Shown here piece after piece: positions 1 to 64,000 of a DNA stretch of 64,000 nucleotides (the first letter of the stretch is position 1; every line of letters starts with the position of its first letter). Below the pieces are notes generated by a model. It saw only the letters and a list, made by a program, of their open reading frames with translations. It was not told the origin of the DNA and made no database searches. The stretch comes from Siderastrea siderea (Eukaryota > Cnidaria > Anthozoa > Scleractinia > Rhizangiidae). The stretch lies in NCBI GenBank assembly GCA_964030785.1, contig OZ034975.1, positions 21,631,142 through 21,695,141 of the forward strand, written 5' to 3'. Both the position numbers and the translations under genes were made by a program.

Positions 1-915
1 TGTAAGCCGCGTTCACACACTACATTCCACAGCTCTTGAGTGAATGACGTCATTGTATCCTTTCTGGTGTAATAATGGCGGACCATTGAAACGGAAAATT
101 GCAGTTTAAATTAACGGTCTTCTTCTCAAAATTAAGGCTTATAATTTCGCTTGGGGAGTGTTTAACAAACATAGTTTCGAAATCCGAAGAAAAAATAAAA
201 GTGATTTTTTGATCATAGTACCACTTTAAATTTTCTGTTTGCCATCCAAAAGGGAATACCGATAGGTTGTTGATCCCATGAAAACATGGAAATCAGAGAT
301 TGCTGTGCTCATAAACCCTCAGGGGAGCCTGCTTGAGTTTCATGGAAGGGCATTGTTTGATGTAAGCCTGGTGTGCAATCTGGGAGCTGGGCTATGGGAA
401 TTTATGGGCAAAAATCGGCTCAGTGCTGGACTGCTGTGAAAACCAGTAATGTTTTCCTTCCTTGCTGTCCTCTTATTACATACAGTAGAAGGCCTCACAA
501 AACCCTTCAACTTGCTAAAATTCGCTGTTCTGAGCCACATGGACAACAAAACACAACAACATTAGTAAGTTTACATTTATTTTGAACTCAAATGTAAATT
601 TTCGTTGCAATATTTCATGTTACAAACTGTTGCTCAGTTTCTGTTTGGCCACTGCGATAAATCCCTCAGTTTGAGGCTGTTAATGTCAAGTAGTTTTCAT
701 GCTGAATTTTAAAACAGAAATAATTTTAGTGTTTGCATAATGTTATAGTAACATAAGCAAAAGTTTGAATGAAAGAGAAGCACCTGTAAAACACACATAA
801 AAAGGGAGTCTTTCCAAGGTAACTGTTTCAGTTCCCCAAAGCAGTTACCATTCAGATTTGGCATGCTAGGGAAACAGGAAATAACACATTGCCGAGAGAC
901 TAAGTGTGAGCTTAC
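1..915. other. Intronic host sequence, no gene recognised
   Basis: This interval lies inside the inferred NAA50 transcription unit, beyond the donor at 911-915. I looked for the C-terminal NAA50 exons on the minus strand and did not find them. The short open frames on both strands show no recognisable motif. Confidence 0.5.
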
Positions 916-1035
916 CAATGCCAAGCCGTCTATATGGGGCTAAACATCCTAGTGTCATTATGTAAAGTCTTCTGGCATCTTCTGCTTGGTCAATCCGACA
1001 GCACACTGCCCCAACTACAATATCATTGTAATAAG
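916..1035 (-). CDS. NAA50: NAA50 exon (acetyl-CoA-binding part of the GNAT fold)
   Basis: A 40-codon exon of N-alpha-acetyltransferase 50, the catalytic subunit that acetylates N-terminal Met residues and associates with the NatA complex. The translation runs from A-Y-Y-N-D through V-G-A-V-C-C-R to L-Y-I-M-T-L-G-C-L-A-P-Y-R-R-L-G-I-G, close to human residues 49-89. It holds the R-x-x-G-x-G acetyl-CoA motif (RRLGIG) and the Tyr equivalent to Tyr73. On the minus strand the acceptor is a pyrimidine-rich stretch ending TAG at 1036-1038 and the donor GTAAG is at 911-915. Phase 1 at both ends matches the preceding exon at 2819-2861. The following exons are not visible and probably lie left of the window, so the gene is partial here. 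Confidence 0.93.
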
Positions 1036-2818
1036 CTAGCAGAGAAAACAAAAGCATACATACATGTATACAGCATAAGCAATGCAAGGGAATACCACAC
1101 ACATAATGCATGAAGAATGCACTGTTGCATCAATGGTACAAATATCTAAACTGCTTACAAACTACAGATTAACAAGCTGGTGGATTGCAAAATTTAAAAT
1201 TCATGAAAGTACATGTGCAAGAGAATGAGGCTCGGTTCAGACACCATACTTTACATGAGACAAATCAAGATCAATGAATTAAGTTCATGTCAAGTACAAT
1301 GTCTGAATCAACTTGGAACAGTTGATCTTTAGTGTGATATGGATTGGCTCAGCCATTTTATCTGCCTGCCTCAGCTGGGAATAACGGCTGTGGAACAGCT
1401 TGGATTCAGATAACAAACATCACATGAGCTGAACCAAAAATTTACGTTGACACATTTTTAATGTAACAGTACCAGCTGTTGAAATTTCATATAGCGTGAC
1501 CACTCATGCATACAACCTAGCTGTAAGGTAACTCTAATTCTAATGGTGTTGCAGGCAAATTCAAATAGAACTGGGTTTCAGAAATAGTTCCTTCTAGCTA
1601 ATAGGGCTTCATCCTCAAGAATCAGTACTTTGTCAATGGATTCCATTACTACAGGGTTTATTCTAGAGTGCGGCTTTGTGGGATTTCCGCAATAATTATT
1701 TAAAAAAATAACTCATACAATTTACATTGGCGCGTCAAATGGGGCGCACAAAATTGTGCCCAAGAATAAGTACTAATTTTCTGAAATAAAATATTTGAAA
1801 ACGTCATCGACGATAAGATTAATATGACCGCCGCTCTATACTTCAAAATTTATAGCCTCTTTCTGTCTCAATTGCCTTTCTCTTCTTTGTTTGTGCTCGT
1901 ATTCTGCACTTTATTGAGTGGCTTCTTCCATGCATGTATCTGACAATAATAATAAAAAAAAACAGAGAAAGTCCCCGTTTGCAAGCGACAAATGCCATTA
2001 CAAGAGACAAACATCCAAGATTCTGCAGTTAATCGAGTCCAGGCCCTCTCAGTGGCTCCTTTCTTAGGTCCCCTTTGTTGAAAAAAGGCCCCCTAGAATT
2101 GCACAAGGGGGACCACTAGGCCCTCATTGGCCAACTTCTAGAATAAACCCCGTTAGTGTTTTTATCCTTTTGTTTTTGTTTTTTTTGTTGTGGATATTGA
2201 GCCCAAACATGAAAAAAAAATACTAATTAAAATGAAAAAAAAAAAAGGAAAACAAATTCTTACACTCACCAAAGATGTTTAATGAACACATGGCAAATGA
2301 ACTAGCAAATTCTGAGTGCCACTATTATAGCCCTAAATAAGATATATTCCAAGTTTTGGACATTTTATCTACCTACAGTGTATGTCTTGCAATTACAACT
2401 TAGCTTTACTATGGTAAATTAAGTTGGGCACACGCGAAGTTCGATGTCTGAATCAATTCACTAAAAAAGGTTCAAACAACATATTGGTAACAAATATTTA
2501 ATGCAAACTACACTCAAATTGAAGTCACAATTAAATTTCCTGCTCACTGATAAGCCCTCTGAAAAACAAGTTGATACTGACATTATAATCAGGCATTATT
2601 GGAATGTGACTTTTCAGTAAAGATAATTGAAAAAAATCATGAACTTTATTTACTATACCACTTAAAATTTATTTCACATTCATATTTTTTGTTTTTGTTT
2701 TTTTGCAACACAATTTCCTCCACTGTTAGTGTCAAAAGAAGTTTGTATTTGCATCAAAATCTACATGTACATTTACACGTAAGTTTATCACTGCTCCAAC
2801 ATATTAACAAAAATTTAC
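1036..2818. other. NAA50 intron
   Basis: A 1.8-kb intron of the NAA50 gene on the minus strand, bounded by the splice sites described for the flanking exons. It is AT-rich with several A and T homopolymers around 1955-2240. No coding sequence is recognised in it. Confidence 0.75.
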
Positions 2819-2861
2819 CTAGTTTTGCTAATTCCCCAACTTCAAGTACATCCTTGTAAAA
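2819..2861 (-). CDS. NAA50: NAA50 exon (short linking exon)
   Basis: A 43-nt exon encoding F-Y-K-D-V-L-E-V-G-E-L-A-K-L plus the first base of the next codon. This corresponds to human NAA50 residues 35-48, joining the substrate-binding loop to the core beta-sheet. A TAG acceptor precedes it (minus strand, 2862-2864) and GTAAAT follows (2818-2813). It enters in phase 0 and leaves in phase 1, which fits both neighbouring exons. Conservation to the animal protein is nearly complete over this short stretch, so the call is secure despite its size. Confidence 0.92.
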
Positions 2862-4834
2862 CTATGAAGAAATAAAAAGACAATGAGATTATTTGTTTTC
2901 TTTTAACTTTGTATGAGTGATAGTTGATTAACCCTGTCCCCCCTCCTTCACCAATTACCAAATCATACAAATCTCAAGCTCACAATCAAAGTTTTAAATA
3001 TCAAATTAAATATTAATTTTAAAATATCAAGCTATGCACAAAGAAGTTACAAACAATAGAATAGTCAGTCTGCATGCATGCAGACATGGGATGAGCATGA
3101 ACTTTGAATAAGAACTGAAAATAATATAGATATGAAAGGGGAAGGCCATTAAAAAGTAAAGAAAACACGAGTGTTTAAATGGTATTTACCGTCCATTACT
3201 GTCAAAATTTTTCCACACCACCATGACACTCTCTGATTGTGACTCCGAGTGTGATGCAATGTGTTTGTAAACATGTGGTCATGATGTAAGTGCTTACTAC
3301 AGTGGCCCACAACAAAATGCTCACTTCAAATTCAAATCACTCACAGCAAATTCAAATTGCTCACACAAATTACAAATCCACCACAGCAAATTACAAATCG
3401 TTCACATCAAATACAAATTGCTCACAGCAAATACATATTGCTCACATCAAGTACTAATCCCTCACAGCAAATAAAAATCAGTTACAAAAAATTCAAATCA
3501 TTCACAGCCAGTACAAATACCCGGCCATCGACTGGCCATCTTCAGTTACCTCTGGCCAGCGGTGCAACACGTATAAGAATGTTTCTCATACGTGAAGTAG
3601 TGTGTAAAATGACACACCAAACATGACTCCCACTAGTTGCTGAAGTTATTCTAGCCTTCAAAATTACAGAGCTGTCCCAAGTGCAATTGTGACAGCTTTG
3701 TCCCTTTGACTGGGGGGGGGGGGACTTTATGTTCCTGATGTATGTTCCTGATGTATATGTTTTAAGACAAAAAACCGGACAAAGCTTGGACATCTGTGAG
3801 TGAACAATTTGATTGCATTTTACTTTTCAAAGCTATTAACTGTAATTGCTATTTGAAATTGTTACAGCTTCAGATTACTCGCCATCATTAAATACTGATT
3901 CCCCCAAGCCTGTTTGCCTTTGTATGGTGAAATCATGTTCGTTGGCCCAATGTCAAACAAACAACTTTAATCTTAATACAAAAGAAAACAATCTACTCAT
4001 TTCCTAAGTACGGTATTATCTCCATTTTTTTAAAAACACCTGAAACACCGAGCCTCCAATAAAACAAGTTCAAATTAACCACGAGTCAATAAACGCCCCC
4101 AGTGTTTATCATGTTTATTCAATGGTAAACATCAAAAATTTGTTAAAGCAAATTAAATAAAACTCATCTTAATTTACCACATTACTAGAGCGGCAGCAAT
4201 GTCATCTTTGTTTTCTTGTGTGAAGACTTATAATCTCCAAGTGTATTTGAAAACCTTACATACCGCGCACATCTAAAATCTTCAAATGCTTCATGCGCTC
4301 AGTAAGACAAATATGACATTTTTTACTCTTTTTTCCCTCTCCTACGCTCAAAACATTGAAACATTGAAACATTACTTTCAGCATAAACATGTTCCTGTTC
4401 TATTAGTCAGTGACTATTGTATACTGCTAATGGAAAAAAATAGCAAATACCACAAATACTTCTACCTGCCAAGAATGGTTTACACACCAAGTCCTAACAT
4501 AAACACTGGTGTCGCCTGACTCCGTCAGGTGGACACGAGCGTAAAAAGTTGACAGAGGCTCTCCTTAATAAGAGCTACTGCCCAAGCTTACCCTATTTAC
4601 AAAATTACTTCTTGTAATCAGTCTGGAAGGGCAAATTCGATGACATCGATTGATTGAGTGATTGAACAGCACATCAGCTTAAGTACTTTATATAAGCCAA
4701 CACCAAATATATACGTAAGGCATTCCATAACCTCCTAGTAAACAGCACATAGTGTACCGATCTTTTAAAGTCCTACAAAAAATACCCTGAAGAAAATAAA
4801 CATGTTCTACGCTTTTTTAGAGTCTTCTTCTTAC
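2862..4834. other. NAA50 intron with minisatellite
   Basis: A 2-kb intron on the minus strand between the exons at 2819-2861 and 4835-4931. Apart from the 20-bp minisatellite at 3321-3522 it is plain AT-rich sequence. A short perfect hairpin CCTGACTCCGTCAGG lies near 4516. No gene was recognised. Confidence 0.7.
3321..3522. repeat. 20-bp minisatellite, about ten units
   Basis: Ten head-to-tail units of about 20 bp with consensus TCACAGCAAATTCAAATTGC, diverged from each other by a few bases. One unit is 21 bp. The array lies in the large NAA50 intron (2862-4834). The open frame across it is a by-product of the repeat. Confidence 0.85.
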
Positions 4835-4931
4835 TTTGTCGTTGTAGCTAACTGGAAACACAACCGAGTTCAGTTTCTTCAACTGCTTGATGTTGTGAGG
4901 AGTAACATCGCCAAGTTCCGTTCTTCCCTTC
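4835..4931 (-). CDS. NAA50: NAA50 exon (N-terminus, peptide-substrate loop)
   Basis: A 97-nt exon encoding 32 complete codons, K-G-R-T-E-L-G-D-V-T-P-H-N-I-K-Q and on to V-F-P-V-S-Y-N-D-K. This matches human residues 2-34 and includes the Phe27/Pro-Val/Tyr31 loop that grips the N-terminal Met of the substrate. A CAG acceptor lies at 4932-4934 and GTAAG at 4834-4830. The single leading G could complete an ATG whose first two bases end the previous exon. That exon was not identified with confidence; a GCCGCCAT followed by GT on the minus strand near 5183-5190 is a candidate. A divergent gene starts at 5183 on the other strand. Confidence 0.92.
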
Positions 4932-4934
4932 CTG

Positions 4935-5182
4935 TAATATGAACGAAAGATGGATCCTTTTAACGGGAAAACGAGCAAGGAAATCTACAGCGAAAATGAC
5001 TCACGGCTTCAAGGGTTTGGAGCTAACAATTTCTTGATCATTAGACATATCTTGCAACATGACTTGTCGATTACTTCCCGCCAAATACCACTGCCCATGC
5101 TCGAGCCTCGCTTTAGGGAACACCGGTCTTTAGGATAAGACCTGGGGCTTAGATTGCCTCGCTGCCAAACTTGAATGTCAAC
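4935..5182. promoter_or_regulatory. Putative bidirectional promoter between NAA50 and a pogo-domain gene
   Basis: The 250 bp between the first recognised NAA50 coding exon (minus) and the plus-strand ATG at 5183 separates two head-to-head transcripts. The plus start codon sits in AACATGGCGGCGG, a good match to the YY1-type element often found at start codons of housekeeping genes. On the opposite strand the same bases read GCCGCCATG. No TATA box is evident. The bidirectional promoter is inferred from gene arrangement. Confidence 0.4.
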
Positions 5183-5653
5183 ATGGCGGCGGAGATACAG
5201 AATGAAGAACAAACTGTTCAGAAATCATCATTTCCAGGTAAGGCGTAAAGCACGTATTATGTTTGAATACTTATCAGTTGTGACGCTTGATTCATGACAG
5301 ATTTTTCTCTAGAGTCTGTATCAATGGCAATTCATCTGGAGGAAGCATTTCCAAGCGGTTCTACCATATTATGCGACACTGGAGCTCAGAGCGGCAAGGG
5401 AAAGAAAAGAAACTCTTACGATATGATAACTAAGCTAGAGGCTGTTGCTTATTCTGAGTTAAAAGGAAAACGAGCAGCCGCAAGAAAATTTGGCGTGGAA
5501 GTAAAGCGTGTCAGAGAATGGTGTAGTAAAAAAGCAGAACTTACTTACAAGGCAAGCACAGCTGATGGACAGAAAAGAAAACGATTAGACGGTGCAGGAA
5601 GAAAACCGCTATCTGAAAAAACCGAAGAACTAGAAGATTTTATGTTGGAGTGA
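5183..5653 (+). CDS. Spliced pogo/BrkDBD-type DNA-binding-domain protein
   Basis: Exon 1 (5183-5237) encodes 18 residues starting M-A-A-E-I-Q and ends in phase 1 at GTAAGG. Exon 2 starts after a CAG acceptor at 5301 and continues in frame to a TGA at 5651-5653, giving about 136 residues. Residues roughly 60-130 resemble the helix-turn-helix of pogo/Tigger transposases and vertebrate POGK-like proteins: K-K-R-N-S-Y-D...L-E-A-V, then A-A-A-R-K-F-G-V...V-R-E-W, then K-R-L-D-G-A-G-R-K-P-L. No DDE catalytic domain follows. The spliced 5-prime end and promoter position suggest a host gene derived from a transposon. However, readable CENP-B-like codons continue downstream in other frames (5654-5836), so the present stop may be a recent truncation. 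Confidence 0.6.
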
Positions 5654-5836
5654 TTTTACGAAATGAAGAGGAGAAAGGAATGCGTTTCCGTAAAAGCTAT
5701 TGGTAAAAAGGCAGAGAGTGTGTGGCAAAGCTATAAGAGACCTGTGGAAAAGGAACACAATAATGCATTTGACTTCAAGGCTAGCAGAGGATGGGTTATA
5801 TCATTCATGAAACGACATGGTTTGTCACTGAAGTAA
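5654..5836 (+). pseudogene. Out-of-frame continuation of the pogo/CENP-B-like domain
   Basis: Downstream of the TGA, one frame reads V-S-V-K-A-I-G-K-K-A and later F-K-A-S-R-G-W-V-I-S-F-M-K-R-H-G-L-S-L-K before a stop at 5836. This resembles the second half of a CENP-B/pogo DNA-binding region. At least two single-base shifts are needed to connect it with the upstream exon. It is best read as decayed coding sequence of the same domain; an unrecognised intron is the alternative. Confidence 0.5.
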
Positions 5837-7740
5837 CTCCCAATTCAAGGAAAAGGTAAATCAACAACAGAGTAAAAGAAAATCATTAATCAGCCATAGC
5901 AAACGCTTCTGAACAAGTTTTCCTCCAACAGAAATTAGGTGCAAAGTCCTTTGTATACAAATAACTCTTCAAAAATGAATGAGGATTCCATCACTCCAGT
6001 TGCTACAGACCACTGGAAACAAACAAACGTCTCTTCTAGAGATTAAATTTTGAAATCATGATCCTTTCTGCATGAGGAAGTCAGTTTTCCTGTGCACTGA
6101 GCTGTGGTTGGTTACTTAAACTTTTCTGCCATATACATGTACCTGGAAATATTGTAACTCTGCGAGACATTCTGGGGTGTCAAATAGTAAAACCAAGACT
6201 TGCCAAGATGCAAAGTCCAGAGTTTTAAAATGCAAGACAGAGACTGAAAATATAGCTTGCAAGCTCAGACAGCAAGATATTGAGATGTGATTTACAAAAT
6301 CCAGGACTCTGCAAGACTGTACTTTTCAAGGACCATTCAGCACCCCTGTTACTTTTCCTGTTTTCCTCTCCCTACTTTTTCCCTGAGGGGTACATTAGAT
6401 TTGTAGCTTGACACTGTAACCAGGGATTGGGAAGGTAAAACAGGCAAATGGGCCTATGGCTCCTCGTTGTTAAAAGTCATGGCCCATTTCAAACAAGTAT
6501 GGGCCATTGAATTGATGTGATTGGATGGAAGAAAAGAAATTCAGGGTCAGAAAAATTCGTAGACAGCATCAGTGGGTAGTTTAATACTTTTATTTAATCT
6601 TTATTGTGGTTTTTAGAGTAAATTGCAACAGCTTCAGGGGAAAACCAGTCAATGTACACGCTGATCCCTGACCTAATGCAATAAATTTAACTGAGATGTG
6701 AGACTAGTTTGAATTGACGCTTTTCGTTGCTAGGCCTGGAAGATGTGTTTATTTGATCTGACAGACCATCGCTTGCGTCTTTGTTGCAATCCTTGTCAAA
6801 TTCATTGGGCTTGGTGTCGGTGCTACAAAACATTGACAGTTTCTTTTGGTAATTGTCCAACTTCAAAATTTTTTTTGAGGCATATTTACTGAACATAATT
6901 TACCAGAGCTATTAGAAATTAATAGATTTGCAGAGTGTGACATTTGAAGGTCAAAAATGTAAATAAAACTTAAAGCACATGCATTTTTGTTAGTGAACCT
7001 CATTTCAGAGCCGAGTCTGAGCAAAGGGTATGAGAATGAAAAACAAAGCAAATGCTTAACAGCATTGATCAAAGAAACAAAGGCGAAGGATTATACTGTG
7101 ATGTTTGATGTTTATATTTGTTAGAACATATGAAATTATACGAATGAAAATGAAAAGGCTCATCATAAAATAGTGTACTGTTAGCCGTTACGTGGTTAAG
7201 ACACATCTTTGGCCCCGTCATTGGCACCTTTATAGAAAGTTATGCACCACTTGGCATGGTGCATGGCCTTCCCAATCCCTGTGTAACTACAGCTGTAACC
7301 AAGGGGTTTGACAATACCCTAGCCTGGAGCAGTGAGGTAATCTCAAATTGAACTGACAACTAAAAATTAATACTTGAAAGACTCAAGTTTTCCTTATAGA
7401 TGCAGACTGGTCAAACATGAATCAATATTTGGATTGATTAGCAAAAAAGAGGAAATATTTAGCTGTATTATAGGATAACAGGTAACACCCAAATTTATTA
7501 GGACAAGCCATCTCTAAGTCAATGGCCCAACCAGATCTAATCCAAGATGAATAATGAAAACATAAGCTAGCTCACTTAAGAAATGTACAGTCAGAAAACC
7601 TTAGAATTCTTTGCTTGTACAGTTATCAACAGCAACTTTATTTCGGCTCTATAAAAGCTAGGACAGTATTTTCCTACTTAAAAACCTTGTTAATCCAGTT
7701 ATCCTGTTAATTTACCAGATAGCTCCATCCATTTTTTTTC
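5837..7740. other. Host sequence, nothing recognised
   Basis: About 1.9 kb of AT-rich sequence after the pogo-domain gene. The short open frames lack recognisable domains. It may include the 3-prime untranslated region of that gene; no polyadenylation site could be assigned with confidence. Confidence 0.4.
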
Positions 7741-7742
7741 CC

Positions 7743-8071
7743 GAGTTTTTCAGTTAATGCAAAATTTACCATGCTATATTTCTACAGAAAGACTCACTTG
7801 GCGGCTGGATGGTTGCATCTCAGGTATGCTTTAATGTGACTGCACGATGCAGTTATGAGTCCCATGTGTGCTTGTCCTGATTTGACTATGTGACTACGTA
7901 ATGCGGTTCTAGTCAAGACCCACATTTCACCCTTGCTCACCATAGAGTCTCCAGTAGCTCAGTGGTAGAGCATCCGACTAGATCACGGAGGGTCGTGGGT
8001 TCAAATCCCATCTGGAACTCGGAATTTTTTTTCTGAGTTTTTCAGTTAATGCAAAATTTATCATGCTATAT
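7743..8071 (+). mobile_element. tRNA-derived SINE-like insertion between direct repeats
   Basis: Positions about 7948-8022 carry a tRNA-like module: an A box (TAGCTCAGTGGTAGAGC) and a B box (GGGTTCAAATCCC) with correct spacing. The anticodon arm and acceptor stem no longer pair properly, so this is not a working tRNA. A 37-bp sequence beginning GAGTTTTTCAGTTAATGC occurs at 7743-7779 and again, with one or two changes, at 8034-8071. The repeats could be target duplications or parts of the repeat itself. Confidence 0.55.
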
Positions 8072-8195
8072 CAACACTCATGCAAGGAAAAAAACTTTCT
8101 CTGAAGCGTTCAGTCTTGTAATTGAATAAGCGCGGCCTGTTGCTATCAGGCTATGTCGCAGCGAACGGCCGTGAACACTAGCTCGAGTTGGCGGG

Positions 8196-8795
8196 TTAAG
8201 ATGGGTAACTAAAAGGCAAGAGTGCGGTTGTTAAGGCACGTGTTTGGACGCTCTTGATTTTGTCAGATAAAACGACGGGGAAAGTTGTGCTCCATATTGG
8301 ACAGTAATACTCGAGAACTGAGCGGACAAGCGCAAAGTATATGTGCAGCAAATCAGAAGATGGTATACCACAACGTATAAGTACTCGCAAGACATGAAGT
8401 CGTTTAGAAGCTCCGGAAACCATCAGTGTAACTTTAATATCCCACTCAAGATTGCTCCGTAGGGTTAAACCTAGAACTTTATGTGCATTCACAGACTCTA
8501 AGGCCCGCCCATCCATGGTTAAAGATGGGGGGGGGGGGGGTCTAGATGGTGCGCAAAACAGACCGTCAGCTCCTTACACTGCTTTGCATTTAATTTCATG
8601 TCATTATTGGCAGTCCAAGAACTAATTCTGTCAAGTTCTTGTTGAATACCAGTGTGCTCATTTATTGTGACTACTTCTGAAATAGTAATATCATCCACAT
8701 ACTTCCAGGAGAAGCAAGTATGAGATCGTTAATTATGACTAGACAAAGTATTGGCCCTAATTTGGTCCCACGTGGGACTCCAGCATTAACTGGAA
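8196..8795 (-). pseudogene. Non-LTR retrotransposon reverse-transcriptase fragment
   Basis: On the minus strand the sequence reads G-V-P-R-G-T-K-L-G-P-I-L near 8770, Y-V-D-D (RT catalytic box) near 8690, then S-S-W-T-A-N-N-D-M-K-L-N near 8605. It ends with V-L-G-L-T-L-R-S-N-L-E-W-D and R-S-V-L-E-Y near 8470-8270. This order is the C-terminal half of a jockey/CR1-type reverse transcriptase. A frameshift separates the G-V-P-R-G block from the Y-V-D-D block, and an 11-G run at 8527-8537 interrupts the frame. The fragment is dead and truncated at both ends. Confidence 0.75.
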
Positions 8796-9002
8796 GCGGC
8801 ACCAAGCTTAATACAGCGGCACCAAGCTTAATACACTGCCAATGATTGGACTAGAAACTGCAAATCAAATTTTGTGTTGTGGAAGTTTGAAACAAGTGCA
8901 CATTAATTTGAGTGCAAGGCATTTGAGCAGTTGACCAAATGCTAAAATGTATCTGTGATGTTTTTAATTCCCAGTGCCTGCTTTCAGTTTTTAGGTTGGG
9001 GG

Positions 9003-9270
9003 CGCAAGGGTGGTGTAGTGGTTAGCGCGTTGGACTTCAGATCTGAAGGTCGGTGGTTCGACGCCGAACCACCGACCCCACATTGTCTCTCTCCATCCAG
9101 GTGTATAAATGGGTACCGGCGACGTCCTTGCTGGGGGGAATCCTGCGATGGACTAGCATCGCATCCAGGGGGGAGTAGCAATAATCTCAGTCACTTCATC
9201 AGTACAGAAACCGGGTTAAGCTCCGGCTCGTGTGGGCCTCTCGCTCGTCTGCGACTACCTTCACTTTTTA
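9003..9270 (+). mobile_element. tRNA-derived SINE (copy 1)
   Basis: It begins with a tRNA-like head: A box TGGTGTAGTGGTTAGCGCG and B box GGTGGTTCGACGCCG. A tail follows containing CACATTGTCTCTCTCCATCCAG and GTATAAATGGGTACCGGC, which recurs in a second copy at 11256-11425. The split RNA polymerase III promoter plus a shared tail defines a SINE family. No poly-A or clear target duplication was found. Confidence 0.7.
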
Positions 9271-9869
9271 GACTGAATGTTCAGTGTTACTAGTGCACCG
9301 CCATTATTACAAACGCCGGGTGTATTACAAACGTTCATTAGCGTTTACACTGTAGGGAAGGAAAAACCTTCATTTCTTGATTTTCAACCTCAGTATTCAT
9401 AACCAAAGCCCGCCAATCAGCGGATGTATACCTCATTTTTCGTGCACGCATTGGGATGCCCAATCAAACACGCGAGGAAAATCACCAAAGATTTGGATTT
9501 GTTAGCCAGGAGGAACCAGTCACCTGATCAAATGAAATATTGCTACAAAACCACACGTACAAACAACACATATTTATTTCCTCATATAGAGAATACAGTA
9601 TTTCATCCAAAACATCAAATTCACTTATTCTCACAATTGTTTGAATTGATAACAACTTTCAAATCAGTTTTGGTTGCATTCTGTAAGACTGAAATGGCAT
9701 TATCAACAGTTCGCTGTTTTCACTATCCAAGCTTTCACCACTGGAAGAAGTCGCACATGTCATGTCAGTCGCTCGATATTTCAATCTCCCTGATCATAAA
9801 GGTCTGCGATCTTGCCCTATATAAGGGCAAGACGCTTTTCGGAAAAGCCGTAAAACTTTGGAACAAATG

Positions 9870-9950
9870 TTGATTGTTCAAATTGGCACTCAATCCCCAC
9901 GGTATCAACCAACGCTTTTCATTCATCTTTATTCACTCTTGTTTCTTACG
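9870..9950 (+). pseudogene. Penelope-like element C-terminal tail remnant
   Basis: One frame reads L-A-L-N-P-H-G-I-N-Q-R-F-S-F-I, the characteristic end of the GIY-YIG endonuclease region of Penelope-like retroelements. The same kind of end is seen on the minus strand near 17800. No catalytic GIY-YIG block is readable upstream, so only the tail is supported. Confidence 0.4.
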
Positions 9951-10159
9951 TTACCATGTTTCCACCAATAGCGTAGCTCCACCGTTCAACGGTGGCCACT
10001 CAGTTGATCAATTCAAATTTTTCTGTTCAAACAGGCTGGTACTGAGTATTTCAATCAGCAAGAGTGGATTTAATAATATGGAAAACTGCGCATCTTACAT
10101 TGCCTCGAAAGGCAAGCCAGACTCACACTTAGGACACCAGTGTAGTTGCTGAGTTTTAA

Positions 10160-10930
10160 AAAATCACTTTTTTCATATCCGTCGGTCAAAAGCTGCAACG
10201 GGGTCAACAGAGCTTGTAGAGGCCCCGTGGAAACACATGGGTTAAATTCAACTGATTTCAACCTTCTCGCCAACATGCTCAATGATGGCAACTTGTTTCA
10301 ATTCCAGCCAGTGTCTTTCGTTGAGTTCAAGCAGGTTGTAATTAAATACACATGCCACCCAACAAAGCCCTGGGATATGATTACGTCCCCATCTCTGGTC
10401 AAGGACTACCCCTCACACCTTGGCGAACATTACCAGCGTTATGGGCTGCTCATATGACAGCTGTATCTTCCCAAAAAACCTAGAAAAGAGTTGAGATCGT
10501 CTCTCATCCACTAAGATGGAGACGACAATCTCTCTCTTTACTACTCAATTACTATAAATTATGGTGTATTTTGGGCCCCAGATCTCCCTAGAGCCACCCG
10601 GGACTGTTAAATTCTACGTCGATGACACAAAGATTTACCTTACGTTTTCTCCTACGGATGCCTAAATTAGATTCTCAAGATCTCCGCCGTGTGGTGTTCG
10701 ATCCATTTGTTGATAAACCCCGATAACACCACGTTGATACTGTCCGGTATTGGGCAGGTTGTATAAGGTTTCCAATGTATCTCTTCCCCTCCTTGGTCAA
10801 GAGCTTACCCCTGTATTGGTGTGTAACGACCTAGGCGTTACACTTGACTCTACGTTGTCCTTTAATGGGCACATAAACCATTGACGCCATCACTAGTATC
10901 TACTTTACATTGTTAATGGTTTGAATCCAG
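10160..10930 (+). pseudogene. Non-LTR (CR1-like) reverse-transcriptase remnant
   Basis: Scattered RT blocks appear in order on the plus strand but in different frames. F-Q-P-V-S-F-V-E-F-K-Q and T-C-H-P-T-K-P-W-D lie near 10300-10380. V-K-F-Y-V-D-D-T-K-I-Y-L-T-F (catalytic Y-V-D-D) lies near 10610-10650, and V-C-N-D-L-G-V-T-L-D-S-T-L-S-F-N near 10820-10870. Several frameshifts and stops separate them. The order and motifs are those of a CR1/L2-type element. Confidence 0.65.
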
Positions 10931-11087
10931 GAGTCAATTCATAGGTCGGAAAATTATGATCGTCTGGGTGAGTGTAGTCCTGAGAAGGACTGTTTGTGAT
11001 GGCATTGACGGTTCGAGATCTTGAGCGGAAGACATCGAGATCAGAGTCAAGTGAATACTAGTGAATGGTCAGTGGATGGCACTCTAG

Positions 11088-11253
11088 TATCCAGACGTTC
11101 CCCTCCCGCTCACTCGACTCGACTTGCTGCGAAATGTCGTGACGTCACCGAATGAGGCCCCCGGAGAACGCGTTCTCGCGGTATGCCATTCGTCGACGTC
11201 ACGAAAATTAGCGCCAAGTCGTGTGAGCGAGAAGAGAACGCCTGGATACCAGG
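11088..11253. mobile_element. Short foldback element (about 166 bp)
   Basis: The left end (TCTAGTATCCAGACGTTC, then CTCCCGCTCACTCGAC) is an imperfect inverted copy of the right end (GTCGTGTGAGCGAGAAG, then ACGCCTGGATACCAGGC). This makes a MITE-like hairpin with no coding capacity. A SINE copy follows immediately. Confidence 0.5.
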
Positions 11254-11255
11254 CT

Positions 11256-11425
11256 GAGTGGATGGTGTTGGCGCGGTAGGACTTTAGATCTGACGATCGC
11301 GAGATCAAAGGGTCAGTGGTTCGAGACTTGGTCGCCGCATTGTATCGTCTTGTTTCCTTAGACAAGAAACTCCACTCCACATTGTCTCTCTCTACCCAGG
11401 TGTACAAATGGTACCGGCTAACTGT
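11256..11425 (+). mobile_element. tRNA-derived SINE (copy 2, degraded)
   Basis: It shares the B-box segment (AGTGGTTCGAGAC) and the tail (CACATTGTCTCTCTCTACCCAG, then GTACAAATGGTACCGGC) with the SINE at 9003-9270. The A box is weak and the copy is more diverged. Confidence 0.6.
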
Positions 11426-11879
11426 TAGGGAATCCTAACAGAAAAGCTGATCCGTCTTTTGTTAGTCAAATGTCCGTTGTTTATTGTTAGTAAAATTAGT
11501 CCGTTTGTCTGTTGTTTGCGGTCTGACTTGTTCATGTCGTCAATAAGTCGTTTGTAAGTTGCAGGTAGTTGTTAGCGACGATTCAGTGGTGTTTGTTGTG
11601 AGCCAGTAAACCAGCTTTGTAGAGTGATTCGTTGATAGTAGCCCGTACTGTATTTAACGAATTAATCAAGGTTCGACAGCCGGTTATTTTCTAACAATGT
11701 TTTTTCTATCATTAAAAATTCTCTGATTTTCAGTAAGATTTTTATCGCTATTTGTTATTTCAGTAAGATTTTTTTATTGCTCCACTGCAAGTGAGTGTTC
11801 TTATACAAGCAAACAAAACTATTCGGAAGTTACAATTAGTTCGAAATTTTATTACTGGCTAATTTTCTAACATCGGAAA

Positions 11880-12165
11880 GTTTGATTTTATCGCTTCCGT
11901 CATTCAAAACCTTGGGCGGTTATCTAGAAATGTTATGCTATGGGGGTGATACAATGGTTTACAAGTGTTTAAATGGTCTAACATCCAACTACCTATCCTC
12001 TAAATTAGTGAAGCACTTGGGTAACGCTTTCGTGCAATGCCAGACAATAAGATGGTATTAGTTTACCCATTCTGTCCCGGAACTTAGTCTTGGCACAAAA
12101 CGTAATAACAGTACCAAAAACTTCAAACTTCACGCGACTAAATTTTTATCCTTGATTTGATCTAT
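11880..12165 (+). pseudogene. Non-LTR retrotransposon 3-prime-end remnant
   Basis: Reads D-T-M-V-Y-K-C-L-N-G-L-T-S-N-Y-L-S-S-K-L near 11950-12005, followed in another frame by segments resembling the last 60 residues of CR1-type RT proteins. It may be the displaced end of the fragment at 10160-10930, with unrelated sequence between. Confidence 0.5.
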
Positions 12166-12169
12166 TCAC

Positions 12170-13366
12170 ATGTAATTCTAAGGCGATTGTAATTGCAATT
12201 TCTAACCCATTATTGTTGGACATGTGTTGTAATTTGTTTCAAAAATTGATTTAAAATTAGTTTTCAAAATCCACTCGGAGAGAAACTAATTAGGTATTGT
12301 GTTGTATGACGAAAAAGGAGAAACACTGGATGAAAGCTTCATTTCACAGTCATTTTTTAAATTCTTGTACAAGCAAGATGATAGAAAAAATGATCCGAAT
12401 AAACTTGCAAGCTTCCACTCCGGCTCAGTCTCGTTTCCATGAATGGTTAGTAGATCTGTGTTTGTAGCGAAGTTTGTAGAAATCAGTTGGTACAGGAATG
12501 CGTATGGGAGGCGTTTGCTTGCTTTTGGTGCTAACTAGCTCATGGCTGGAGTGTGGAATGTCTGTCCTGTTATCGTTGCAGTTTACCTGAAAAGAAGATT
12601 ACATTGTATCCGGCGTACCAGCAGCGTAACGTGCTAAATTTATATTGCTTTTTAACTAGTGAATGCAGAATACGTTCACGAGGTTGTTGTGATCGGTAAG
12701 AAGGGCTCTCGCTCGCTCTGCTGTAAACTATATATTACATTGTTGACTCTTTCTATTGTTATCAACGCCTTATAAGGTATTATGATCTTTATACGTAGGT
12801 AGAGTCACATATATGCAAATTGTTTAGTTGCTGAACAACACGAAACACTTACAAAAGATAAACTATTGTCACCCTCTTGTTAATTAAGCAAAAAACTAGG
12901 CTGCGATGAGTAGCGAAGAGCTTACGCAGACGAACCCTATAGCAGAATGGCAGTCTATTGAGCCTGGTAGTAGTCTGGGTAGCAGATTTGTTTGTCCGAG
13001 GCCTAACTCTCTCCTTGTCTTGTTTACCTTAATTAATAACACATTCTGTGCATGATTTCGGAGCACTAATCGCGATTAAACTAGTGTGACCACAGCCAGT
13101 TTGTTTCTTACGTAACTTCAATTAAAGACTATGATTAATTATTGAGGGCTTCTCTTTTAAGTGTTGCCATTCTTACCCTGTCTGTAGGGGTCAATTTCCT
13201 TTTTGGTAAAGAATTGTAATAATTAGTGACCTGGTACCTGCTGTACATTCCATAGTAAGTAATCTCTCCTTTTCGTATATGAGAAGAAAAATAGTTATCA
13301 ACAGTGACTGCGTCAATTTTATCAAAGCTTCACTATAATCAAATGGACCTTTTCCCGAGACATTAC
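12170..13366. other. Host sequence, nothing recognised
   Basis: About 1.2 kb with no recognisable gene, RNA or repeat structure. The short open frames look random. Confidence 0.4.
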
Positions 13367-13370
13367 TTAA

Positions 13371-13945
13371 GGTCATTCCTCTGTATTGCATTACGCATCC
13401 TTACCGCGCTCGATTTGTTGCGTTAATAGCGAGCACTGTGAGCGCGCGCACGTCCAGGGCGCAATAGGTTACCTACGAGGCTAAACTCACCAGGGAAAAG
13501 AATAGTTATTTACTCTTAAACAAGCTTGGGGACCTATATTTTTCAAAATAGTTTTGACCTACCATTCATCCTCTTTTTGTTCAAAGAGTTAGAAAAAAAA
13601 AACATGTTGGAAAATAAATTTATTGCTAAAAAAAGGCGTTACTCACGGAGATAAAATCATGACCTCGAGAACACGCACGCGAGGAAGGATTGAAGTCAAT
13701 TTCGTCTAATGCTACGAGCATCTGTCATAAAACATCTATTAAATTGTTCCTTGTTATCGATAAATTATATCTAGTACACTGTTTCGAGATTTGCTTTAGA
13801 TATGTGCTTCCTGTTCCTACGGAAAATAAACGGACCTGGGGACCTATTCTTTTTCATTTTATATTTCAATACATTGTACGATGGGTAACAACTTATGAAA
13901 GTTTGATAAAAATCGTACGTTAAAGATTATTTCGGGGGAATGACC
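13371..13945. mobile_element. TTAA-flanked MITE (575 bp)
   Basis: It begins GGTCATTCC and ends GGAATGACC, a perfect 9-bp terminal inverted repeat, with TTAA immediately outside both ends (13367-13370 and 13946-13949). TTAA duplications are diagnostic of piggyBac-type transposition. Inside, GGGGACCTAT occurs twice (about 13529 and 13838), paralleling the paired motif in the two other TTAA MITEs here. No transposase is encoded. Confidence 0.75.
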
Positions 13946-14095
13946 TTAATACGTAATTTGACATCTGAAAAGACTACCAGTGATCTTGGGTGAAAGGAAA
14001 GAAAAAGAGAGAAAGCAATAAAAAAAACAAATGCATATGGTAAATGAAGAAATTGGGGCTTGACTGGGAACTCACAATGGCCTTCTCTTCAGTTG

Positions 14096-14135
14096 GCTTG
14101 ATTAGCTCAGTTGGGTAGAGCGTAGAAAGGTTCAC
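14096..14135 (+). repeat. tRNA-like A-box fragment
   Basis: GATTAGCTCAGTTGGGTAGAGCG matches the 5-prime D-arm of a tRNA or tRNA-derived SINE. No B box follows at the expected distance, so this is a truncated fragment. Confidence 0.35.
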
Positions 14136-14404
14136 CCATAATGCTTTGCGACCAACTGCTTTGCGCCGGTCGCAAACGCGAACGCGATGAGCATCGTGTG
14201 AAATACCAAGCTTCTGTACCAGCGCTGTGTCGATTTTAGAACAAGAAAATACTATGTTTTAGTCCTCCATGCCTTGTAACAAGTCCTGTGCTTGGACAAC
14301 TCAGCTTTCCCAGCGAACTAGCCGTTCTCTCTGGTGCGGGGAACCGATCACAAATTTTCTTCCGCTCGATCGATGGAAAACGTTCTCCGGCTCGATCATA
14401 ATGG

Positions 14405-15105
14405 CAATATTTATACTAGAGGCCTAAGACATCTGTGACGTTTAAGACGTCTGAGACGTCTTAGACGTCCAGTATAAATACGGGAAATAAGGCAGACGCA
14501 TTAAACGTCTGAAGTTAAGTGAGTCTGATCAACGCACTTAACAGACGTCTTAGTCGTCTAAGACGTTTTAAGCCGTCTAGTATGAAGACGGGACCCACTT
14601 ATCGAGACGCACTTAAGCAATAAAATTTACTTGCAACCGAGGCTCTAAGGAAACAAAATGGCTGCCGCAAGGAAAGGGAAGAAACTACTTGAGGTTAGAG
14701 GGAGAGAATTGAAAGATAATGAGTTGAAGTAATTCGCCATTGTACTAGCAGACGGCAAAAATGAATATGCCCTCAGATTAGAAACTTTGGCTCCGAAGAA
14801 ATCCACCAATATACATGTATTTGAACTGGTTAAGACAGAGCTGGATGCACTGCTTAACTTGGAGAAGTGTAAAGAGGAACGCTCACAAGAAAGGAAAGCA
14901 AAGACCAACAGATTTATCCATTCCTAAGCTCAGAGGAAGTATAAAGGGATGAAGGATTAGAGCCTAGTCTCTTGTTTGAAAAATATTTAGGTATTTTATT
15001 TGTCACCCCAAAGTTAAGTGCGTCCGTTATTTATACTAGTCGCACTTAACAGCCAGACGTTTAACACGTCTAGACGACTAAGACGTCCTCTATACTAGTA
15101 TATTA
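14405..15105. mobile_element. Inverted-repeat element rich in AGACGTCT motifs, with ORF relic
   Basis: Both ends are packed with AAGACGTCT/AGACGTC repeats in opposite orientation and share ATACTAG and AGTATAAATA segments, forming imperfect subterminal inverted repeats of about 100 bp. Between them a plus-strand frame from an ATG at 14658 (M-A-A-A-R-K-G-K-K-L-L) reads about 90 residues with one in-frame stop at about 14728. The C-terminal half is charged and coiled-coil-like (L-E-K-C-K-E-E-R-S-Q-E-R-K). I do not recognise the protein. The whole looks like a DNA transposon with a relic accessory ORF. Confidence 0.45.
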
Positions 15106-15277
15106 CTAGATATGAGCTTAGAGGGTCACCCGCTGTATAACATGTTGCCGGAGGTTAAGAACACCAGATACCAGCTAAGAAGAAAGTCGGCCGTGAAACC
15201 TAAAGTAAACACGTAGCTTGCTTTTTACACTCATAGTTTTGTAACATAGGATATGTGTGTTTATCTTATGAAATACC

Positions 15278-15307
15278 GACTATTATTATTATAATTATTA
15301 TTATTAT

Positions 15308-15397
<90 letters not shown>

Positions 15398-15431
15398 TAG
15401 CAGCAGCAGTAGTAGTAGCAGTAGTAGTAGC

Positions 15432-15466
<35 letters not shown>

Positions 15467-15482
15467 CAGTAGTAGTAGTAGT
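15278..15482. repeat. TTA/TAG/CAG trinucleotide microsatellite
   Basis: Runs of TTA give way to about 60 units of TAG interspersed with CAG, including one pure CAG stretch of about 13 units. The poly-Ser and poly-Leu open frames over it are artefacts of the repeat. The interrupted structure suggests an old locus. Confidence 0.95.
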
Positions 15483-15508
15483 ATAAATACGGCCATTATG
15501 ATATCCGA

Positions 15509-16018
15509 CGTCATAAAATTTGGGTTATTCAGTAACATCTCTTCAACTCCAACTCATTGTGCATATTGTAATCTACATTCTCTTATCTTTCAAACGGCGT
15601 GTTAAACTTAGGAATCGGTTGAGCATAGAAGAACAAAAACATTTATTAATGTGAGAGGTTCATAGGACTGCTTAGTTACAAAGACAACGTTTGGATCGCG
15701 TTACAAACGGACACTAACTCAGTCAAACACGCCATAAAATTTTGGTTATTTAACATCCCTTCAACTCCAAATCATTGTGTACAGCAGAATCTACATTTTC
15801 TTTATATAGCTTTCAAATAGCCTATTAAAGTTAGAAATAGGTTGATAATAGGAGGAAAATAAATATTTATGTGATAGGTTTATAGCACTTCTGTTTGGAT
15901 CGCGTTACAAACCGACGCTAACTTAGTCAAACACGCCATAAAATTTGGGTCTTTGACATCCGTTGAATTCCAAATCATCGTGTACGTGTAATTTAAGTTC
16001 TGTTAGCTTTCAAATGGC
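15509..16018. repeat. Tandem repeat of about 205-220 bp, roughly 2.5 units
   Basis: Units begin with CGCCATAAAATTTGGG or variants at 15509, 15730 and 15934, followed by CTTCAACTCCAAATCATTGTG and a GGATCGCGTTACAAAC block. Spacing between unit starts is 221 and 204 bp. The array directly follows the trinucleotide repeat. No coding sense is evident. Confidence 0.75.
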
Positions 16019-16019
16019 G

Positions 16020-17030
16020 TCTCCCTGCTGTTACACTGATCGAGCAAATGACGGTTGGCGTCAATTTTTGAGTAATTTTAATTCGGTGCTTACTCATTTA
16101 AAACGTGAGTACATTGGAGTACATTTCAATTGCTACTGTTCTTTAACCTTAAAAGCAGAGGTTGAACTCTTTGAAAGGCCAATGTGTCCATTAAATTACA
16201 GACCACGAATTTATTTAGAAATTCCACGTCTATGGGAACTTTGAAAAACCAAAAACAAATGAAAAAATTTGCCGACATCGACCTTGAAGGAGGAGAAAAA
16301 TCCAAGCAAAATCCTACTATTTTACGCGCCAAGAACAACGGTTTCGGGAAGTGTCAGGAACGAACCTATTGAATTTCACGCAAAGCATCATGGATGGACC
16401 TTTCATTCCTCCTTGGGTCAAGCCTAATTTTTTCCAGTTTGCTTTTTCAGTTGCTCAAATTGAATACATTTAACTGCGAGGATCATATTCATCAAATCAT
16501 TTGTTACATCTGCAGTTCACATATGATTTATTTCGTATACATTCATCTTGAATAAAAAATAAACAAAAAGGTTTGAAAAGTCAGGAAGTTAAAGAAATGA
16601 TATAAGATAGGACAATGGAATAGATAACGAAACATAGTTTCGTATACACGAAAGAAAATATATTTCAAGTTAGAGGACGTTTCTCACGTCTGTCCACAAT
16701 TTACCAAGAATGGAAAAGAAGCGAAGAAAGAAGCGAAAAGTGACAATTTCAAAACTCTTTAATGATCCTTGTATGAATATTTCTCAGGCCAACAATTGTT
16801 AACGAATGAACATGTTCGTGACTTAACCTATTCTAATTGTTTCACAAAAGGATCTAAATTTATAATAAGAACGAAATAATACAATCATTGTGTACAATCA
16901 TATCACTTTGTGAACTATAACGGTCTATGAAGAGGAAGTCGGCATCAACATCGTGATTATGACTATGAGTATAAGCATAATTATGATGATGATGATAACG
17001 ATTATTAGTGTATGCCAAACTAGTGAATAG
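16020..17030. other. Host sequence, nothing recognised
   Basis: About 1 kb of AT-rich sequence. A 93-codon plus frame at 15963-16244 partly overlaps the tandem repeat and carries no recognisable motif. I do not call a gene. Confidence 0.35.
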
Positions 17031-17194
17031 TGTTTTCGCGTGCTATGATTGGCTACTCAAACTCGGGTTAGTATCTGCTATTCACCTCCCAGCATTGTTC
17101 TGGATTTCGCGCGCCAGTTTTCCCGCATTTCTCAGAGAAAAAGGAACACTATTTGGTGCTGGCTATCCACTGGTTTGGTATATACTAAAACAAT

Positions 17195-17292
17195 TGTTCA
17201 CTTCAGTGTCGGTGAAAACTGCTGGATATTTACCTCGTAGCTTTGCGGCTCGGCAAATATGTACCACTTTTCACCTCCACTTCGGTGATTAA
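17195..17292. repeat. Short inverted repeat (cnidarian-type dispersed hairpin)
   Basis: CAGTGTCGGTGAAAACTGCTG is matched in inverted orientation by ACCACTTTTCACCTCCACTT about 60 bp downstream, with CTTTGCGGCTCGGCAAATA in the loop. The arrangement suggests a small dispersed foldback repeat. Confidence 0.4.
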
Positions 17293-17370
17293 CTGTTAAT
17301 TCATTGTCAGATAATGACAACGACGTTTCAGCATTACTTTCTTCTGCCACAGTTATTTGCCATCGTGAAG

Positions 17371-17741
17371 GCCCCCTCAAACGAGGAAACATTGTTGCGG
17401 AAACATTGTTTCCCAGAATGTTTCTTGGGCGCGCAAACGTGCGGGAAACAACGTTTCTTTGCCAGGTAAACCAAGAAACTTTCACTGAAAAGAGACATTT
17501 GCGCATGCTCATTTTAGGAAATAGAGCCTACGTGACCACAAAAGCCAGTTAACATTGTTTCTTCGCGCGCAAACGGGGAAACATTTGTTGGAGAAACAAA
17601 ATGTTTCTGAAAAAAGTCAGAAACATTTTCTGTTTCTCGGAAACAAAAAATGTTTCCTCAACTAATCCTTCGTTCGCGCGCAAACGGGGAAATATTTAGG
17701 GAAACATGTTTCCTCAACATTGTTTCCTAGTTTGCGGGGGC
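17371..17741. mobile_element. MITE with 27-bp imperfect TIRs and internal GAAACA repeats (371 bp)
   Basis: Starts GCCCCCTCAAACGAGGAAAC and ends as the inverted equivalent (GTTTCCTAGTTTGCGGGGGC). The interior contains many alternating GGAAACA and TGTTTCC blocks, so the whole element can fold on itself. GCGCGCAAAC occurs three times. No coding capacity and no clear target duplication. Confidence 0.65.
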
Positions 17742-17744
17742 AAA

Positions 17745-18183
17745 TAAAACTGCTCGTGCGCGCATGTGTAGCTCTATAGGAAAGCAAAATCGTGGTTGAT
17801 TCCGCGAGGAGGGAGCGTGCCAAAGTTGAAGATATAACTCATTTCTTCGCGCTGTCGGAGATCCTTCTGAGGTAGACCTGTTCTCATCAGGGCCATTGGC
17901 ATGTCCTCGAGGGAGTGACTTGCGCCGGTTAAAATGCTGTGCCTCGGGAAGGTCCCTTCTGTTACTCAACACTTCGAGGCAATGTTGCCTGGAACGATTG
18001 GCCAACCTGCCTGCTGTCCCTCCAATGTAAACCGCCCGTAGGGCATTTACGGCACGAGATACAGTACACCAGATTCTCTGAAGTGCACGCTCGCTCCTCG
18101 CGGAATCAACCGTGATTTTCCTTTCCTCTACAGTTCCACACACGCGCGCGCGCATCTGGGCGTGCGTGAGCAGTTTTATTTGC
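17745..18183 (-). pseudogene. Penelope-like element fragment (GIY-YIG end) with inverted ends
   Basis: On the minus strand, different frames read Y-C-I-S-C-R-K-C-P-T-G-G-L, then V-Y-I-G-G-T-A-G-R-L-A-N-R (the Y-I-G block and its Arg), then S-H-S-L-E-D-M and finally F-G-T-L-P-P-R-G-I-N-H-D-F. This is the GIY-YIG endonuclease region of Penelope-like retroelements, with about two frameshifts. The terminal 80 bp (17741-17822) are repeated in inverted orientation at 18095-18183. Such inverted partial ends are typical of 5-prime-truncated Penelope-like copies. Confidence 0.65.
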
Positions 18184-18488
18184 ATATGATGCCAAATAAT
18201 GGCCTGCTTTTACCCCGAGGTTAGACTTGCACCAAGTCGCCCTCTCTAAGTCTACCCCAAGGTTAACATTAACATGATTAATTTACCTTCGAGTAACAGA
18301 ACTGACCCGTGGTTAAAATTTAACCTGAGGGTACGACGATTTAACCGATCTAACCCCTTCGTTTGAACAACCGGACCCAAGAAGGCAGTAATGCCAAAAC
18401 GTCGGTGTCATTATCTGACAATCTGTAGCGCCTATACCCAATTTCTGAATATTTTTCTAGTCCAAGGGGCTATGCAGTATACACATTA

Positions 18489-18864
18489 GGGAGCTTACGC
18501 AAACACGACGACGACGGCTAACGAGAACGTCACAAAACAAAACCTTTTTAAAATTAGCAAAACAATGACTCTGCACGTGCGTTGTACTTCTTTCTACATT
18601 TCTTTGCCGTCCTGTGCTCAACTACAACGTGAAATGACCAAATTCAAAGTCTTGTGCAAAACGTGAACACACGACGGTGAATTTTCGTTTTACTCCCTGA
18701 ACTGGAACGCTGTCCTTACAAATTCAGCTCCTGGATAGTTCGGCTACATTAGACAGATTAAACGAGTTGGAATAATATTAATTGCGAAGAAGTTTAAAAG
18801 ATTGTGAAGTCGTTTGAAAGCGATGTTTTTTCTTCGCGTTGCCGTCGTGTTTGCGTAAGCTCCC
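18489..18864. mobile_element. MITE with perfect 22-bp TIRs and TA target duplication (376 bp)
   Basis: The left end GGGAGCTTACGCAAACACGACG and its perfect inverted copy at 18843-18864 are flanked on both sides by TA. This fits a Tc1/mariner-type non-autonomous element. The body has no open frame. Confidence 0.8.
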
Positions 18865-19245
18865 TATTATCATTAACGGTGTTCACTCGACCATTCTCTC
18901 AGCCACGGTGGAAAAACCGTCAGGGATTATTTGATAAGTTTATATTGACAAAAGAGAAACTGAGTTACAGAAGGATTCCAACGACTTGTCGACTTATCAT
19001 AAAGCTTACCATACGTCGTTCTTTAACGAAGCTGTCCACAAATTCACCTGGGGGATATTTCCACTCTATTTTCCAGCTTGGTAACGAGTTCTTGTTCACT
19101 TCAAAGCGTTTTCGCCGCATACTTCTTTACTATTTGGTGTTATAAATGTTTAACGCTTAGTCTTTCTTTCAAGTTTCCGTAGACCTACTATGATGAGTGC
19201 ATTTAAAAATGAGAACAGAGTATCATTTGTGACATCACCATTTAA

Positions 19246-19879
19246 GGTGATTCCATCGAAATAGAAGGAATATTTAAAATTTTCTAAAACTTGGTCCAGC
19301 AGGTAATTATGTTTGTAACATTTCAAAAATGCAATAAAAAAATAGGGGTCACCGAGCTTGTTTTGGCATAACATGGATAGCCATTGATAGCAAGTAAGAG
19401 AACCACAAGGTTTTCCTGAGAATCCTAGTTATCAGAAATGAGAACTATGATTGCTCTAAAAAGTCATTGCTTGTACTGAAATATTGGAGCAGTTCAATAA
19501 AATAGACATTTATCTTGCATTGTATACTATTTTTGTTGAACAGGAATTAAGGATATGAAAAAAATTAAAGAATTTGCCGCGTGCGTACATACCCTGCTGT
19601 ACTCAAAGACGTGTTCTTTTCGGCATTTAAATAAAAACATCTCAAAGCAGAATTTTAAACTTTTCTTGAAATCGCGATATATTGTACTCGACCTTGCGCC
19701 ATTTGAATTTTTGTATTAAAAAATGAGGGTCACCGAGCTCGTTTAGGAGAAAACGAACTGTTATTTCTCTAAGCTACTCAGCTTTCATAGAAAACCTTTT
19801 AAGTTCGGAAGGTGCGCGCGCTAATCACGCAAAAAATGATACGCAGAAAGGATGTGCAATGCAATTGAAGGGAATCACC
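19246..19879. mobile_element. TTAA-flanked MITE (634 bp) with paired GGGTCACCGAG motif
   Basis: Termini GGTGATTCC and GGAATCACC are a perfect 9-bp inverted repeat, flanked by TTAA at 19242-19245 and 19880-19883. The motif GGGTCACCGAGC occurs twice on the plus strand near 19348 and 19724, about 375 bp apart. This closely parallels the MITE at 21725-22369. It is a piggyBac-type non-autonomous element. Confidence 0.78.
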
Positions 19880-20126
19880 TTAAGTTACATGTAATTAGCA
19901 CGATGAGATACGATATCATTAAAAGTTTCGAATGAAAATGACTTCGAACTGAGTGCACTTTTTACATGACAGCAATGGTTTCACATGACATCCGATGCCC
20001 TGGGCGTGGCAAGAGCTTCGAAAGCGCCTTGCTCTAGTGGAAACTTGAGCACCCAGGGAATATTTATTTCAAATATCGAATCCTCGCAGGTAGGTTTCTC
20101 TCATTTGCATTCTTATAACATACAGG

Positions 20127-20275
20127 GCAAAATTACTGAATGCTGATTGGTTGAGACAGAGGGCATTTTTTCTTAATTTTCTTTCGGACGAGAGCAAAAT
20201 TACTAATTCCTGATTGGCCAAGTGCCAAAATTACTCGCATTTGATTGGCTGAGCGCGAGAGAGGGCCATTTGCAT
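20127..20275. promoter_or_regulatory. Triplicated AAAATTACT...TGATTGG unit (inverted CCAAT boxes)
   Basis: Three loosely repeated units of about 50 bp each carry AAAATTACT followed by TGATTGG. The ATTGG cores are inverted CCAAT boxes. They could form a promoter cluster, but no gene was recognised downstream, so the regulatory role is only a suggestion. A degenerate tandem repeat is the plainer reading. Confidence 0.3.
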
Positions 20276-20582
20276 TTTGTAGACGTCTTTAAAACGAGAA
20301 ACGGGTTGTTGTTCAACACAAGGATCACTTCAAAGTTTGACTTTTAACCGGGTTGGTTGGTAAAAACGGTGTGGAAATCGGGTGTTAGTTTGAAAAGAAA
20401 TTCCAAAAGGTGAAGCTGTATGTGATACGGGAAACAGCAAATGGTTATTTATTTTAAAACTACTGAAAACTTTGGAGCGACGTGGTCGATATTTTTTCCA
20501 GCGAGGGGAAGCTTCACAACTCAGGTGAACAAAATTTACTTAGTTTGAGTGTTAAGTGTGTTTTGTCAATGAACTACACTCA

Positions 20583-21416
20583 TGTCCAATACACCCAAAC
20601 TGGGTCGAATCGTCTTAAAGCAAAGACGATTCGAGTCAGCTCGAGGATCAAAGACTTCCGACTCACCGGAAGTCCGTTTAGCGGAACTCGACTTACCGGA
20701 AGTCAGGTCGCGAATAAATGCGCAGGGAGGTGAAAAATTTTGACGAATCGAGTCGATTCGTATTTCTAAAAGTCGATTCGACTCAACGGAAATCAGGTCG
20801 TGAAGTCCTTCAAGTATGTGGGCGCGATACAATGAGACATAACAAGGAACGCAGAACATGGACCTTTCTCGTTCTTAAAGCGTCACTGATGCGACGCTAA
20901 ACAGGAACATTGTAATGACGCTTCTTCCTCGCTTGTGTTGTCGATCTGAAGGATTTGCACACGAAACGACAAGAAGATAACATGAACCTTCCTCGTTCTT
21001 AAAGCGTGATGCGACACTAAACACAGGAAAATTGCAATGAACCTTCTCCCTCGCTTGTGTTGTCGATCTGAAGGACTTGCACACGAAACGACAAGATAAC
21101 ATGAACCTTCCTCGTTCTTAAAGCGAGTCGATTCGACCACTTTTCCTACCCTCCCTGTTCGCCTTCTTGTGTGATTTTTTTTTCTAAGTGTCTCGCAAAT
21201 CGACTATCCAGTTAGTCGAACCGAATCGACTCGAATCGAGTCGATTCGACCACTTTTTCTACCCTCCCTGTTCGCCTTGTTGTGTGATTTTTTCTAAGTG
21301 TCTCGCAAATCGACTATCCAGTTAGACGAACCGACTACAAAACCAACGATTCGAGTCGAATCGAGACGAGTCGTCACTATCTAAGACGAATCGAGTCAGT
21401 TTGGGTGTATTGGACA
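20583..21416. mobile_element. TIR element (834 bp) with internal tandem duplications
   Basis: Starts TGTCCAATACACCCAAACTG and ends with its inverted copy (CAGTTTGGGTGTATTGGACA); flanks are ACACTCA and ACCCTCA, a possible imperfect 7-bp duplication. Subterminal parts are rich in ATTCGAGTCGA-type repeats in both orientations. The interior holds two tandem arrays: a unit of about 122 bp starting CATGAACCTTCCTCG (20858, 20981, 21100) and a 114-bp unit starting GAGTCGATTCGACC (21125, 21238). It is a non-autonomous, possibly hAT-like element. Confidence 0.7.
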
Positions 21417-21724
21417 ACCCTCATGAACTAGAATTGTGTTTTCCTCTTAAGACGTACATAATGGTCAGTCTTTCTTTTTCTATGCGCTGACCAACAGTTA
21501 AACTGTTTGTGTGGTGAATTGTTTACTAGCGGGTACTTTCATTCTGAGGGCCGCCTGGTTGACAGGCGGCTCGCAGGCGGATGAGAGAAGACGATCGAGT
21601 TGCGAAACCTGACCTTTACTATCAGGCGTGTTGGCCCTGGATTTATAGACTTTGTATGGGAAATTCACTTTCGTCAGCAAAATGCTAAAATAAAGTTATG
21701 AATGTGGAAATGAACTTCACTTAA

Positions 21725-22369
21725 GGACGTTCGCGCGAAAAACTTCTACAATACAGATTTTTTCATACTTTGGCTGCAGTCAGATAATGAGTTACGTATG
21801 TTAGAAATGCAAAAAAATTGGGGGGTCACCGACTTCGTTTTCAAAATAAAGTGCGTGGAAAACTACCCCAATTTTGACAAATCGGCCCTCGCAACTCGAC
21901 ATGGCCTCAGTGCTTGTTAGTTGAAAAATATTAAAAATGATTCGCTGTAGACCCACTTTCTTAGTCAAATTTTATTTAAGTGGGTCTGTCAAGTAAACAA
22001 TGTGAGCTGGTGTCATCCTTTTAGTTAAACTCATCCTCTAAGATGGACTTTTGCGAACACCGTGCAGCTACAATAATAGCATAATTCGATGACCCGAGGG
22101 CAGAAAAGTTGAAAAAAATCAAACTTCCACAAGACAGATTTTCTTTATTTTTTCTCAAAACGTAGATAATTGACAGAGAAAGTGATTTATCAAAAGAAAA
22201 TATGGGGTCACCGAACATTTGAGAGAGTTAAACGCGTGCATAGATACTAAAGTGCCCACTAGCGCTATATATCTCCACATTTCTCCAACAGCGCGCGCGG
22301 TCAATGCATGACGTGGCAGTGAATTGCGTGCGCAGTAAGGATGCGTAGAAACAATTAGCGCGAACGTCC
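21725..22369. mobile_element. TTAA-flanked MITE (645 bp) nested in the foldback element
   Basis: Termini GGACGTTCGCGC and GCGCGAACGTCC form a perfect 12-bp inverted repeat with TTAA on both sides (21721-21724, 22370-22373). The other foldback arm carries the empty site, a single TTAA at 39713-39716, which directly demonstrates the insertion. GGGTCACCGA occurs twice (about 21825 and 22205), as in the MITE at 19246-19879. Confidence 0.88.
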
Positions 22370-22825
22370 TTAACTCGACATGGGGTTATTTTCGTGTTTT
22401 GTGTGTAATTTGGGCGCAATTCGTGGCCGGTTTAGGCGAGTTTTTGGTTCAGTGTTGTCCGCGGTGCTGTTTCTCCACATAAAAGACATAAAACGAAGGA
22501 AGGCGGGTGACTCGAGACGAGCGAGTCCCACTTATCGCTCTCGTATCACCAAGCAATGCATAGAATCGCCATAAAAACACCATATTCATAAAGCCCCATA
22601 ATTACCACATACTATTCAGCCTTCACGGTGATCGCACGGTATTTCTGATCGATTTTCGCGTGCGCTAGGCTTTTGGCGTGGACACGGCCGAAAGACATTC
22701 GTTACAAGCTGCACGAGTTCAGATTACATTCTTCACTTTCATTGGTCAATTCAAACCACCAGTCACGCGCGTGCCAACATGACAACAGACTGGTGGTTGG
22801 AACTGACCAATGAAAGTGGAGAATG

Positions 22826-22830
22826 TAATC
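22826..22830. other. Target-site duplication TAATC, left of element 1
   Basis: TAATC immediately precedes AGTAGTATATAG and is repeated at 39365-39369 directly after the right terminus. The host foldback arm carries the same bases once on its intact side (reverse complement near 22720), so the duplication is confirmed within the window. Confidence 0.88.
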
Positions 22831-23012
22831 AGTAGTATATAGAGAGTCAGACAAATACCACCTGATTCTCAGCGGTTTATTTTCTAATTTTAAACCCCCC
22901 ACCATAATAAACAAGCTCCCTTTGCTCGCTTGTTTATTATGTGGGAGCTTTAAAATTAGAAAATAAACCGCTGAGAGTCAGGTAGTATTTGTCTGACTCT
23001 CTATATACTACT
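22831..23012. repeat. Left terminal repeat of element 1, itself a 182-bp palindrome
   Basis: The repeat begins AGTAGTATATAGAGAGTCAG and ends with the inverted equivalent CTGACTCTCTATATACTACT. Two arms of about 85 bp flank a short loop (near CTCCCTTTGCTCG), with only scattered mismatches. The whole unit is inverted at 39183-39364. A further 38 bp (to about 23050, AACCGAAATAAACCACCCAG) are also shared with the right end, so the full terminal repeat is about 220 bp. Confidence 0.93.
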
Positions 23013-23139
23013 TATTAACCGAAATAAACCACCCAGCATAAAAAAAGAAGAAAAGATTAAAACGAAAACATAACAGAACACACACACAAAAAAAATAATT
23101 TATAATCGATTAAATATTTGTGAGTCAAATTTGATATCG

Positions 23140-23493
23140 ATGGCTGCCGGATTCAACAACTGTCAGATTATCGAAGCAATTCAAAACTTACCACCAGAGC
23201 TACGTGAGATAATTTACAAACATTTTCTCACCATTAAACTGAGAGAGCGAGAGGCTTTGGGTTGGAACGTGGTTCACAATGAGCTTTTAAAACAACCTTT
23301 TTGTCCTGAAAGACAGCGGTTTGTACATATTATAGTGTGTGTAGCCTATATGCATTGTTGTTGTGGAGGGTGTTGTTACCCTTGTTATAAACAAGAAGAA
23401 ATCTTACATGAACTAACCATCTCTGTCCCGATCTTGGATATAACTCTAGTTAATTATTGCATTGATATATGGGAAGAGGACCACAATCTCTAA
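23140..23493 (+). CDS. F-box-like, Cys-rich Polinton protein (117 aa)
   Basis: Start chosen at the ATG at 23140 (M-A-A-G-F-N-N-C). Residues about 12-30 read I-Q-N-L-P-P-E-L-R-E-I-I-Y-K-H, which resembles the first helix of an F-box. After a basic linker, residues about 72-87 form a striking cluster C-C-C-G-G-C-C-Y-P-C that could bind metal. The same gene is the first one in element 2 (44855-45208), with mostly conservative changes, so it is a real gene. It sits alone on the plus strand, just inside the terminal repeat. Recruitment of a host ubiquitin ligase is a guess from the F-box-like motif. Confidence 0.75.
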   Translation: MAAGFNNCQIIEAIQNLPPELREIIYKHFLTIKLREREALGWNVVHNELLKQPFCPERQRFVHIIVCVAYMHCCCGGCCYPCYKQEEILHELTISVPILDITLVNYCIDIWEEDHNL

Positions 23494-23631
23494 GTTGTGT
23501 TTACGGTGCGTGACTTCGCGGTTCGGTGAAACCCACAGACAATGACGTAATTTATATTCTCGTACAAACATTGAAGGGAAACCCCCTTAACAACTCAAGC
23601 TTGAAAAAACAAATCAATATACACAGACAGA

Positions 23632-23961
23632 TTACATTAATTCATAATCAAAATATTCATTACCGTCAGCAGAAGTTTTGAAACCTATTTTGTAGACAAA
23701 TTGATAATAATCATCTTCCAGCAAGTCTTCTCTAAGTCGTTTAGGGGCCCACACACAAAACTCATCTCCATTCTCTTTTTCTAAAGTTAAAATAGCTGAA
23801 TCCCCAAATTTACCTTTCCTGTGTTTAACTTTTTTAATTTTGTAAATAGCGTCTGAAATATCCCGCCATTTTAAAATTTCTTTTCTTTCAAAGCTTTCCT
23901 CTGTTGGCCAGTCTTGTGAGATCGTTTGTTGATCTGTACAGACATCCATAGTAAGATACAT
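23632..23961 (-). CDS. Conserved 109-aa Polinton protein, function unknown
   Basis: An acidic, probably beta-rich protein: K-W-R-D-I-S-D-A-I-Y-K-I, then K-F-G-D-S-A-I-L-T-L-E, F-C-V-W-A-P-K-R-L and a C-terminal N-E-Y-F-D-Y-E-L. The alternation of hydrophobic strands and a central Gly is compatible with an OB-fold, which would suit a single-strand-binding role, but this is not proven. Element 2 encodes a nearly identical protein at 45347-45676 (about six substitutions over 109 residues), so it is under constraint or recently shared. It begins a leftward gene group with the membrane, fibre and ATPase genes. Confidence 0.75.
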   Translation of the reverse strand: MYLTMDVCTDQQTISQDWPTEESFERKEILKWRDISDAIYKIKKVKHRKGKFGDSAILTLEKENGDEFCVWAPKRLREDLLEDDYYQFVYKIGFKTSADGNEYFDYELM

Positions 23962-24119
23962 TGAAGATACATTCGTTCAATAGCGTGTACTTTTCTGCTC
24001 GAGGTGAAATTCTGTGAAGCGCATGCGTAAACATCCAATTATTACAATATTTAGGTGAAGGGCAGAAAAAGGGTACCATAAGAAATAGAAGAAGAAAAGT
24101 GTGTGTAATATATATTGAA

Positions 24120-24293
24120 AGTGATCAATATTTATTAGTTCACTCATTGGTGAAGCCTTAGGGGGGTGATGGTTGGCCACCATCTGAACCCTGTTTGAGG
24201 GCTTGTGCATGCGGTGAAATACGAGGTATAGGGGAACTCCTTCCAGTGGGAGAGTACCCTACGGGTGAGCCCGCCTCGGCCCTACTGGTGACA
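24120..24293. other. GC-rich leader of the structured region
   Basis: This stretch contrasts in base composition with the AT-rich genes around it. It contains additional short stems, for example CCAGT at 24243-24247 with ACTGG at 24284-24288, and ACCCTACGGGT. It is absent from element 2, where three 48-bp repeats occupy the equivalent place. Confidence 0.4.
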
Positions 24294-24443
24294 GGGGGGT
24301 GCTCAGAAATCCCTCGGGATTTCAAACCTCACTCCCAGAGGTAAAATGTGGAGTGACAACCGCCTTGTCAGCGGTGAAATCCTCACTTCGGTGAGGTAAA
24401 AGTCCTAGCCGAGGCTAGGCAAGAACAGCCACGAGCACCCCCC
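24294..24443 (+). ncRNA. Candidate structured RNA: five hairpins closed by an 11-bp stem
   Basis: GGGGGGTGCTC (24294-24304) pairs perfectly with GAGCACCCCCC (24433-24443). Enclosed in order are AAATCC-ctcg-GGATTT (24307-24322), CACTCC...GGAGTG (24330-24355), TGACAA-ccgcc-TTGTCA (24354-24370), CCTCAC-ttcg-GTGAGG with a UUCG tetraloop (24381-24396) and CCTAGC-cgag-GCTAGG (24404-24419). Hairpins 2 and 3 share two bases, so not both can be complete. Element 2 preserves the internal hairpins at 46034-46176 but not the closing stem. No open frame crosses it. Strand is assigned arbitrarily, since hairpins are symmetric; the UUCG loop favours plus. Confidence 0.45.
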
Positions 24444-24466
24444 GACCAGGGTTTTGCCCTTTTTGT

Positions 24467-24560
24467 GTGACCTGTCACGCAATGTCACGCGTGACTGTCA
24501 CGTTCGCCGTCACGCAATGTCACGCCTCTTGTCACATAAGGTCACGCGTGACTCACGTTT
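24467..24560. repeat. GTCACGC-rich direct repeats
   Basis: GTCACGCAATGTCACGC occurs twice and GTCACGCGTGACT-like palindromes several times within 90 bp. The region lies next to the structured hairpins and is missing from element 2. The open frame through it is repetitive and not convincing as a gene. Confidence 0.55.
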
Positions 24561-24799
24561 TTTCGTTGTTTATAAGAAAAAAAGTTTTATTTTTCAACTT
24601 TATTAGGAAAAATCGTATTATGGAACAATATCTTGGCCTGAAATGGGGTAGCCATCTTTGTCACGAGTTGGTAACAATATTTTTGAAACACACTCACGAG
24701 TGATAAATCGTATTTGCCTAATTTCGGGGGGTGTGAGAAGCTCAACTAGGTGATAGCAACTAGCTTGCAAAGTTGCAATCATTTTGTAAGCATATATAA

Positions 24800-25024
24800 T
24801 TACTTTGAAAATCTACAATTGAGCGAATGCTTTTTTTCATACTTTTTAGAAATAGATGGCGGAATCTCCATGCAATGATCAGTGACGAAATTATCTATCA
24901 TTTTCAATCTATCAAGAAAGACCTTTTCGTCGAAAGCTTCGCCTCTGAGGTAAAAGCGAATCTCATCAAGGATTTTTTGGTATTCGATACGGGCAAAATT
25001 TGCTTGTCTTGCAATGTCCTGCAT
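24800..25024 (-). pseudogene. Internally deleted membrane-protein gene (intact homologue in element 2)
   Basis: The last 60 residues (from Q-A-N-F-A-R-I-E-Y) match the C-terminal half of the 161-residue protein at 46388-46873. The hydrophobic first half has been deleted, leaving a 7-codon leader fused directly to the tail. Two extra T bases near the end also change the C-terminus. The product, if made, would lack the membrane segments. Confidence 0.7.
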
Positions 25025-25051
25025 TGTGTTATATAATGTATGAAAAAATAT

Positions 25052-26823
25052 TTATGGCACTCTATATTTAACCAAAATTAAGAATTTTTCTTTTTTGAAA
25101 TTTGAAGAATGCAATTGCACCATAAAAAGACTATTTGGCATTTCTAAATTAATATCTATTGTCTGTTTTTGAAGTGATTGTGTTGAAGTGAACGTTTTTG
25201 GAGGAACACCACTTTGAAATATTTTTAAAGGAATAGGTGGAAATGGACCTGAGGGTTTTCTATATAATACTGTTATATTTAATATATAACTTTTTTCTGG
25301 AAGGAGTACATTAAAATGACCATTTAATGAAAAAAATGTTTCACCATTTTTCGTATCTAAATGCCCATATAAATAATAAATGGAACCATTCAAATTATGT
25401 CCGTTTAAAGAAAGATCTGTTTCCATAACCATTTTTCCATTTTCAATAACAAAAGCGGTGTCATAGACACTTGGATCAACGTTTGAAATGGTTTCTTTAA
25501 CACCATAAACAATTAGATGACCAATTGTTAAAAATGATGGATTACTGACTGTACCGTGCAGATCGAGATATATAAATTGTGGGGGTGAGCTACCCCATCT
25601 GTGAAAATTGATAACTGTTTTGGTGTACTTCTCGAATGTTTTGGTTGTATGATTAGAAATTGAAATCGTAGTGCCTTGTGGTGTAACACTTATCTCATTC
25701 ATTTCTGGTGGAAACCATTCAACAACCATAGTATAGTAACCAACCGGAAGTTTATATAGGTTAAAACCGAGGCGTGACCGGTACTGGTTGGGTGAGCCTT
25801 TTTCAAACAGGAGTTTGAGAGAGTAAGCTTTTTTATTTATTTGATGTGGAGACTCGGAAAAATCTCTGATGCCCAAAACCTCGATATTGTTTTCACTCGA
25901 AGATTCACCAGTGTCTTCCATCAAGTATCTGAAAGCGTCCCTTTTTTGAGCCGAGCTAGTGATATGGGATTCATGAATTTTTTTACTGACAAGATCTCTC
26001 ATAGATGTTATTTCATTTTGCATAAAATCAACATTAACTGCGGATTTCGAATCTTTGTAATCGGTTTGTAAGTTAATAATTTTATTGTTATTTAAATTCA
26101 AGTTTCCAGTCATATTGTTAGTGCCATCAAGTTTGAGAAAAATTTTTTGTGTCACGTCATTAATTCTGTAGTTAACAAACTCGACACATGCGGCGTCTCT
26201 TTGGTTTGATGGAAGATTAAGATTGATAATTGATTTATTTTTCATATCAATATCAGCTTCTTTATCCAGTTTTTTCACAAGCTGATTATCGACATACTTT
26301 TTGTTTGTGGCTTGATCTGCCTGTACTGGATCTTTTACGTTGTAGATTGTATTATTGTTCATATCAATGCTTGCTTCCATTTTTCCGCCTTCCTTTTTTG
26401 AAAGAAAGATATTTCTCGTGTCTTGATAGTTTATTACCTTTGTCAGATCACCGTGGACAGGATAAGGGTTGCTTTTTAATCGCAAAATATCGTACTTATT
26501 TTGCATGTCAATATTAGCAGAACCGCTGGCACCACCCTGAGACCCAGGATCACCTTTTTCACCTTTATCACCTTTATCGCCTTTATCGCCTTTATCACCT
26601 TTGTCGCCTTTTAGGCCCTGGGGTCCTTGTGATCCTTGTGCCCCTTCTGACCCTGTGATCCTGTGGCACCTTTTTCACCTCTTGGTCCCGCTGGACCTTT
26701 GTCACCTTTCGGACCAGGAGGACCCTCAGGACCAGGAGGACCTCCTGGACCAGGAGGACCCACCTTTCCACTTTCACTCATCGTTTGGTTAGTTCCACCT
26801 ATTTGACTGTTAATATACCCCAT
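25052..26823 (-). pseudogene. Collagen-like / phage-tail-fibre-like protein, frameshifted
   Basis: The ATG at 26821-26823 opens a frame with a Gly-X-Y (collagen-like) run, which shifts frame near 26620-26650. The rest continues as a 484-residue frame (25052-26506). That part has repeats of the [13 protein letters not shown] type followed by A-T-N-K-K-Y-V-D, familiar from phage and giant-virus tail fibres. A beta-rich C-terminal head follows, which is complete here and truncated in element 2. It probably forms a trimeric surface spike for host attachment; that role is inferred from architecture. The upstream ATPase gene overlaps its start by 14 bp. Confidence 0.8.
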
Positions 26824-27454
26824 TATATATCTTCATCAAAATTTTTTTCATTGATTTTAGGGGCTTGTCATAGTAAAAGAAAGAATATTTTTTATCGGTG
26901 GCGCGATCTAAAATGTCATGATCCACACCTATCTCGTCTGCAATCCGTTTGTTTTCTCTTGGAAGAAATTTGAAAATACAAAAATGGCTGCAGTTATCAG
27001 GGATATTTTTCGGCACCTTGTAGAAAGTTTGAGTGAGGTAAATAACACAACAGTTTCTGTGCCGCCCGTTGATAAAATAATTAATGATGCTGTTTTGGTT
27101 GTTTTCGCAAACAAGATCATCAAAAACAACTATTTTTTGGTTGTCCGCCGGAAGTTCTTCGAGTGGAATGATTTCATCACCGTAAGCCTCGATAACCTCA
27201 TAACCAACTTTCGGGTTGATTTTTTCAGCAAAGTCCTGCAAAAGATTCTGGTATTTGTTCTGGTGCAGGTTTTTTGAAAACAGGTAAATTTTATCAAACT
27301 CTAACAAAAAATAAATCACTTTCAGTAATATGTTTGTTTTGCCAGAATTACTGGGTCCACAAATTAGCATGCGGAAAACATCTGTTGGCATGCAAGGGTG
27401 GCCTTGCTTGTATTTACTCTTGGAAGAACCTTGGTCAAAATTTACAAACTTCAT
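26810..27454 (-). CDS. ATP: FtsK/HerA-type (A32-like) genome-packaging ATPase
   Basis: A 214-residue protein; the start at 27454 (M-K-F-V-N-F-D-Q-G) is preferred because the same N-terminus is the conserved part in element 2. The Walker A loop is G-P-S-N-S-G-K-T-N at about residues 33-41. Walker B is K-I-V-V-F-D-D-L-V at about 108-116, followed by a sensor-like [10 protein letters not shown]. This is the compact ATPase that packages DNA into capsids in Polintons, adintoviruses and virophages. Its length is typical. It is divergent from the coiled-coil gene at 27490 with only 35 bp between. Confidence 0.93.
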   Translation of the reverse strand: MKFVNFDQGSSKSKYKQGHPCMPTDVFRMLICGPSNSGKTNILLKVIYFLLEFDKIYLFSKNLHQNKYQNLLQDFAEKINPKVGYEVIEAYGDEIIPLEELPADNQKIVVFDDLVCENNQNSIINYFINGRHRNCCVIYLTQTFYKVPKNIPDNCSHFCIFKFLPRENKRIADEIGVDHDILDRATDKKYSFFYYDKPLKSMKKILMKIYNGVY

Positions 27455-27489
27455 TTTTTTTTGTTTGATATATATCAACGTTGGAAAAA
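27455..27489. promoter_or_regulatory. Divergent 35-bp promoter with GATATATATC palindrome
   Basis: The whole space between two outward-facing start codons is 35 bp and contains TTTGATATATATCAACG, which reads as a TATA-like box on both strands. It implies leaders of about 10-25 nt for both genes. The equivalent spacer in element 2 (49336-49369) keeps TTATATATCAACG. Confidence 0.55.
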
Positions 27490-28476
27490 ATGTCAATAAA
27501 AAATTGGCAACAATTGGCTGAAGAAAAATCGAAGCTAGATAAACAAACAGAAGAAATTCACCAAAAATTTAGAATGAACGAAATGAACAAAGAGTTTGGT
27601 CAGCTTTCAGGAGAAGAGTTTTTTAAACCAATTACAAAAAGACTTGATGAAAAGAGCAGCACCACTGCGGAAGAAGAAGAGGATGAAGAAGAAGTTCCTG
27701 ATTACACAATGGATGAATTTGACAGAACCAACCCTTTTGGTGATGAATTCAGACCGGATGCACCAACTCCAGCACCATCACCACCACCAACACCAACAAC
27801 ACCCACAACACCTATAGTACCAACATCACAACAACCCCCATATCAAGAATTTGATGATTATCCATTACCACCCCCACCTTTGATGGAAGAAACTGTTATG
27901 CCGGGATCTTCCAAAGATGAAACGAGGGAAGAAACATCAAAGCGGCTTAGAAATGTTAAAAGTATTCTTGCTAAATTTGGAAGTGATCCAACTTACAAAG
28001 TAAAAAGTAAAGGATCAAAATACTATGGATATAATGTGAAAGAACTAGAAGCTGAGGCATTTAAACTAGAAACAATTAAGGCACATCAAGAACATGCAGA
28101 AAAGTTACTTAAAAGGACACAACCTTTATCAACACAATTACAAGAAAAAAAGGCTAAATTGAAACCACCTGAAAAACCGAAAAAAAGAGAAATCACCAAA
28201 ACTCCTCTTGAAAAAGCTGTCATGAGCCGAAGACCTGCTTTTGAACTTTCTGACAACGAAGATGACTCTTATGAACAGGATTGGGAAACCGAAGGAAGTG
28301 GTATCACGGATGAAGCTGTAAAATTGATCAACCAACTTAATTTGAGTTTAGGATCGATAAAAACAGGAAACAACTCAATAAAACTTAAAAATCAGGTATT
28401 ATATCTGCTTGATTCACTAGTTGAACTCGGCACAATCGATAAAAAGCAAAAGAAAAAATTATTTCTAATTATATAA
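27490..28476 (+). CDS. Coiled-coil, Pro-rich Polinton protein (328 aa)
   Basis: Starts at the ATG at 27490 (M-S-I-K-N-W-Q-Q). Residues 1-60 are charged and likely coiled coil. Residues about 60-75 are an acidic run, and 85-135 are Pro/Thr-rich and disordered. A basic Lys/Glu-rich helix region follows. The last 60 residues carry the motif L-G-S-I-K-T-G-N-N-S-I-K-L-K-N-Q and a hydrophobic helix. I have the impression that this C-terminal motif recurs in cnidarian Polinton proteins, but its function is unknown to me. Placed between ATPase and capsid genes, it could be a scaffold or internal virion protein. The element 2 copy is disrupted. Confidence 0.78.
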   Translation: MSIKNWQQLAEEKSKLDKQTEEIHQKFRMNEMNKEFGQLSGEEFFKPITKRLDEKSSTTAEEEEDEEEVPDYTMDEFDRTNPFGDEFRPDAPTPAPSPPPTPTTPTTPIVPTSQQPPYQEFDDYPLPPPPLMEETVMPGSSKDETREETSKRLRNVKSILAKFGSDPTYKVKSKGSKYYGYNVKELEAEAFKLETIKAHQEHAEKLLKRTQPLSTQLQEKKAKLKPPEKPKKREITKTPLEKAVMSRRPAFELSDNEDDSYEQDWETEGSGITDEAVKLINQLNLSLGSIKTGNNSIKLKNQVLYLLDSLVELGTIDKKQKKKLFLII

Positions 28477-28483
28477 AACAATA

Positions 28484-29245
28484 ATGAGCTTTGATATACT
28501 GCTTGACTCGAGCCTTGCAAAACTAGAAAGAGGTGGAGAACGGAATGTTTCACACGATTTTACAGTGAATTTTTATCCCCCTATCGAATTGGGTTCAGGA
28601 AACTATAAAGCCGCTTTAGACACACTTATTACAATGAGTTACTCATGGAACAACATCAATGCTTTGTACAATAACAACAAAATTCGCTGGAAGAAAAAAA
28701 CAGAACAAGCATGGAAGACCTTAACTTTCCCGAATGGAATGTATGATTACAAAAGAATCAACACATTTATTCAGCAACACACCGGTAAAGTAGATCCAAC
28801 AAACAAAGACAGTGGTTACATTTTCATAATATATTTCGATATGTCAATTTATAGGGTTGTGACTTTGATACATAATGATTATGAGCTTGACATGTCTCAA
28901 GGAAATTTTAACGAATTGCTTGGTTATGGTAAAATTGTCTTGAGTGGAGATGTTGTCGGAAGGAACGTTCCAAACATCACAAGAGGTGTTGATTGGGTAT
29001 ATTTGCACTGGGACCTTATCACACGCCGAACAAACAATGTTCCAAGCGATGTGTTATACAGTTTCTCAACATCAGATCTTCGTGTTAGCTATCCATTTCG
29101 AAAAGAGCCGCGTCGGCTTAAGTGGCAACCTGTGAATAAAAGTTCAATTAATGAAATAAGGGTTTGGGTGACAGATGGAAGAAACAATATCCTGGATCTC
29201 AACGGGACAGACATTGCAATTAGCTTAATGATTGAAAAAGAGTAA
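28484..29245 (+). CDS. Minor capsid (penton-like) protein, 253 aa
   Basis: A single open frame starting 7 bp after the previous stop and preceded by ATTATATAAAA. It is beta-rich with a basic N-terminus. The C-terminus has the pattern I-N-E-I-R-V-W-V-T-D, N-N-I-L-D-L-N-G-T-D and I-A-I-S-L-M-I, recurrent in Polinton proteins encoded just before the major capsid gene. Size and position suit the single jelly-roll penton protein at capsid vertices; the fold itself cannot be shown by reading. The element 2 homologue (50294-51055) has a frameshift and a nonsense codon. Confidence 0.65.
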   Translation: MSFDILLDSSLAKLERGGERNVSHDFTVNFYPPIELGSGNYKAALDTLITMSYSWNNINALYNNNKIRWKKKTEQAWKTLTFPNGMYDYKRINTFIQQHTGKVDPTNKDSGYIFIIYFDMSIYRVVTLIHNDYELDMSQGNFNELLGYGKIVLSGDVVGRNVPNITRGVDWVYLHWDLITRRTNNVPSDVLYSFSTSDLRVSYPFRKEPRRLKWQPVNKSSINEIRVWVTDGRNNILDLNGTDIAISLMIEKE

Positions 29246-29272
29246 GGTTTTTGTTGGTCTAAATATACAATC

Positions 29273-29647
29273 ATGAATCATCCGAGCGAGTGGGCAAGAT
29301 ACTTTGATGAAAACACCGGAAGTTATCGATATAAACACAAAGGGTCAGGTGTGATCCGTGACACCTTCATGACCATCGGTAAAGTATTCAAAAACAATGT
29401 AAAGAACGTGGCAAAGAAAACTGCCGAAAAAGCCACAAAAACAATCGCTGAAAAAGCGGGTCAGAAAATTGGTGAATTTGCTGTTGAAAAAGGGTCGAAA
29501 CAAATAGAAAAACAAATGCAAAAGCTACGAAAACAAAAAATGGTATCGCATGCAAAAAAGAAACTTACAAATATTTTGCAAAACCAAACGCCAAAAAAAT
29601 CATACGCCCTTGTGAAATTAAATCGAATTTTAGCAAACGAAATTTAA
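29273..29647 (+). CDS. Small basic, amphipathic virion protein (124 aa)
   Basis: Begins M-N-H-P-S-E-W-A-R-Y-F-D and contains G-S-G-V-I-R-D-T-F, then a long Lys/Ala-rich helical stretch (K-N-V-A-K-K-T-A-E-K-A-T-K). It is very basic overall. It lies between the minor and major capsid genes with its own TAAATATACA box. Such proteins commonly serve as DNA-condensing core or cement proteins in adenovirus-like virions; that is an inference. The element 2 copy is frameshifted. Confidence 0.65.
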   Translation: MNHPSEWARYFDENTGSYRYKHKGSGVIRDTFMTIGKVFKNNVKNVAKKTAEKATKTIAEKAGQKIGEFAVEKGSKQIEKQMQKLRKQKMVSHAKKKLTNILQNQTPKKSYALVKLNRILANEI

Positions 29648-29687
29648 TCAAAGAAAATTTTTTCTATTAATATAAACTATCGTTGAC

Positions 29688-30953
29688 ATGTTCAGAACTC
29701 CACAATACCTCGAGAAGACTAAATACACTCGAATCGATTTGGATACTGCACTCACCTTCCCTGGGAATAACCAATATCAAACAAAGAGGGGCTACAAATT
29801 CACCTTGAAAGACCGGGACAATTTTTATGACTGGTACAACGCTTATTTCCGCGTCGACTTTAAGTTTGAAGCTGTAGCAAACGGAGCCAACATTGATGCT
29901 GACACCGAATCAGCGCCGATCAACGGTTCCTTCTCATTGATTAAAAGTTTGAAACTGAGTTCAGCGGGGAAAAAATTGGACGAGGCAGACAATATCCACA
30001 AAGGTATTTTCATCAAAAATCTGCTTGATTTTTCAGACGATTTTTCGAGAAGCGTGGCAAAAAACCAGTTTTGGTATCTTGACTCTGACGCCACCACAGT
30101 GACTGATGGTAATGCGACGAACCTTGGAATGCAGGCAAGGGCGCTTCTATCACAAGCAGGAAACACAGTTCAGACAATTATCCCATTGAACCGATATTCC
30201 TTCTTCGAAGGTCTTTCCGATAAATTGCTGCCACCTTTACAACTTGAGTTTGAAATTGAACTGCAAAACGATCAAGAAATGATTTTCCAAAACAATAACA
30301 CAGATCTAAGAAGAATTGTTGTCCGTGAATTGGAGTTGTGGATCCCACAATTACATTTCACTGGTAAAGGTCAGACTCTGGTCAATGAAAATTTCTTGAA
30401 ACCAACCCAATGGAAATACTTGAATGAATATTTTCATAACAGCAGCTCTCGAAGGGATGCGAAGGGTATGTGGTTGATTACACCTGCGGTAAAAGATCCC
30501 AAACATGTTTTTGTATTTTTTCAACAAACTCAGAAACAAAATGATTACAGGTACAACCCTTATATCTTTGACACATTTGATATCGATGGTGATGACTCAG
30601 CAAGATTGGACACTTGCCGCCTTCAGTACGGCACAACATTTTATCCTGAGCTTGATTACGACCATGATTTTAAAACAAGAATTTTGAATGATTTGATCAA
30701 ATTCAGATACAGAAAGAACGACTACAACACCGGCGTTCAGCTGCAGCTTGCCAATTTTGAGAAGTTGTACCCAATTATCTACTTTGACCTAAGAAACACC
30801 AAAGAAAGTGTGACAGGCGACTCGAAAAAGCTCGAATTCCATTACAGACTGAATGAAGCCGCTGACAAATATGATTATACGATCTTCGCCTTGGTTTTGA
30901 ATGAAAAAGAATTCGTGCTGAAGCAAATTAGTAATGAGCTTGTCGCCGTCTAG
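29688..30953 (+). CDS. Major capsid protein (double jelly-roll), 421 aa
   Basis: Open in both elements (419 aa in element 2), which fits a core gene. Conserved stretches include F-T-L-K-D-R-D-N-F-Y-D-W-Y-N-A-Y-F-R-V-D-F near residue 45 and I-P-L-N-R-Y-S-F-F-E-G-L-S-D near 165-180. P-P-L-Q-L-E-F-E-I and E-L-W-I-P-Q-L-H-F follow near 190-230. The pattern of an N-terminal jelly roll, a hydrophobic central strand set, then a second jelly roll is that of Polinton/virophage-type capsids. Length is lower than the 500-650 aa of many family members but within range for short forms. It sits at the centre of the virion gene block. Confidence 0.82.
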   Translation: MFRTPQYLEKTKYTRIDLDTALTFPGNNQYQTKRGYKFTLKDRDNFYDWYNAYFRVDFKFEAVANGANIDADTESAPINGSFSLIKSLKLSSAGKKLDEADNIHKGIFIKNLLDFSDDFSRSVAKNQFWYLDSDATTVTDGNATNLGMQARALLSQAGNTVQTIIPLNRYSFFEGLSDKLLPPLQLEFEIELQNDQEMIFQNNNTDLRRIVVRELELWIPQLHFTGKGQTLVNENFLKPTQWKYLNEYFHNSSSRRDAKGMWLITPAVKDPKHVFVFFQQTQKQNDYRYNPYIFDTFDIDGDDSARLDTCRLQYGTTFYPELDYDHDFKTRILNDLIKFRYRKNDYNTGVQLQLANFEKLYPIIYFDLRNTKESVTGDSKKLEFHYRLNEAADKYDYTIFALVLNEKEFVLKQISNELVAV

Positions 30954-30991
30954 ACAAATGAAAAAAATTCTGAATATAATATACACGCACG

Positions 30992-31698
30992 ATGAGCACA
31001 ACTTATCTTCCATATAAAATTGCACTGACTGATGGTCAGAAAAAGAAACTTCAAAAAGCTTATATTTCGAAGACAGCTGTTACCCTGAGAGTTAAACCAG
31101 GCCAAATTGGACGCGGTGACGAACTACTTCTCACTGCTACTCAAATCTCGCGACTGAAGAAAACCTCAGCGGCAGGTAAAGGAATGGAAATAAAATTAAG
31201 CCAAACTCAGATTCAAAATACTGCGCAGCGTGGTGGAAGTTTGTTTTCTGCTATGCTAGGTTTGGCACGACCTTTGATAAAGCCAACCCTTGGGGCATTG
31301 GCAAGCGCAGGTTTGAGTTTCGGCGCTGAAAAGGTGCTGAAAAAGAATTTGGAAAGGGTTTTGGGTCGAAGGAAATTGAGCTTTATAAACTTGTCCAGAA
31401 AATGACTCCTACTCAGAAAAAGGAGGCAGAACAATACCTTGTTGGTCAAGGTTTTGTACAGGGAGGTTCAGCACAATATGGTGGCTTCCTTGGTATGTTG
31501 GCGTCTATCGGAGTACCTTTAGCCCTTGCTTTAGTCCGAAAAATAATCGGAAAAGGTATGCAAACTCAACCACCACCACGCTCACGACAACAACGAGCAC
31601 CACCCCTCCCTCCACCTCCTAAAGGTAAAGGAATGCAAATTCAACCTCCACCTTTTTTCGGAACTTGGGATGATTATTATCATTTGAAAAAAAACTAA
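30992..31698 (+). pseudogene. Membrane-active capsid protein (pVI/pX-like), frameshifted in element 1
   Basis: The intact homologue in element 2 is 236 aa (52805-53515). Here a single-base loss near 31345 shifts the frame, leaving 137- and 98-codon pieces. Features are a Lys/Gln-rich N-terminus, the motif K-L-S-Q-T-Q-I-Q, and a Gly/Ala/Leu-rich amphipathic segment (A-M-L-G-L-A-R-P-L-I-K-P and A-L-A-S-A-G-L-S-F-G). A Pro/Arg-rich tail ends at K-K-N just before the stop. Such proteins are compared with adenovirus pVI/pX, which help disrupt membranes or condense DNA. The 3-prime end contains a slippery A_AAA_AAC heptamer leading into the protease frame. Confidence 0.72.
31689..31698 (+). promoter_or_regulatory. 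Putative -1 frameshift site A_AAA_AAC_TAA (element 1)
   Basis: In the zero frame of the membrane-active protein the last codons are AAA-AAA-AAC-TAA. This gives the canonical X-XXY-YYZ heptamer A-AAA-AAC in the right phase and directly before the stop. A -1 slip continues in the protease frame, which has no ATG. The same ten bases stand at the same place in element 2. I see no strong downstream hairpin by eye. Confidence 0.6.
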
Positions 31699-32140
31699 CA
31701 TTTGAAGATAAACCACTATCCAACATTGACCTGAGAAAATGGTGCAACTTTTTACGAATTCCAATAAAAGGTATTTTTAGCAGAAATGAAACAAATCCTT
31801 TGTTTCACTCTCCATGCATTATCAACTTAGATGATTTCGGAAGTTTGGGAACTCATTGGGTATGTTGTTGGCCTGCCAAAGACAAAGATACTTACGAGTA
31901 TTTCGATTCATTTGGTTTTCCGCCACCTTTGGAATGGGAAAAAGAAATGTCAATGCACGGGATGACACATTTTTCAGAAATGATAACCAAATTCAATGGG
32001 AACAAAGTGTGAGATGTGGTTACTACTGCCTTCTCTTTTTAAATGAAAGAAATAAAGGCACAAGTTTTGCCGATATTTTGAAAATGTTCTCCAACGATTT
32101 ACTTCAAAACGAGGAAATAGTGAAAAATTATTTTTCATAA
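31695..32140 (+). pseudogene. PRO: Adenain-like cysteine protease (C5/Ulp1 fold), frameshifted
   Basis: The catalytic His lies in G-T-H-W-V-C-C-W, the acidic residue in Y-F-D-S-F-G and the nucleophile in V-R-C-G-Y-Y-C. This is the order of the adenovirus maturation protease family, which cleaves capsid and core precursors. The frame has no ATG upstream of the conserved core; the first available codons follow the -1 site at 31689. A single T is missing in the TTTTT run near 31972, so here the Cys box is out of frame with the His box. The element 2 copy is open throughout. Confidence 0.85.
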
Positions 32141-32149
32141 GAATATACA

Positions 32150-33229
32150 ATGGAAGTGTACTGTGTGAAAGAAAAGCGGCACACACCCAGTGTACGGGGA
32201 AGTGAAAAAGTTGTAATCACAAAGAACAATCGAAAACTCTTAAAAACAAAATGCGCCAGTTGCGGAATAACAAAAACACGTTTTATGTCGGGAAACTAGG
32301 TGAGCCCTCCCGCACGGACGGCAGTGGTGTATTTGGTGATGTTGCTATGGCAGTTGGTGATCTTGCTATTACAAAAGGAATCCCATATCTTGAGAAAAAA
32401 AGTGTTGAAGCTGGACGATATTACGCTTCTGAAGCTATGAGAGACCCCAAACTGCAAAAGAAAGCAATAAATTACACTCTTGACAAAGCCAGCCCAGTCA
32501 TTCAAAAAGTTGGAAGTGAAATGTTAGATCAACTTTCAACTAAAGTTCGACCAAACCAACGTTACAAAACTGACAGACCTGATTTGGATGGAGCTGGGTT
32601 TGATATACATGTAGCAATTGGAAAATTTCCAAACCAAAAAAGGGTTGGACATTACCAGGGCATAATTACACAGGGCCATACAACCCTCTTAAAAAGCAGG
32701 TGAAATACGATCCAGAAACGGGTGAAATTCTGGAAATATATCAACCACCAACAGGTTCAACAGATGCGATTGCAATGCAACATGATGTTGATTATGATGT
32801 TTGTTCCAACCGTGAAAAAAAATACGGTGAAAATATCAAAAAATGCAAACACAAAGCGGATAAAAAAATGGTGAAGGCTCTTGACGCAGTTCCTTACAAA
32901 CAAAGGCAGTGGGGTCATGCGGCTGCAAGAAATGCAATCACTGCTAAACAAAAGTTAGGGTTGGGTTTGAAACAACAAAAAGGGACTGGTGTTTTGGATA
33001 AACCGTTGGAAGTAGTGAAATTTGCTGAAACTTTGACAAAAAAATGATTCCTTCCACAAAACCTGTATTCGATCGGTATTGGAAAGGTGATATTGCGAAA
33101 AATGCTTTCACAGGACCAACTGGTGTCACAAGCAAGAAATTTTGGACTCATCCAAAAAAGGGTACTGTCATGCGTTTGGTGAAAAACCCGAAAACAGGCA
33201 AATATGAAAATGTTTATGAAGAACCTTGA
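32150..33229 (+). pseudogene. Zinc-ribbon plus PLA2-like domain protein, with frameshift site and decay
   Basis: The first frame (32150-32299, 49 codons) is a small zinc-ribbon-like module with C-A-S-C-G-I-T-K-T-R-F, ending at a TAG directly after G_GGA_AAC. The -1 frame continues (to 32703) with an Ala-rich helical region. A one-base loss near 32632 shifts it into 32700-33047. That frame carries a Tyr-Thr-Gly-Pro-Tyr-Asn-Pro-Leu calcium-loop-like segment just upstream and the catalytic-type H-D-V-D-Y-D near 32781. Another one-base loss near 33045 separates the last 60 residues. A viral PLA2-like domain, as in parvoviruses and adintoviruses, would help endosome escape; this is family knowledge, not shown here. 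Confidence 0.7.
32290..32322 (+). promoter_or_regulatory. Putative -1 frameshift site G_GGA_AAC_TAG with hairpin (element 1)
   Basis: The heptamer GGGAAAC (32290-32296) is in the X-XXY-YYZ phase and is followed at once by TAG. After a 7-nt spacer, GCCCTCC (32304-32310) can pair with GGACGGC (32316-32322) across a CGCAC loop with a single C-C mismatch. In element 2 the same hairpin is perfect. Slippage by -1 enters exactly the frame of the downstream conserved region. Confidence 0.65.
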
Positions 33230-33780
33230 TTGTTTGACCACCATTTATCAAACTCCTGTTTTGAGCGCCGCCTGCTTGCTAAGGTTTTAGGAAGGTGATG
33301 AGAAATGGATTCCATAATTTCTTTTTTGTTGGGCCAGCATTCAGAAGGTACTATTTCAAAATAATTATACAGAAAACAGGGGTAGTTCACTGACTTGCCA
33401 GGTATCCCCTTAAATTGAGCAATATCGTTACCAAGAAAATTGAACTCGCTGGAAGAAAACATTTTGTCAATGTTCCATTTTCGAAAAACATTTTTTAAAT
33501 GAAATTTAGTCATAGGGTTCCCAATGAAAAAAATTTTTCCCTGATTTTCTTCTTGTAACTGTTCATCATCATAATCATATTCAAACACTCTACCACATTT
33601 TGGACATTCACGACAGAACTCATTCACCACAGAAAATAATTGCTCCTCGCATGAAGGACAACGATTAATTTTTTTTGTTGGCAGGCATAAGTATAATTCA
33701 TTTCTTTTTTGCAAAAATTCTTGCAATATTTTTTTTGTCGAAATTTTCTCATTTTGCAAACAACCAAACGGGTCGTCCAT
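33214..33780 (-). CDS. Zinc-ribbon protein (188 aa), possible transcription-factor-like
   Basis: The N-terminal third contains C-P-S-C-E-E and then C-R-E-C-P-K-C-G-R-V-F-E, a classic four-Cys zinc ribbon as in TFIIB-, TFIIS- and VLTF3-like proteins. The remainder is helical and basic with P-S-E-C-W-P-N-K-K-E near residue 150 and a C-terminal R-R-R-S-K-Q-E-F-D-K-W-W. It is divergent from the integrase (21-bp spacer) and ends tail-to-tail over the last codons of the PLA2 gene. A late-transcription role would suit a virus, but only the zinc ribbon is supported. Confidence 0.75.
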   Translation of the reverse strand: MDDPFGCLQNEKISTKKILQEFLQKRNELYLCLPTKKINRCPSCEEQLFSVVNEFCRECPKCGRVFEYDYDDEQLQEENQGKIFFIGNPMTKFHLKNVFRKWNIDKMFSSSEFNFLGNDIAQFKGIPGKSVNYPCFLYNYFEIVPSECWPNKKEIMESISHHLPKTLASRRRSKQEFDKWWSNNQGSS

Positions 33781-33801
33781 TTTTATTGTGTATGGTATAC
33801 A
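33781..33801. promoter_or_regulatory. Divergent 21-bp promoter between zinc-ribbon and integrase genes
   Basis: Only 21 bp separate the two start codons. The spacer contains GTGTATGGTATACA, with the palindrome GTATAC just before the integrase ATG. The same motif is retained in element 2 (55584-55606). Confidence 0.5.
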
Positions 33802-34809
33802 ATGAGCACGCGCATTTTCAATAGGTTGTCAAAAATTTATTACAGCCCGCAAGGGTATTGGAAAGGGTTTGCAGCAATTAAGAAATTAGCCCAGGCAGCG
33901 AAAGTCTCGGAAGATGTGGCTCAAAACTGGTTGATGAAGCAAGCTCTTTGGCAGGTTTATTTACCAGCCCCACGTTACATTCCAAGACCGAAATTTGATG
34001 TTCCTGTTCCAAACAAAGTTCACCAAGCCGATCTTCTGTATCTCCCACACGATCGCCCACCACGCTCCCGTAAAACTTTTAAATATGCTCTCACAGTGGT
34101 AGATGTGGCCTCTCGATACAAAGAGGCTGAGCCGTTGACCACAAAAGAGGCTAAAGAAGTTGCAGCTGCTTTGGAGCGGATTTATAGTCGTGGTCCTTTA
34201 AAGTGGCCGAAACTGCTTCAAGTCGATCCTGGTCGTGAGTTTATGGGCGCTGTGAATCAACTGCTTTCGAAACATAATGTCGAGGTTAGACGCGGCCGTG
34301 TGGATATTCACCGTGATCAAGCTATCGTTGAAAGATTCAACCGCACCCTGGCTGAAAGACTGTTTGGACACCAATATGGGGTTGAAATGCGCCTCCCAGA
34401 CGACAAAAGATCGACTGAATGGGTGGCCCGACTGCCTGCTGTTATTTCAGCTTTGAATAAAGAAGTCACTCGACTGACCGGTCAAAAACCTGTTGAGGCG
34501 ATCAAAGAGAAAACTGTTCCATCCAAATCCTCGACACCTTATTTGAGACCTGTTGGTGTAAACGAAAAAAAGCTCCCTTCCGGTTTAAGTGTTCGCTATC
34601 TCTATCAACCTGGTGAACTTGAAGGTGGTCGGCGAAGAGCAACTGACCCAATCTGGTCTTTGAATGTTTACGAGATTGAAAAGATTATGATAAAACCAGA
34701 CGCACCGGTTATCTACTATTTGTTCGACGGACCAAAACGCTGGTTTGTCCGCGAAGAGCTTTTGGTTGTCCCTCCAGATACACAACTACCGCTGGCAATT
34801 AAACAATGA
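33802..34809 (+). CDS. INT: Retroviral-type integrase (RVE), 335 aa
   Basis: Starts at the ATG at 33802, preceded by GTATACA. An N-terminal helical region of about 80 residues precedes the catalytic core. The acid triad is Asp in H-Q-A-D-L-L-Y-L, Asp in L-Q-V-D-P-G-R-E-F and Glu in Q-A-I-V-E-R-F-N-R, with 34 residues between the second and third. A C-terminal SH3/chromo-like module follows (S-L-N-V-Y-E-I-E-K-I through K-R-W-F-V-R-E-E-L). It inserts the element with 5-bp staggered cuts, judged from both duplications. It ends tail-to-tail with the polymerase gene. Open in both elements; the core is about 98 percent identical. Confidence 0.95.
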   Translation: MSTRIFNRLSKIYYSPQGYWKGFAAIKKLAQAAKVSEDVAQNWLMKQALWQVYLPAPRYIPRPKFDVPVPNKVHQADLLYLPHDRPPRSRKTFKYALTVVDVASRYKEAEPLTTKEAKEVAAALERIYSRGPLKWPKLLQVDPGREFMGAVNQLLSKHNVEVRRGRVDIHRDQAIVERFNRTLAERLFGHQYGVEMRLPDDKRSTEWVARLPAVISALNKEVTRLTGQKPVEAIKEKTVPSKSSTPYLRPVGVNEKKLPSGLSVRYLYQPGELEGGRRRATDPIWSLNVYEIEKIMIKPDAPVIYYLFDGPKRWFVREELLVVPPDTQLPLAIKQ

Positions 34810-37800
34810 AACTCAATAGGTTCTGTGTGAATACCGTCTTCCAATACCCAGCGTTTGTCGTAGTAAGCGCTCAACCCCAGCTTCTGCTGTTCATAAGTGA
34901 CCATCTGCCCGTCCCACATCCTGAAACCTCTATTAGTTGCTATGTCCTTGCTGCCTTCCAAAGCTTTCTTGAAACGCTGCCACCTGATCTCGTTTTGCTT
35001 CTTCGACACCCCTTTTATGCTGAACTTATTTTTTTTGCCCTCAGATTCGTCGACGAAATAACATTTTGAGCAAAGTGCAATCATTCTGCTGCCTTCACAC
35101 TCGAGTTTAAAGAGCCCAGGGGTCCGACTGCTCCACTTGTCCCAAGCTAACCACTCTTGCTTTTTTACCTCAAATTCTGTTTGCAGCTCTGGTTTAACGA
35201 TGTCTTCCAACTTTTCTGCGCTGATTGCCATGTAATTGCTGTCTGTGTCCATCTGAATCAATTCGAAATCTCTTCTGTCAAAATATTTGTCAAGAAAGTC
35301 ATAATAGAATTCAAGCATTCGAAGTTTAGCCAGTTGATATACAGCTATTCCTACCTGAAATGGTCTTCTGATTGTGATCCGGGGTTTTCGGCTTTCCAGC
35401 TCATACGCCTGCCCGATCTCGTCAAGATCACTAAAATATGCACTTCGCAAGGCTCTGTCGACTACCTTTTCGTCTTTAGTGTAAATGATGTTTGTTTGCC
35501 GCTCCAAGGCTTCGATGAGCTTCCCGTACCCGCTATTTCCTAACAGTTTAAACACCTCAGCCAACAGAGCCTTGCTTTTTTCTTTATCTCCAGTTCTACG
35601 AGCTTCAGTAACTTGCTCCACGAACCAAGTAAATATTTTTGTTGATTGGTTATCAATAGTCCGATAAACATTTGTGATCCATGCTCAAGATACCATCTAA
35701 GTAGAGGAGCGTATAATATGTTCTTTGCAGACAATGCTCCCACTAACTTCTTTCCGTCTCCGCGGTTCCGCTTCGTGTGTTTTAGGTAGTCAAGCATATG
35801 TTGCGGCACAGCTTCAACAGGGACCTCTTTGTTGTAGAAGAACGGGCACATTTCCTCAAACTTTGGGTGTAAGTGCTCAGGGATCTCTATATCAACTTCT
35901 GCAAATCCAAACCATTTTTCTTCTTTGAGCCTTTGTGTTAGCATGAGAGCGGCGGCTTCGTTATTGTAATGCACGACCCTTCCGTTTGCACAAGGCATGT
36001 CTCTAAGCATGGTTGATAAATACAAAGCGTTGGCGTCGTAACCCACTATATTTTTGCAAAGACGGGGTTCCGCTATTCGATGAGACTTTATCTTCGTGAC
36101 TCCAACTTCATGGTATCTTGTGAAAACAAGGCTCGGTCCTCCGACAACAGCTTCTTTCAACATCTCATACGCTTCTTTGCACGGGCTGTAAAGATCCGCG
36201 CCCCTCTCAACACATCCGCGGAGTAAGTAATGTAAACTAAAACCTGGGAAACTTACAGCATCTTTCAAAATATCGATTCCTTTATCAGTGTAGAAAGCAC
36301 GCATCTTTTCCAGAGCCTCGAGGCCAGGAGCTACATCGAGATTATTGTAGTAATGCAGCCAGTCTGCGAAGGTACACATCCCCTTTTCTTTGAACAGACG
36401 CTGGCACCCATCCCATTCATCCCGCGTGAGAACATAACCACCCTTCAGCTTCGAATACCAATCCTCATATTTCGGAAGCCCGCGAAAATCAAGTTTTTCA
36501 GGTGTGTCAAACCATTCATACGGAAACCACGATTTTACAGTTTCGCATTCGTAGGCTTTCATCCATTTCTCATATCTTGTGCCCGGACCTAAGTAGTTTA
36601 TGATGTCGAGAAAGCGAAAGTTTTTAGTCAAAATGAATATAATTTTGTTTCCATTTTTTGCAACTCTTACTTTACCAGTTGTATCAGATAAACGTTCCGC
36701 GAAATGTTCTCTGATAAGATTTAAATCATATCCCCCGGAGTTAAACCCAAGAACTGGCACCTGATTACACCATTCTTCTATATTGAGGCGCTGTGCTTTT
36801 GTAAGCATATTCATATCTTCAGGTATGAACGCTGCTCTTACTTGGTCCCGAATGTTTTTCCCACGCCTCTCAAGTTCTTCCATAAACTTGCGAACAAGCT
36901 CCGCAGGGTCTCTTTCACAGATATGGGTAGGTTCTCTGTCTAAAGTGTCGCCAATGCTAACAGAGATTGGTACGTGTGTATTTTCGATAGTTAGCATTCC
37001 TGTTGGTTCTTTCCTCTGATTTTTATCTCCGTATGCTTCAAAGTCGTACAATATCGCGTGTGGATAACTTTGTATTTGAGTGTGTGGTGACTTAATATTT
37101 ATTTCTCCTACTTCACAAGACCATGCCTCGATTACATGGTAGCCAGCAGCTCGAAGCTTTTGTGTACGTTCAACAGTTGCTTTAAATCTATCTTCTCGTG
37201 TTTGATCATGATGAGTAATAATTCTATTTCGATCATAAGGATAACGTTTTCGACATCCATGCCAGTGACATCCGTGATATTGAAAAACAGTCTTCGTTTC
37301 ATGGTTATAACCGTCTACAGGAGCGCGCTCAACCCATCTTTCACCTCCATGCCCGCAAGCAGCGTGGTGAATGTGAATTTTACGAAGTGCTGCTTCTTGT
37401 TCAAGCCAGCGAAGAGATTGCGGAGAAGATGAATGTTTTGGATAAAAGGCTTTCTCAAAAGCAGTCTGTGGTGCTTCAACTTTTTCGGTCGGACATTCAA
37501 TCACCGTTTTCCCTTGTGAACATGTTTGGATATGCCGTTGAAGATTGCAAGCTTTAGTAAATCTTGAACGGCAATGAACACATGCATAAGTTTTTGCAAG
37601 CTTCGTAATATCTTTTATAACGAAAGCATGCCCTTCGTAAATTCCAATTGTCAAAATATTTGTTAACTTAGCTGGTGGTTTCCTTCTAAAATGCCATACC
37701 ACTTCACCATCCTCCATACGTTCAGGCTCATAGACACGGATACCCAACCAATGTTTGAAAATTTGTTTTTTATTAAGATGTTTTTCAACCTCATCAAGTT

Positions 37801-38710
37801 CATCTAAAGATGTTTTTCGGCAATCTTGTGGGGTAGCTGTGAGACTGAAAAAACTCTTTGCAAGCTCCCGTGCTGCCGTTGTACTTCGATCTGGTCTTGA
37901 ACCTCGGTGTACCGCAATACATCGCCAAAGACATAAATTATCCTTGTAAGTGTCTAAAGTCAGCATATAACGATTATGCGCAAGGTTACGCAGCCAATCT
38001 GGTAATGGAAGGGATCCTGTACCTAAAAGTGGGTGACGGTCAAGAACGACCTTTACATCAACATTAAATTGGTTTTCAAACACCCATTTTGTGTCCGGTC
38101 TATTTATGTTGTCAGGGTCCAGACGTACTTTTTCCCGCTTACTGAACCATTTCTCCGCATCAGAAAAACGTTCAAACCAAGGCGAACCTTTGTTAGTGTA
38201 CATCACCATTGACGAATCGTCTTCAATGTTGTGTAGCTGATATGAAAAAATATGTCTAGCATAAAAAGATGTATGAATTTTATCTCGTATTTTTGTCATA
38301 AAATCGGATGTTAAATCTCTTTCAAGGTCTCGAATGAAGCGCCATCGAATGAAAAGTCGCCCTCTTACCTCTTCTCCCTCATATTCAGTATTATCATATA
38401 AATCAAGAATCTCATTCTGATAGTTTGTAACATTTCGGATATTTTCTCGAGAAATTGGATCAAACTTCCTCAAAATTTCTTGTGTTTTTTTCCCCCTTCT
38501 ACGAGGAGGAGCAATCGGTTGAAATTTTTTAGGAAGTAAAGGTTTATCTAAACTCTTCTCCACTTTCTCAGAAATAGGTTCATCCAATATGTTCTGAATA
38601 GTTTTTCGAACAGCAGGAGCGTCCTCTGCAAGTAATTGCTCTAAAGCTTGTAACGTTGCTGGATCAAGTTCTTTCAAAAGTTCTTCAATGTTTATGTTAA
38701 GTACAGACAT
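34716..38710 (-). pseudogene. POLB: Protein-primed DNA polymerase B, one frameshift
   Basis: About 1,300 residues from the ATG at 38710. Order of domains: C2H2-like finger (V-H-C-R-S-R-F...H-I-Q-T-C) near 373-395; endonuclease-like region with V-D-G-Y-N-H-E-T-K and C-H-W-H-G-C near 455-490; Exo I (Y-D-F-E) near 553; Exo II (G-F-N-S-G-G-Y-D-L-N) near 655. Exo III (Y-N-N-L-D) lies near 788, motif A (Y-D-A-N-A-L-Y) near 890, motif B (G-N-S-G-Y-G) near 1055 and motif C (D-T-D-S) near 1155. A 7-bp deletion near 35677, relative to element 2, shifts the frame between motifs A and B. The natural stop is also altered, so the frame runs on under the integrase end. It replicates the linear element using a protein primer. 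Confidence 0.92.
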
Positions 38711-38820
38711 TGCAACTTGGGTATAACAAAGATATGTAATTCTTTAATTGAAAAATAATTTTTTTGTGTGTGTGATTCTATAATTGAAAAAAGTTTAAAA
38801 ATAATATAAAATGTTTCATT

Positions 38821-39087
38821 TCATTTTTCTTTAATAACAATATTGATTGGTGATCGAATGTTAAGATCTGATCCCAATGCAATTTTCGTTATTACAGTCA
38901 CAGATAAGATAAACAATCCTGAATAAAAGAGATATTGAAGCATCAGATGAGTGTTTGCTTCAATAAATACTAAAACTGTGCAAAAGTTAGTAATAAATGT
39001 TGGGCCATAAATATAACAGCTCAATAGTCCAAAAGCAGACCAAATAAACAGATCTATAGTGAAGAGACTAAGACGACAACTTGCCAT
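38821..39087 (-). CDS. Small two-TM membrane protein (88 aa)
   Basis: Begins M-A-S-C-R-L-S and has two to three hydrophobic stretches: L-F-I-W-S-A-F-G-L-L-S-C-Y-I-Y, F-C-T-V-L-V-F-I, and Y-S-G-L-F-I-L-S-V-T-V-I. The last gene before the right terminal repeat, it is conserved in element 2 (84 aa, 61108-61362) with few changes. Role unknown; it could act in host membranes during entry or exit. Confidence 0.7.
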   Translation of the reverse strand: MASCRLSLFTIDLFIWSAFGLLSCYIYGPTFITNFCTVLVFIEANTHLMLQYLFYSGLFILSVTVITKIALGSDLNIRSPINIVIKEK

Positions 39088-39182
39088 TGTGTTATTTTCA
39101 ATATATGTAATTCTTCAAATGTTTGTAAATTATCTCACGTTTTTCTTCTTTTTTTATGCTGGGTGGTTTATTTCGGTTAATA

Positions 39183-39364
39183 AGTAGTATATAGAGAGTC
39201 AGACAAATACTACCTGACTCTCAGCGGTTTATTTTCTAATTTTAAAGCTCCCACATAATAAACAAGCGAGCAAAGGGAGCTTGTTTATTATGGTGGGGGG
39301 TTTAAAATTAGAAAATAAACCGCTGAGAATCAGGTGGTATTTGTCTGACTCTCTATATACTACT
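39183..39364. repeat. Right terminal repeat of element 1, palindromic
   Basis: Inverted copy of 22831-23012 and again internally palindromic. The mismatches between the two arms of the palindrome are preserved between left and right ends, so left and right were homogenised as whole units. TAATC follows at 39365. Confidence 0.93.
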
Positions 39365-39760
39365 TAATCTGAACTCGTGCAGCTTGTAACGGATGTCTTC
39401 CGGCCGTGTCCACGCCAAAGCCCAAAAGCCCAGCGCACGGGAAGATCGCCGATGGCAGAATAATTTTCGAATTTTCGAAAAATACCGTGCGATCACCGTG
39501 GAGGCTGAATAGGATGTGGAAATTATGGGGCCTTATGAATAGGGTGTTTTTATGGCGATTCTCTGCATTGTTTTGTGGGCCTCGCTTCCCCCGCCTCCCT
39601 TCGTTTTATGTGGAGAAACAACACCGCGAACAACACCGAACCATAAACTCGCCTAAACCGGCCACGAAGTGCCCAAATTACACACAAGACACAAAAACAA
39701 TCCCATGTCGAGTTAAGTGAAGTTTATTTCCACATTCAAAGGTCATGTTTCGCAACTCGC
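39365..39760. mobile_element. Right arm of the host foldback element split by element 1
   Basis: The first five bases are the duplicated TAATC. From there to about 39760 the sequence is an imperfect inverted copy of the left arm (about 22725 back to 21595), for example CTCGTGCAGCTTGTAACGG against its complement near 22705. This arm lacks the TTAA MITE present in the left arm and shows its empty site at 39713. Confidence 0.75.
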
Positions 39761-41555
39761 TCTCTTATCTTGAGCTTGGGCCGCCTGTGCCTGCGCCTTA
39801 ACGGTTCTTAATTTTGTTACAGTGAACAGCCAATCAAAAAAATCAAATTTTTTCCATTACCCCAATGTCTCTCCCGCCGACCACCCGCTGACCAGGAAGC
39901 CTAGGTACGAGATTGAGAAGAGAAATTAGAATAAAGGTATAAAGGATTGACTGATTGTCTGATTTTGCAAAAGTTATGGCGGTATTTCAACCGAAGCATG
40001 AAAAGGTTTAGCCTCCCACGTGCGTGGGAGGCTAGAAAAGGTTGGGAATAACGCTAGAGATATGAACAGTGTCCACCAACCGAGCGAGATTGGAGGTCTA
40101 CCTGTTTCGGTAGTAAACTGCGCACGCGTCTTACGTTTGACCGTTTACCAAGATTGTGCCCAGAGAAGAACGAATAGTATCCCACAGTCCTTTGCTTCGT
40201 GGAATTTCATGAAGATGACGAATGTCTTGTAACACATGGCGGATTTTGCCTGTTTTCGCTTTGGATTTTTTCACAGATAAAGCGTTCGCTGAGGATAGCA
40301 CACTTCAAAACACAAACATACAACTTTCATCATGAGTTGCACGAAGTTAATGATAGGTCTCTTTATGCTTGAGAAATTTACAGAAACAGTTAAAATCTGA
40401 ATAATTAAAAGATAAATGGACAACTTTGTACCATGGTGACTCTTAGTGACCCGACAGTTTCAAATTTCTGGACGTTCGAAAATGGTCCAAATCCCTGCAG
40501 GTTCGAGGATCACGTTTTAACTCACATGGCGATTCCGCGACAAATGTAATAGAGTAATCAGCAGGGTTAAAGGAGATTAATTGCGCTTTTTCTATAATGT
40601 ACTTTCCGTGCGAGCAAGGAGTGGATTAATCGCTTGTGTTTTGTTGGATAAGCTCAAAAGGACCCGTGAAAATTACCAGTTATTAGCCGTTGCTTTCTCC
40701 TTGAGTATTGTCAAACTGGGTAACAGATATCACTATTTATGTCTCTACTTGAAATAGTCGAAGTAGTTTGACACAAAACTTCGAGATCGCAAATTATTGT
40801 TCCAGTTAATTGCCCATTGTCCTGTGCATTTAAAAACTACTCAAGTAAGAATTCGAGGAAGCGATTTTTGAATACATTGCCTACAATCATCAACAACATC
40901 CTCGTGTAAACACATGATACAACTCGCTGGATCTCGTCTTTAGCAACAAATTCGAATCGATGGTCGGTACATGACAATTAAGAATAATTACTCACGGTGA
41001 TGTTGCAATGCTGCGATTTATTTGAATCAAGTAGGACTACACAAGCCGACGAACTGTTCTTCAACTGAGCGATCATCGATGTACTTCGAGAACAATCAGA
41101 CCCTTGATCTCGGGAAACTTTCGAGGACACTCTAGCGAATTTCCTGCAATAAAGTGCAGCACAGGCAAAACATTTCAGGTGAACACTAAATTCTTTCATT
41201 GATACGCAGTAGTACTAGACCAGACGCGTTATTACGAAACAGAGTATTCTGCGTTGTAACACGTTACAAACGAAGCTGCTGCCATTTGAGTGAAACTCAT
41301 TCCATCGATCCCTCAAGAGACTGATGATGTCACTTCAGATTTTGGTAATATAGTTGAAAATGCAAAGGATTGTAGGATACTATTCATTCTTCTTCTGGGT
41401 TGTGCCCAAATCCTACCGTCCAGAAGGAAAGCCGAGCAGTCCTAGGACCGAGAATCCGAGCCGATAGTCTCGTCAATTCCAATATGGCGGTCGATTTCTT
41501 TGACAAAGTGCTTGAATTGACCTTCAGGATATGGCTCTATGAAAATGAAAAGTAT
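39761..41555. other. Host intergenic sequence
   Basis: No gene recognised. One perfect 11-bp hairpin, AGCCTCCCACG/CGTGGGAGGCT with a 2-nt loop, lies at 40010-40033. The longest open frame, 40978-41199 minus, has no recognisable motif. Confidence 0.4.
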
Positions 41556-41557
41556 AT

Positions 41558-41596
41558 TTAACCGGCCGTCGCCATAATGGCGACCGCCGGTTTATA
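41558..41596. repeat. Perfect-core palindrome near AACCGGCCGTCGCCAT
   Basis: AACCGGCCGTCGCCAT is followed after one or two bases by ATGGCGACCGCCGGTTT, an inverted repeat with one mismatch pair. It looks like a small foldback or the joined ends of a MITE. Confidence 0.5.
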
Positions 41597-41804
41597 AAAT
41601 GGACACGGTTTTTCCTGAAGGCAAGTTGGCTTAACATACGAAGAAAGTGCTGTAAAGCTTGTGGTACGGGTACTCAAGAGCGGTACTGTCTTATATAAGA
41701 CGCATGCGCATATTAGTCTTCTGAATGTTACCTTCCTATGTTTTTGTCTTTTAATTTACAGTATTTAAGATATGAACGGCGAAGGGTTGTTTAAGTTTGG
41801 GGTT

Positions 41805-42015
41805 TTTTGTACAGTACAGCCCAAAAATAATGCACGCGCAAGAACTTCTTTTTGCGTCCGCAAGCCGAGAACTTCTTGCGGCTACTTCCAGGATGCCTGC
41901 GCTTGAATACTGCAAGTCGCAAGAACTTCTTGCGTTTAGAAGTTAAAACCGCAAGAACGTCTTTGTGGTAAGATATCTGGACCGCAAGTAAGCGCAAGAA
42001 CTTCTTTGCGCTAAC
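41805..42015. mobile_element. CGCAAGAACTTCTTGCG-rich repeat element (copy 1)
   Basis: It begins near ACAGTACAGCCCAAAAATAA and is filled with CGCAAGAA/TTCTTGCG motifs, several joined as the perfect palindrome GCAAGAACTTCTTGC. A second copy in opposite orientation lies at 62088-62335. Open frames across it are repeat by-products. Confidence 0.65.
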
Positions 42016-42513
42016 ATCTTAAAAACCCGGAACCCGGAGAAGGTAAAAAAGAGACCACTTTGTAGCGCAAGGTACGTTCGAAATTGGCTGCCTTTGTAAC
42101 TTGCAATCAGTTGTTATTTGGTCCCTTGTAAGTTTTTTTCTTCTGTTTAGAATTTTTTATCCGACAAAGAGTTCACTAGGTTCTGAATTTGACACTGGTC
42201 GCCTTCTATGTTATTTTTTAACGGCTAGGGAGAAACGAGACTCAAACGAAGCACGCATATGTTGTTGTTTATGTGTCCCGGAGTCCCAGGCATGCGGTAC
42301 GCTTAGCGGCGCGAAAGATTTCGCTCGATTTATTTCACTTAAATGAGGAACAATGGCAAAGCACAGTCCATCAGTCACATTATTAAAGAACCGACATTCA
42401 CCTGTTCAATGTAGCTGTACTTCCACCAACATATTAAACTCGGACAAATACTTTTAATTAGTTGCGCTCACACGTGTGAGAAATGAGCATGGTCACTCAG
42501 ATGAGAAGGAATA
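42016..42513. other. Host sequence between repeats
   Basis: About 500 bp with no recognisable gene or repeat. A short open frame at 42101-42346 has no known motif. Confidence 0.35.
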
Positions 42514-43396
42514 ATGCATGGTTCAATTTTACCTGTTACCATCCCCCCCCGGGCAACCCCGGGGACAAGTCCAGCCCTTCGGTCCCGGGGGTGGGGAATT
42601 GTTTGAAGCCGTCTTGTCCCGGGGGGGGGGGGCAAATCGAATATAACTTCGTGTTGTTCTTGTGAAGTACGTCACTTCTCGGTTGACGCGGGACCGCGTG
42701 GAGAAGACTGCCTATTTCCAGTGAGAATCTCTAGAATTTGCAGCGGATTGGTTAGAGAAGAATAATCTCTCAAAATTAAAATCTGTATTCGAAGGTACTC
42801 GAACGGATGGCGTTCGTCACAAACAAAGAAATATTTCTTCAGCGTATTTATGTATATACTAAGACGACTTAAAAAGACTGTAAATGAAAACGGATGCACG
42901 GCTTTATACTAAACAGAGGTCTCAGTCCAGTGTTCATTCTTATGAAACAAGCTAAGAAAAACTTCTTTAAAATGCTGCCATCAATTTTTGTTCACGGGCC
43001 TCTTGTGCGTATGTTCTATATGTAGAATAAATCACGTGGCGAAGACCATTTCTTTACTCACTAGCCGTATGCCAGTGCGGTTAGAGGTTTTTCTTCAGTT
43101 TTCTTTTTCAAATATAGACATTATACATGTAGTGCCCTTCGTTCAAGAAACTCTAGAAAAGCGTTTAAGTTCTTATCAAAACGTCTGGTTTTGCTATTGT
43201 ACGGAAAACAATATCGTAATCTATGCTTTGTACACAAAACAACGTATTTGTGGTCGATGAGTTCCCCGGGGGTGGGGAATTGTCTCTTTCTGCGTGCCCG
43301 GGGGTGGGGAATAGACCGCCAAATGAAAACAAAATTGCAAATCCCCGGGGGTATGCCCGGGGGGTGCATGGTTACAGGTAGAATTGAACCATGCAT
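42514..43396. mobile_element. G-rich TIR element (883 bp) flanked by AATA
   Basis: Starts ATGCATGGTTCAATTTTACC and ends as its inverted copy, with AATA on both sides (42510-42513, 43397-43400). The terminal 55 bp at each end continue as inverted GGGCAACCCCGGGG-like sequence. Inside are several CCCGGGGGTGGGGAATTG blocks and a run of twelve G, giving strong quadruplex potential. No transposase recognised. Confidence 0.65.
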
Positions 43397-43400
43397 AATA

Positions 43401-43970
43401 CCCGAAGTCTTAATTGGAAAAACACATTATGTTTGTAAAAATAGTTCCACTCATTACGCTGAAGTCGATATCACATTTTAAATCTTCGAAGTAGACCAAA
43501 AAAGTCTGAAGGAAACTAAAACTCCGCGATCTGAAAGAAATTCGGCACGTCAATTCCAACCTGAGTAAACACAAATCTGCCGTATGCAAATTTAGTATGA
43601 TTTGCTTGAATGACATTTCGTAACGCAATGCATGAGCAGTTCTCTAAGCCGTCAAGACAGCAAGCCCCGGGCAGCAAGCTGTGTCGAAAGGCGAATGTGT
43701 AGTTGAAATCATATGTCTATGCTATTTCTTCGAGTATCCCTTTTTTGCTGGGAAATTAAACTGGTAAAGATGCGAGGATTCTTGACGGGTTCACCCACGA
43801 GATGGCATGACCTCCTGCATGTGTAAGTCTTGTCTTGTCTTGCCTGTCAAAGAAGATGTTCGCGCAGTTTGCCACAGTTATAGCCTTTGGACCTTTTTGT
43901 TTCTATTTCTTGGATGGAATAAAAAACTGAATTGAGTCAGTCCTGAGTTGAACCCGTATCACTGTATCTG
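43401..43970. other. Host sequence, nothing recognised
   Basis: About 570 bp without recognised coding or repeat content. Confidence 0.35.
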
Positions 43971-44540
43971 AGGGTGCGTTTCTTTGGGAAAATCCGAAAA
44001 CGGATTTGTGATCCCAGATCATATGGATTCTTCGACACCAAAGAAACGCAAAATCCGAAAAAGGATTATTTTGTCATGAAAAGACAGGCTGGAGGCACGC
44101 AATATATATGTCAGAACGATATTTCTCTCGTACTGCCCAAGAATTCAACTAGAATGGAATACAAATAATTTATAAATAAGGACAGTATCTGCAGTAGTTC
44201 AAGTGAACTCGCTATTTGCGTTCACAGTTAGCAAAATCTGGTCCCTGAATTACAGAAATGGTACACCAGTGAAGTTATCCTGACGTGTCAATGCTTCTGT
44301 GTGTACTTTTGGAGAAAACTTTTCAAATATACGGAACGGAATAATCACCTGAATTTTCTTTTTCACGATCGAATGTTTTGTCACGCAAGACCGAGAGAAA
44401 ATATCGTGACACGAGTAAATTTGCATGGAAGACCGCTTGACAGATGTACTATTTTCGGATCCGTCCCCCAAAGAAACGTACGGATCATGAATCCTAAAAA
44501 TCTGGATTTAGATTTGATCTGATGTATCCACTCGGAGTGT
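43971..44540. mobile_element. Left part of a host MITE-like element split by Polinton 2
   Basis: Begins AGGGTGCGTTTCTTTGGG; its inverted counterpart CCCAAAGAAACGCACCCT ends at 61760, beyond element 2. Both flanks also contain AAAGAAACGCAAAATCCG and repeated CGGATT/AATCCG motifs. One element of about 690 bp interrupted by the Polinton is the simplest reading; two neighbouring copies are possible. Confidence 0.55.
44536..44540. other. Target-site duplication AGTGT, left of element 2
   Basis: AGTGT directly precedes AGTAGTATATCAAG and recurs at 61639-61643 right after the other terminus. The next outer bases differ, so the duplication is 5 bp. Confidence 0.85.
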
Positions 44541-44722
44541 AGTAGTATATCAAGAGTCAGACAAATACCACCTGATTCTCAGCGGCTTATTTTCTAATTT
44601 TAAAACCCCCACCATTATAAACAAGCTCCCTTTGCTCGCTTGTTTATTATGTGGGAGTTTTAAAATTAGAAAATAAACCGCTGAGAATCAGGTAGTATTT
44701 GTCTGACTCTTGATATACTACT
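44541..44722. repeat. Left terminal repeat of element 2, 182-bp palindrome
   Basis: AGTAGTATATCAAGAGTCAG at the outer end is mirrored by CTGACTCTTGATATACTACT at 44703-44722. The palindrome has the same length and loop (CTCCCTTTGCTCG) as in element 1. The outermost bases have changed in both arms together, so the arms have been kept matched. Confidence 0.93.
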
Positions 44723-44854
44723 TATTAACCGAAATAAACCACCCAGCATAAAAAAAGAAGAAAAGATTAAAACGAAAACATAACCGAACACACACACACA
44801 CACCAAAAAAAAATTTATAATCGATTAAATATTTGTGAGTCAAATTTGATATCG

Positions 44855-45208
44855 ATGGCTGCCGGATTCAACAACTGTCAGATTATCGAAGGAATTCAAA
44901 ACCTACCACCTGAGTTACGTGAGATAATTTACAAACATTACCTCGCCATAAAACTGAAAGAGCAAGAGGCTTTGGGTTGGAACCTGGTTCACAATGAGCT
45001 TTCAATACAACCTTTCTGTCCTGAAAGGCAGCGGCTTGTTCATATTCTGGTGTGTGTAGCCTATATGCATTGTTGTTGTGGAGGGTGTTGTTACCCTTGT
45101 TATAAACAAGAAGAAATCTCACATGAAATAACCATCTCTGTCCCGATCTTAGATCTAACTCTAGTTAATTATTGCACTGATATATGGGAAGAGGACCACA
45201 GTCCTTAA
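44855..45208 (+). CDS. F-box-like, Cys-rich Polinton protein (117 aa), element 2
   Basis: Homologue of 23140-23493, starting at the ATG at 44855. It keeps the L-P-P-E-L-R-E-I-I-Y-K-H helix and the C-C-C-G-G-C-C-Y-P-C cluster. Differences cluster in the middle (for example L-A-I-K-L-K-E-Q for L-T-I-K-L-R-E-R). It is open, the same length, and in the same position next to the left terminal repeat. Confidence 0.75.
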   Translation: MAAGFNNCQIIEGIQNLPPELREIIYKHYLAIKLKEQEALGWNLVHNELSIQPFCPERQRLVHILVCVAYMHCCCGGCCYPCYKQEEISHEITISVPILDLTLVNYCTDIWEEDHSP

Positions 45209-45346
45209 GTTGTGTTTACGGCGCGTGACTTCGCGGTCCGGTGAAACCCACAGACAATAACGTAATTTATATTCTTGTACAAATATTGAAGGGAAACCCC
45301 CGTAACAACTCAAGCTTGAAAAAACAAATCAATATACACAGACAGA

Positions 45347-45676
45347 TTACATTAATTCATAATCAAAATATTCATTACCGTCAGCAGAAGTTTTGAGACC
45401 TATTTTGTAGACAAATTGATAATAATCATCTTCCAACAAGTCTTCTGTAAGTCGTTTAGGGGCCCACACACAAAACTCATCTCCATTCTTTTTTTCTAAA
45501 GTTAAAATAGCTGAATCCCCAAATTTACCTTTCCTGTGTTTAACTTTTTTGATTTTGTAAATAGCGTCTGAAATATCCCGCCATTTTAAAATTTCTTTTC
45601 TTTCAAAACTTTCCTCTGTTGGCCAGTCTTGTGAGATCGTTTCTTGATCTGTACAGACATCCATAGTAAGATACAT
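45347..45676 (-). CDS. Conserved 109-aa Polinton protein, element 2
   Basis: Nearly identical to 23632-23961 (about six substitutions), open and same length. It retains V-W-A-P-K-R-L and the C-terminal N-E-Y-F-D-Y-E-L-M. This is among the best-conserved genes between the two elements, which argues for function in the parental lineage. Function not recognised; an OB-fold-like beta protein is possible. Confidence 0.75.
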   Translation of the reverse strand: MYLTMDVCTDQETISQDWPTEESFERKEILKWRDISDAIYKIKKVKHRKGKFGDSAILTLEKKNGDEFCVWAPKRLTEDLLEDDYYQFVYKIGLKTSADGNEYFDYELM

Positions 45677-45887
45677 TGAAGATACATTCGTTTACTAGCG
45701 TGTACTTTTCTGCTCCAGGTGAAATTCTGTGAAGCGCATGCGTAAATATCCAATTGTTGCGACATTTAGGTGAAGGACAGAAAAAGGGTACCATAAGAAA
45801 TAGAAGAAGAAAAGTGTGTGTAATATATAGTGAAAGTGATTAATATATATTCGTTTAGTGGGGTGATAGTTGGCCATTATCTGAACC

Positions 45888-46015
45888 ATGACCGCGGTTT
45901 CCAAGGAAATGCCTCCTGACAACGGCGGTCATAAAATGACCGCGGTTTCCAAGGAAATGTCTCCTGACAACGGCGGTCATAAAATGACCGCGGTTTCCAA
46001 GGAGATTCAGCCTCT
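45888..46015. repeat. Three 48-bp tandem repeats with internal inverted ATGACCGC
   Basis: Units start at 45888, 45936 and 45984. Each opens with ATGACCGCGGTTTCC and ends with GGCGGTCATAAA, so each can fold through ATGACCGC/GCGGTCAT. The period is a multiple of three and one frame reads a 16-residue repeat beginning M-T-A-V-S-K-E-M, but there is no convincing gene. The array replaces the GC-rich leader of element 1. Confidence 0.8.
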
Positions 46016-46033
46016 TGACAACATACTGTTAAC

Positions 46034-46176
46034 AGGGGGTGCTCAGAAATCCCTCGGGATTTCAAACCTCGCTCCCACAGGTAAAATGTGGAATGGACAA
46101 CCGCCTTGTCAGCGATGAGATCCTCACTTCGGTGAGGTGAAAGTCCTAGCCGAGGCTAGGCAAGAACAACCACCGC
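46034..46176 (+). ncRNA. Structured-RNA candidate, element 2 version (closing stem lost)
   Basis: Counterpart of 24294-24443. The hairpins AAATCC-ctcg-GGATTT, GACAA-ccgcc-TTGTC, CCTCAC-ttcg-GTGAGG and CCTAGC-cgag-GCTAGG are all preserved, while single-stranded linkers differ at several positions. The second hairpin is weakened, but a nearby CCACA/TGTGG pairing becomes possible. A deletion removes the 3-prime strand of the closing stem, so this copy is probably not functional. Confidence 0.4.
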
Positions 46177-46387
46177 GCAGGAAAAATCGTATTATGGAAC
46201 CACATCTAGTCCTGAAATGGGGTAGCCATCTTTATCACGAGCTGGTAACAATATTTTTGAAACACACTCACGAGTAATGAATCTTATTTGCAAAATTTCG
46301 GGGGGTGTGAGAAGCTCAACTAGGTGTTAGCAAATAGCTTGCAAAATTGCAATCATTTTTGAAAGCGTATATAATTACTTTGAAAAT

Positions 46388-46873
46388 CTACAATTGAGCG
46401 AATGCTTTTTCATACTTGTTAGAAATAGATAGCGGAATTTCCATACAATGATCAGTGACGAAATTATCTATCATTTTCAATCTATCAAGAAAGACCTTCT
46501 CGTCGAAAGCTTCGCCTTTGAGGTAAAAGCGAATCTCATCAAGGATTTTTTGGTATTCGATACGGGCAAAATTTGCTTGTTCTGTTTTCGTATCGTATTT
46601 CTTAAGGCTTGCCACTGTTTTTAAAAGAAGACCAACACCAGTTAAAGTTGCCATGACAACTGGGTTCAACGTAATTCCTCCGGCTACTGCGGCACTAATA
46701 ATTAACTTGCCAGCTGAAAGATTACAAACAAAATTTTTTCTTCGAAAACCGCGGTACAGCTTTTCATAGCCATAATGTTTCTTGTGGTAATAAGCATATA
46801 AATCTTTCATTTTTTTAACTTTCTCTTTGGAAAGTGTTTGGTCGATATGGTTGAATTCGAAAATGTTCCGCAT
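46388..46873 (-). CDS. Polinton membrane protein (161 aa)
   Basis: Starts M-R-N-I-F-E-F-N-H with a basic, Tyr-rich N-terminal helix region (L-Y-A-Y-Y-H-K-K). A hydrophobic Gly-rich segment follows at about residues 53-85 (A-G-K-L-I-I-S-A-A-V-A-G-G and L-N-P-V-V-M-A-T-L-T-G), then a helical C-terminal half. I have the impression that similar proteins occur in cnidarian genomes in Polinton contexts, with no assigned function. The hydrophobic part could insert in a membrane. Element 1 has lost that half by deletion. Confidence 0.68.
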   Translation of the reverse strand: MRNIFEFNHIDQTLSKEKVKKMKDLYAYYHKKHYGYEKLYRGFRRKNFVCNLSAGKLIISAAVAGGITLNPVVMATLTGVGLLLKTVASLKKYDTKTEQANFARIEYQKILDEIRFYLKGEAFDEKVFLDRLKMIDNFVTDHCMEIPLSISNKYEKAFAQL

Positions 46874-46879
46874 TGTGCT

Positions 46880-47134
46880 ATATAATATGAAAAAATGTTT
46901 ATGGTACTATATATTCAAATAACATTAGAAGGAGTTCATTTATTCCTGATGAAGACAGTTCAATATACAGTGAACAACAAGAATCAAATTTAAGATTAAC
47001 ATTAATTGTCTGTATTCTAGATATATCAGTTGAATGATAAACTTTCTTTACAGGAGTAAATGTTATACCATCTAAATCTATTTTAATATTTTCTTTTGGA
47101 AAAAAGAATATTGAAATAGAAATAGGTGCAAATA
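46880..47134 (-). pseudogene. Out-of-frame C-terminal end of the fibre gene
   Basis: Beyond the stop at 47135 the minus-strand sequence still resembles the last 75-80 codons of the element 1 fibre (compare around 25060-25300) but in another frame. The shift is at or near a run of nine T on the plus strand at about 47138-47146. The head domain is therefore truncated in this copy. Confidence 0.55.
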
Positions 47135-48703
47135 TTATTTTTTTTTGCTTACATGCATTATTTTTATATTTGTTATTATATCATCCTGATTCATTATTAT
47201 TTGACTACAACCATATAACGAAAAAATTTTTTTACCTTGTGTTGCATCTAAAATTCCATTTATGTAATGAACGGAACCACGCAAACGATGACTGTTTAAA
47301 GAAAGATCTGTTTGCATTACCACTTTTCCATTTTCAATAACAAAAGCGGTGTCATAGACACTTGGATCAACGTTTGAAATGGTTTCTTTAACACCATAAA
47401 CAATTAAATGACCAATTGTTAAAAATGATGGATTACTGACTGTACCGTGCAGATCGAGATATAGGTATTGTGGGGGTGAGCTACCCCATCTATGAAAATT
47501 GATAACTGTTTTGGTGTACTTCTCGAATGTTTTGGTTGTATGATTAGAAATTGAAATCGTCGTTGCTTGCGGTGTTACACTTACCTCATTCATTTCTGGA
47601 GGAAACCATTCTACAACCATTGTGTAATAACCGACCGGAAGTTTATATAAGTTAAAACCGAGGCGGGACTGGTACTGGTTGGGTGAGCCTTTTTCAAACA
47701 GGAGTTTGAGAGAGTACGCTTTTTTATTTATTTGATGTGGAGATTCAGAAAAATCTCTGATGCCCAAAACCTCGATATTATTTTCACTCGAAGATTCATC
47801 AGTGTCTTCCATCAAGTATCTGAAGGCGTCCCTTTTTTGTCCCGAGTTAGTGATATGAGATTCATGAATTTCTTGACTGACAAGATCTCTCATAGATGTT
47901 ATTTCATTTTGCATAAAATCAACATTAACTGCGGATTTCGAATCTTTGTAATCGGTTTGTAAGTTAACAATTTTATTATGATTTAAATTTAAGTCTCCAG
48001 TCATTCTGTTAGAGCCATCAAATTTGAGATAAATTTTTTGTGTTTCACTAAGTCTCTTATTGACAAACTCCACACTTGTGGTGTATTTTTGGTTTGATGG
48101 AAATTTGAGATTTACAATCGAATTATTTTTCATATCAATATCAGCTCCCTTATCCAATTTTTTCACAAGCTGATTATCGACATACTTTTTGTTTGTGGCT
48201 TGATCTGCCTGTGCTGGGTCTTTTACGTTGTAGATTGTATTATTGTTCATATCAATGCTTGCTTCCATTTTTCCGCCTTCCTTTTTTGAAAGAAAGATAT
48301 TTCTCGTGTCCTGATAGTTTATTACCTTTGTCAGATCACCGTGGACAGGATAAGGGTTGCTTTTTAATCGCAAAATATCGTATTTATTTTGCACGTCAAT
48401 ATTAGCAGAACCGCTGGCACTACCCTGAGGTCCACGATCACCTTTTTCACCTTTATCACCTTTGTCGCCTTTGTCGCCTTTTAAACCTTGTGCTCCTTGT
48501 ACCCCCTCCTGACCTTGTGGTCCAGCGGGCCCTTTTTCACCTCTTGGACCATTAGGACCTTGTGGTCCTGCTGGGCCTTTGTCACCCTTCGGTCCAGGAG
48601 GACCCTCGGGGCCAGGAGGACCCCCTGGGCCAGGAGGACCCACTTTTCCACTTTCACTCGTCGTTTGGTTAGTTCCACCTATTTGACTGTTAATATACCC
48701 CAT
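47135..48703 (-). CDS. Collagen-like / tail-fibre-like spike protein (522 aa)
   Basis: The ATG at 48701-48703 overlaps the ATPase stop as TAATG. Residues about 22-97 are a Gly-X-Y run ([10 protein letters not shown] and many G-D-K) that should form a collagen triple helix. Residues about 115-250 hold three degenerate repeats of the [11 protein letters not shown] type with A-T-N-K-K-Y-V-D, as in phage tail fibres. The rest is a beta-rich head whose last 75-80 residues are lost by frameshift. Probably a trimeric vertex spike for attachment, by architecture. The collagen part is intact here but broken in element 1. Confidence 0.82.
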
Positions 48704-49335
48704 TATATATCTTCATCAAAATTTTTTTTCATTAATTTTAAGGGTTTGTCATAGTAAAAGAAAGAATATTTTTTATCGGTGGTGCGATCTAAAACGTCAT
48801 GATTCACACCTATCTCGTCTGCAATCCGTTTGTTTTCTCTTGGAAGAACTCTGAAAATACAAAAATGGCTGCAGTTATCACGGGTGTTTTTCGGCACCTT
48901 GTAGAAGGTTTGAGTGAGGTAAATAACACAGCAGTTTGTGTGCCGCCCGTTGATAAAATAATTAATGATGCTGTTTTGGTTGCTTTCACAAACAAGATCA
49001 TCAAAAACAACTATTTTTTGGTTGTCCAGCGGAAGCTCTTCGAGCGGAATGATTTCATCACCATGAGCCTCAATAACCTCATAACCAACCTTGGGGTTGA
49101 TTTGTTCTGCAAAGTCCTGCAAAAGATTCTGGTATTTGTTCTGGTGCAGGTTTTTTGAAAAGAGGTAGATTTTATCAAACTCCAACAAAAAATAAATCAT
49201 ATTCATTAATATGTTTGTTCTGCCAGAATTACTGGGTCCACAAATTAGCATTCGAAAAACATCTGCTGGCATGCAAGGGTGGCCTTGTTTGTATTTACTC
49301 TTGGAAGAACCTTGGTCAAAATTTACAAAGTTCAT
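48703..49335 (-). CDS. ATP: Packaging ATPase, Walker A Lys changed to Arg
   Basis: A 210-residue homologue of 26810-27454, start at 49335 (M-N-F-V-N-F-D-Q-G). Walker B (K-I-V-V-F-D-D-L-V) and the Y-L-T-Q-T-F block are unchanged. The Walker A loop reads G-P-S-N-S-G-R-T-N: the invariant Lys is Arg, from a single AAA to AGA change. In P-loop ATPases this normally abolishes hydrolysis. One extra base in a T run also alters the last residues compared with element 1. Likely a dead enzyme in an open frame. Confidence 0.88.
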
Positions 49336-49369
49336 TTTTTTGTTGTTGTTATATATCAACGCTGGAAAA
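49336..49369. promoter_or_regulatory. Divergent promoter, element 2
   Basis: 34 bp between the ATPase and coiled-coil start codons, containing TTATATATCAACG. It is the counterpart of 27455-27489. Confidence 0.5.
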
Positions 49370-49565
49370 ATGTCAATAAAAAATTGGCATCAGTTGGCTG
49401 AAGAAAAATCGAAGCTCGATAAACAAACAGAAGAAATTCACCAAAAATTCAGAATGGATAAAATTAACAAAGAGTTTGGTCAGCTTTCAGGGGAGGAGCT
49501 TTTTAAACCAATTACAAAAAGGCTTGATGAAAAGAGCAGCGACAATGTAGAAGAAGAAAAAGAAG

Positions 49566-49596
<31 letters not shown>

Positions 49597-50287
49597 TCCT
49601 GATGAATCCAGATCGGATGCATCACCACCCGCATGTCAAGAATTCGATGATCCGGGATCTTCCAAAGATGAAACAAAGGAAGAAACATCAAAACGGCTTA
49701 GAACTGTAAAAAGTATTCTTGCCAAATATGGAAGTGACCCAACTTACAAAGTAAAAAGTAAAGGATCTAAATACTATGGATATAATGTGGAAAGACTAAA
49801 AGCTGAGGCATTTAATCTCGAAACAATTAAGGCAAACCAAGAACAAGCAGAAAGGTTACGTAAAAGGACACAAAGGCGACGTTGAAACCACCTGAAAAAC
49901 AAGAAGCAGAAAAGTTACTTGAAAGGACACAATTTTCATCAAAACAATTAGAAGAACAAAAGAAGAAATTAAAAACAACTAAAAAACTAGAAAAAAGAGA
50001 AATTCCTCTAACCCCTTAGGAAAAAGCTGTCAAGAACCGAAGACCTGCTTTTGAACTTTCTGACAATGAAGATGACTCTTCTGAACAGGATTGGGAAACC
50101 GAAGGAAGCGGCATCGCTGATGAAGCTGAAAAATTGATTGACCAACTTCATTTGAGTTTAGGATCGATAAAAGCAGGAAATAGCTTAATAAAACTAAAAA
50201 ATCAGGTATTATATCTGCTTGATTCACTTGTTGAACTCGGCACAAGCAATAAAAAGGAAAAGAAAAAAATTATTTCTAATTATATAA
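49370..50287 (+). pseudogene. Coiled-coil Polinton protein, disrupted
   Basis: Start at the ATG at 49370. The first 171 codons follow element 1 but lack most of the Pro/Thr-rich block and have an expanded acidic run (E-E-E-E-E). The frame ends early at 49883-49885 after R-T-Q-R-R-R. Downstream coding similarity resumes in another frame, with an in-frame TAG near 50018, and includes the conserved C-terminal L-G-S-I-K-A-G-N motif. Confidence 0.7.
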
Positions 50288-50293
50288 AACAAT

Positions 50294-51055
50294 AATGAGC
50301 TTTGATATTCTGCTTGACTCGAGCCTTGCAAAACTTGAAAGAGGTGGAGAACGGAATGTTTCACACGATTTTACAGTGAAGTTTTACCCCCTATCGAGTT
50401 GGGTTCAGGAAAATATAAAGCTGCGCTAAACAGACTTATCACAATGAGTTACTCATGGAACAACATTGATTCTCGTTATGATAACAACAAAATTCGCTGG
50501 AAGAAAAAAACAGAACAAGCGTGGAAGACCTTAACTTTCCCGAATGGAATGTATGATTACAAAAGAATCAACACATTTATTCAGCAACACACCGGTAAAG
50601 TAGACCCGACAAACAAAGACAGTAATTACATTTTCACAATATATTTCGATATGTCAATTTATAGGGTTGTGACTTTGATACATAACGATTATGAGCTTGA
50701 CTTGTCTCAAGGAAATTTTGGTGAATTGCTTGGTTATGGCAAAAGTACCTTGAGTGGAGATGTTGTTGGAAGAGAAGTTCCAAATATCACAAGAGGTGTT
50801 GATTGGGTATATTTGCACTGCGATCTTATCTCACGCCGAACAAACAATGTTTCAAGCGATGTGTTATACAGTTTCTCAACATCAGATCTTCGGGTTAGCT
50901 ATCCATTTCGAAAAGAGCCGCGTCGACTTGAGTGGTAACCTGTGAATAAAAGTTATATTAATGAAATAAGGGTTTGGGTGACAGATGGAAGAAACAATAT
51001 CCTGGATCTCAACGGGACAGACATTGCAATTAGCTTAATGATTGAAAAAGAGTAA
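50294..51055 (+). pseudogene. Minor capsid (penton-like) protein, disrupted
   Basis: Homologue of 28484-29245. One C is missing near 50388, shifting the frame after about 32 codons, and a CAA codon has become TAA at about 50937. The long middle frame (50399-50938) otherwise matches element 1 closely. The C-terminal segment is unchanged but out of reach. Confidence 0.75.
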
Positions 51056-51082
51056 GGTTTTTGTTGGTATAAATATACAATC

Positions 51083-51455
51083 ATGAATCATCCGAGCGAG
51101 TGGGCAAGATACTTTGATGAAAACACCGGAAGTTATCGATATAAACACAAAGGGTCGGGTGTGACACCTTCATGACCATCGGTAAAGTATTCAAAAACAA
51201 TGTAAAGAACGTGGCAAAAAAACTGCCGAAAAAGCCACAAATACAATCGCTGAAAAAGCGGGTCAGAGAGTTGGTGAACTTGCTGTTGAAAAAGGTTCGC
51301 AACAAATACGAAAAATACTGCAAGAGCGAAAAAAACAAAAATCGTTGTCTCAGGATGCAAAAAAGAAACTTACAAATATTTTGCAAAGCCAAGTGCCAAA
51401 AAAATCAGATGAGGCCCTTGTGAAATTAAATCGAATTTTGGCAAACGAAATTTAA
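51083..51455 (+). pseudogene. Small basic virion protein, disrupted
   Basis: Starts like 29273-29647 (M-N-H-P-S-E-W-A-R). A 7-bp deletion near 51163 and a 1-bp deletion near 51217 shift the frame. Downstream Lys-rich codons are still recognisable in the other frames. Confidence 0.7.
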
Positions 51456-51498
51456 TTAAAGAAATTTTTTTCTGTTAAGATAATAAGCTCTTGCTAAC

Positions 51499-52758
51499 AT
51501 GTTCAGAAGTCAACCATACCTCGAAAATACTAAATACGTTCAAATTAATTTGCACACCCCGCTCACCTTCCCTGGGAGTAACCAAACTCAAAACAAGTTA
51601 AACCACAAATTTACCGTAAGAGACCGGGACAATTTTTATGACTGGTACAACGCTTATTTCCGCGTCGATTTTAAGTTTGAAGCTAAAGCAAACGGAGCCA
51701 ACATTGGTGCTGACACCGAATCAGCTCCGATCAACGGTTCTTTCTCATTGATCAAAAGTTTGAAACTGAGTTCATCTGGAAAAGAATTGTACTATGCAAA
51801 TGATATCCACAAAGGTGTTTTCATCAAAAATCTGCTTGATTTTTCAGACGATTTTTCGAGAAGCGTGGCAAAAAACCAGTTTTGGTATCTTGATAATGAC
51901 GCCACCACAGCGACTGATAATAATGCAACGAACCTTGGAATGCGAGTAAGAGCGCTTCTATCACACGAAGGTTTGATAGTTAAGACTATTATCCCTTTGA
52001 ACAGATACTCCTTCTTCGAAAGTCTTTCCGACAGGCTACTGCCGCCGTTAAAACTTGAGATTGAAATTAATCTGCAAAAAGACGAAGAAATGATTTTCCA
52101 AAACGATGAAACAGCTCGAAGAATTGTTGTCCGTAAATTTGAGTTGTGGGTCCCACAATTACATTTCACTGGTAAAGGACAGACCCAGGCCAATGAAAAT
52201 GTCTTGAAACCAACCCAATGGAAATACCTGAATGAAGATTTGCAAAGCAGCAGCTCCCGAAGGGATGCGGACGGTATTTGGTTGATTACACCTGGGGTAA
52301 AAGATCCCAAACATGTTTTTGTATTTTTTCAACAAACTCGGAAACAAAACGCTTACACACAAAACCCTTATATCTTTGACACGTTTGATATCGATGGTGA
52401 TGACTCAGCAAGATTGGACACTTGCCGCCTTCAATACGGCACAAAATTTTACCCTGAGCTTGATTACGACCATGATATTAAAATAAGAATTTTGAATGAT
52501 TTGATCAATTTCCGATACAGAAAGAACGACTACAACACCGGCGTTCAGCTGCAGCTTTCCAATTTTGAGAAGTTGTACCCAATTATCTACTTTGACCTAC
52601 GAAACACCGAAAGTGTGACAGGCGACTCGAAAAAGCTCGAATTCCATTACAGACTAAATGAAGCCGCTAACGCTCAAGATTATATAATCTTCGCCTTGAT
52701 TTTGAGTGAAAAAGAATTCGTGCTGAAGCAAATTGGTAATGAGCTTGTCGTCGTCTAG
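51499..52758 (+). CDS. Major capsid protein (double jelly-roll), 419 aa, element 2
   Basis: Open homologue of 29688-30953. F-Y-D-W-Y-N-A-Y-F-R-V-D-F, I-P-L-N-R-Y-S-F-F-E and E-L-W-V-P-Q-L-H-F are retained. Substitutions are spread through predicted loops, with two single-codon length differences. Being intact in both elements, it is one of the better-preserved genes here, consistent with its role as the main shell protein. Confidence 0.82.
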   Translation: MFRSQPYLENTKYVQINLHTPLTFPGSNQTQNKLNHKFTVRDRDNFYDWYNAYFRVDFKFEAKANGANIGADTESAPINGSFSLIKSLKLSSSGKELYYANDIHKGVFIKNLLDFSDDFSRSVAKNQFWYLDNDATTATDNNATNLGMRVRALLSHEGLIVKTIIPLNRYSFFESLSDRLLPPLKLEIEINLQKDEEMIFQNDETARRIVVRKFELWVPQLHFTGKGQTQANENVLKPTQWKYLNEDLQSSSSRRDADGIWLITPGVKDPKHVFVFFQQTRKQNAYTQNPYIFDTFDIDGDDSARLDTCRLQYGTKFYPELDYDHDIKIRILNDLINFRYRKNDYNTGVQLQLSNFEKLYPIIYFDLRNTESVTGDSKKLEFHYRLNEAANAQDYIIFALILSEKEFVLKQIGNELVVV

Positions 52759-52804
52759 ACAAATGAAAAATTAAAAAAAATTCTGAATATAATATACACG
52801 CACG

Positions 52805-53515
52805 ATGAGCACAACTTATCTTCCATATAAAATTGCACTTACTGATGGTCAGAAAAAGAAACTTCAAAAAGCTTATGTTTCGAAGACAGCTGTTACTCTG
52901 AGAGTTAAACCAGGTCAAATTGGGCGCGGTGACGAACCTCTTCTCACTGCTACTCAAATCTCGCGACTGAAAAAACCCTCAGCGGCAGGTAAAGGAATGG
53001 AAATAAAATTAAGCCAGACACAGATTCAAAATACTGCGCAGCGTGGTGGAAGTTTGTTTTCTACTATGCTTGGTTTGGCACGACCTTTGATAAAGCCAGC
53101 TCTTGGGGCATTAGCAAGTGCAGGTTTGAGTTTCGGCGCTGAAAAGGTGCTGAAAAAGATATTCGGAAAGGGTTTTGGGCCGAAGGAAATTGAGCTTTAT
53201 AAACTTGTCCAGCAAATGACTCCTACTCAGTTAAAGGCGGCAGAACAATATCTTGTTGGAAAAGGTTTAGTAAAAGGAGGCGGTGCACAATACGGCGGCT
53301 TCCTTGGTATGTTGGCGTCTATCGGGGTACCTTTAGCCATTGATTTAGTTCGAAAAATAATGGGAAAAGGTATGCAAACACAACCACCACCACCACGCTC
53401 ACGACAACGACGAACACCACCTTTACTACCACCTCCTATAGGTAAAGGAATGCAAATTCAACCTCCACCTTTTTTCGGAACTTGGGATGATTATTATCAT
53501 TTGAAAAAAAACTAA
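52805..53515 (+). CDS. Membrane-active capsid protein (pVI/pX-like), 236 aa
   Basis: Intact here. Basic N-terminus (K-I-A-L-T-D-G-Q-K-K-K-L), then T-L-R-V-K-P-G-Q-I-G and K-L-S-Q-T-Q-I-Q near residue 70. An amphipathic Gly/Ala/Leu segment lies at about 90-120, a second hydrophobic segment (G-M-L-A-S-I-G-V-P-L-A-I-D-L) near 165, and a Pro-rich tail after that. TGAATATAATATACA lies just upstream. The last codons form the A_AAA_AAC slippery site before TAA, from which the protease frame can be reached. Comparison with adenovirus pVI/pX is by composition and position only. Confidence 0.75.
   Translation: MSTTYLPYKIALTDGQKKKLQKAYVSKTAVTLRVKPGQIGRGDEPLLTATQISRLKKPSAAGKGMEIKLSQTQIQNTAQRGGSLFSTMLGLARPLIKPALGALASAGLSFGAEKVLKKIFGKGFGPKEIELYKLVQQMTPTQLKAAEQYLVGKGLVKGGGAQYGGFLGMLASIGVPLAIDLVRKIMGKGMQTQPPPPRSRQRRTPPLLPPPIGKGMQIQPPPFFGTWDDYYHLKKN
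53506..53515 (+). promoter_or_regulatory. Putative -1 frameshift site A_AAA_AAC_TAA (element 2)
   Basis: AAC is at 53510-53512 and TAA at 53513-53515 in the frame of the 236-aa gene, with A-AAA directly before. A -1 slip restarts reading at 53512 in the protease frame, which stays open to 53958. Since both genes are intact in this element, the arrangement can be read directly without allowing for mutations. Confidence 0.68.
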
Positions 53516-53958
53516 CATTTGAAGATAAACCACTATCCAACATTGACCTGAGAAAATGGTGCAACTTTTTACGAATTCCAATAAAAGATATTTTTAGCAG
53601 AAATGAAACAAAACCCTTGTTTCATTCTCCATGCATTATCAACTTGGATGATTTTGGAAGATTGGGAACTCATTGGGTATGTTGTTGGCCTGCCAAAGAT
53701 AAAGATACTTACGAGTATTTCGATTCATTTGGTTTTCCACCACCTTTGGAATGGGAACAAGAAATGTCAATGCACGGGATGACACATTTTTTCAGAAATG
53801 ATAACCAAATTCAATGGGAACAAAGTGTGAGATGTGGTTATTACTGCCTTCTCTTTTTAAACGAAAGAAATAAAGGAACAAGTTTTGCCGATATTTTGAA
53901 AATGTTCTCCAACGATTTACTTCAAAACGAGGAAATAGTGAAAAATTATTTTTCTTAA
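53512..53958 (+). CDS. PRO: Adenain-like cysteine protease, ATG-less, entered by -1 frameshift
   Basis: About 148 codons. The His box (G-T-H-W-V-C-C-W), acidic residue (Y-F-D-S-F-G), a Gln (W-E-Q-S-V) and the Cys box (R-C-G-Y-Y-C) are all in one frame. There is no ATG before the conserved core (the TTG at 53617 falls inside it) and no TATA-like box upstream, unlike every other gene in this block. The frame opens exactly at the slippery site of the preceding gene. Expression as a C-terminal extension of the membrane-active capsid protein is therefore proposed. Role: maturation cleavage of virion precursors. Confidence 0.85.
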   Translation, partial: LTFEDKPLSNIDLRKWCNFLRIPIKDIFSRNETKPLFHSPCIINLDDFGRLGTHWVCCWPAKDKDTYEYFDSFGFPPPLEWEQEMSMHGMTHFFRNDNQIQWEQSVRCGYYCLLFLNERNKGTSFADILKMFSNDLLQNEEIVKNYFS

Positions 53959-53972
53959 AATATATATATATA

Positions 53973-55043
53973 ATGGAAGTGCACTGTGTGAAAAATAGCG
54001 GCACACGCCCAATGTGCAGGGACGTGAAAAGGTTGTAATCACAAAGAACAATCGAAAACTCTTGAAAGCAAAATGCGCTAGTTGCGGAATAACAAAAACA
54101 CGTTTTATGCCGGGAAACTAGGTGAGCCCTCCCGCACGGAGGGCAGTGGTATATTTGGCGATGTTGCTATGGCAGTTGGTGATCTTGCTATTACAAAAGG
54201 AATCCCATATCTTGCGAAAAAAGTCTTGAAGCTGGACGATATTACGCTTCTGAAGCTATGAGAGACCCCAAACTGCAAAAGAAAGCAATAAATTACACGC
54301 TGAACAAAGCCCGCCCAGTCATTCAAAAAGTTGGAAGTGAAATGTTAGATCAACTTTCAACTAAAATTCGACCAAACCAACGTTACAAAACTGACAGACC
54401 TGATTTGGATGGAGCTGGGTTGATATACATGCAGCAACTGGAAAATTTCCGAAACCAAAAAAAGGTTAGACATTACCAGGGCATAATTACACAGGGCCAT
54501 ACAATCCTCTTGAAAAACAGGTGAAATACGATCCAGAAACGGGTGAAATTCTGGAAATATATCAACCACCAACAGGTGCAACAGATGCGATTGCTATGCA
54601 ACATTATGATGTTTGTTCCAACCGTGAAAAAAAAATACGGTGAGAATCTCAAAAAATGCAAACACAAAGCGGATAAAAAAATGGTGAAGTCTCTTGACGC
54701 AGTTCCTTACAAACAGAGGCAGTGGGGTCATGCGGCTGCAAGAAATGCAATCAATGCTGAACAAAAGTTAGGGTTGGGTTTGAAACAACAAAAAGGGACT
54801 GGTGTTTTGGATAAACCATTGGAAGTAGTGAAATTTGCTGAAACTTTGACAAAAAAAATTATTCCTTCCACAAAACCTGTTTTCGATCGGTATTGGAAAG
54901 GTGATATTGCGAAAAATGCTTTCACAGGTACAACTGGTGTCACAAGCAAGAAATTTTGAACTCATCCAAAAAAAGGTACTGTCATGCGTTTGGTGAAAAA
55001 TCCGAAAACAGGCAAATATGAAAATGTCTATGAAGAACCTTGA
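53973..55043 (+). pseudogene. Zinc-ribbon plus PLA2-like protein, disrupted (element 2)
   Basis: Homologue of 32150-33229. The first frame shifts early (near 53991), although the C-A-S-C-G-I-T-K-T-R-F codons and the G_GGA_AAC_TAG site survive. Later lesions are a lost A near 54215, a lost T near 54419, a nonsense codon near 54467, a 9-bp deletion at the H-D-V-D-Y-D catalytic motif near 54603, an extra A near 54636 and a nonsense codon near 54958. Confidence 0.7.
54112..54144 (+). promoter_or_regulatory. Putative -1 frameshift site G_GGA_AAC_TAG with perfect hairpin
   Basis: GGGAAAC at 54112-54118 is followed by TAG at 54119-54121. After the 7-nt spacer TAGGTGA, GCCCTCC (54126-54132) pairs perfectly with GGAGGGC (54138-54144) around CGCAC. 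Heptamer, spacer and 7-bp GC-rich stem match a textbook retroviral-type -1 site. Element 1 has the same arrangement with one mismatch in the stem. Confidence 0.68.
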
Positions 55044-55583
55044 TTATTTGACCACCACTTTTCAAACTCCTGTTTTGCGCGCCGCCTGCTTGCTAAGGTT
55101 TTAGGAAGGTGATGAGAAATAGATTCCATAATTTCTTTTTTGTTGGGCCAGAATTCAGAAGGTACCATTTCAAAATAATTGTGCAGAAAACAGGTGTAGT
55201 TTACTGAATTGTCGGTTATCTCTTGAAATTGAGCAATAACCTTACTTAGAAAAACGACCTCGCTGGAAGAAAACACTTTGTCAATGTTACATTTCCGTAA
55301 AACATCTTTTAAATGAGCATTATTCGTTGGAAGAGCAGTGGAACTTATTCCCCGAGTTTCTTCTTGAAACTGTTTATAATCATCACATTCAAACACTCTA
55401 CAACATTTTGGACATACACGACATAACTCATTCACCACATAAACTATTTGCTCCTCGCATGAAGGACAACGATTAATCTTTTTTGATAACAGGCTTATTT
55501 CATTTCTGTTTTTTTTGCCAGATTTCTTGAATCATTTTCAAAGAAATGTTCACACCTTGCAAACAACCAAACGGGTCGTCCAT
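55028..55583 (-). pseudogene. Zinc-ribbon protein, disrupted
   Basis: Homologue of 33214-33780, with the start codon preserved at 55583 (M-D-D-P-F-G-C). The first 45 codons contain at least one frameshift. From 55438 leftward the frame matches element 1 again, including C-R-V-C-P-K-C and the basic Trp-rich C-terminus. Confidence 0.68.
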
Positions 55584-55606
55584 TTTTTTATTGTGTATGG
55601 TATACA

Positions 55607-56608
55607 ATGAGCTCGCGTATTTTCACTAAGTTGTCAAAAATTTATTACAGCCCGCAAGGGTATTGGAACGGGTTTGCAGCAATTAAGAAATTAGCCCAGG
55701 CAGCGAAAGTTTCGGAAGATGTGGCTCAAAACTGGTTGATCAAGCAAGCTCTTTGGCAGGTTTATTTACCAGCCCCACGGTACATTCCAAGGCCGAAATT
55801 TGATGTTCCTGTTCCAAACAAAGTTCACCAAGCCGATGTTCTGTATCTCCCACACGATCGCCCACCACGCTCCCGTAAAACTTTTAAATATGCCCTCACA
55901 GTTGTAGATGTGGCCTCTCGATACAAAGAGGCCGAACCGTTGACCACAAAAGAGGCTAAAGAAGTTGCAGCTGCTCTGGAGCGGATTTATAGTCGTGGTC
56001 CTTTAAAGTGGCCGAAACTGCTTCAAGTCGATCCTGGTCGTGAGTTTATGGGCGCTGTGAATCAACTGCTTTCGAAACATAATGTCGAGGTTAGACGCGG
56101 CCGTGTGGATATTCACTGTGATCAAGCTATCGTTGAAAGATTCAACCGCAACCTGGCTGAACGACTGTTTGGACACCAATATGGGGTTGAAATGCGCCTC
56201 CCAGAAGACAAAAGATCGACTGAATGGGTGGCCCGACTGCCTGCTGTTATTTCAGCTTTGAATAAAGAAGTCACTCGACTGACTGGTCAAAAACCTGTTG
56301 ATGCCATCAAAGAAAAAACTGTTCCATCCAAACCCTCGACACCTTATTTGAGACCTGTTGGTGTGAACGAAAAAAAGCTCCCCTCCGGTTCAAGTGTTCG
56401 CTATCTCTATCAACCCGGTGAACTTGAAGGTGGTCGACGAAGAGCTACCGACCCAATCTGGTCTTTGAATGTTTACGAGATTGAAAAGATTATGATAAAA
56501 CCAGACGAACCGGTTATCTATTATTTATTTGACGGACCAAAACGTTGGTTTGTCCGCGAAGAGCTTTTGGTTGTCCCTCCAGATACACAACTACCACCAG
56601 CAAGCTAA
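55607..56608 (+). CDS. INT: Retroviral-type integrase (RVE), 333 aa, element 2
   Basis: Intact homologue of 33802-34809; same start context (GTATACAATGAG). The acid triad is kept (Q-A-D-V-L-Y-L, Q-V-D-P-G-R-E-F, I-V-E-R-F-N-R) and so is the C-terminal SH3/chromo-like module. It ends 4 bp into the polymerase gene on the other strand. This copy could still be catalytically competent, as nothing in the sequence breaks it. Confidence 0.95.
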   Translation: MSSRIFTKLSKIYYSPQGYWNGFAAIKKLAQAAKVSEDVAQNWLIKQALWQVYLPAPRYIPRPKFDVPVPNKVHQADVLYLPHDRPPRSRKTFKYALTVVDVASRYKEAEPLTTKEAKEVAAALERIYSRGPLKWPKLLQVDPGREFMGAVNQLLSKHNVEVRRGRVDIHCDQAIVERFNRNLAERLFGHQYGVEMRLPEDKRSTEWVARLPAVISALNKEVTRLTGQKPVDAIKEKTVPSKPSTPYLRPVGVNEKKLPSGSSVRYLYQPGELEGGRRRATDPIWSLNVYEIEKIMIKPDEPVIYYLFDGPKRWFVREELLVVPPDTQLPPAS

Positions 56609-59600
56609 CAATGAAACTCGATCGGTTCTGTGTGAATGCCGTCTTCCAATACCCAGCGTTTGTCGTAGTAAGCGCTCAACCCTAGCTTCTGCTGTTCGTA
56701 AGTGACCATCTGCCCGTCCCGCATCCTGAAACCTCTATTAGTTGCTATGTCCTTGCTGCTTTCCAAAGCTTTCTTGAAACGCTGCCACGTGATCTCGTTT
56801 TGTTTCTTCGACACCCCTTTTGTGCTGAACTTCTTTTTTTCACCCTCAGATTCGTCGACGAAATAACATTTTGAGCAGAGTGCAATCATTCTGCTGCCTT
56901 CACACTCGAGTTTAAAGAGTCCAGGGGTCCGACTGCTCCACTTGTCCCAAGCTAACCACTCTTGCTTTTTTGCCTCAAATTCTGTCTGCAGCTCTGGTTT
57001 GACGATGTCTTCCAACTTTTCTGCGCTGATTGCCATGTAATTGCTGTCTGTGTCCATCTGAATCAATTCGAAATCTCCTGTCAAAATACCTGTCAAGAAA
57101 GTCATAATAGAATTCAAGCATTCGAAGTTTAGCCAGTTGATATACAGCTATTCCTACCTGAAATGGTCTTCTGATTGTGATCCGAGGCTTTCGGCTTTCC
57201 AGCTCATACGCCTGCCCGATCTCATCAAGATCACTGAAATATGCACTTCGCAAGGCTCTGTCGACTACCTTCTCGTCGTTGGTGTAAATGGTGTTTGTTT
57301 GCCGCTCCAAGGCTTCGATGAGCTTCCCGTACCCACTATTTCCCAACAGCTTGAGTACCTCAGCCAGCAGCGCCTTGCTTTTTTCTTTATCTCCAGTTCT
57401 ACGAGCTTCAGTAACTTGCTCCACAAACCAAGTGAATATTTTTGTTGGTTGGTAGTCAATAGTCCGATAAACATTTGTGATCACTGCTCCATGCTCAAGA
57501 TACCATCTAAGTAGTGGAGCGTATAATAATATCTTCTTTGCAGACAATGCTCCCACTAACTTCTTTCCGTCTCCGCGGTTCCGCTTCGTGTGTTTTAGAT
57601 AGTCAAGCATATGTTGCGGCACAGCTTCAACAGGGACCTCTTTGTTGTAGAAGAACGGGCACATTTCCTCAAACTTTGGGTGTAAGTGCTCAGGGATCTC
57701 TATATCAACTTCTGCAAATCCGAACCATTTTTCTTCTTTGAGCCTTTTTGTCAGTATGGGAGCGGCGGCTTCGTTATTGTAATGCACGACCCTTCCGTTT
57801 CCACAAGGCATGTCTCTAAGCATGGTTGACAAATACAAAGCATTGGCGTCGTAACCCACTATATTTTTGCAAAGACGGGGTTCCGCTATTCGATGAGACC
57901 TTATCTTCGTGACTCCAACTTCATGGTATCTTGTGAAAACAAGACTGGGACCGCCGACAACAGCTTTTTTTCAACATCTCATACGCTTCTTTGCACGGGC
58001 TGCAAAGATCCGCGCCCCTCTCAACACATCCGCGGAGTAAGTAATGTAAACTAACACCTGGGATACTGACAGCATCTTTCAAAATATCGATTCCTTTATC
58101 AGTGTAGAAAGCACGCATCTTTTCCAGAGACTCGAGGCCAGGAGCTACATCGAGATTATTGTAGTAACGCAGCCAGTCTGCGAAGGTACACATCCCCTTT
58201 TCTTTGAACAGACGCTGGCACCCATCCCATTCATCCCGCGTGAGAACATAACCGCCCTTCAGCTTCGAATACCAATCCTCATATTTCGGAAGTCCGCGAA
58301 AATCAAGTTTTTCAGGTGTGTCAAACCATTCATACGGAAACCGCGATTTTATAGTTTCGCATTCGTAGGCTTTCACCCATTTCTCATAACTTGTACCCGG
58401 ACCTAAGTAGTTTATGATGTCGAGAAAACGAAAGTTTTTAGTCAAAATGAACATAATTTTGTTCCCATTTTTTGCAACTCTTACTTTACCAGTTGTATCA
58501 GATAAACGTTCCGCGAAATGTTCTCTGATAAGATTCAAATCATATCGCCCGGAGTTAAACCGATTTTTACTTTTCGTTGTAATCTGCAGTGCAACAAAGA
58601 ACAAAGAAACCAGATAAAAATCACGAAGCAATGAATAACGCATTACTTTGAATATATTAGCATCTACTTGCCAACTGTGAATTTGTAACGCAACCTTCTC
58701 CGTCGGTTCATACATCCTCTTTAACTTTAAATCTAAAAGTGTTCCAGTGAATCAATGTTAATAAGACTCAAAACTAAAATTGGTCACATCGTCAAGCACG
58801 CATGTTCAATGTTTAAAAAAAATCTATCGAGCCGTTCTTAAGATTTTCGCAAAAGCGCTCAAAATAAAAAATTACCACAAAATTATTACGCGAATGATCT
58901 TAGAAAAACAAGTCGTTCGCGAGATCGCGAACACCAGTTTCAACAAAACTTTCTAGGCGTAAAATAGTAAGTAAAAGACACATTTTAACAGTATTTACTA
59001 GCCATTTCATCAAAGCGTTGATTATTTTTCAGTGCATTTACTCTTACTAGGCAAAAACTAAGGTTGAAAATGTTTTTGTGATTTACTTCAAAACAAACAG
59101 ACAGAATTTTTTTGTTCTTGTATATTTTGTTTGCCATACACCACAGTTTAAGACACTGGTATTCTCTTTTCGAAGCGAAAGCTGGATCGTGCAAAATTTC
59201 AATTTTACTGTTTTCGAGGATTTTTGTTTATCGTTGTCATGGAAATATCGACTTTTACAAAGTGTAAACCACGCTAAAGTTCAATCCAAAACCAACAAGT
59301 ATTGCAAATTTCACGTTGATCTGACAAGGAGAAGACTGTCTAAGAGCCGATTCAAAAAGTTAGGTATGGTCCCAAAAAAACTGTATCGAAACACCTTAAT
59401 ATTTATTTCTCCTACTTCACAAGACCATTCCTCGATTACATGGTAGCCAGCAGCTCAAAGCTTTTGTGTACGTTCAACAGTTGCTTTAAATCTATCTTCT
59501 CGTGTTTGATCATGATGAGTAATAATTCTATTTCGATTATAAGGATAACATTTTCGGCATCCATGCCAGTGACCCGGGATATTGAAAAACAGTCTTCGTT

Positions 59601-61010
59601 TCATGGTTATAACCGTCTACAGGAGCGCGCTCAACCCATCTTTCACCTCCATGCCCGCAAGCAGCGTGGTGAATATGAATTTTACGAAGTGCTGCTTCTT
59701 GTTCAAGCCAGCGAAGAGATTCTGAAGAAGATGAATGTTTTGGATAAAAAGCTTTCTCAAAAGCTGTTTGTGGTAATTCAACTCTTTCTGCCGGACAATC
59801 AATAACCGTTTTTCCTTGTGAACATGTTTGGATATGCCGTTGAAGGTTGCAAGCTTTAGTAAATCTTGAACGACAATGAACACACGCATAAGTTTTTGCA
59901 AGCTTCGTAATATCTTTTATAACGAAAGCATGCCCTTCGTAAATTCCAATTGTCAAAATATTTGTTAATTTGGCTGGTGGTTTCCTTCTAAGATGCCATA
60001 CCACTTCACCATCCTCCATACGTTCAGGCTCATATACACAGATTCCCAACCAATCTTTGAAATTTTGTTTTTTATTAAGATGTTTTTCAACCTCATCAAG
60101 TTCATCTAAAGATGTTTTTCGGCAATCTTTTGGAGTAGCTTTGAGATTGAAGAAACTCTTAGCAAGTTCCCGTACTGCCGTTGTACTTCGATCTGGTCTT
60201 GAACCGCAGTGTACCGCAATACAGCGCCAAAGACATAAATTGTCTTTGTATTTGTCTAAAGCCAGCATATAACGATTATGCGCAAGGTTACGCAGCCAAT
60301 CTGGTAATGGTCCTGTACCTAAAAGTGGCTGACGGTCAAGAACGACCTTTACATCAACATTAAATTGGTTTTCAAACACCCATTTTGTGTCCGGTCTATT
60401 TATGTTGTCGGGGTCCAGACGTACTTTTTCCCGCTTACTCAACCATTTCTCCGCATCAAAAAAACGTTCAAACCAAGGCGAACCTCTGTTAGTGTACATC
60501 ACCATTGACAAATCGTCTTCAATGTTGCGTAGCTGATCTGAAAAAATATGTCTAGCATAAAAAGATGTATGAACTTTATCTCGTATTTTTGTCATAAAAT
60601 CGGATGTTAAATCTCTTTCAAGGTCTCGAATGGAGCGCCATCGAATGAAACGGCGCCCTCTTACCTCATCTCCTTCATGTTCGGTATTATCATATAAATC
60701 AAGAATTTCATTCTGATAGTTTGTAACATTTCGGATATTTTCTCGAGAAATTGGATCAAACTTCCTCAAAATTTCTTGTGTTTTTCTCCCCCCTCTATTA
60801 CGAGGAGGGGCAGTCGGTTGAAAAGTTTTAGGAATTAAAGGTTTATTTAAACTCTTCTCCACTTTCTCAGAAATAGGTTCATCCAATATGTTCTGAATAG
60901 TTTTTCGAACAGCAGGAGCATCCTCTGCAAGGTAATTGCTCTAACGCTTGTAACGTTGCTGGATCAAGTTCTTTCAAAAGTCCTTCAATGTTTATGTTAA
61001 GTACAGACAT
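56605..61010 (-). pseudogene. POLB: Protein-primed DNA polymerase B, multiply disrupted, with replaced segment
   Basis: Same domain order as in element 1 from the ATG at 61010. Lesions include an extra G near 60933, a 2-bp loss near 59573, replacement of the Exo I region by 834 bp of unrelated DNA (58561-59394), an extra T near 57968 and a 2-bp loss near 57076. Motif A (Y-D-A-N-A-L-Y), motif B (G-N-S-G-Y-G) and motif C (D-T-D-S) are still readable in separate frames. The natural stop TAG at 56605-56607 is intact, showing the true C-terminus. Confidence 0.92.
58561..59394. other. Unrelated 834-bp segment inside the polymerase pseudogene
   Basis: The sequence leaves the polymerase reading immediately after TTAAAC (58560) and returns at TTAATATTTATTTC (59395). 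In element 1 these two points are about 343 bp apart. The insert is AT-rich host-like DNA with no terminal inverted repeat or target duplication that I can see. It therefore looks like a repair-type replacement and not a transposon. Confidence 0.75.
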
Positions 61011-61107
61011 TGCAACTTGGATATAACAAAGATGTGTATTTCTCTAACTGGAAAAAAATTTTTTTTTGTATGTGTGATTCTATAATTGAAAAAATTTTTA
61101 AAATGTT

Positions 61108-61362
61108 TCATTTTATTTTGATTGGTGATCGAATGTTAAGCTCTGATCCCAATGCAATTTTCGTTATTACTGTCACAGATAATATAAACAATCCTGCATA
61201 AAAGAGATATTGAAGCATCAGATGAGTGTTTGCTTCAATAAATACTAAAACTGTGCAAAAGTTAGTAATAAATGTTGGACCATAAACATAACAGCTCAAT
61301 AGTCCAAAAGCAGACCAAATAAACAGATTTATAGTGAAGGGACTAAGACGACAACTTGCCAT
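61108..61362 (-). CDS. Small two-TM membrane protein (84 aa), element 2
   Basis: Homologue of 38821-39087 with the same hydrophobic segments and few substitutions. The C-terminus is four residues shorter because of a deletion. It lies between the polymerase start and the right terminal repeat. Confidence 0.7.
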   Translation of the reverse strand: MASCRLSPFTINLFIWSAFGLLSCYVYGPTFITNFCTVLVFIEANTHLMLQYLFYAGLFILSVTVITKIALGSELNIRSPIKIK

Positions 61363-61456
61363 TGTGTTATTTTCAATATATTTAATTCTTCAAATGTTTG
61401 TAAATTATCTCACGTTTTTCTTCTTTTTTATGCTGGGTGGTTTATTTCGGTTAATA

Positions 61457-61638
61457 AGTGGTATATCAAGAGTCAGACAAATACTACCTGATTCTCAGCG
61501 GTTTATTTTCTAATTTTAAAACTCCCACATAATAAACAAGCGAGCAAAGGGAGCTTGTTTATTAAGGTGGGGGTTTTAAAATTAGAAAATAAACCGCTGA
61601 GAATCAGGTGGTATTTGTCTGACTCTTGATATACTACT
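61457..61638. repeat. Right terminal repeat of element 2, palindromic
   Basis: Inverted copy of 44541-44722. One arm starts AGTGGTATATCAAG (an A-to-G change relative to the other arm). AGTGT follows at 61639. Confidence 0.92.
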
Positions 61639-61760
61639 AGTGTGGATTCTTCAGATCACTAATCCGTGATTAATCCATTTTCGGATTTAGGTAAAGAAAC
61701 GCAAAATCCGTTTTTGGGTACAAGAATCCGGATTTGGATTTTCCCAAAGAAACGCACCCT
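61639..61760. mobile_element. Right part of the host MITE-like element split by Polinton 2
   Basis: Starts with the AGTGT duplication and ends CCCAAAGAAACGCACCCT, the inverted counterpart of 43971-43988. It contains repeated AATCCG motifs as in the left part. Confidence 0.55.
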
Positions 61761-62087
61761 GAGACACGCGTAAAAAAATTGTTCATGTTTTGTCATGTGC
61801 CGGAGATCATGTTTACCGGGTGTTTATCTTGCAGTCGGAAAGCTGGCGGATATTCCATTTCGTGATGTGAATTTTCTTCGATACTTCGGTTGTTCGAACA
61901 TTTGCTTTCTTGATTTTTTGATTAGCCTTGTGAACATTCGCTTGACTTGGCGAATTGTCGCGCCAACACGGCGAAAAATTGCTCGAAAGCTCGGTGATAT
62001 TTCAAAGAGAATAGAGCGCGAGATTCGCTCTCATTACTTTTGCAATACCTCACACTAACACGAGCACTACAAGTTTCTTCGGCTGGA
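61761..62087. other. Host sequence, nothing recognised
   Basis: About 330 bp with an 87-codon plus frame (61795-62058) that carries no recognisable motif. I do not call it a gene. Confidence 0.35.
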
Positions 62088-62335
62088 CCCTCAGTACTTC
62101 TTGCGCCTTCTTGCGGCTTGCGGTAACATTAGTAACTTCTTGCGGCTTCTTGCGGCTAGATTTTCAACTTCTTGCGTTTCGAATGTTCTTGCGGATAAAC
62201 TGCAAAAACCTAGCACTTTCACTTCTTGCGCGGGCTTGCGTGTTCTTGCGGCGCAAGAACTTCTTGCGCCACTTCTTGCGCGTGCCTTATTTTTGGGCTG
62301 TACGAGGGCTGTACGAGGGCTGTACTGTATTTGTC
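62088..62335. mobile_element. TTCTTGCG-rich repeat element (copy 2, inverted)
   Basis: Opposite orientation to 41805-42015. Many TTCTTGCG motifs, including GCGCAAGAACTTCTTGCGC, and a terminal triplication of GGGCTGTACGA before CTGTACTGTA. Together with copy 1 it defines a family ending in ACAGTACAGCCC. Confidence 0.65.
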
Positions 62336-64000
62336 TTGTATAACGCATGCGCAATTGAGTAAAGCAGCTAATAGGATTGAATCCGAAATTGACTGTGTTG
62401 TCTGATCTAGTTAGTGGTTATGGTGAAAACTTTTTTAGCGCAGGAGTTTTTTTATTGGGATTGACATTTTGAGGGGTGTAAAAATGTGGGAGTCAGAAGG
62501 ATTTGTGAATGTCAGGAGCATATCACGCTTCTGAGAATGTGATTTGCTTTGAAAGTTGCGTTTTGGATAGGAGCGGCGTAATATTGTGCTGCGTGAGAGG
62601 CAGTTTCCCTTGGCGTTTTATTGGGGGGGGGGGGGGGTGGTTTGCGAAGTGGATTGTAAGGTTTCTGATTGGCTAACTTGTATTTCGCAGCGGACAAAAA
62701 GGACAGTTGCGTTTTGCCGGCGTGGGCTAGGAAGAGAAGGAATTGGTACTAGTATGATGATGCAATATTGGTTGATTGCACCATCAGTACATGATAGTTC
62801 TTGTGAACGGAGAGAAATGAGTGTTTATTTGAGGCAAGAAGTTGATACGAAGGAATCGTCATTAATAAGGAGATTAATTAATAAGGTAGGTGTTACGAGT
62901 CTTTTTGCATTGAAAGAACGAAAATATCTGAATATTATCGACGGATTTGTGTGGTGTGCATGTGTTGTTCGCTAAAGGCTACGAGCAGTCTCGCTTTCCG
63001 TTCAGAGATAGATAGTGAAGGAAAAGAAAAACAAGCGAGTGAGCGCGAAATCGATTGCGGCTCGACACGCGCGTTAGCTTTCAAAAACGTGGGCGACTTT
63101 CGTCCCCGCTCGCTTGTTTACTTTTGCAAGGGGATTACCGGGTTAGCAAACCGGATTTAAACATCACGTCATGAGATATGCCTTGACGTGCCCCATACTC
63201 TGACGATCTGCTCGAGCTCGTGTTTATCACGCGTTATATTCTACTGCTATGTTCACTGTTTGTATTTAAGGTCTAGGCACAACAGTAAATACTTCGTTGT
63301 CCCTGTGTGAGCATTCTCAGTTGTGGACGAATTCATATCGACATTCAACGTTTGAGTGATTTTGCGTTTTCCAGCACAAATAAAGCGATGAGAAAGATAA
63401 GCTGAGTCATCAGAGTTTAGACATTACGTCATCCAGTACCGCTATAGTCAAAATATTGTGTCACACAATCACACTTTTCGTCACGCCGGCTCGTAAAAAA
63501 AGAGGATCGCGCTAACATTTGTGAAACCTAGGGGTGGGGAGGGTCAGAATGGCCGGTTAAAATGCCCAACGGGCTTTCTTGTTTCATTTAGCCTGCACGA
63601 TCGGAACGTACTGGATGAAGTCTGATTACCGAACATCAAGCCTCTAAGCTGACTATGGAATTTGTATCCAATGAATTCGAAAATATACGCGCGCTTAGGT
63701 ATTTTTAATTTTATGATGCAGATAACAACTTAACCGTTAAACTTATTTTCTTTTTCCTGTAAGAAGAATGATCCATTTCTTGTGGGGATTCAAATGACTA
63801 ATCCGGACGACTTGTCCTTCTGGCCGGTAGGATCTTGTTTTGTTTTGAAAAACCTACCGCTCAGAAGGACAGTCTTTATATTTCAACCAGTTGACTGCTG
63901 ATAAAGTTGCAGCTTGGTTGGAACACAGTTTTGTTTATTCCTCTTTAGACTAGCACTAAATGTTTGAATTTCTGGACATGAATATTTTAAGGTTTTTACA
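62336..64000. other. Host sequence, no gene recognised
   Basis: Contains a G run at 62623-62636. An inverted repeat of AAACAAGCGAG (about 63028) and CTCGCTTGTTTA (about 63109) is also present. A further pair, GTCCTTCTGGCCGGTAGG (about 63809) and CCTACCGCTCAGAAGGAC (about 63854), resembles a small foldback repeat. The longer open frames (62586-62975, 62951-63160) show no known motif. Confidence 0.35.

Follow-up and report, generated by a model that had tools for sequence, protein, structure and literature searches.

A putative -1 frameshift on A_AAA_AAC may append an adenain-type protease to a capsid-associated protein in a Polinton of Siderastrea siderea

The gag-pro frameshift site of MMTV is the slippery heptamer A_AAA_AAC, at which a protease is joined to a structural protein. 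In adenovirus, a cofactor peptide derived from pVI is cleaved and then binds the protease adenain, for which the cleavage consensus is [MIL]xGxG. Intact vertebrate Mavericks carry PRO among their conserved intronless ORFs, as listed in excerpts of PMC8097293 and PMC4028283. For adintoviruses, an excerpt of a 2024 preprint (PMC11071296) gives -1 signals predicted close to where Penton ends and ascribes a "similar relationship" to potential Hexon-Adenain ("Hexain") fusions. Among the matches listed in our literature searches, we found no paper on a frameshift between core protein and protease in Polintons, and the excerpts of PMC8097293, PMC4028283, PMC5803895 and PMC12567637 describe none. The original prediction for the locus analyzed here, that this arrangement had not been described for Polintons, is nearly right: the excerpt of PMC11071296 contains potential Hexon-Adenain -1 fusions, which have a different partner.

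We analyzed a window of 64,000 nucleotides from the genome of Siderastrea siderea, in which two elements (1 and 2) carry the junction of interest. Element 2 is assigned to the Polinton/Maverick type because a family B polymerase, an integrase, an A32-type ATPase and a collagen-repeat protein are present; among the hallmarks of such elements, it holds a polymerase of the viral type, an rve integrase, an A32/FtsK ATPase, terminal inverted repeats and an adenovirus-type cysteine protease. Its features are as follows.

44540-61639: element 2, bounded by 225-nt terminal inverted repeats, 96% complementary
44540..44764: terminal inverted repeat at the left end (225 nt; 96% complementarity with its right counterpart)
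61415..61639: right terminal inverted repeat, pairing with the left
47135..48712, minus strand: collagen-repeat (fibre-like) ORF adjoining the packaging ATPase gene (PF01391, E 5.3e-13)
48703..49389, minus strand: genome-packaging ATPase, A32 type (PF04665, E 1.8e-15)
51499..52758, plus strand: 419-aa ORF, putative major capsid protein by position and size
52805..53515, plus strand: 236-aa ORF, putatively capsid-associated (core-protein-like), zero frame
53491..53958, plus strand: protease open frame, -1 relative to the capsid-associated ORF (ORF, profile match)
53506..53512, plus strand: slippery heptamer A_AAA_AAC (sequence reading)
53513..53515, plus strand: zero-frame stop TAA, adjoining the heptamer (sequence reading)
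53973..54038, plus strand: small ORF of 21 aa (MEVHCV...), 3' of the protease (ORF list)
55490..56608, plus strand: retroviral-type integrase (PF00665, E 2.7e-10)
56605..58751, minus strand: DNA polymerase B region in three overlapping frames, broken (PF03175, E 1.8e-11, in 56978-57970)

The 419-aa ORF gave no Pfam or PDB sequence match, and a double jelly-roll fold was not seen in it by sequence; the 236-aa ORF, which is rich in Gly-Lys-Gly and Pro, gave no match in Pfam, nor did the other two of the three polymerase frame pieces. Element 2 appears decayed at polymerase B, yet both its capsid-associated frame and its protease frame remain open. Each terminus also contains an internal inverted repeat (44541-44722 and 61457-61638; 72-nt arms, 38-nt loop, 96%), and by sequence each end could form a long hairpin. 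The small ORF at 53973-54038 is short in element 2; in the protein P0014 a longer counterpart is joined to the protease in one frame, and P0014 carries PF18930.

At the junction, the capsid-associated ORF of element 2 terminates in the codons TTG AAA AAA AAC TAA, as had been predicted. From 53491, directly after a TGA at 53488-53490, the protease frame runs open to its stop TAA at 53956-53958, and following a -1 slip it would be translated from 53512. It was said to lack an ATG before its conserved core, and this is borne out: the only in-frame ATGs lie at 53764, 53770, 53779 and 53902, all four 3' of the GTHW catalytic histidine (codon 53671). The corresponding region of element 1 was likewise read as claimed, with the ten junction bases identical and both genes otherwise broken, since no more than 110 codons of the capsid-associated frame are open ahead of the junction and the protease domain stops after 98 codons.

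30992..31698, plus strand: capsid-associated gene of element 1, frame broken upstream (sequence reading)
31689..31698, plus strand: heptamer A_AAA_AAC and TAA of element 1, -1 phase, the same ten bases as in element 2

The protease gave a weak Pfam match to adenain (C5; E 0.039, below the cutoff), and a profile built from 16 of its relatives matched the solved viral cysteine protease S273R, which we take to be the African swine fever virus enzyme, with E 2e-7, and adenain with only 0.06. Five structure predictions gave a best mean pLDDT of 82, the remaining four scoring 42-45. We analyzed coding constraint by counting alignment columns that vary in at least three copies. For the protease, in two length classes of 46 and 65 copies, these columns are distributed over codon positions 1/2/3 as 11/4/40 and 12/6/43, respectively, and for the capsid-associated gene as 41/29/84 (60 copies); singleton variants in both frames are roughly even across codon positions. 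The third-position excess together with even singletons indicates that both genes were constrained during spread of the family and relaxed after insertion.

To survey the junction, the host genome was searched with the window protease, which gave 150 scored matches from 2878 first-look candidates; 130 of the 150 and element 1 make up a first sample of 131. The first 130 copies were ranked by their similarity to the -1 reading of the window protease and are biased toward -1. Because this ranking favours -1, a second was made with the outside homologue P0042, in which 98 of the top 111 matches, assigned to loci by eye from coordinates, yielded a phase and 12 were left out. The phases -1, +1 and in frame were found 79, 37 and 15 times in the first sample (36, 16 and 4 among the 56 copies with both ORFs intact), and 54, 33 and 11 times in the P0042-ranked list. 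The 40 copies of that list that lie outside the first sample gave 14, 17 and 8 (39 usable; junction L137 was left out, as it could not be anchored). Over all 170 host-genome copies the counts are 93, 54 and 23, with A-run lengths taken as assembled, so that assembly error in the A-runs may affect them. Among the three states -1 is the most frequent, without being universal. A shared heptamer, a missing ATG and a shared -1 phase at related junctions had been named as supporting evidence; the ATG is missing in 161 of these 170 copies, the heptamer is usable in 76 of the 79 -1 copies examined for it, and the phase is not strictly conserved.

The lengths of the junction indicate how the phases are related. 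The -1 form minus one A gives +1, and plus one A gives the in-frame form. Junctions of 55/56/57 nucleotides number 38/71/9, those of 52/53/54 number 10/15/10, those of 58/59 number 2/4 and those of 49/50/51 number 3/3/2, with 45, 46 and 48 seen once each. The -1 lengths (50, 53, 56 and 59) are thus the mode in three length classes and tied in the fourth, and clusters at three-base steps would result from gain and loss of entire codons in a -1 form, followed by changes of single A's. We would read the +1 and in-frame copies as changes in A-run length, mostly after insertion. A sub-lineage with ...AAAGGTGAAATTT at the junction (L112, L123, L135, L136, L138 and L168) occurs both as -1 (A8) and as +1 (A7, four copies); a common ancestor already in the +1 phase may thus lie behind some of the +1 copies.

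A usable in-frame heptamer lies 5' of the stop in 76 of the 79 -1 copies of the first sample (A_AAA_AAC in 58, A_AAA_AAA in 13 and A_AAA_AAG in 5), and it adjoins the stop in 64 of the 79. The other three copies retain the A-run: an upstream nonsense codon is present in L048 and L074, and the stop is lost in L053. A special constraint on the A-run was considered and rejected, as 11 of 24 other Lys columns of the capsid-associated gene are also never AAG. At the junction, the protease frame contains an ATG after its last stop in 9 of the 170 copies and in one of the 93 in the -1 phase; four of the nine derive from the WDD codons, all in +1 copies, and five stand at the first protease codon.

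We also evaluated whether phase is under selection. On a capsid-plus-protease tree of 127 copies (four long-branch tips left out), phase changes at 2.3 per unit on internal and 9.6 on end branches (LR 5.0), and the root state is -1 at 0.97; an earlier rate test on 86 of the first 91 copies, five long-branch tips being left out, gave LR 4.0. On the 127-copy tree, internal and end branches do not differ in rate for length class, which served as a control (LR 0.0). The protease frame breaks only on end branches (LR 6.6); for breaks in the capsid-associated frame the rates on the two branch types are not significantly different (LR 1.7). The difference for phase is gone on a protease-based tree of 151 copies with no tips left out (LR 0.48; root -1 0.62). 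By parsimony, phase clusters no better than in shuffles on the 127-copy tree (179/500 as low), and for 91 copies shuffles were as low in 81/200 for the three states together and in 30/500 for the -1 label. An age trend was rejected, -1 copies being not significantly younger (p 0.21), and -1 is not significantly commoner with both ORFs intact (36/56 vs 43/75, p 0.47). From these comparisons, -1 is likely, but not proven, to be the propagating state.

The main rival to a frameshift is that working elements have one continuous frame and that the -1 and +1 copies are defunct forms left by drift of the A-run. In-frame junctions do exist, in 23 of the 170 copies, in L177 of a second lineage and in the homologues P0146, P0181, P0203, P0010, P0081 and P0088; the fused residues agree with the predicted slip product, and the divergent in-frame copies L155, L156 and L158 form one clade on the 151-copy tree. 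Set against this, the in-frame form is the rarest state in the host genome and is scattered over the trees, as 12 single tips and one pair with 127 copies and as 15 single tips, one pair and one triple with 151. A complete fusion would furthermore leave no free core protein. We regard a direct fusion as unlikely.

The codon that overlaps the stop allows a second alternative to be weighed, in which the protease begins there (CTGA, GTGA or ATGA) by termination-reinitiation or a non-AUG start. Reinitiation would need a start codon at this place, and a residue that is read through would not. In the 93 -1 copies the codon is CTG in 62, GTG in 15, CTA in 11, ATA in three and ATG and CGG in one each, and several distant homologues start with M[KRN]F.D.PL at the equivalent place. 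The abundance of CTG and GTG would suit such a start; the presence of CTA in both window elements (CTAA, hence no AUG stop-start), the ATA and CGG copies and the single ATG speak against it, as do the substitutions, which mostly preserve a hydrophobic residue and the stop and not a start codon. Reinitiation ranks next in probability, and we consider it rather improbable.

Folding of the RNA downstream of the heptamer gave no support for a stimulator. A pseudoknot search had been proposed with the original prediction; the score of a simple pseudoknot was reached by 46 of 60 shuffles. A downstream stem was also rejected as a stimulator, as most shuffles of the 108 nt that begin at 53513 fold better than the native sequence (z +1.44). 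Among 30 -1 copies, the first of 74 with an intact protease and including the window's own, the mean folding z is +0.51, with no predicted stimulatory structure. The site, if ribosomal, would according to these predictions be weak and structure-free. Insertion of an A in the run by RNA polymerase, giving a minority of in-frame mRNAs, needs no RNA structure, and it would suit the runs of 8-9 A that are common at the junction and unstable in length among copies. It is made doubtful by the -1 copies with shorter runs (A6-A7), which still carry the ribosomal heptamer, and by the limited slippage of animal Pol II on such short A-runs; transcriptional slippage is thus, in our view, a poor candidate.

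A separate or spliced protease mRNA, with a leader that supplies the start, would be insensitive to the phase of the A-run and in this respect fits the variability of phase. Here, the 80 bases upstream of four points in element 2 were searched for TATA. According to the original claim, a TATA-like box precedes the other plus-strand genes and the protease has none. A TATA is indeed found upstream of the capsid-associated gene (-17 and -12) and of the small gene at 53973 (-12 to -4), the 51499 capsid-like gene has none in its 80 bases, and the protease has a single, distant one at -76. This sole TATA and the missing ATG argue against an own transcript, as do the intronless ORFs described for intact vertebrate Mavericks in the part of PMC8097293 cited; cis-splicing was set aside on inspection of the junction sequence by eye only. 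We rate an own transcript as very improbable. The ATG in the WDD codons is lost in 83 of the 170 copies, including 52 of the 93 in the -1 phase, and only four of the 170 retain it in an open protease frame. That this ATG, in the +1 frame, was the ancestral start and that the whole family is defunct at its protease gene seems the least probable reading of all, since, despite the apparent use of a +1 overlap with ATG by the lineage of P0041-P0053 (deduced from its proteins), the protease was constrained during family spread with the ATG largely gone.

The comparison with a frameshift layout extends to a second Polinton lineage of the host genome, which is distant from the first. When this genome was searched with P0118 (48% identity to the window protease), six matches stood at 58-63% identity to P0118 and the others at about 47-51%.

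G000 C1:29026819, C1:30180011, C1:28937005, C5:37113133, C9:44709985 and C1:30734806: second-lineage loci (P0118 search)

Four of the six junctions were read (L174-L177). L176 is -1 on A_AAA_AAC, followed by AAC TAA; L174 and L175 are +1, and L177 is in frame, so that one of four is at -1. A protease-frame ATG after the last stop is lacking in L174, L175 and L176. From these junctions, an ATG-less layout linked by an A-run and an unstable phase are common to both lineages. The ATG-less protease frame, in 161 of 170 junctions and recurring in the second lineage, is, as far as sequences can tell, more than chance.

Elsewhere the arrangement differs. Among the best 120 matches of each protein search, drawn from gene callers that normally require a start codon, there are in-frame fusions (P0146, P0181, P0203, P0010, P0081, P0088 and others; P0146 has 379 aa and 90 cluster members) and proteases that start with ATG (P0024, P0032, P0041-P0044, P0069 and others), and the arrangement thus does not hold across the protease family. 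In another lineage, core proteins end in SW[DG]D.KK[AT]xLR in 10 of 13 other matches (P0244-P0253) and several proteases of P0041-P0053 start with MTKKKPxFVDV or MIKKKPxF; these ends and starts, known from the proteins, appear to agree with an overlap fixed at +1 that includes an ATG. Viral contigs yielded no related loci for A1, P0030, P0118, P0069 and P0126. Prokaryote contigs yielded three remote loci in two MAGs (L091-L093), and in the two that were read (L091 and L092) the protease has its own ATG. An in-frame ATG or a continuous frame in homologues had been named as evidence against the frameshift; where they occur in other lineages they count against a frameshift in those, but not in the window family.

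We propose, tentatively and with somewhat less than an even chance of being right, that the protease is synthesized solely as an extension at the C-terminus of the capsid-associated protein, likely by a -1 slip on A_AAA_AAC. A few of the ribosomes that complete the core protein would slip back one base on the heptamer and add the protease; the slip would be ribosomal or, less likely, arise from transcriptional insertion of one A, and its efficiency would be low. The original view of the protease as a minor fusion fits the lack of a usable ATG, the -1 phase, the heptamer abutting the stop, the three-base length steps and the second lineage; strict phase conservation, a stimulatory structure and generality among homologues are not supported.

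With still less confidence, we suggest that a structure-free poly-A site appends an adenain-type protease to a minority of core molecules and thereby sets both dose and packaging. The 236-aa protein would then have a role in the particle, and the core protein would deliver the protease into it, followed by self-release. The core protein contains three adenain-like [MIL]xGxG motifs, a number reached in 13.7% of shuffles; these sites are suggestive only, being compatible with self-cleavage and not above composition. Within this Gag-Pro-like reading, the same anatomy in the second, distant lineage would make the layout old or repeatedly arisen. If the protease is indeed a low-dose slippage product, an adenovirus-related DNA-virus lineage and retroviruses would have reached the same solution, and annotation that depends on ATG would overlook the protease of such elements or cut it short.

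Compared with retroviral Gag-Pro, the junction likewise places the protease in the -1 frame behind a structural protein and A_AAA_AAC near the stop, but here the host element is a DNA transposon, the protease is a cysteine protease, no pseudoknot is predicted and the stop is directly adjacent. Polintons/Mavericks with an independent protease gene share the polymerase B, the integrase, the ATPase, the capsid block and PRO, whereas the protease described here has no start codon. The adintovirus Hexain, as presented in the excerpt of PMC11071296, is alike in its protease type, in a -1 signal that fuses a virion protein to adenain and in belonging to Polinton-related viruses; it differs in that its partner is hexon and its signals are KnotInFrame predictions, whereas in the present case the protease would join a small core-like protein, predictions give no structure downstream of the site and the comparison covers many genomic copies. 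Finally, as with adenain and pVI of adenovirus, the protease would be functionally tied to the C-terminus of a core protein, with the difference that the link would be covalent and made through translation.
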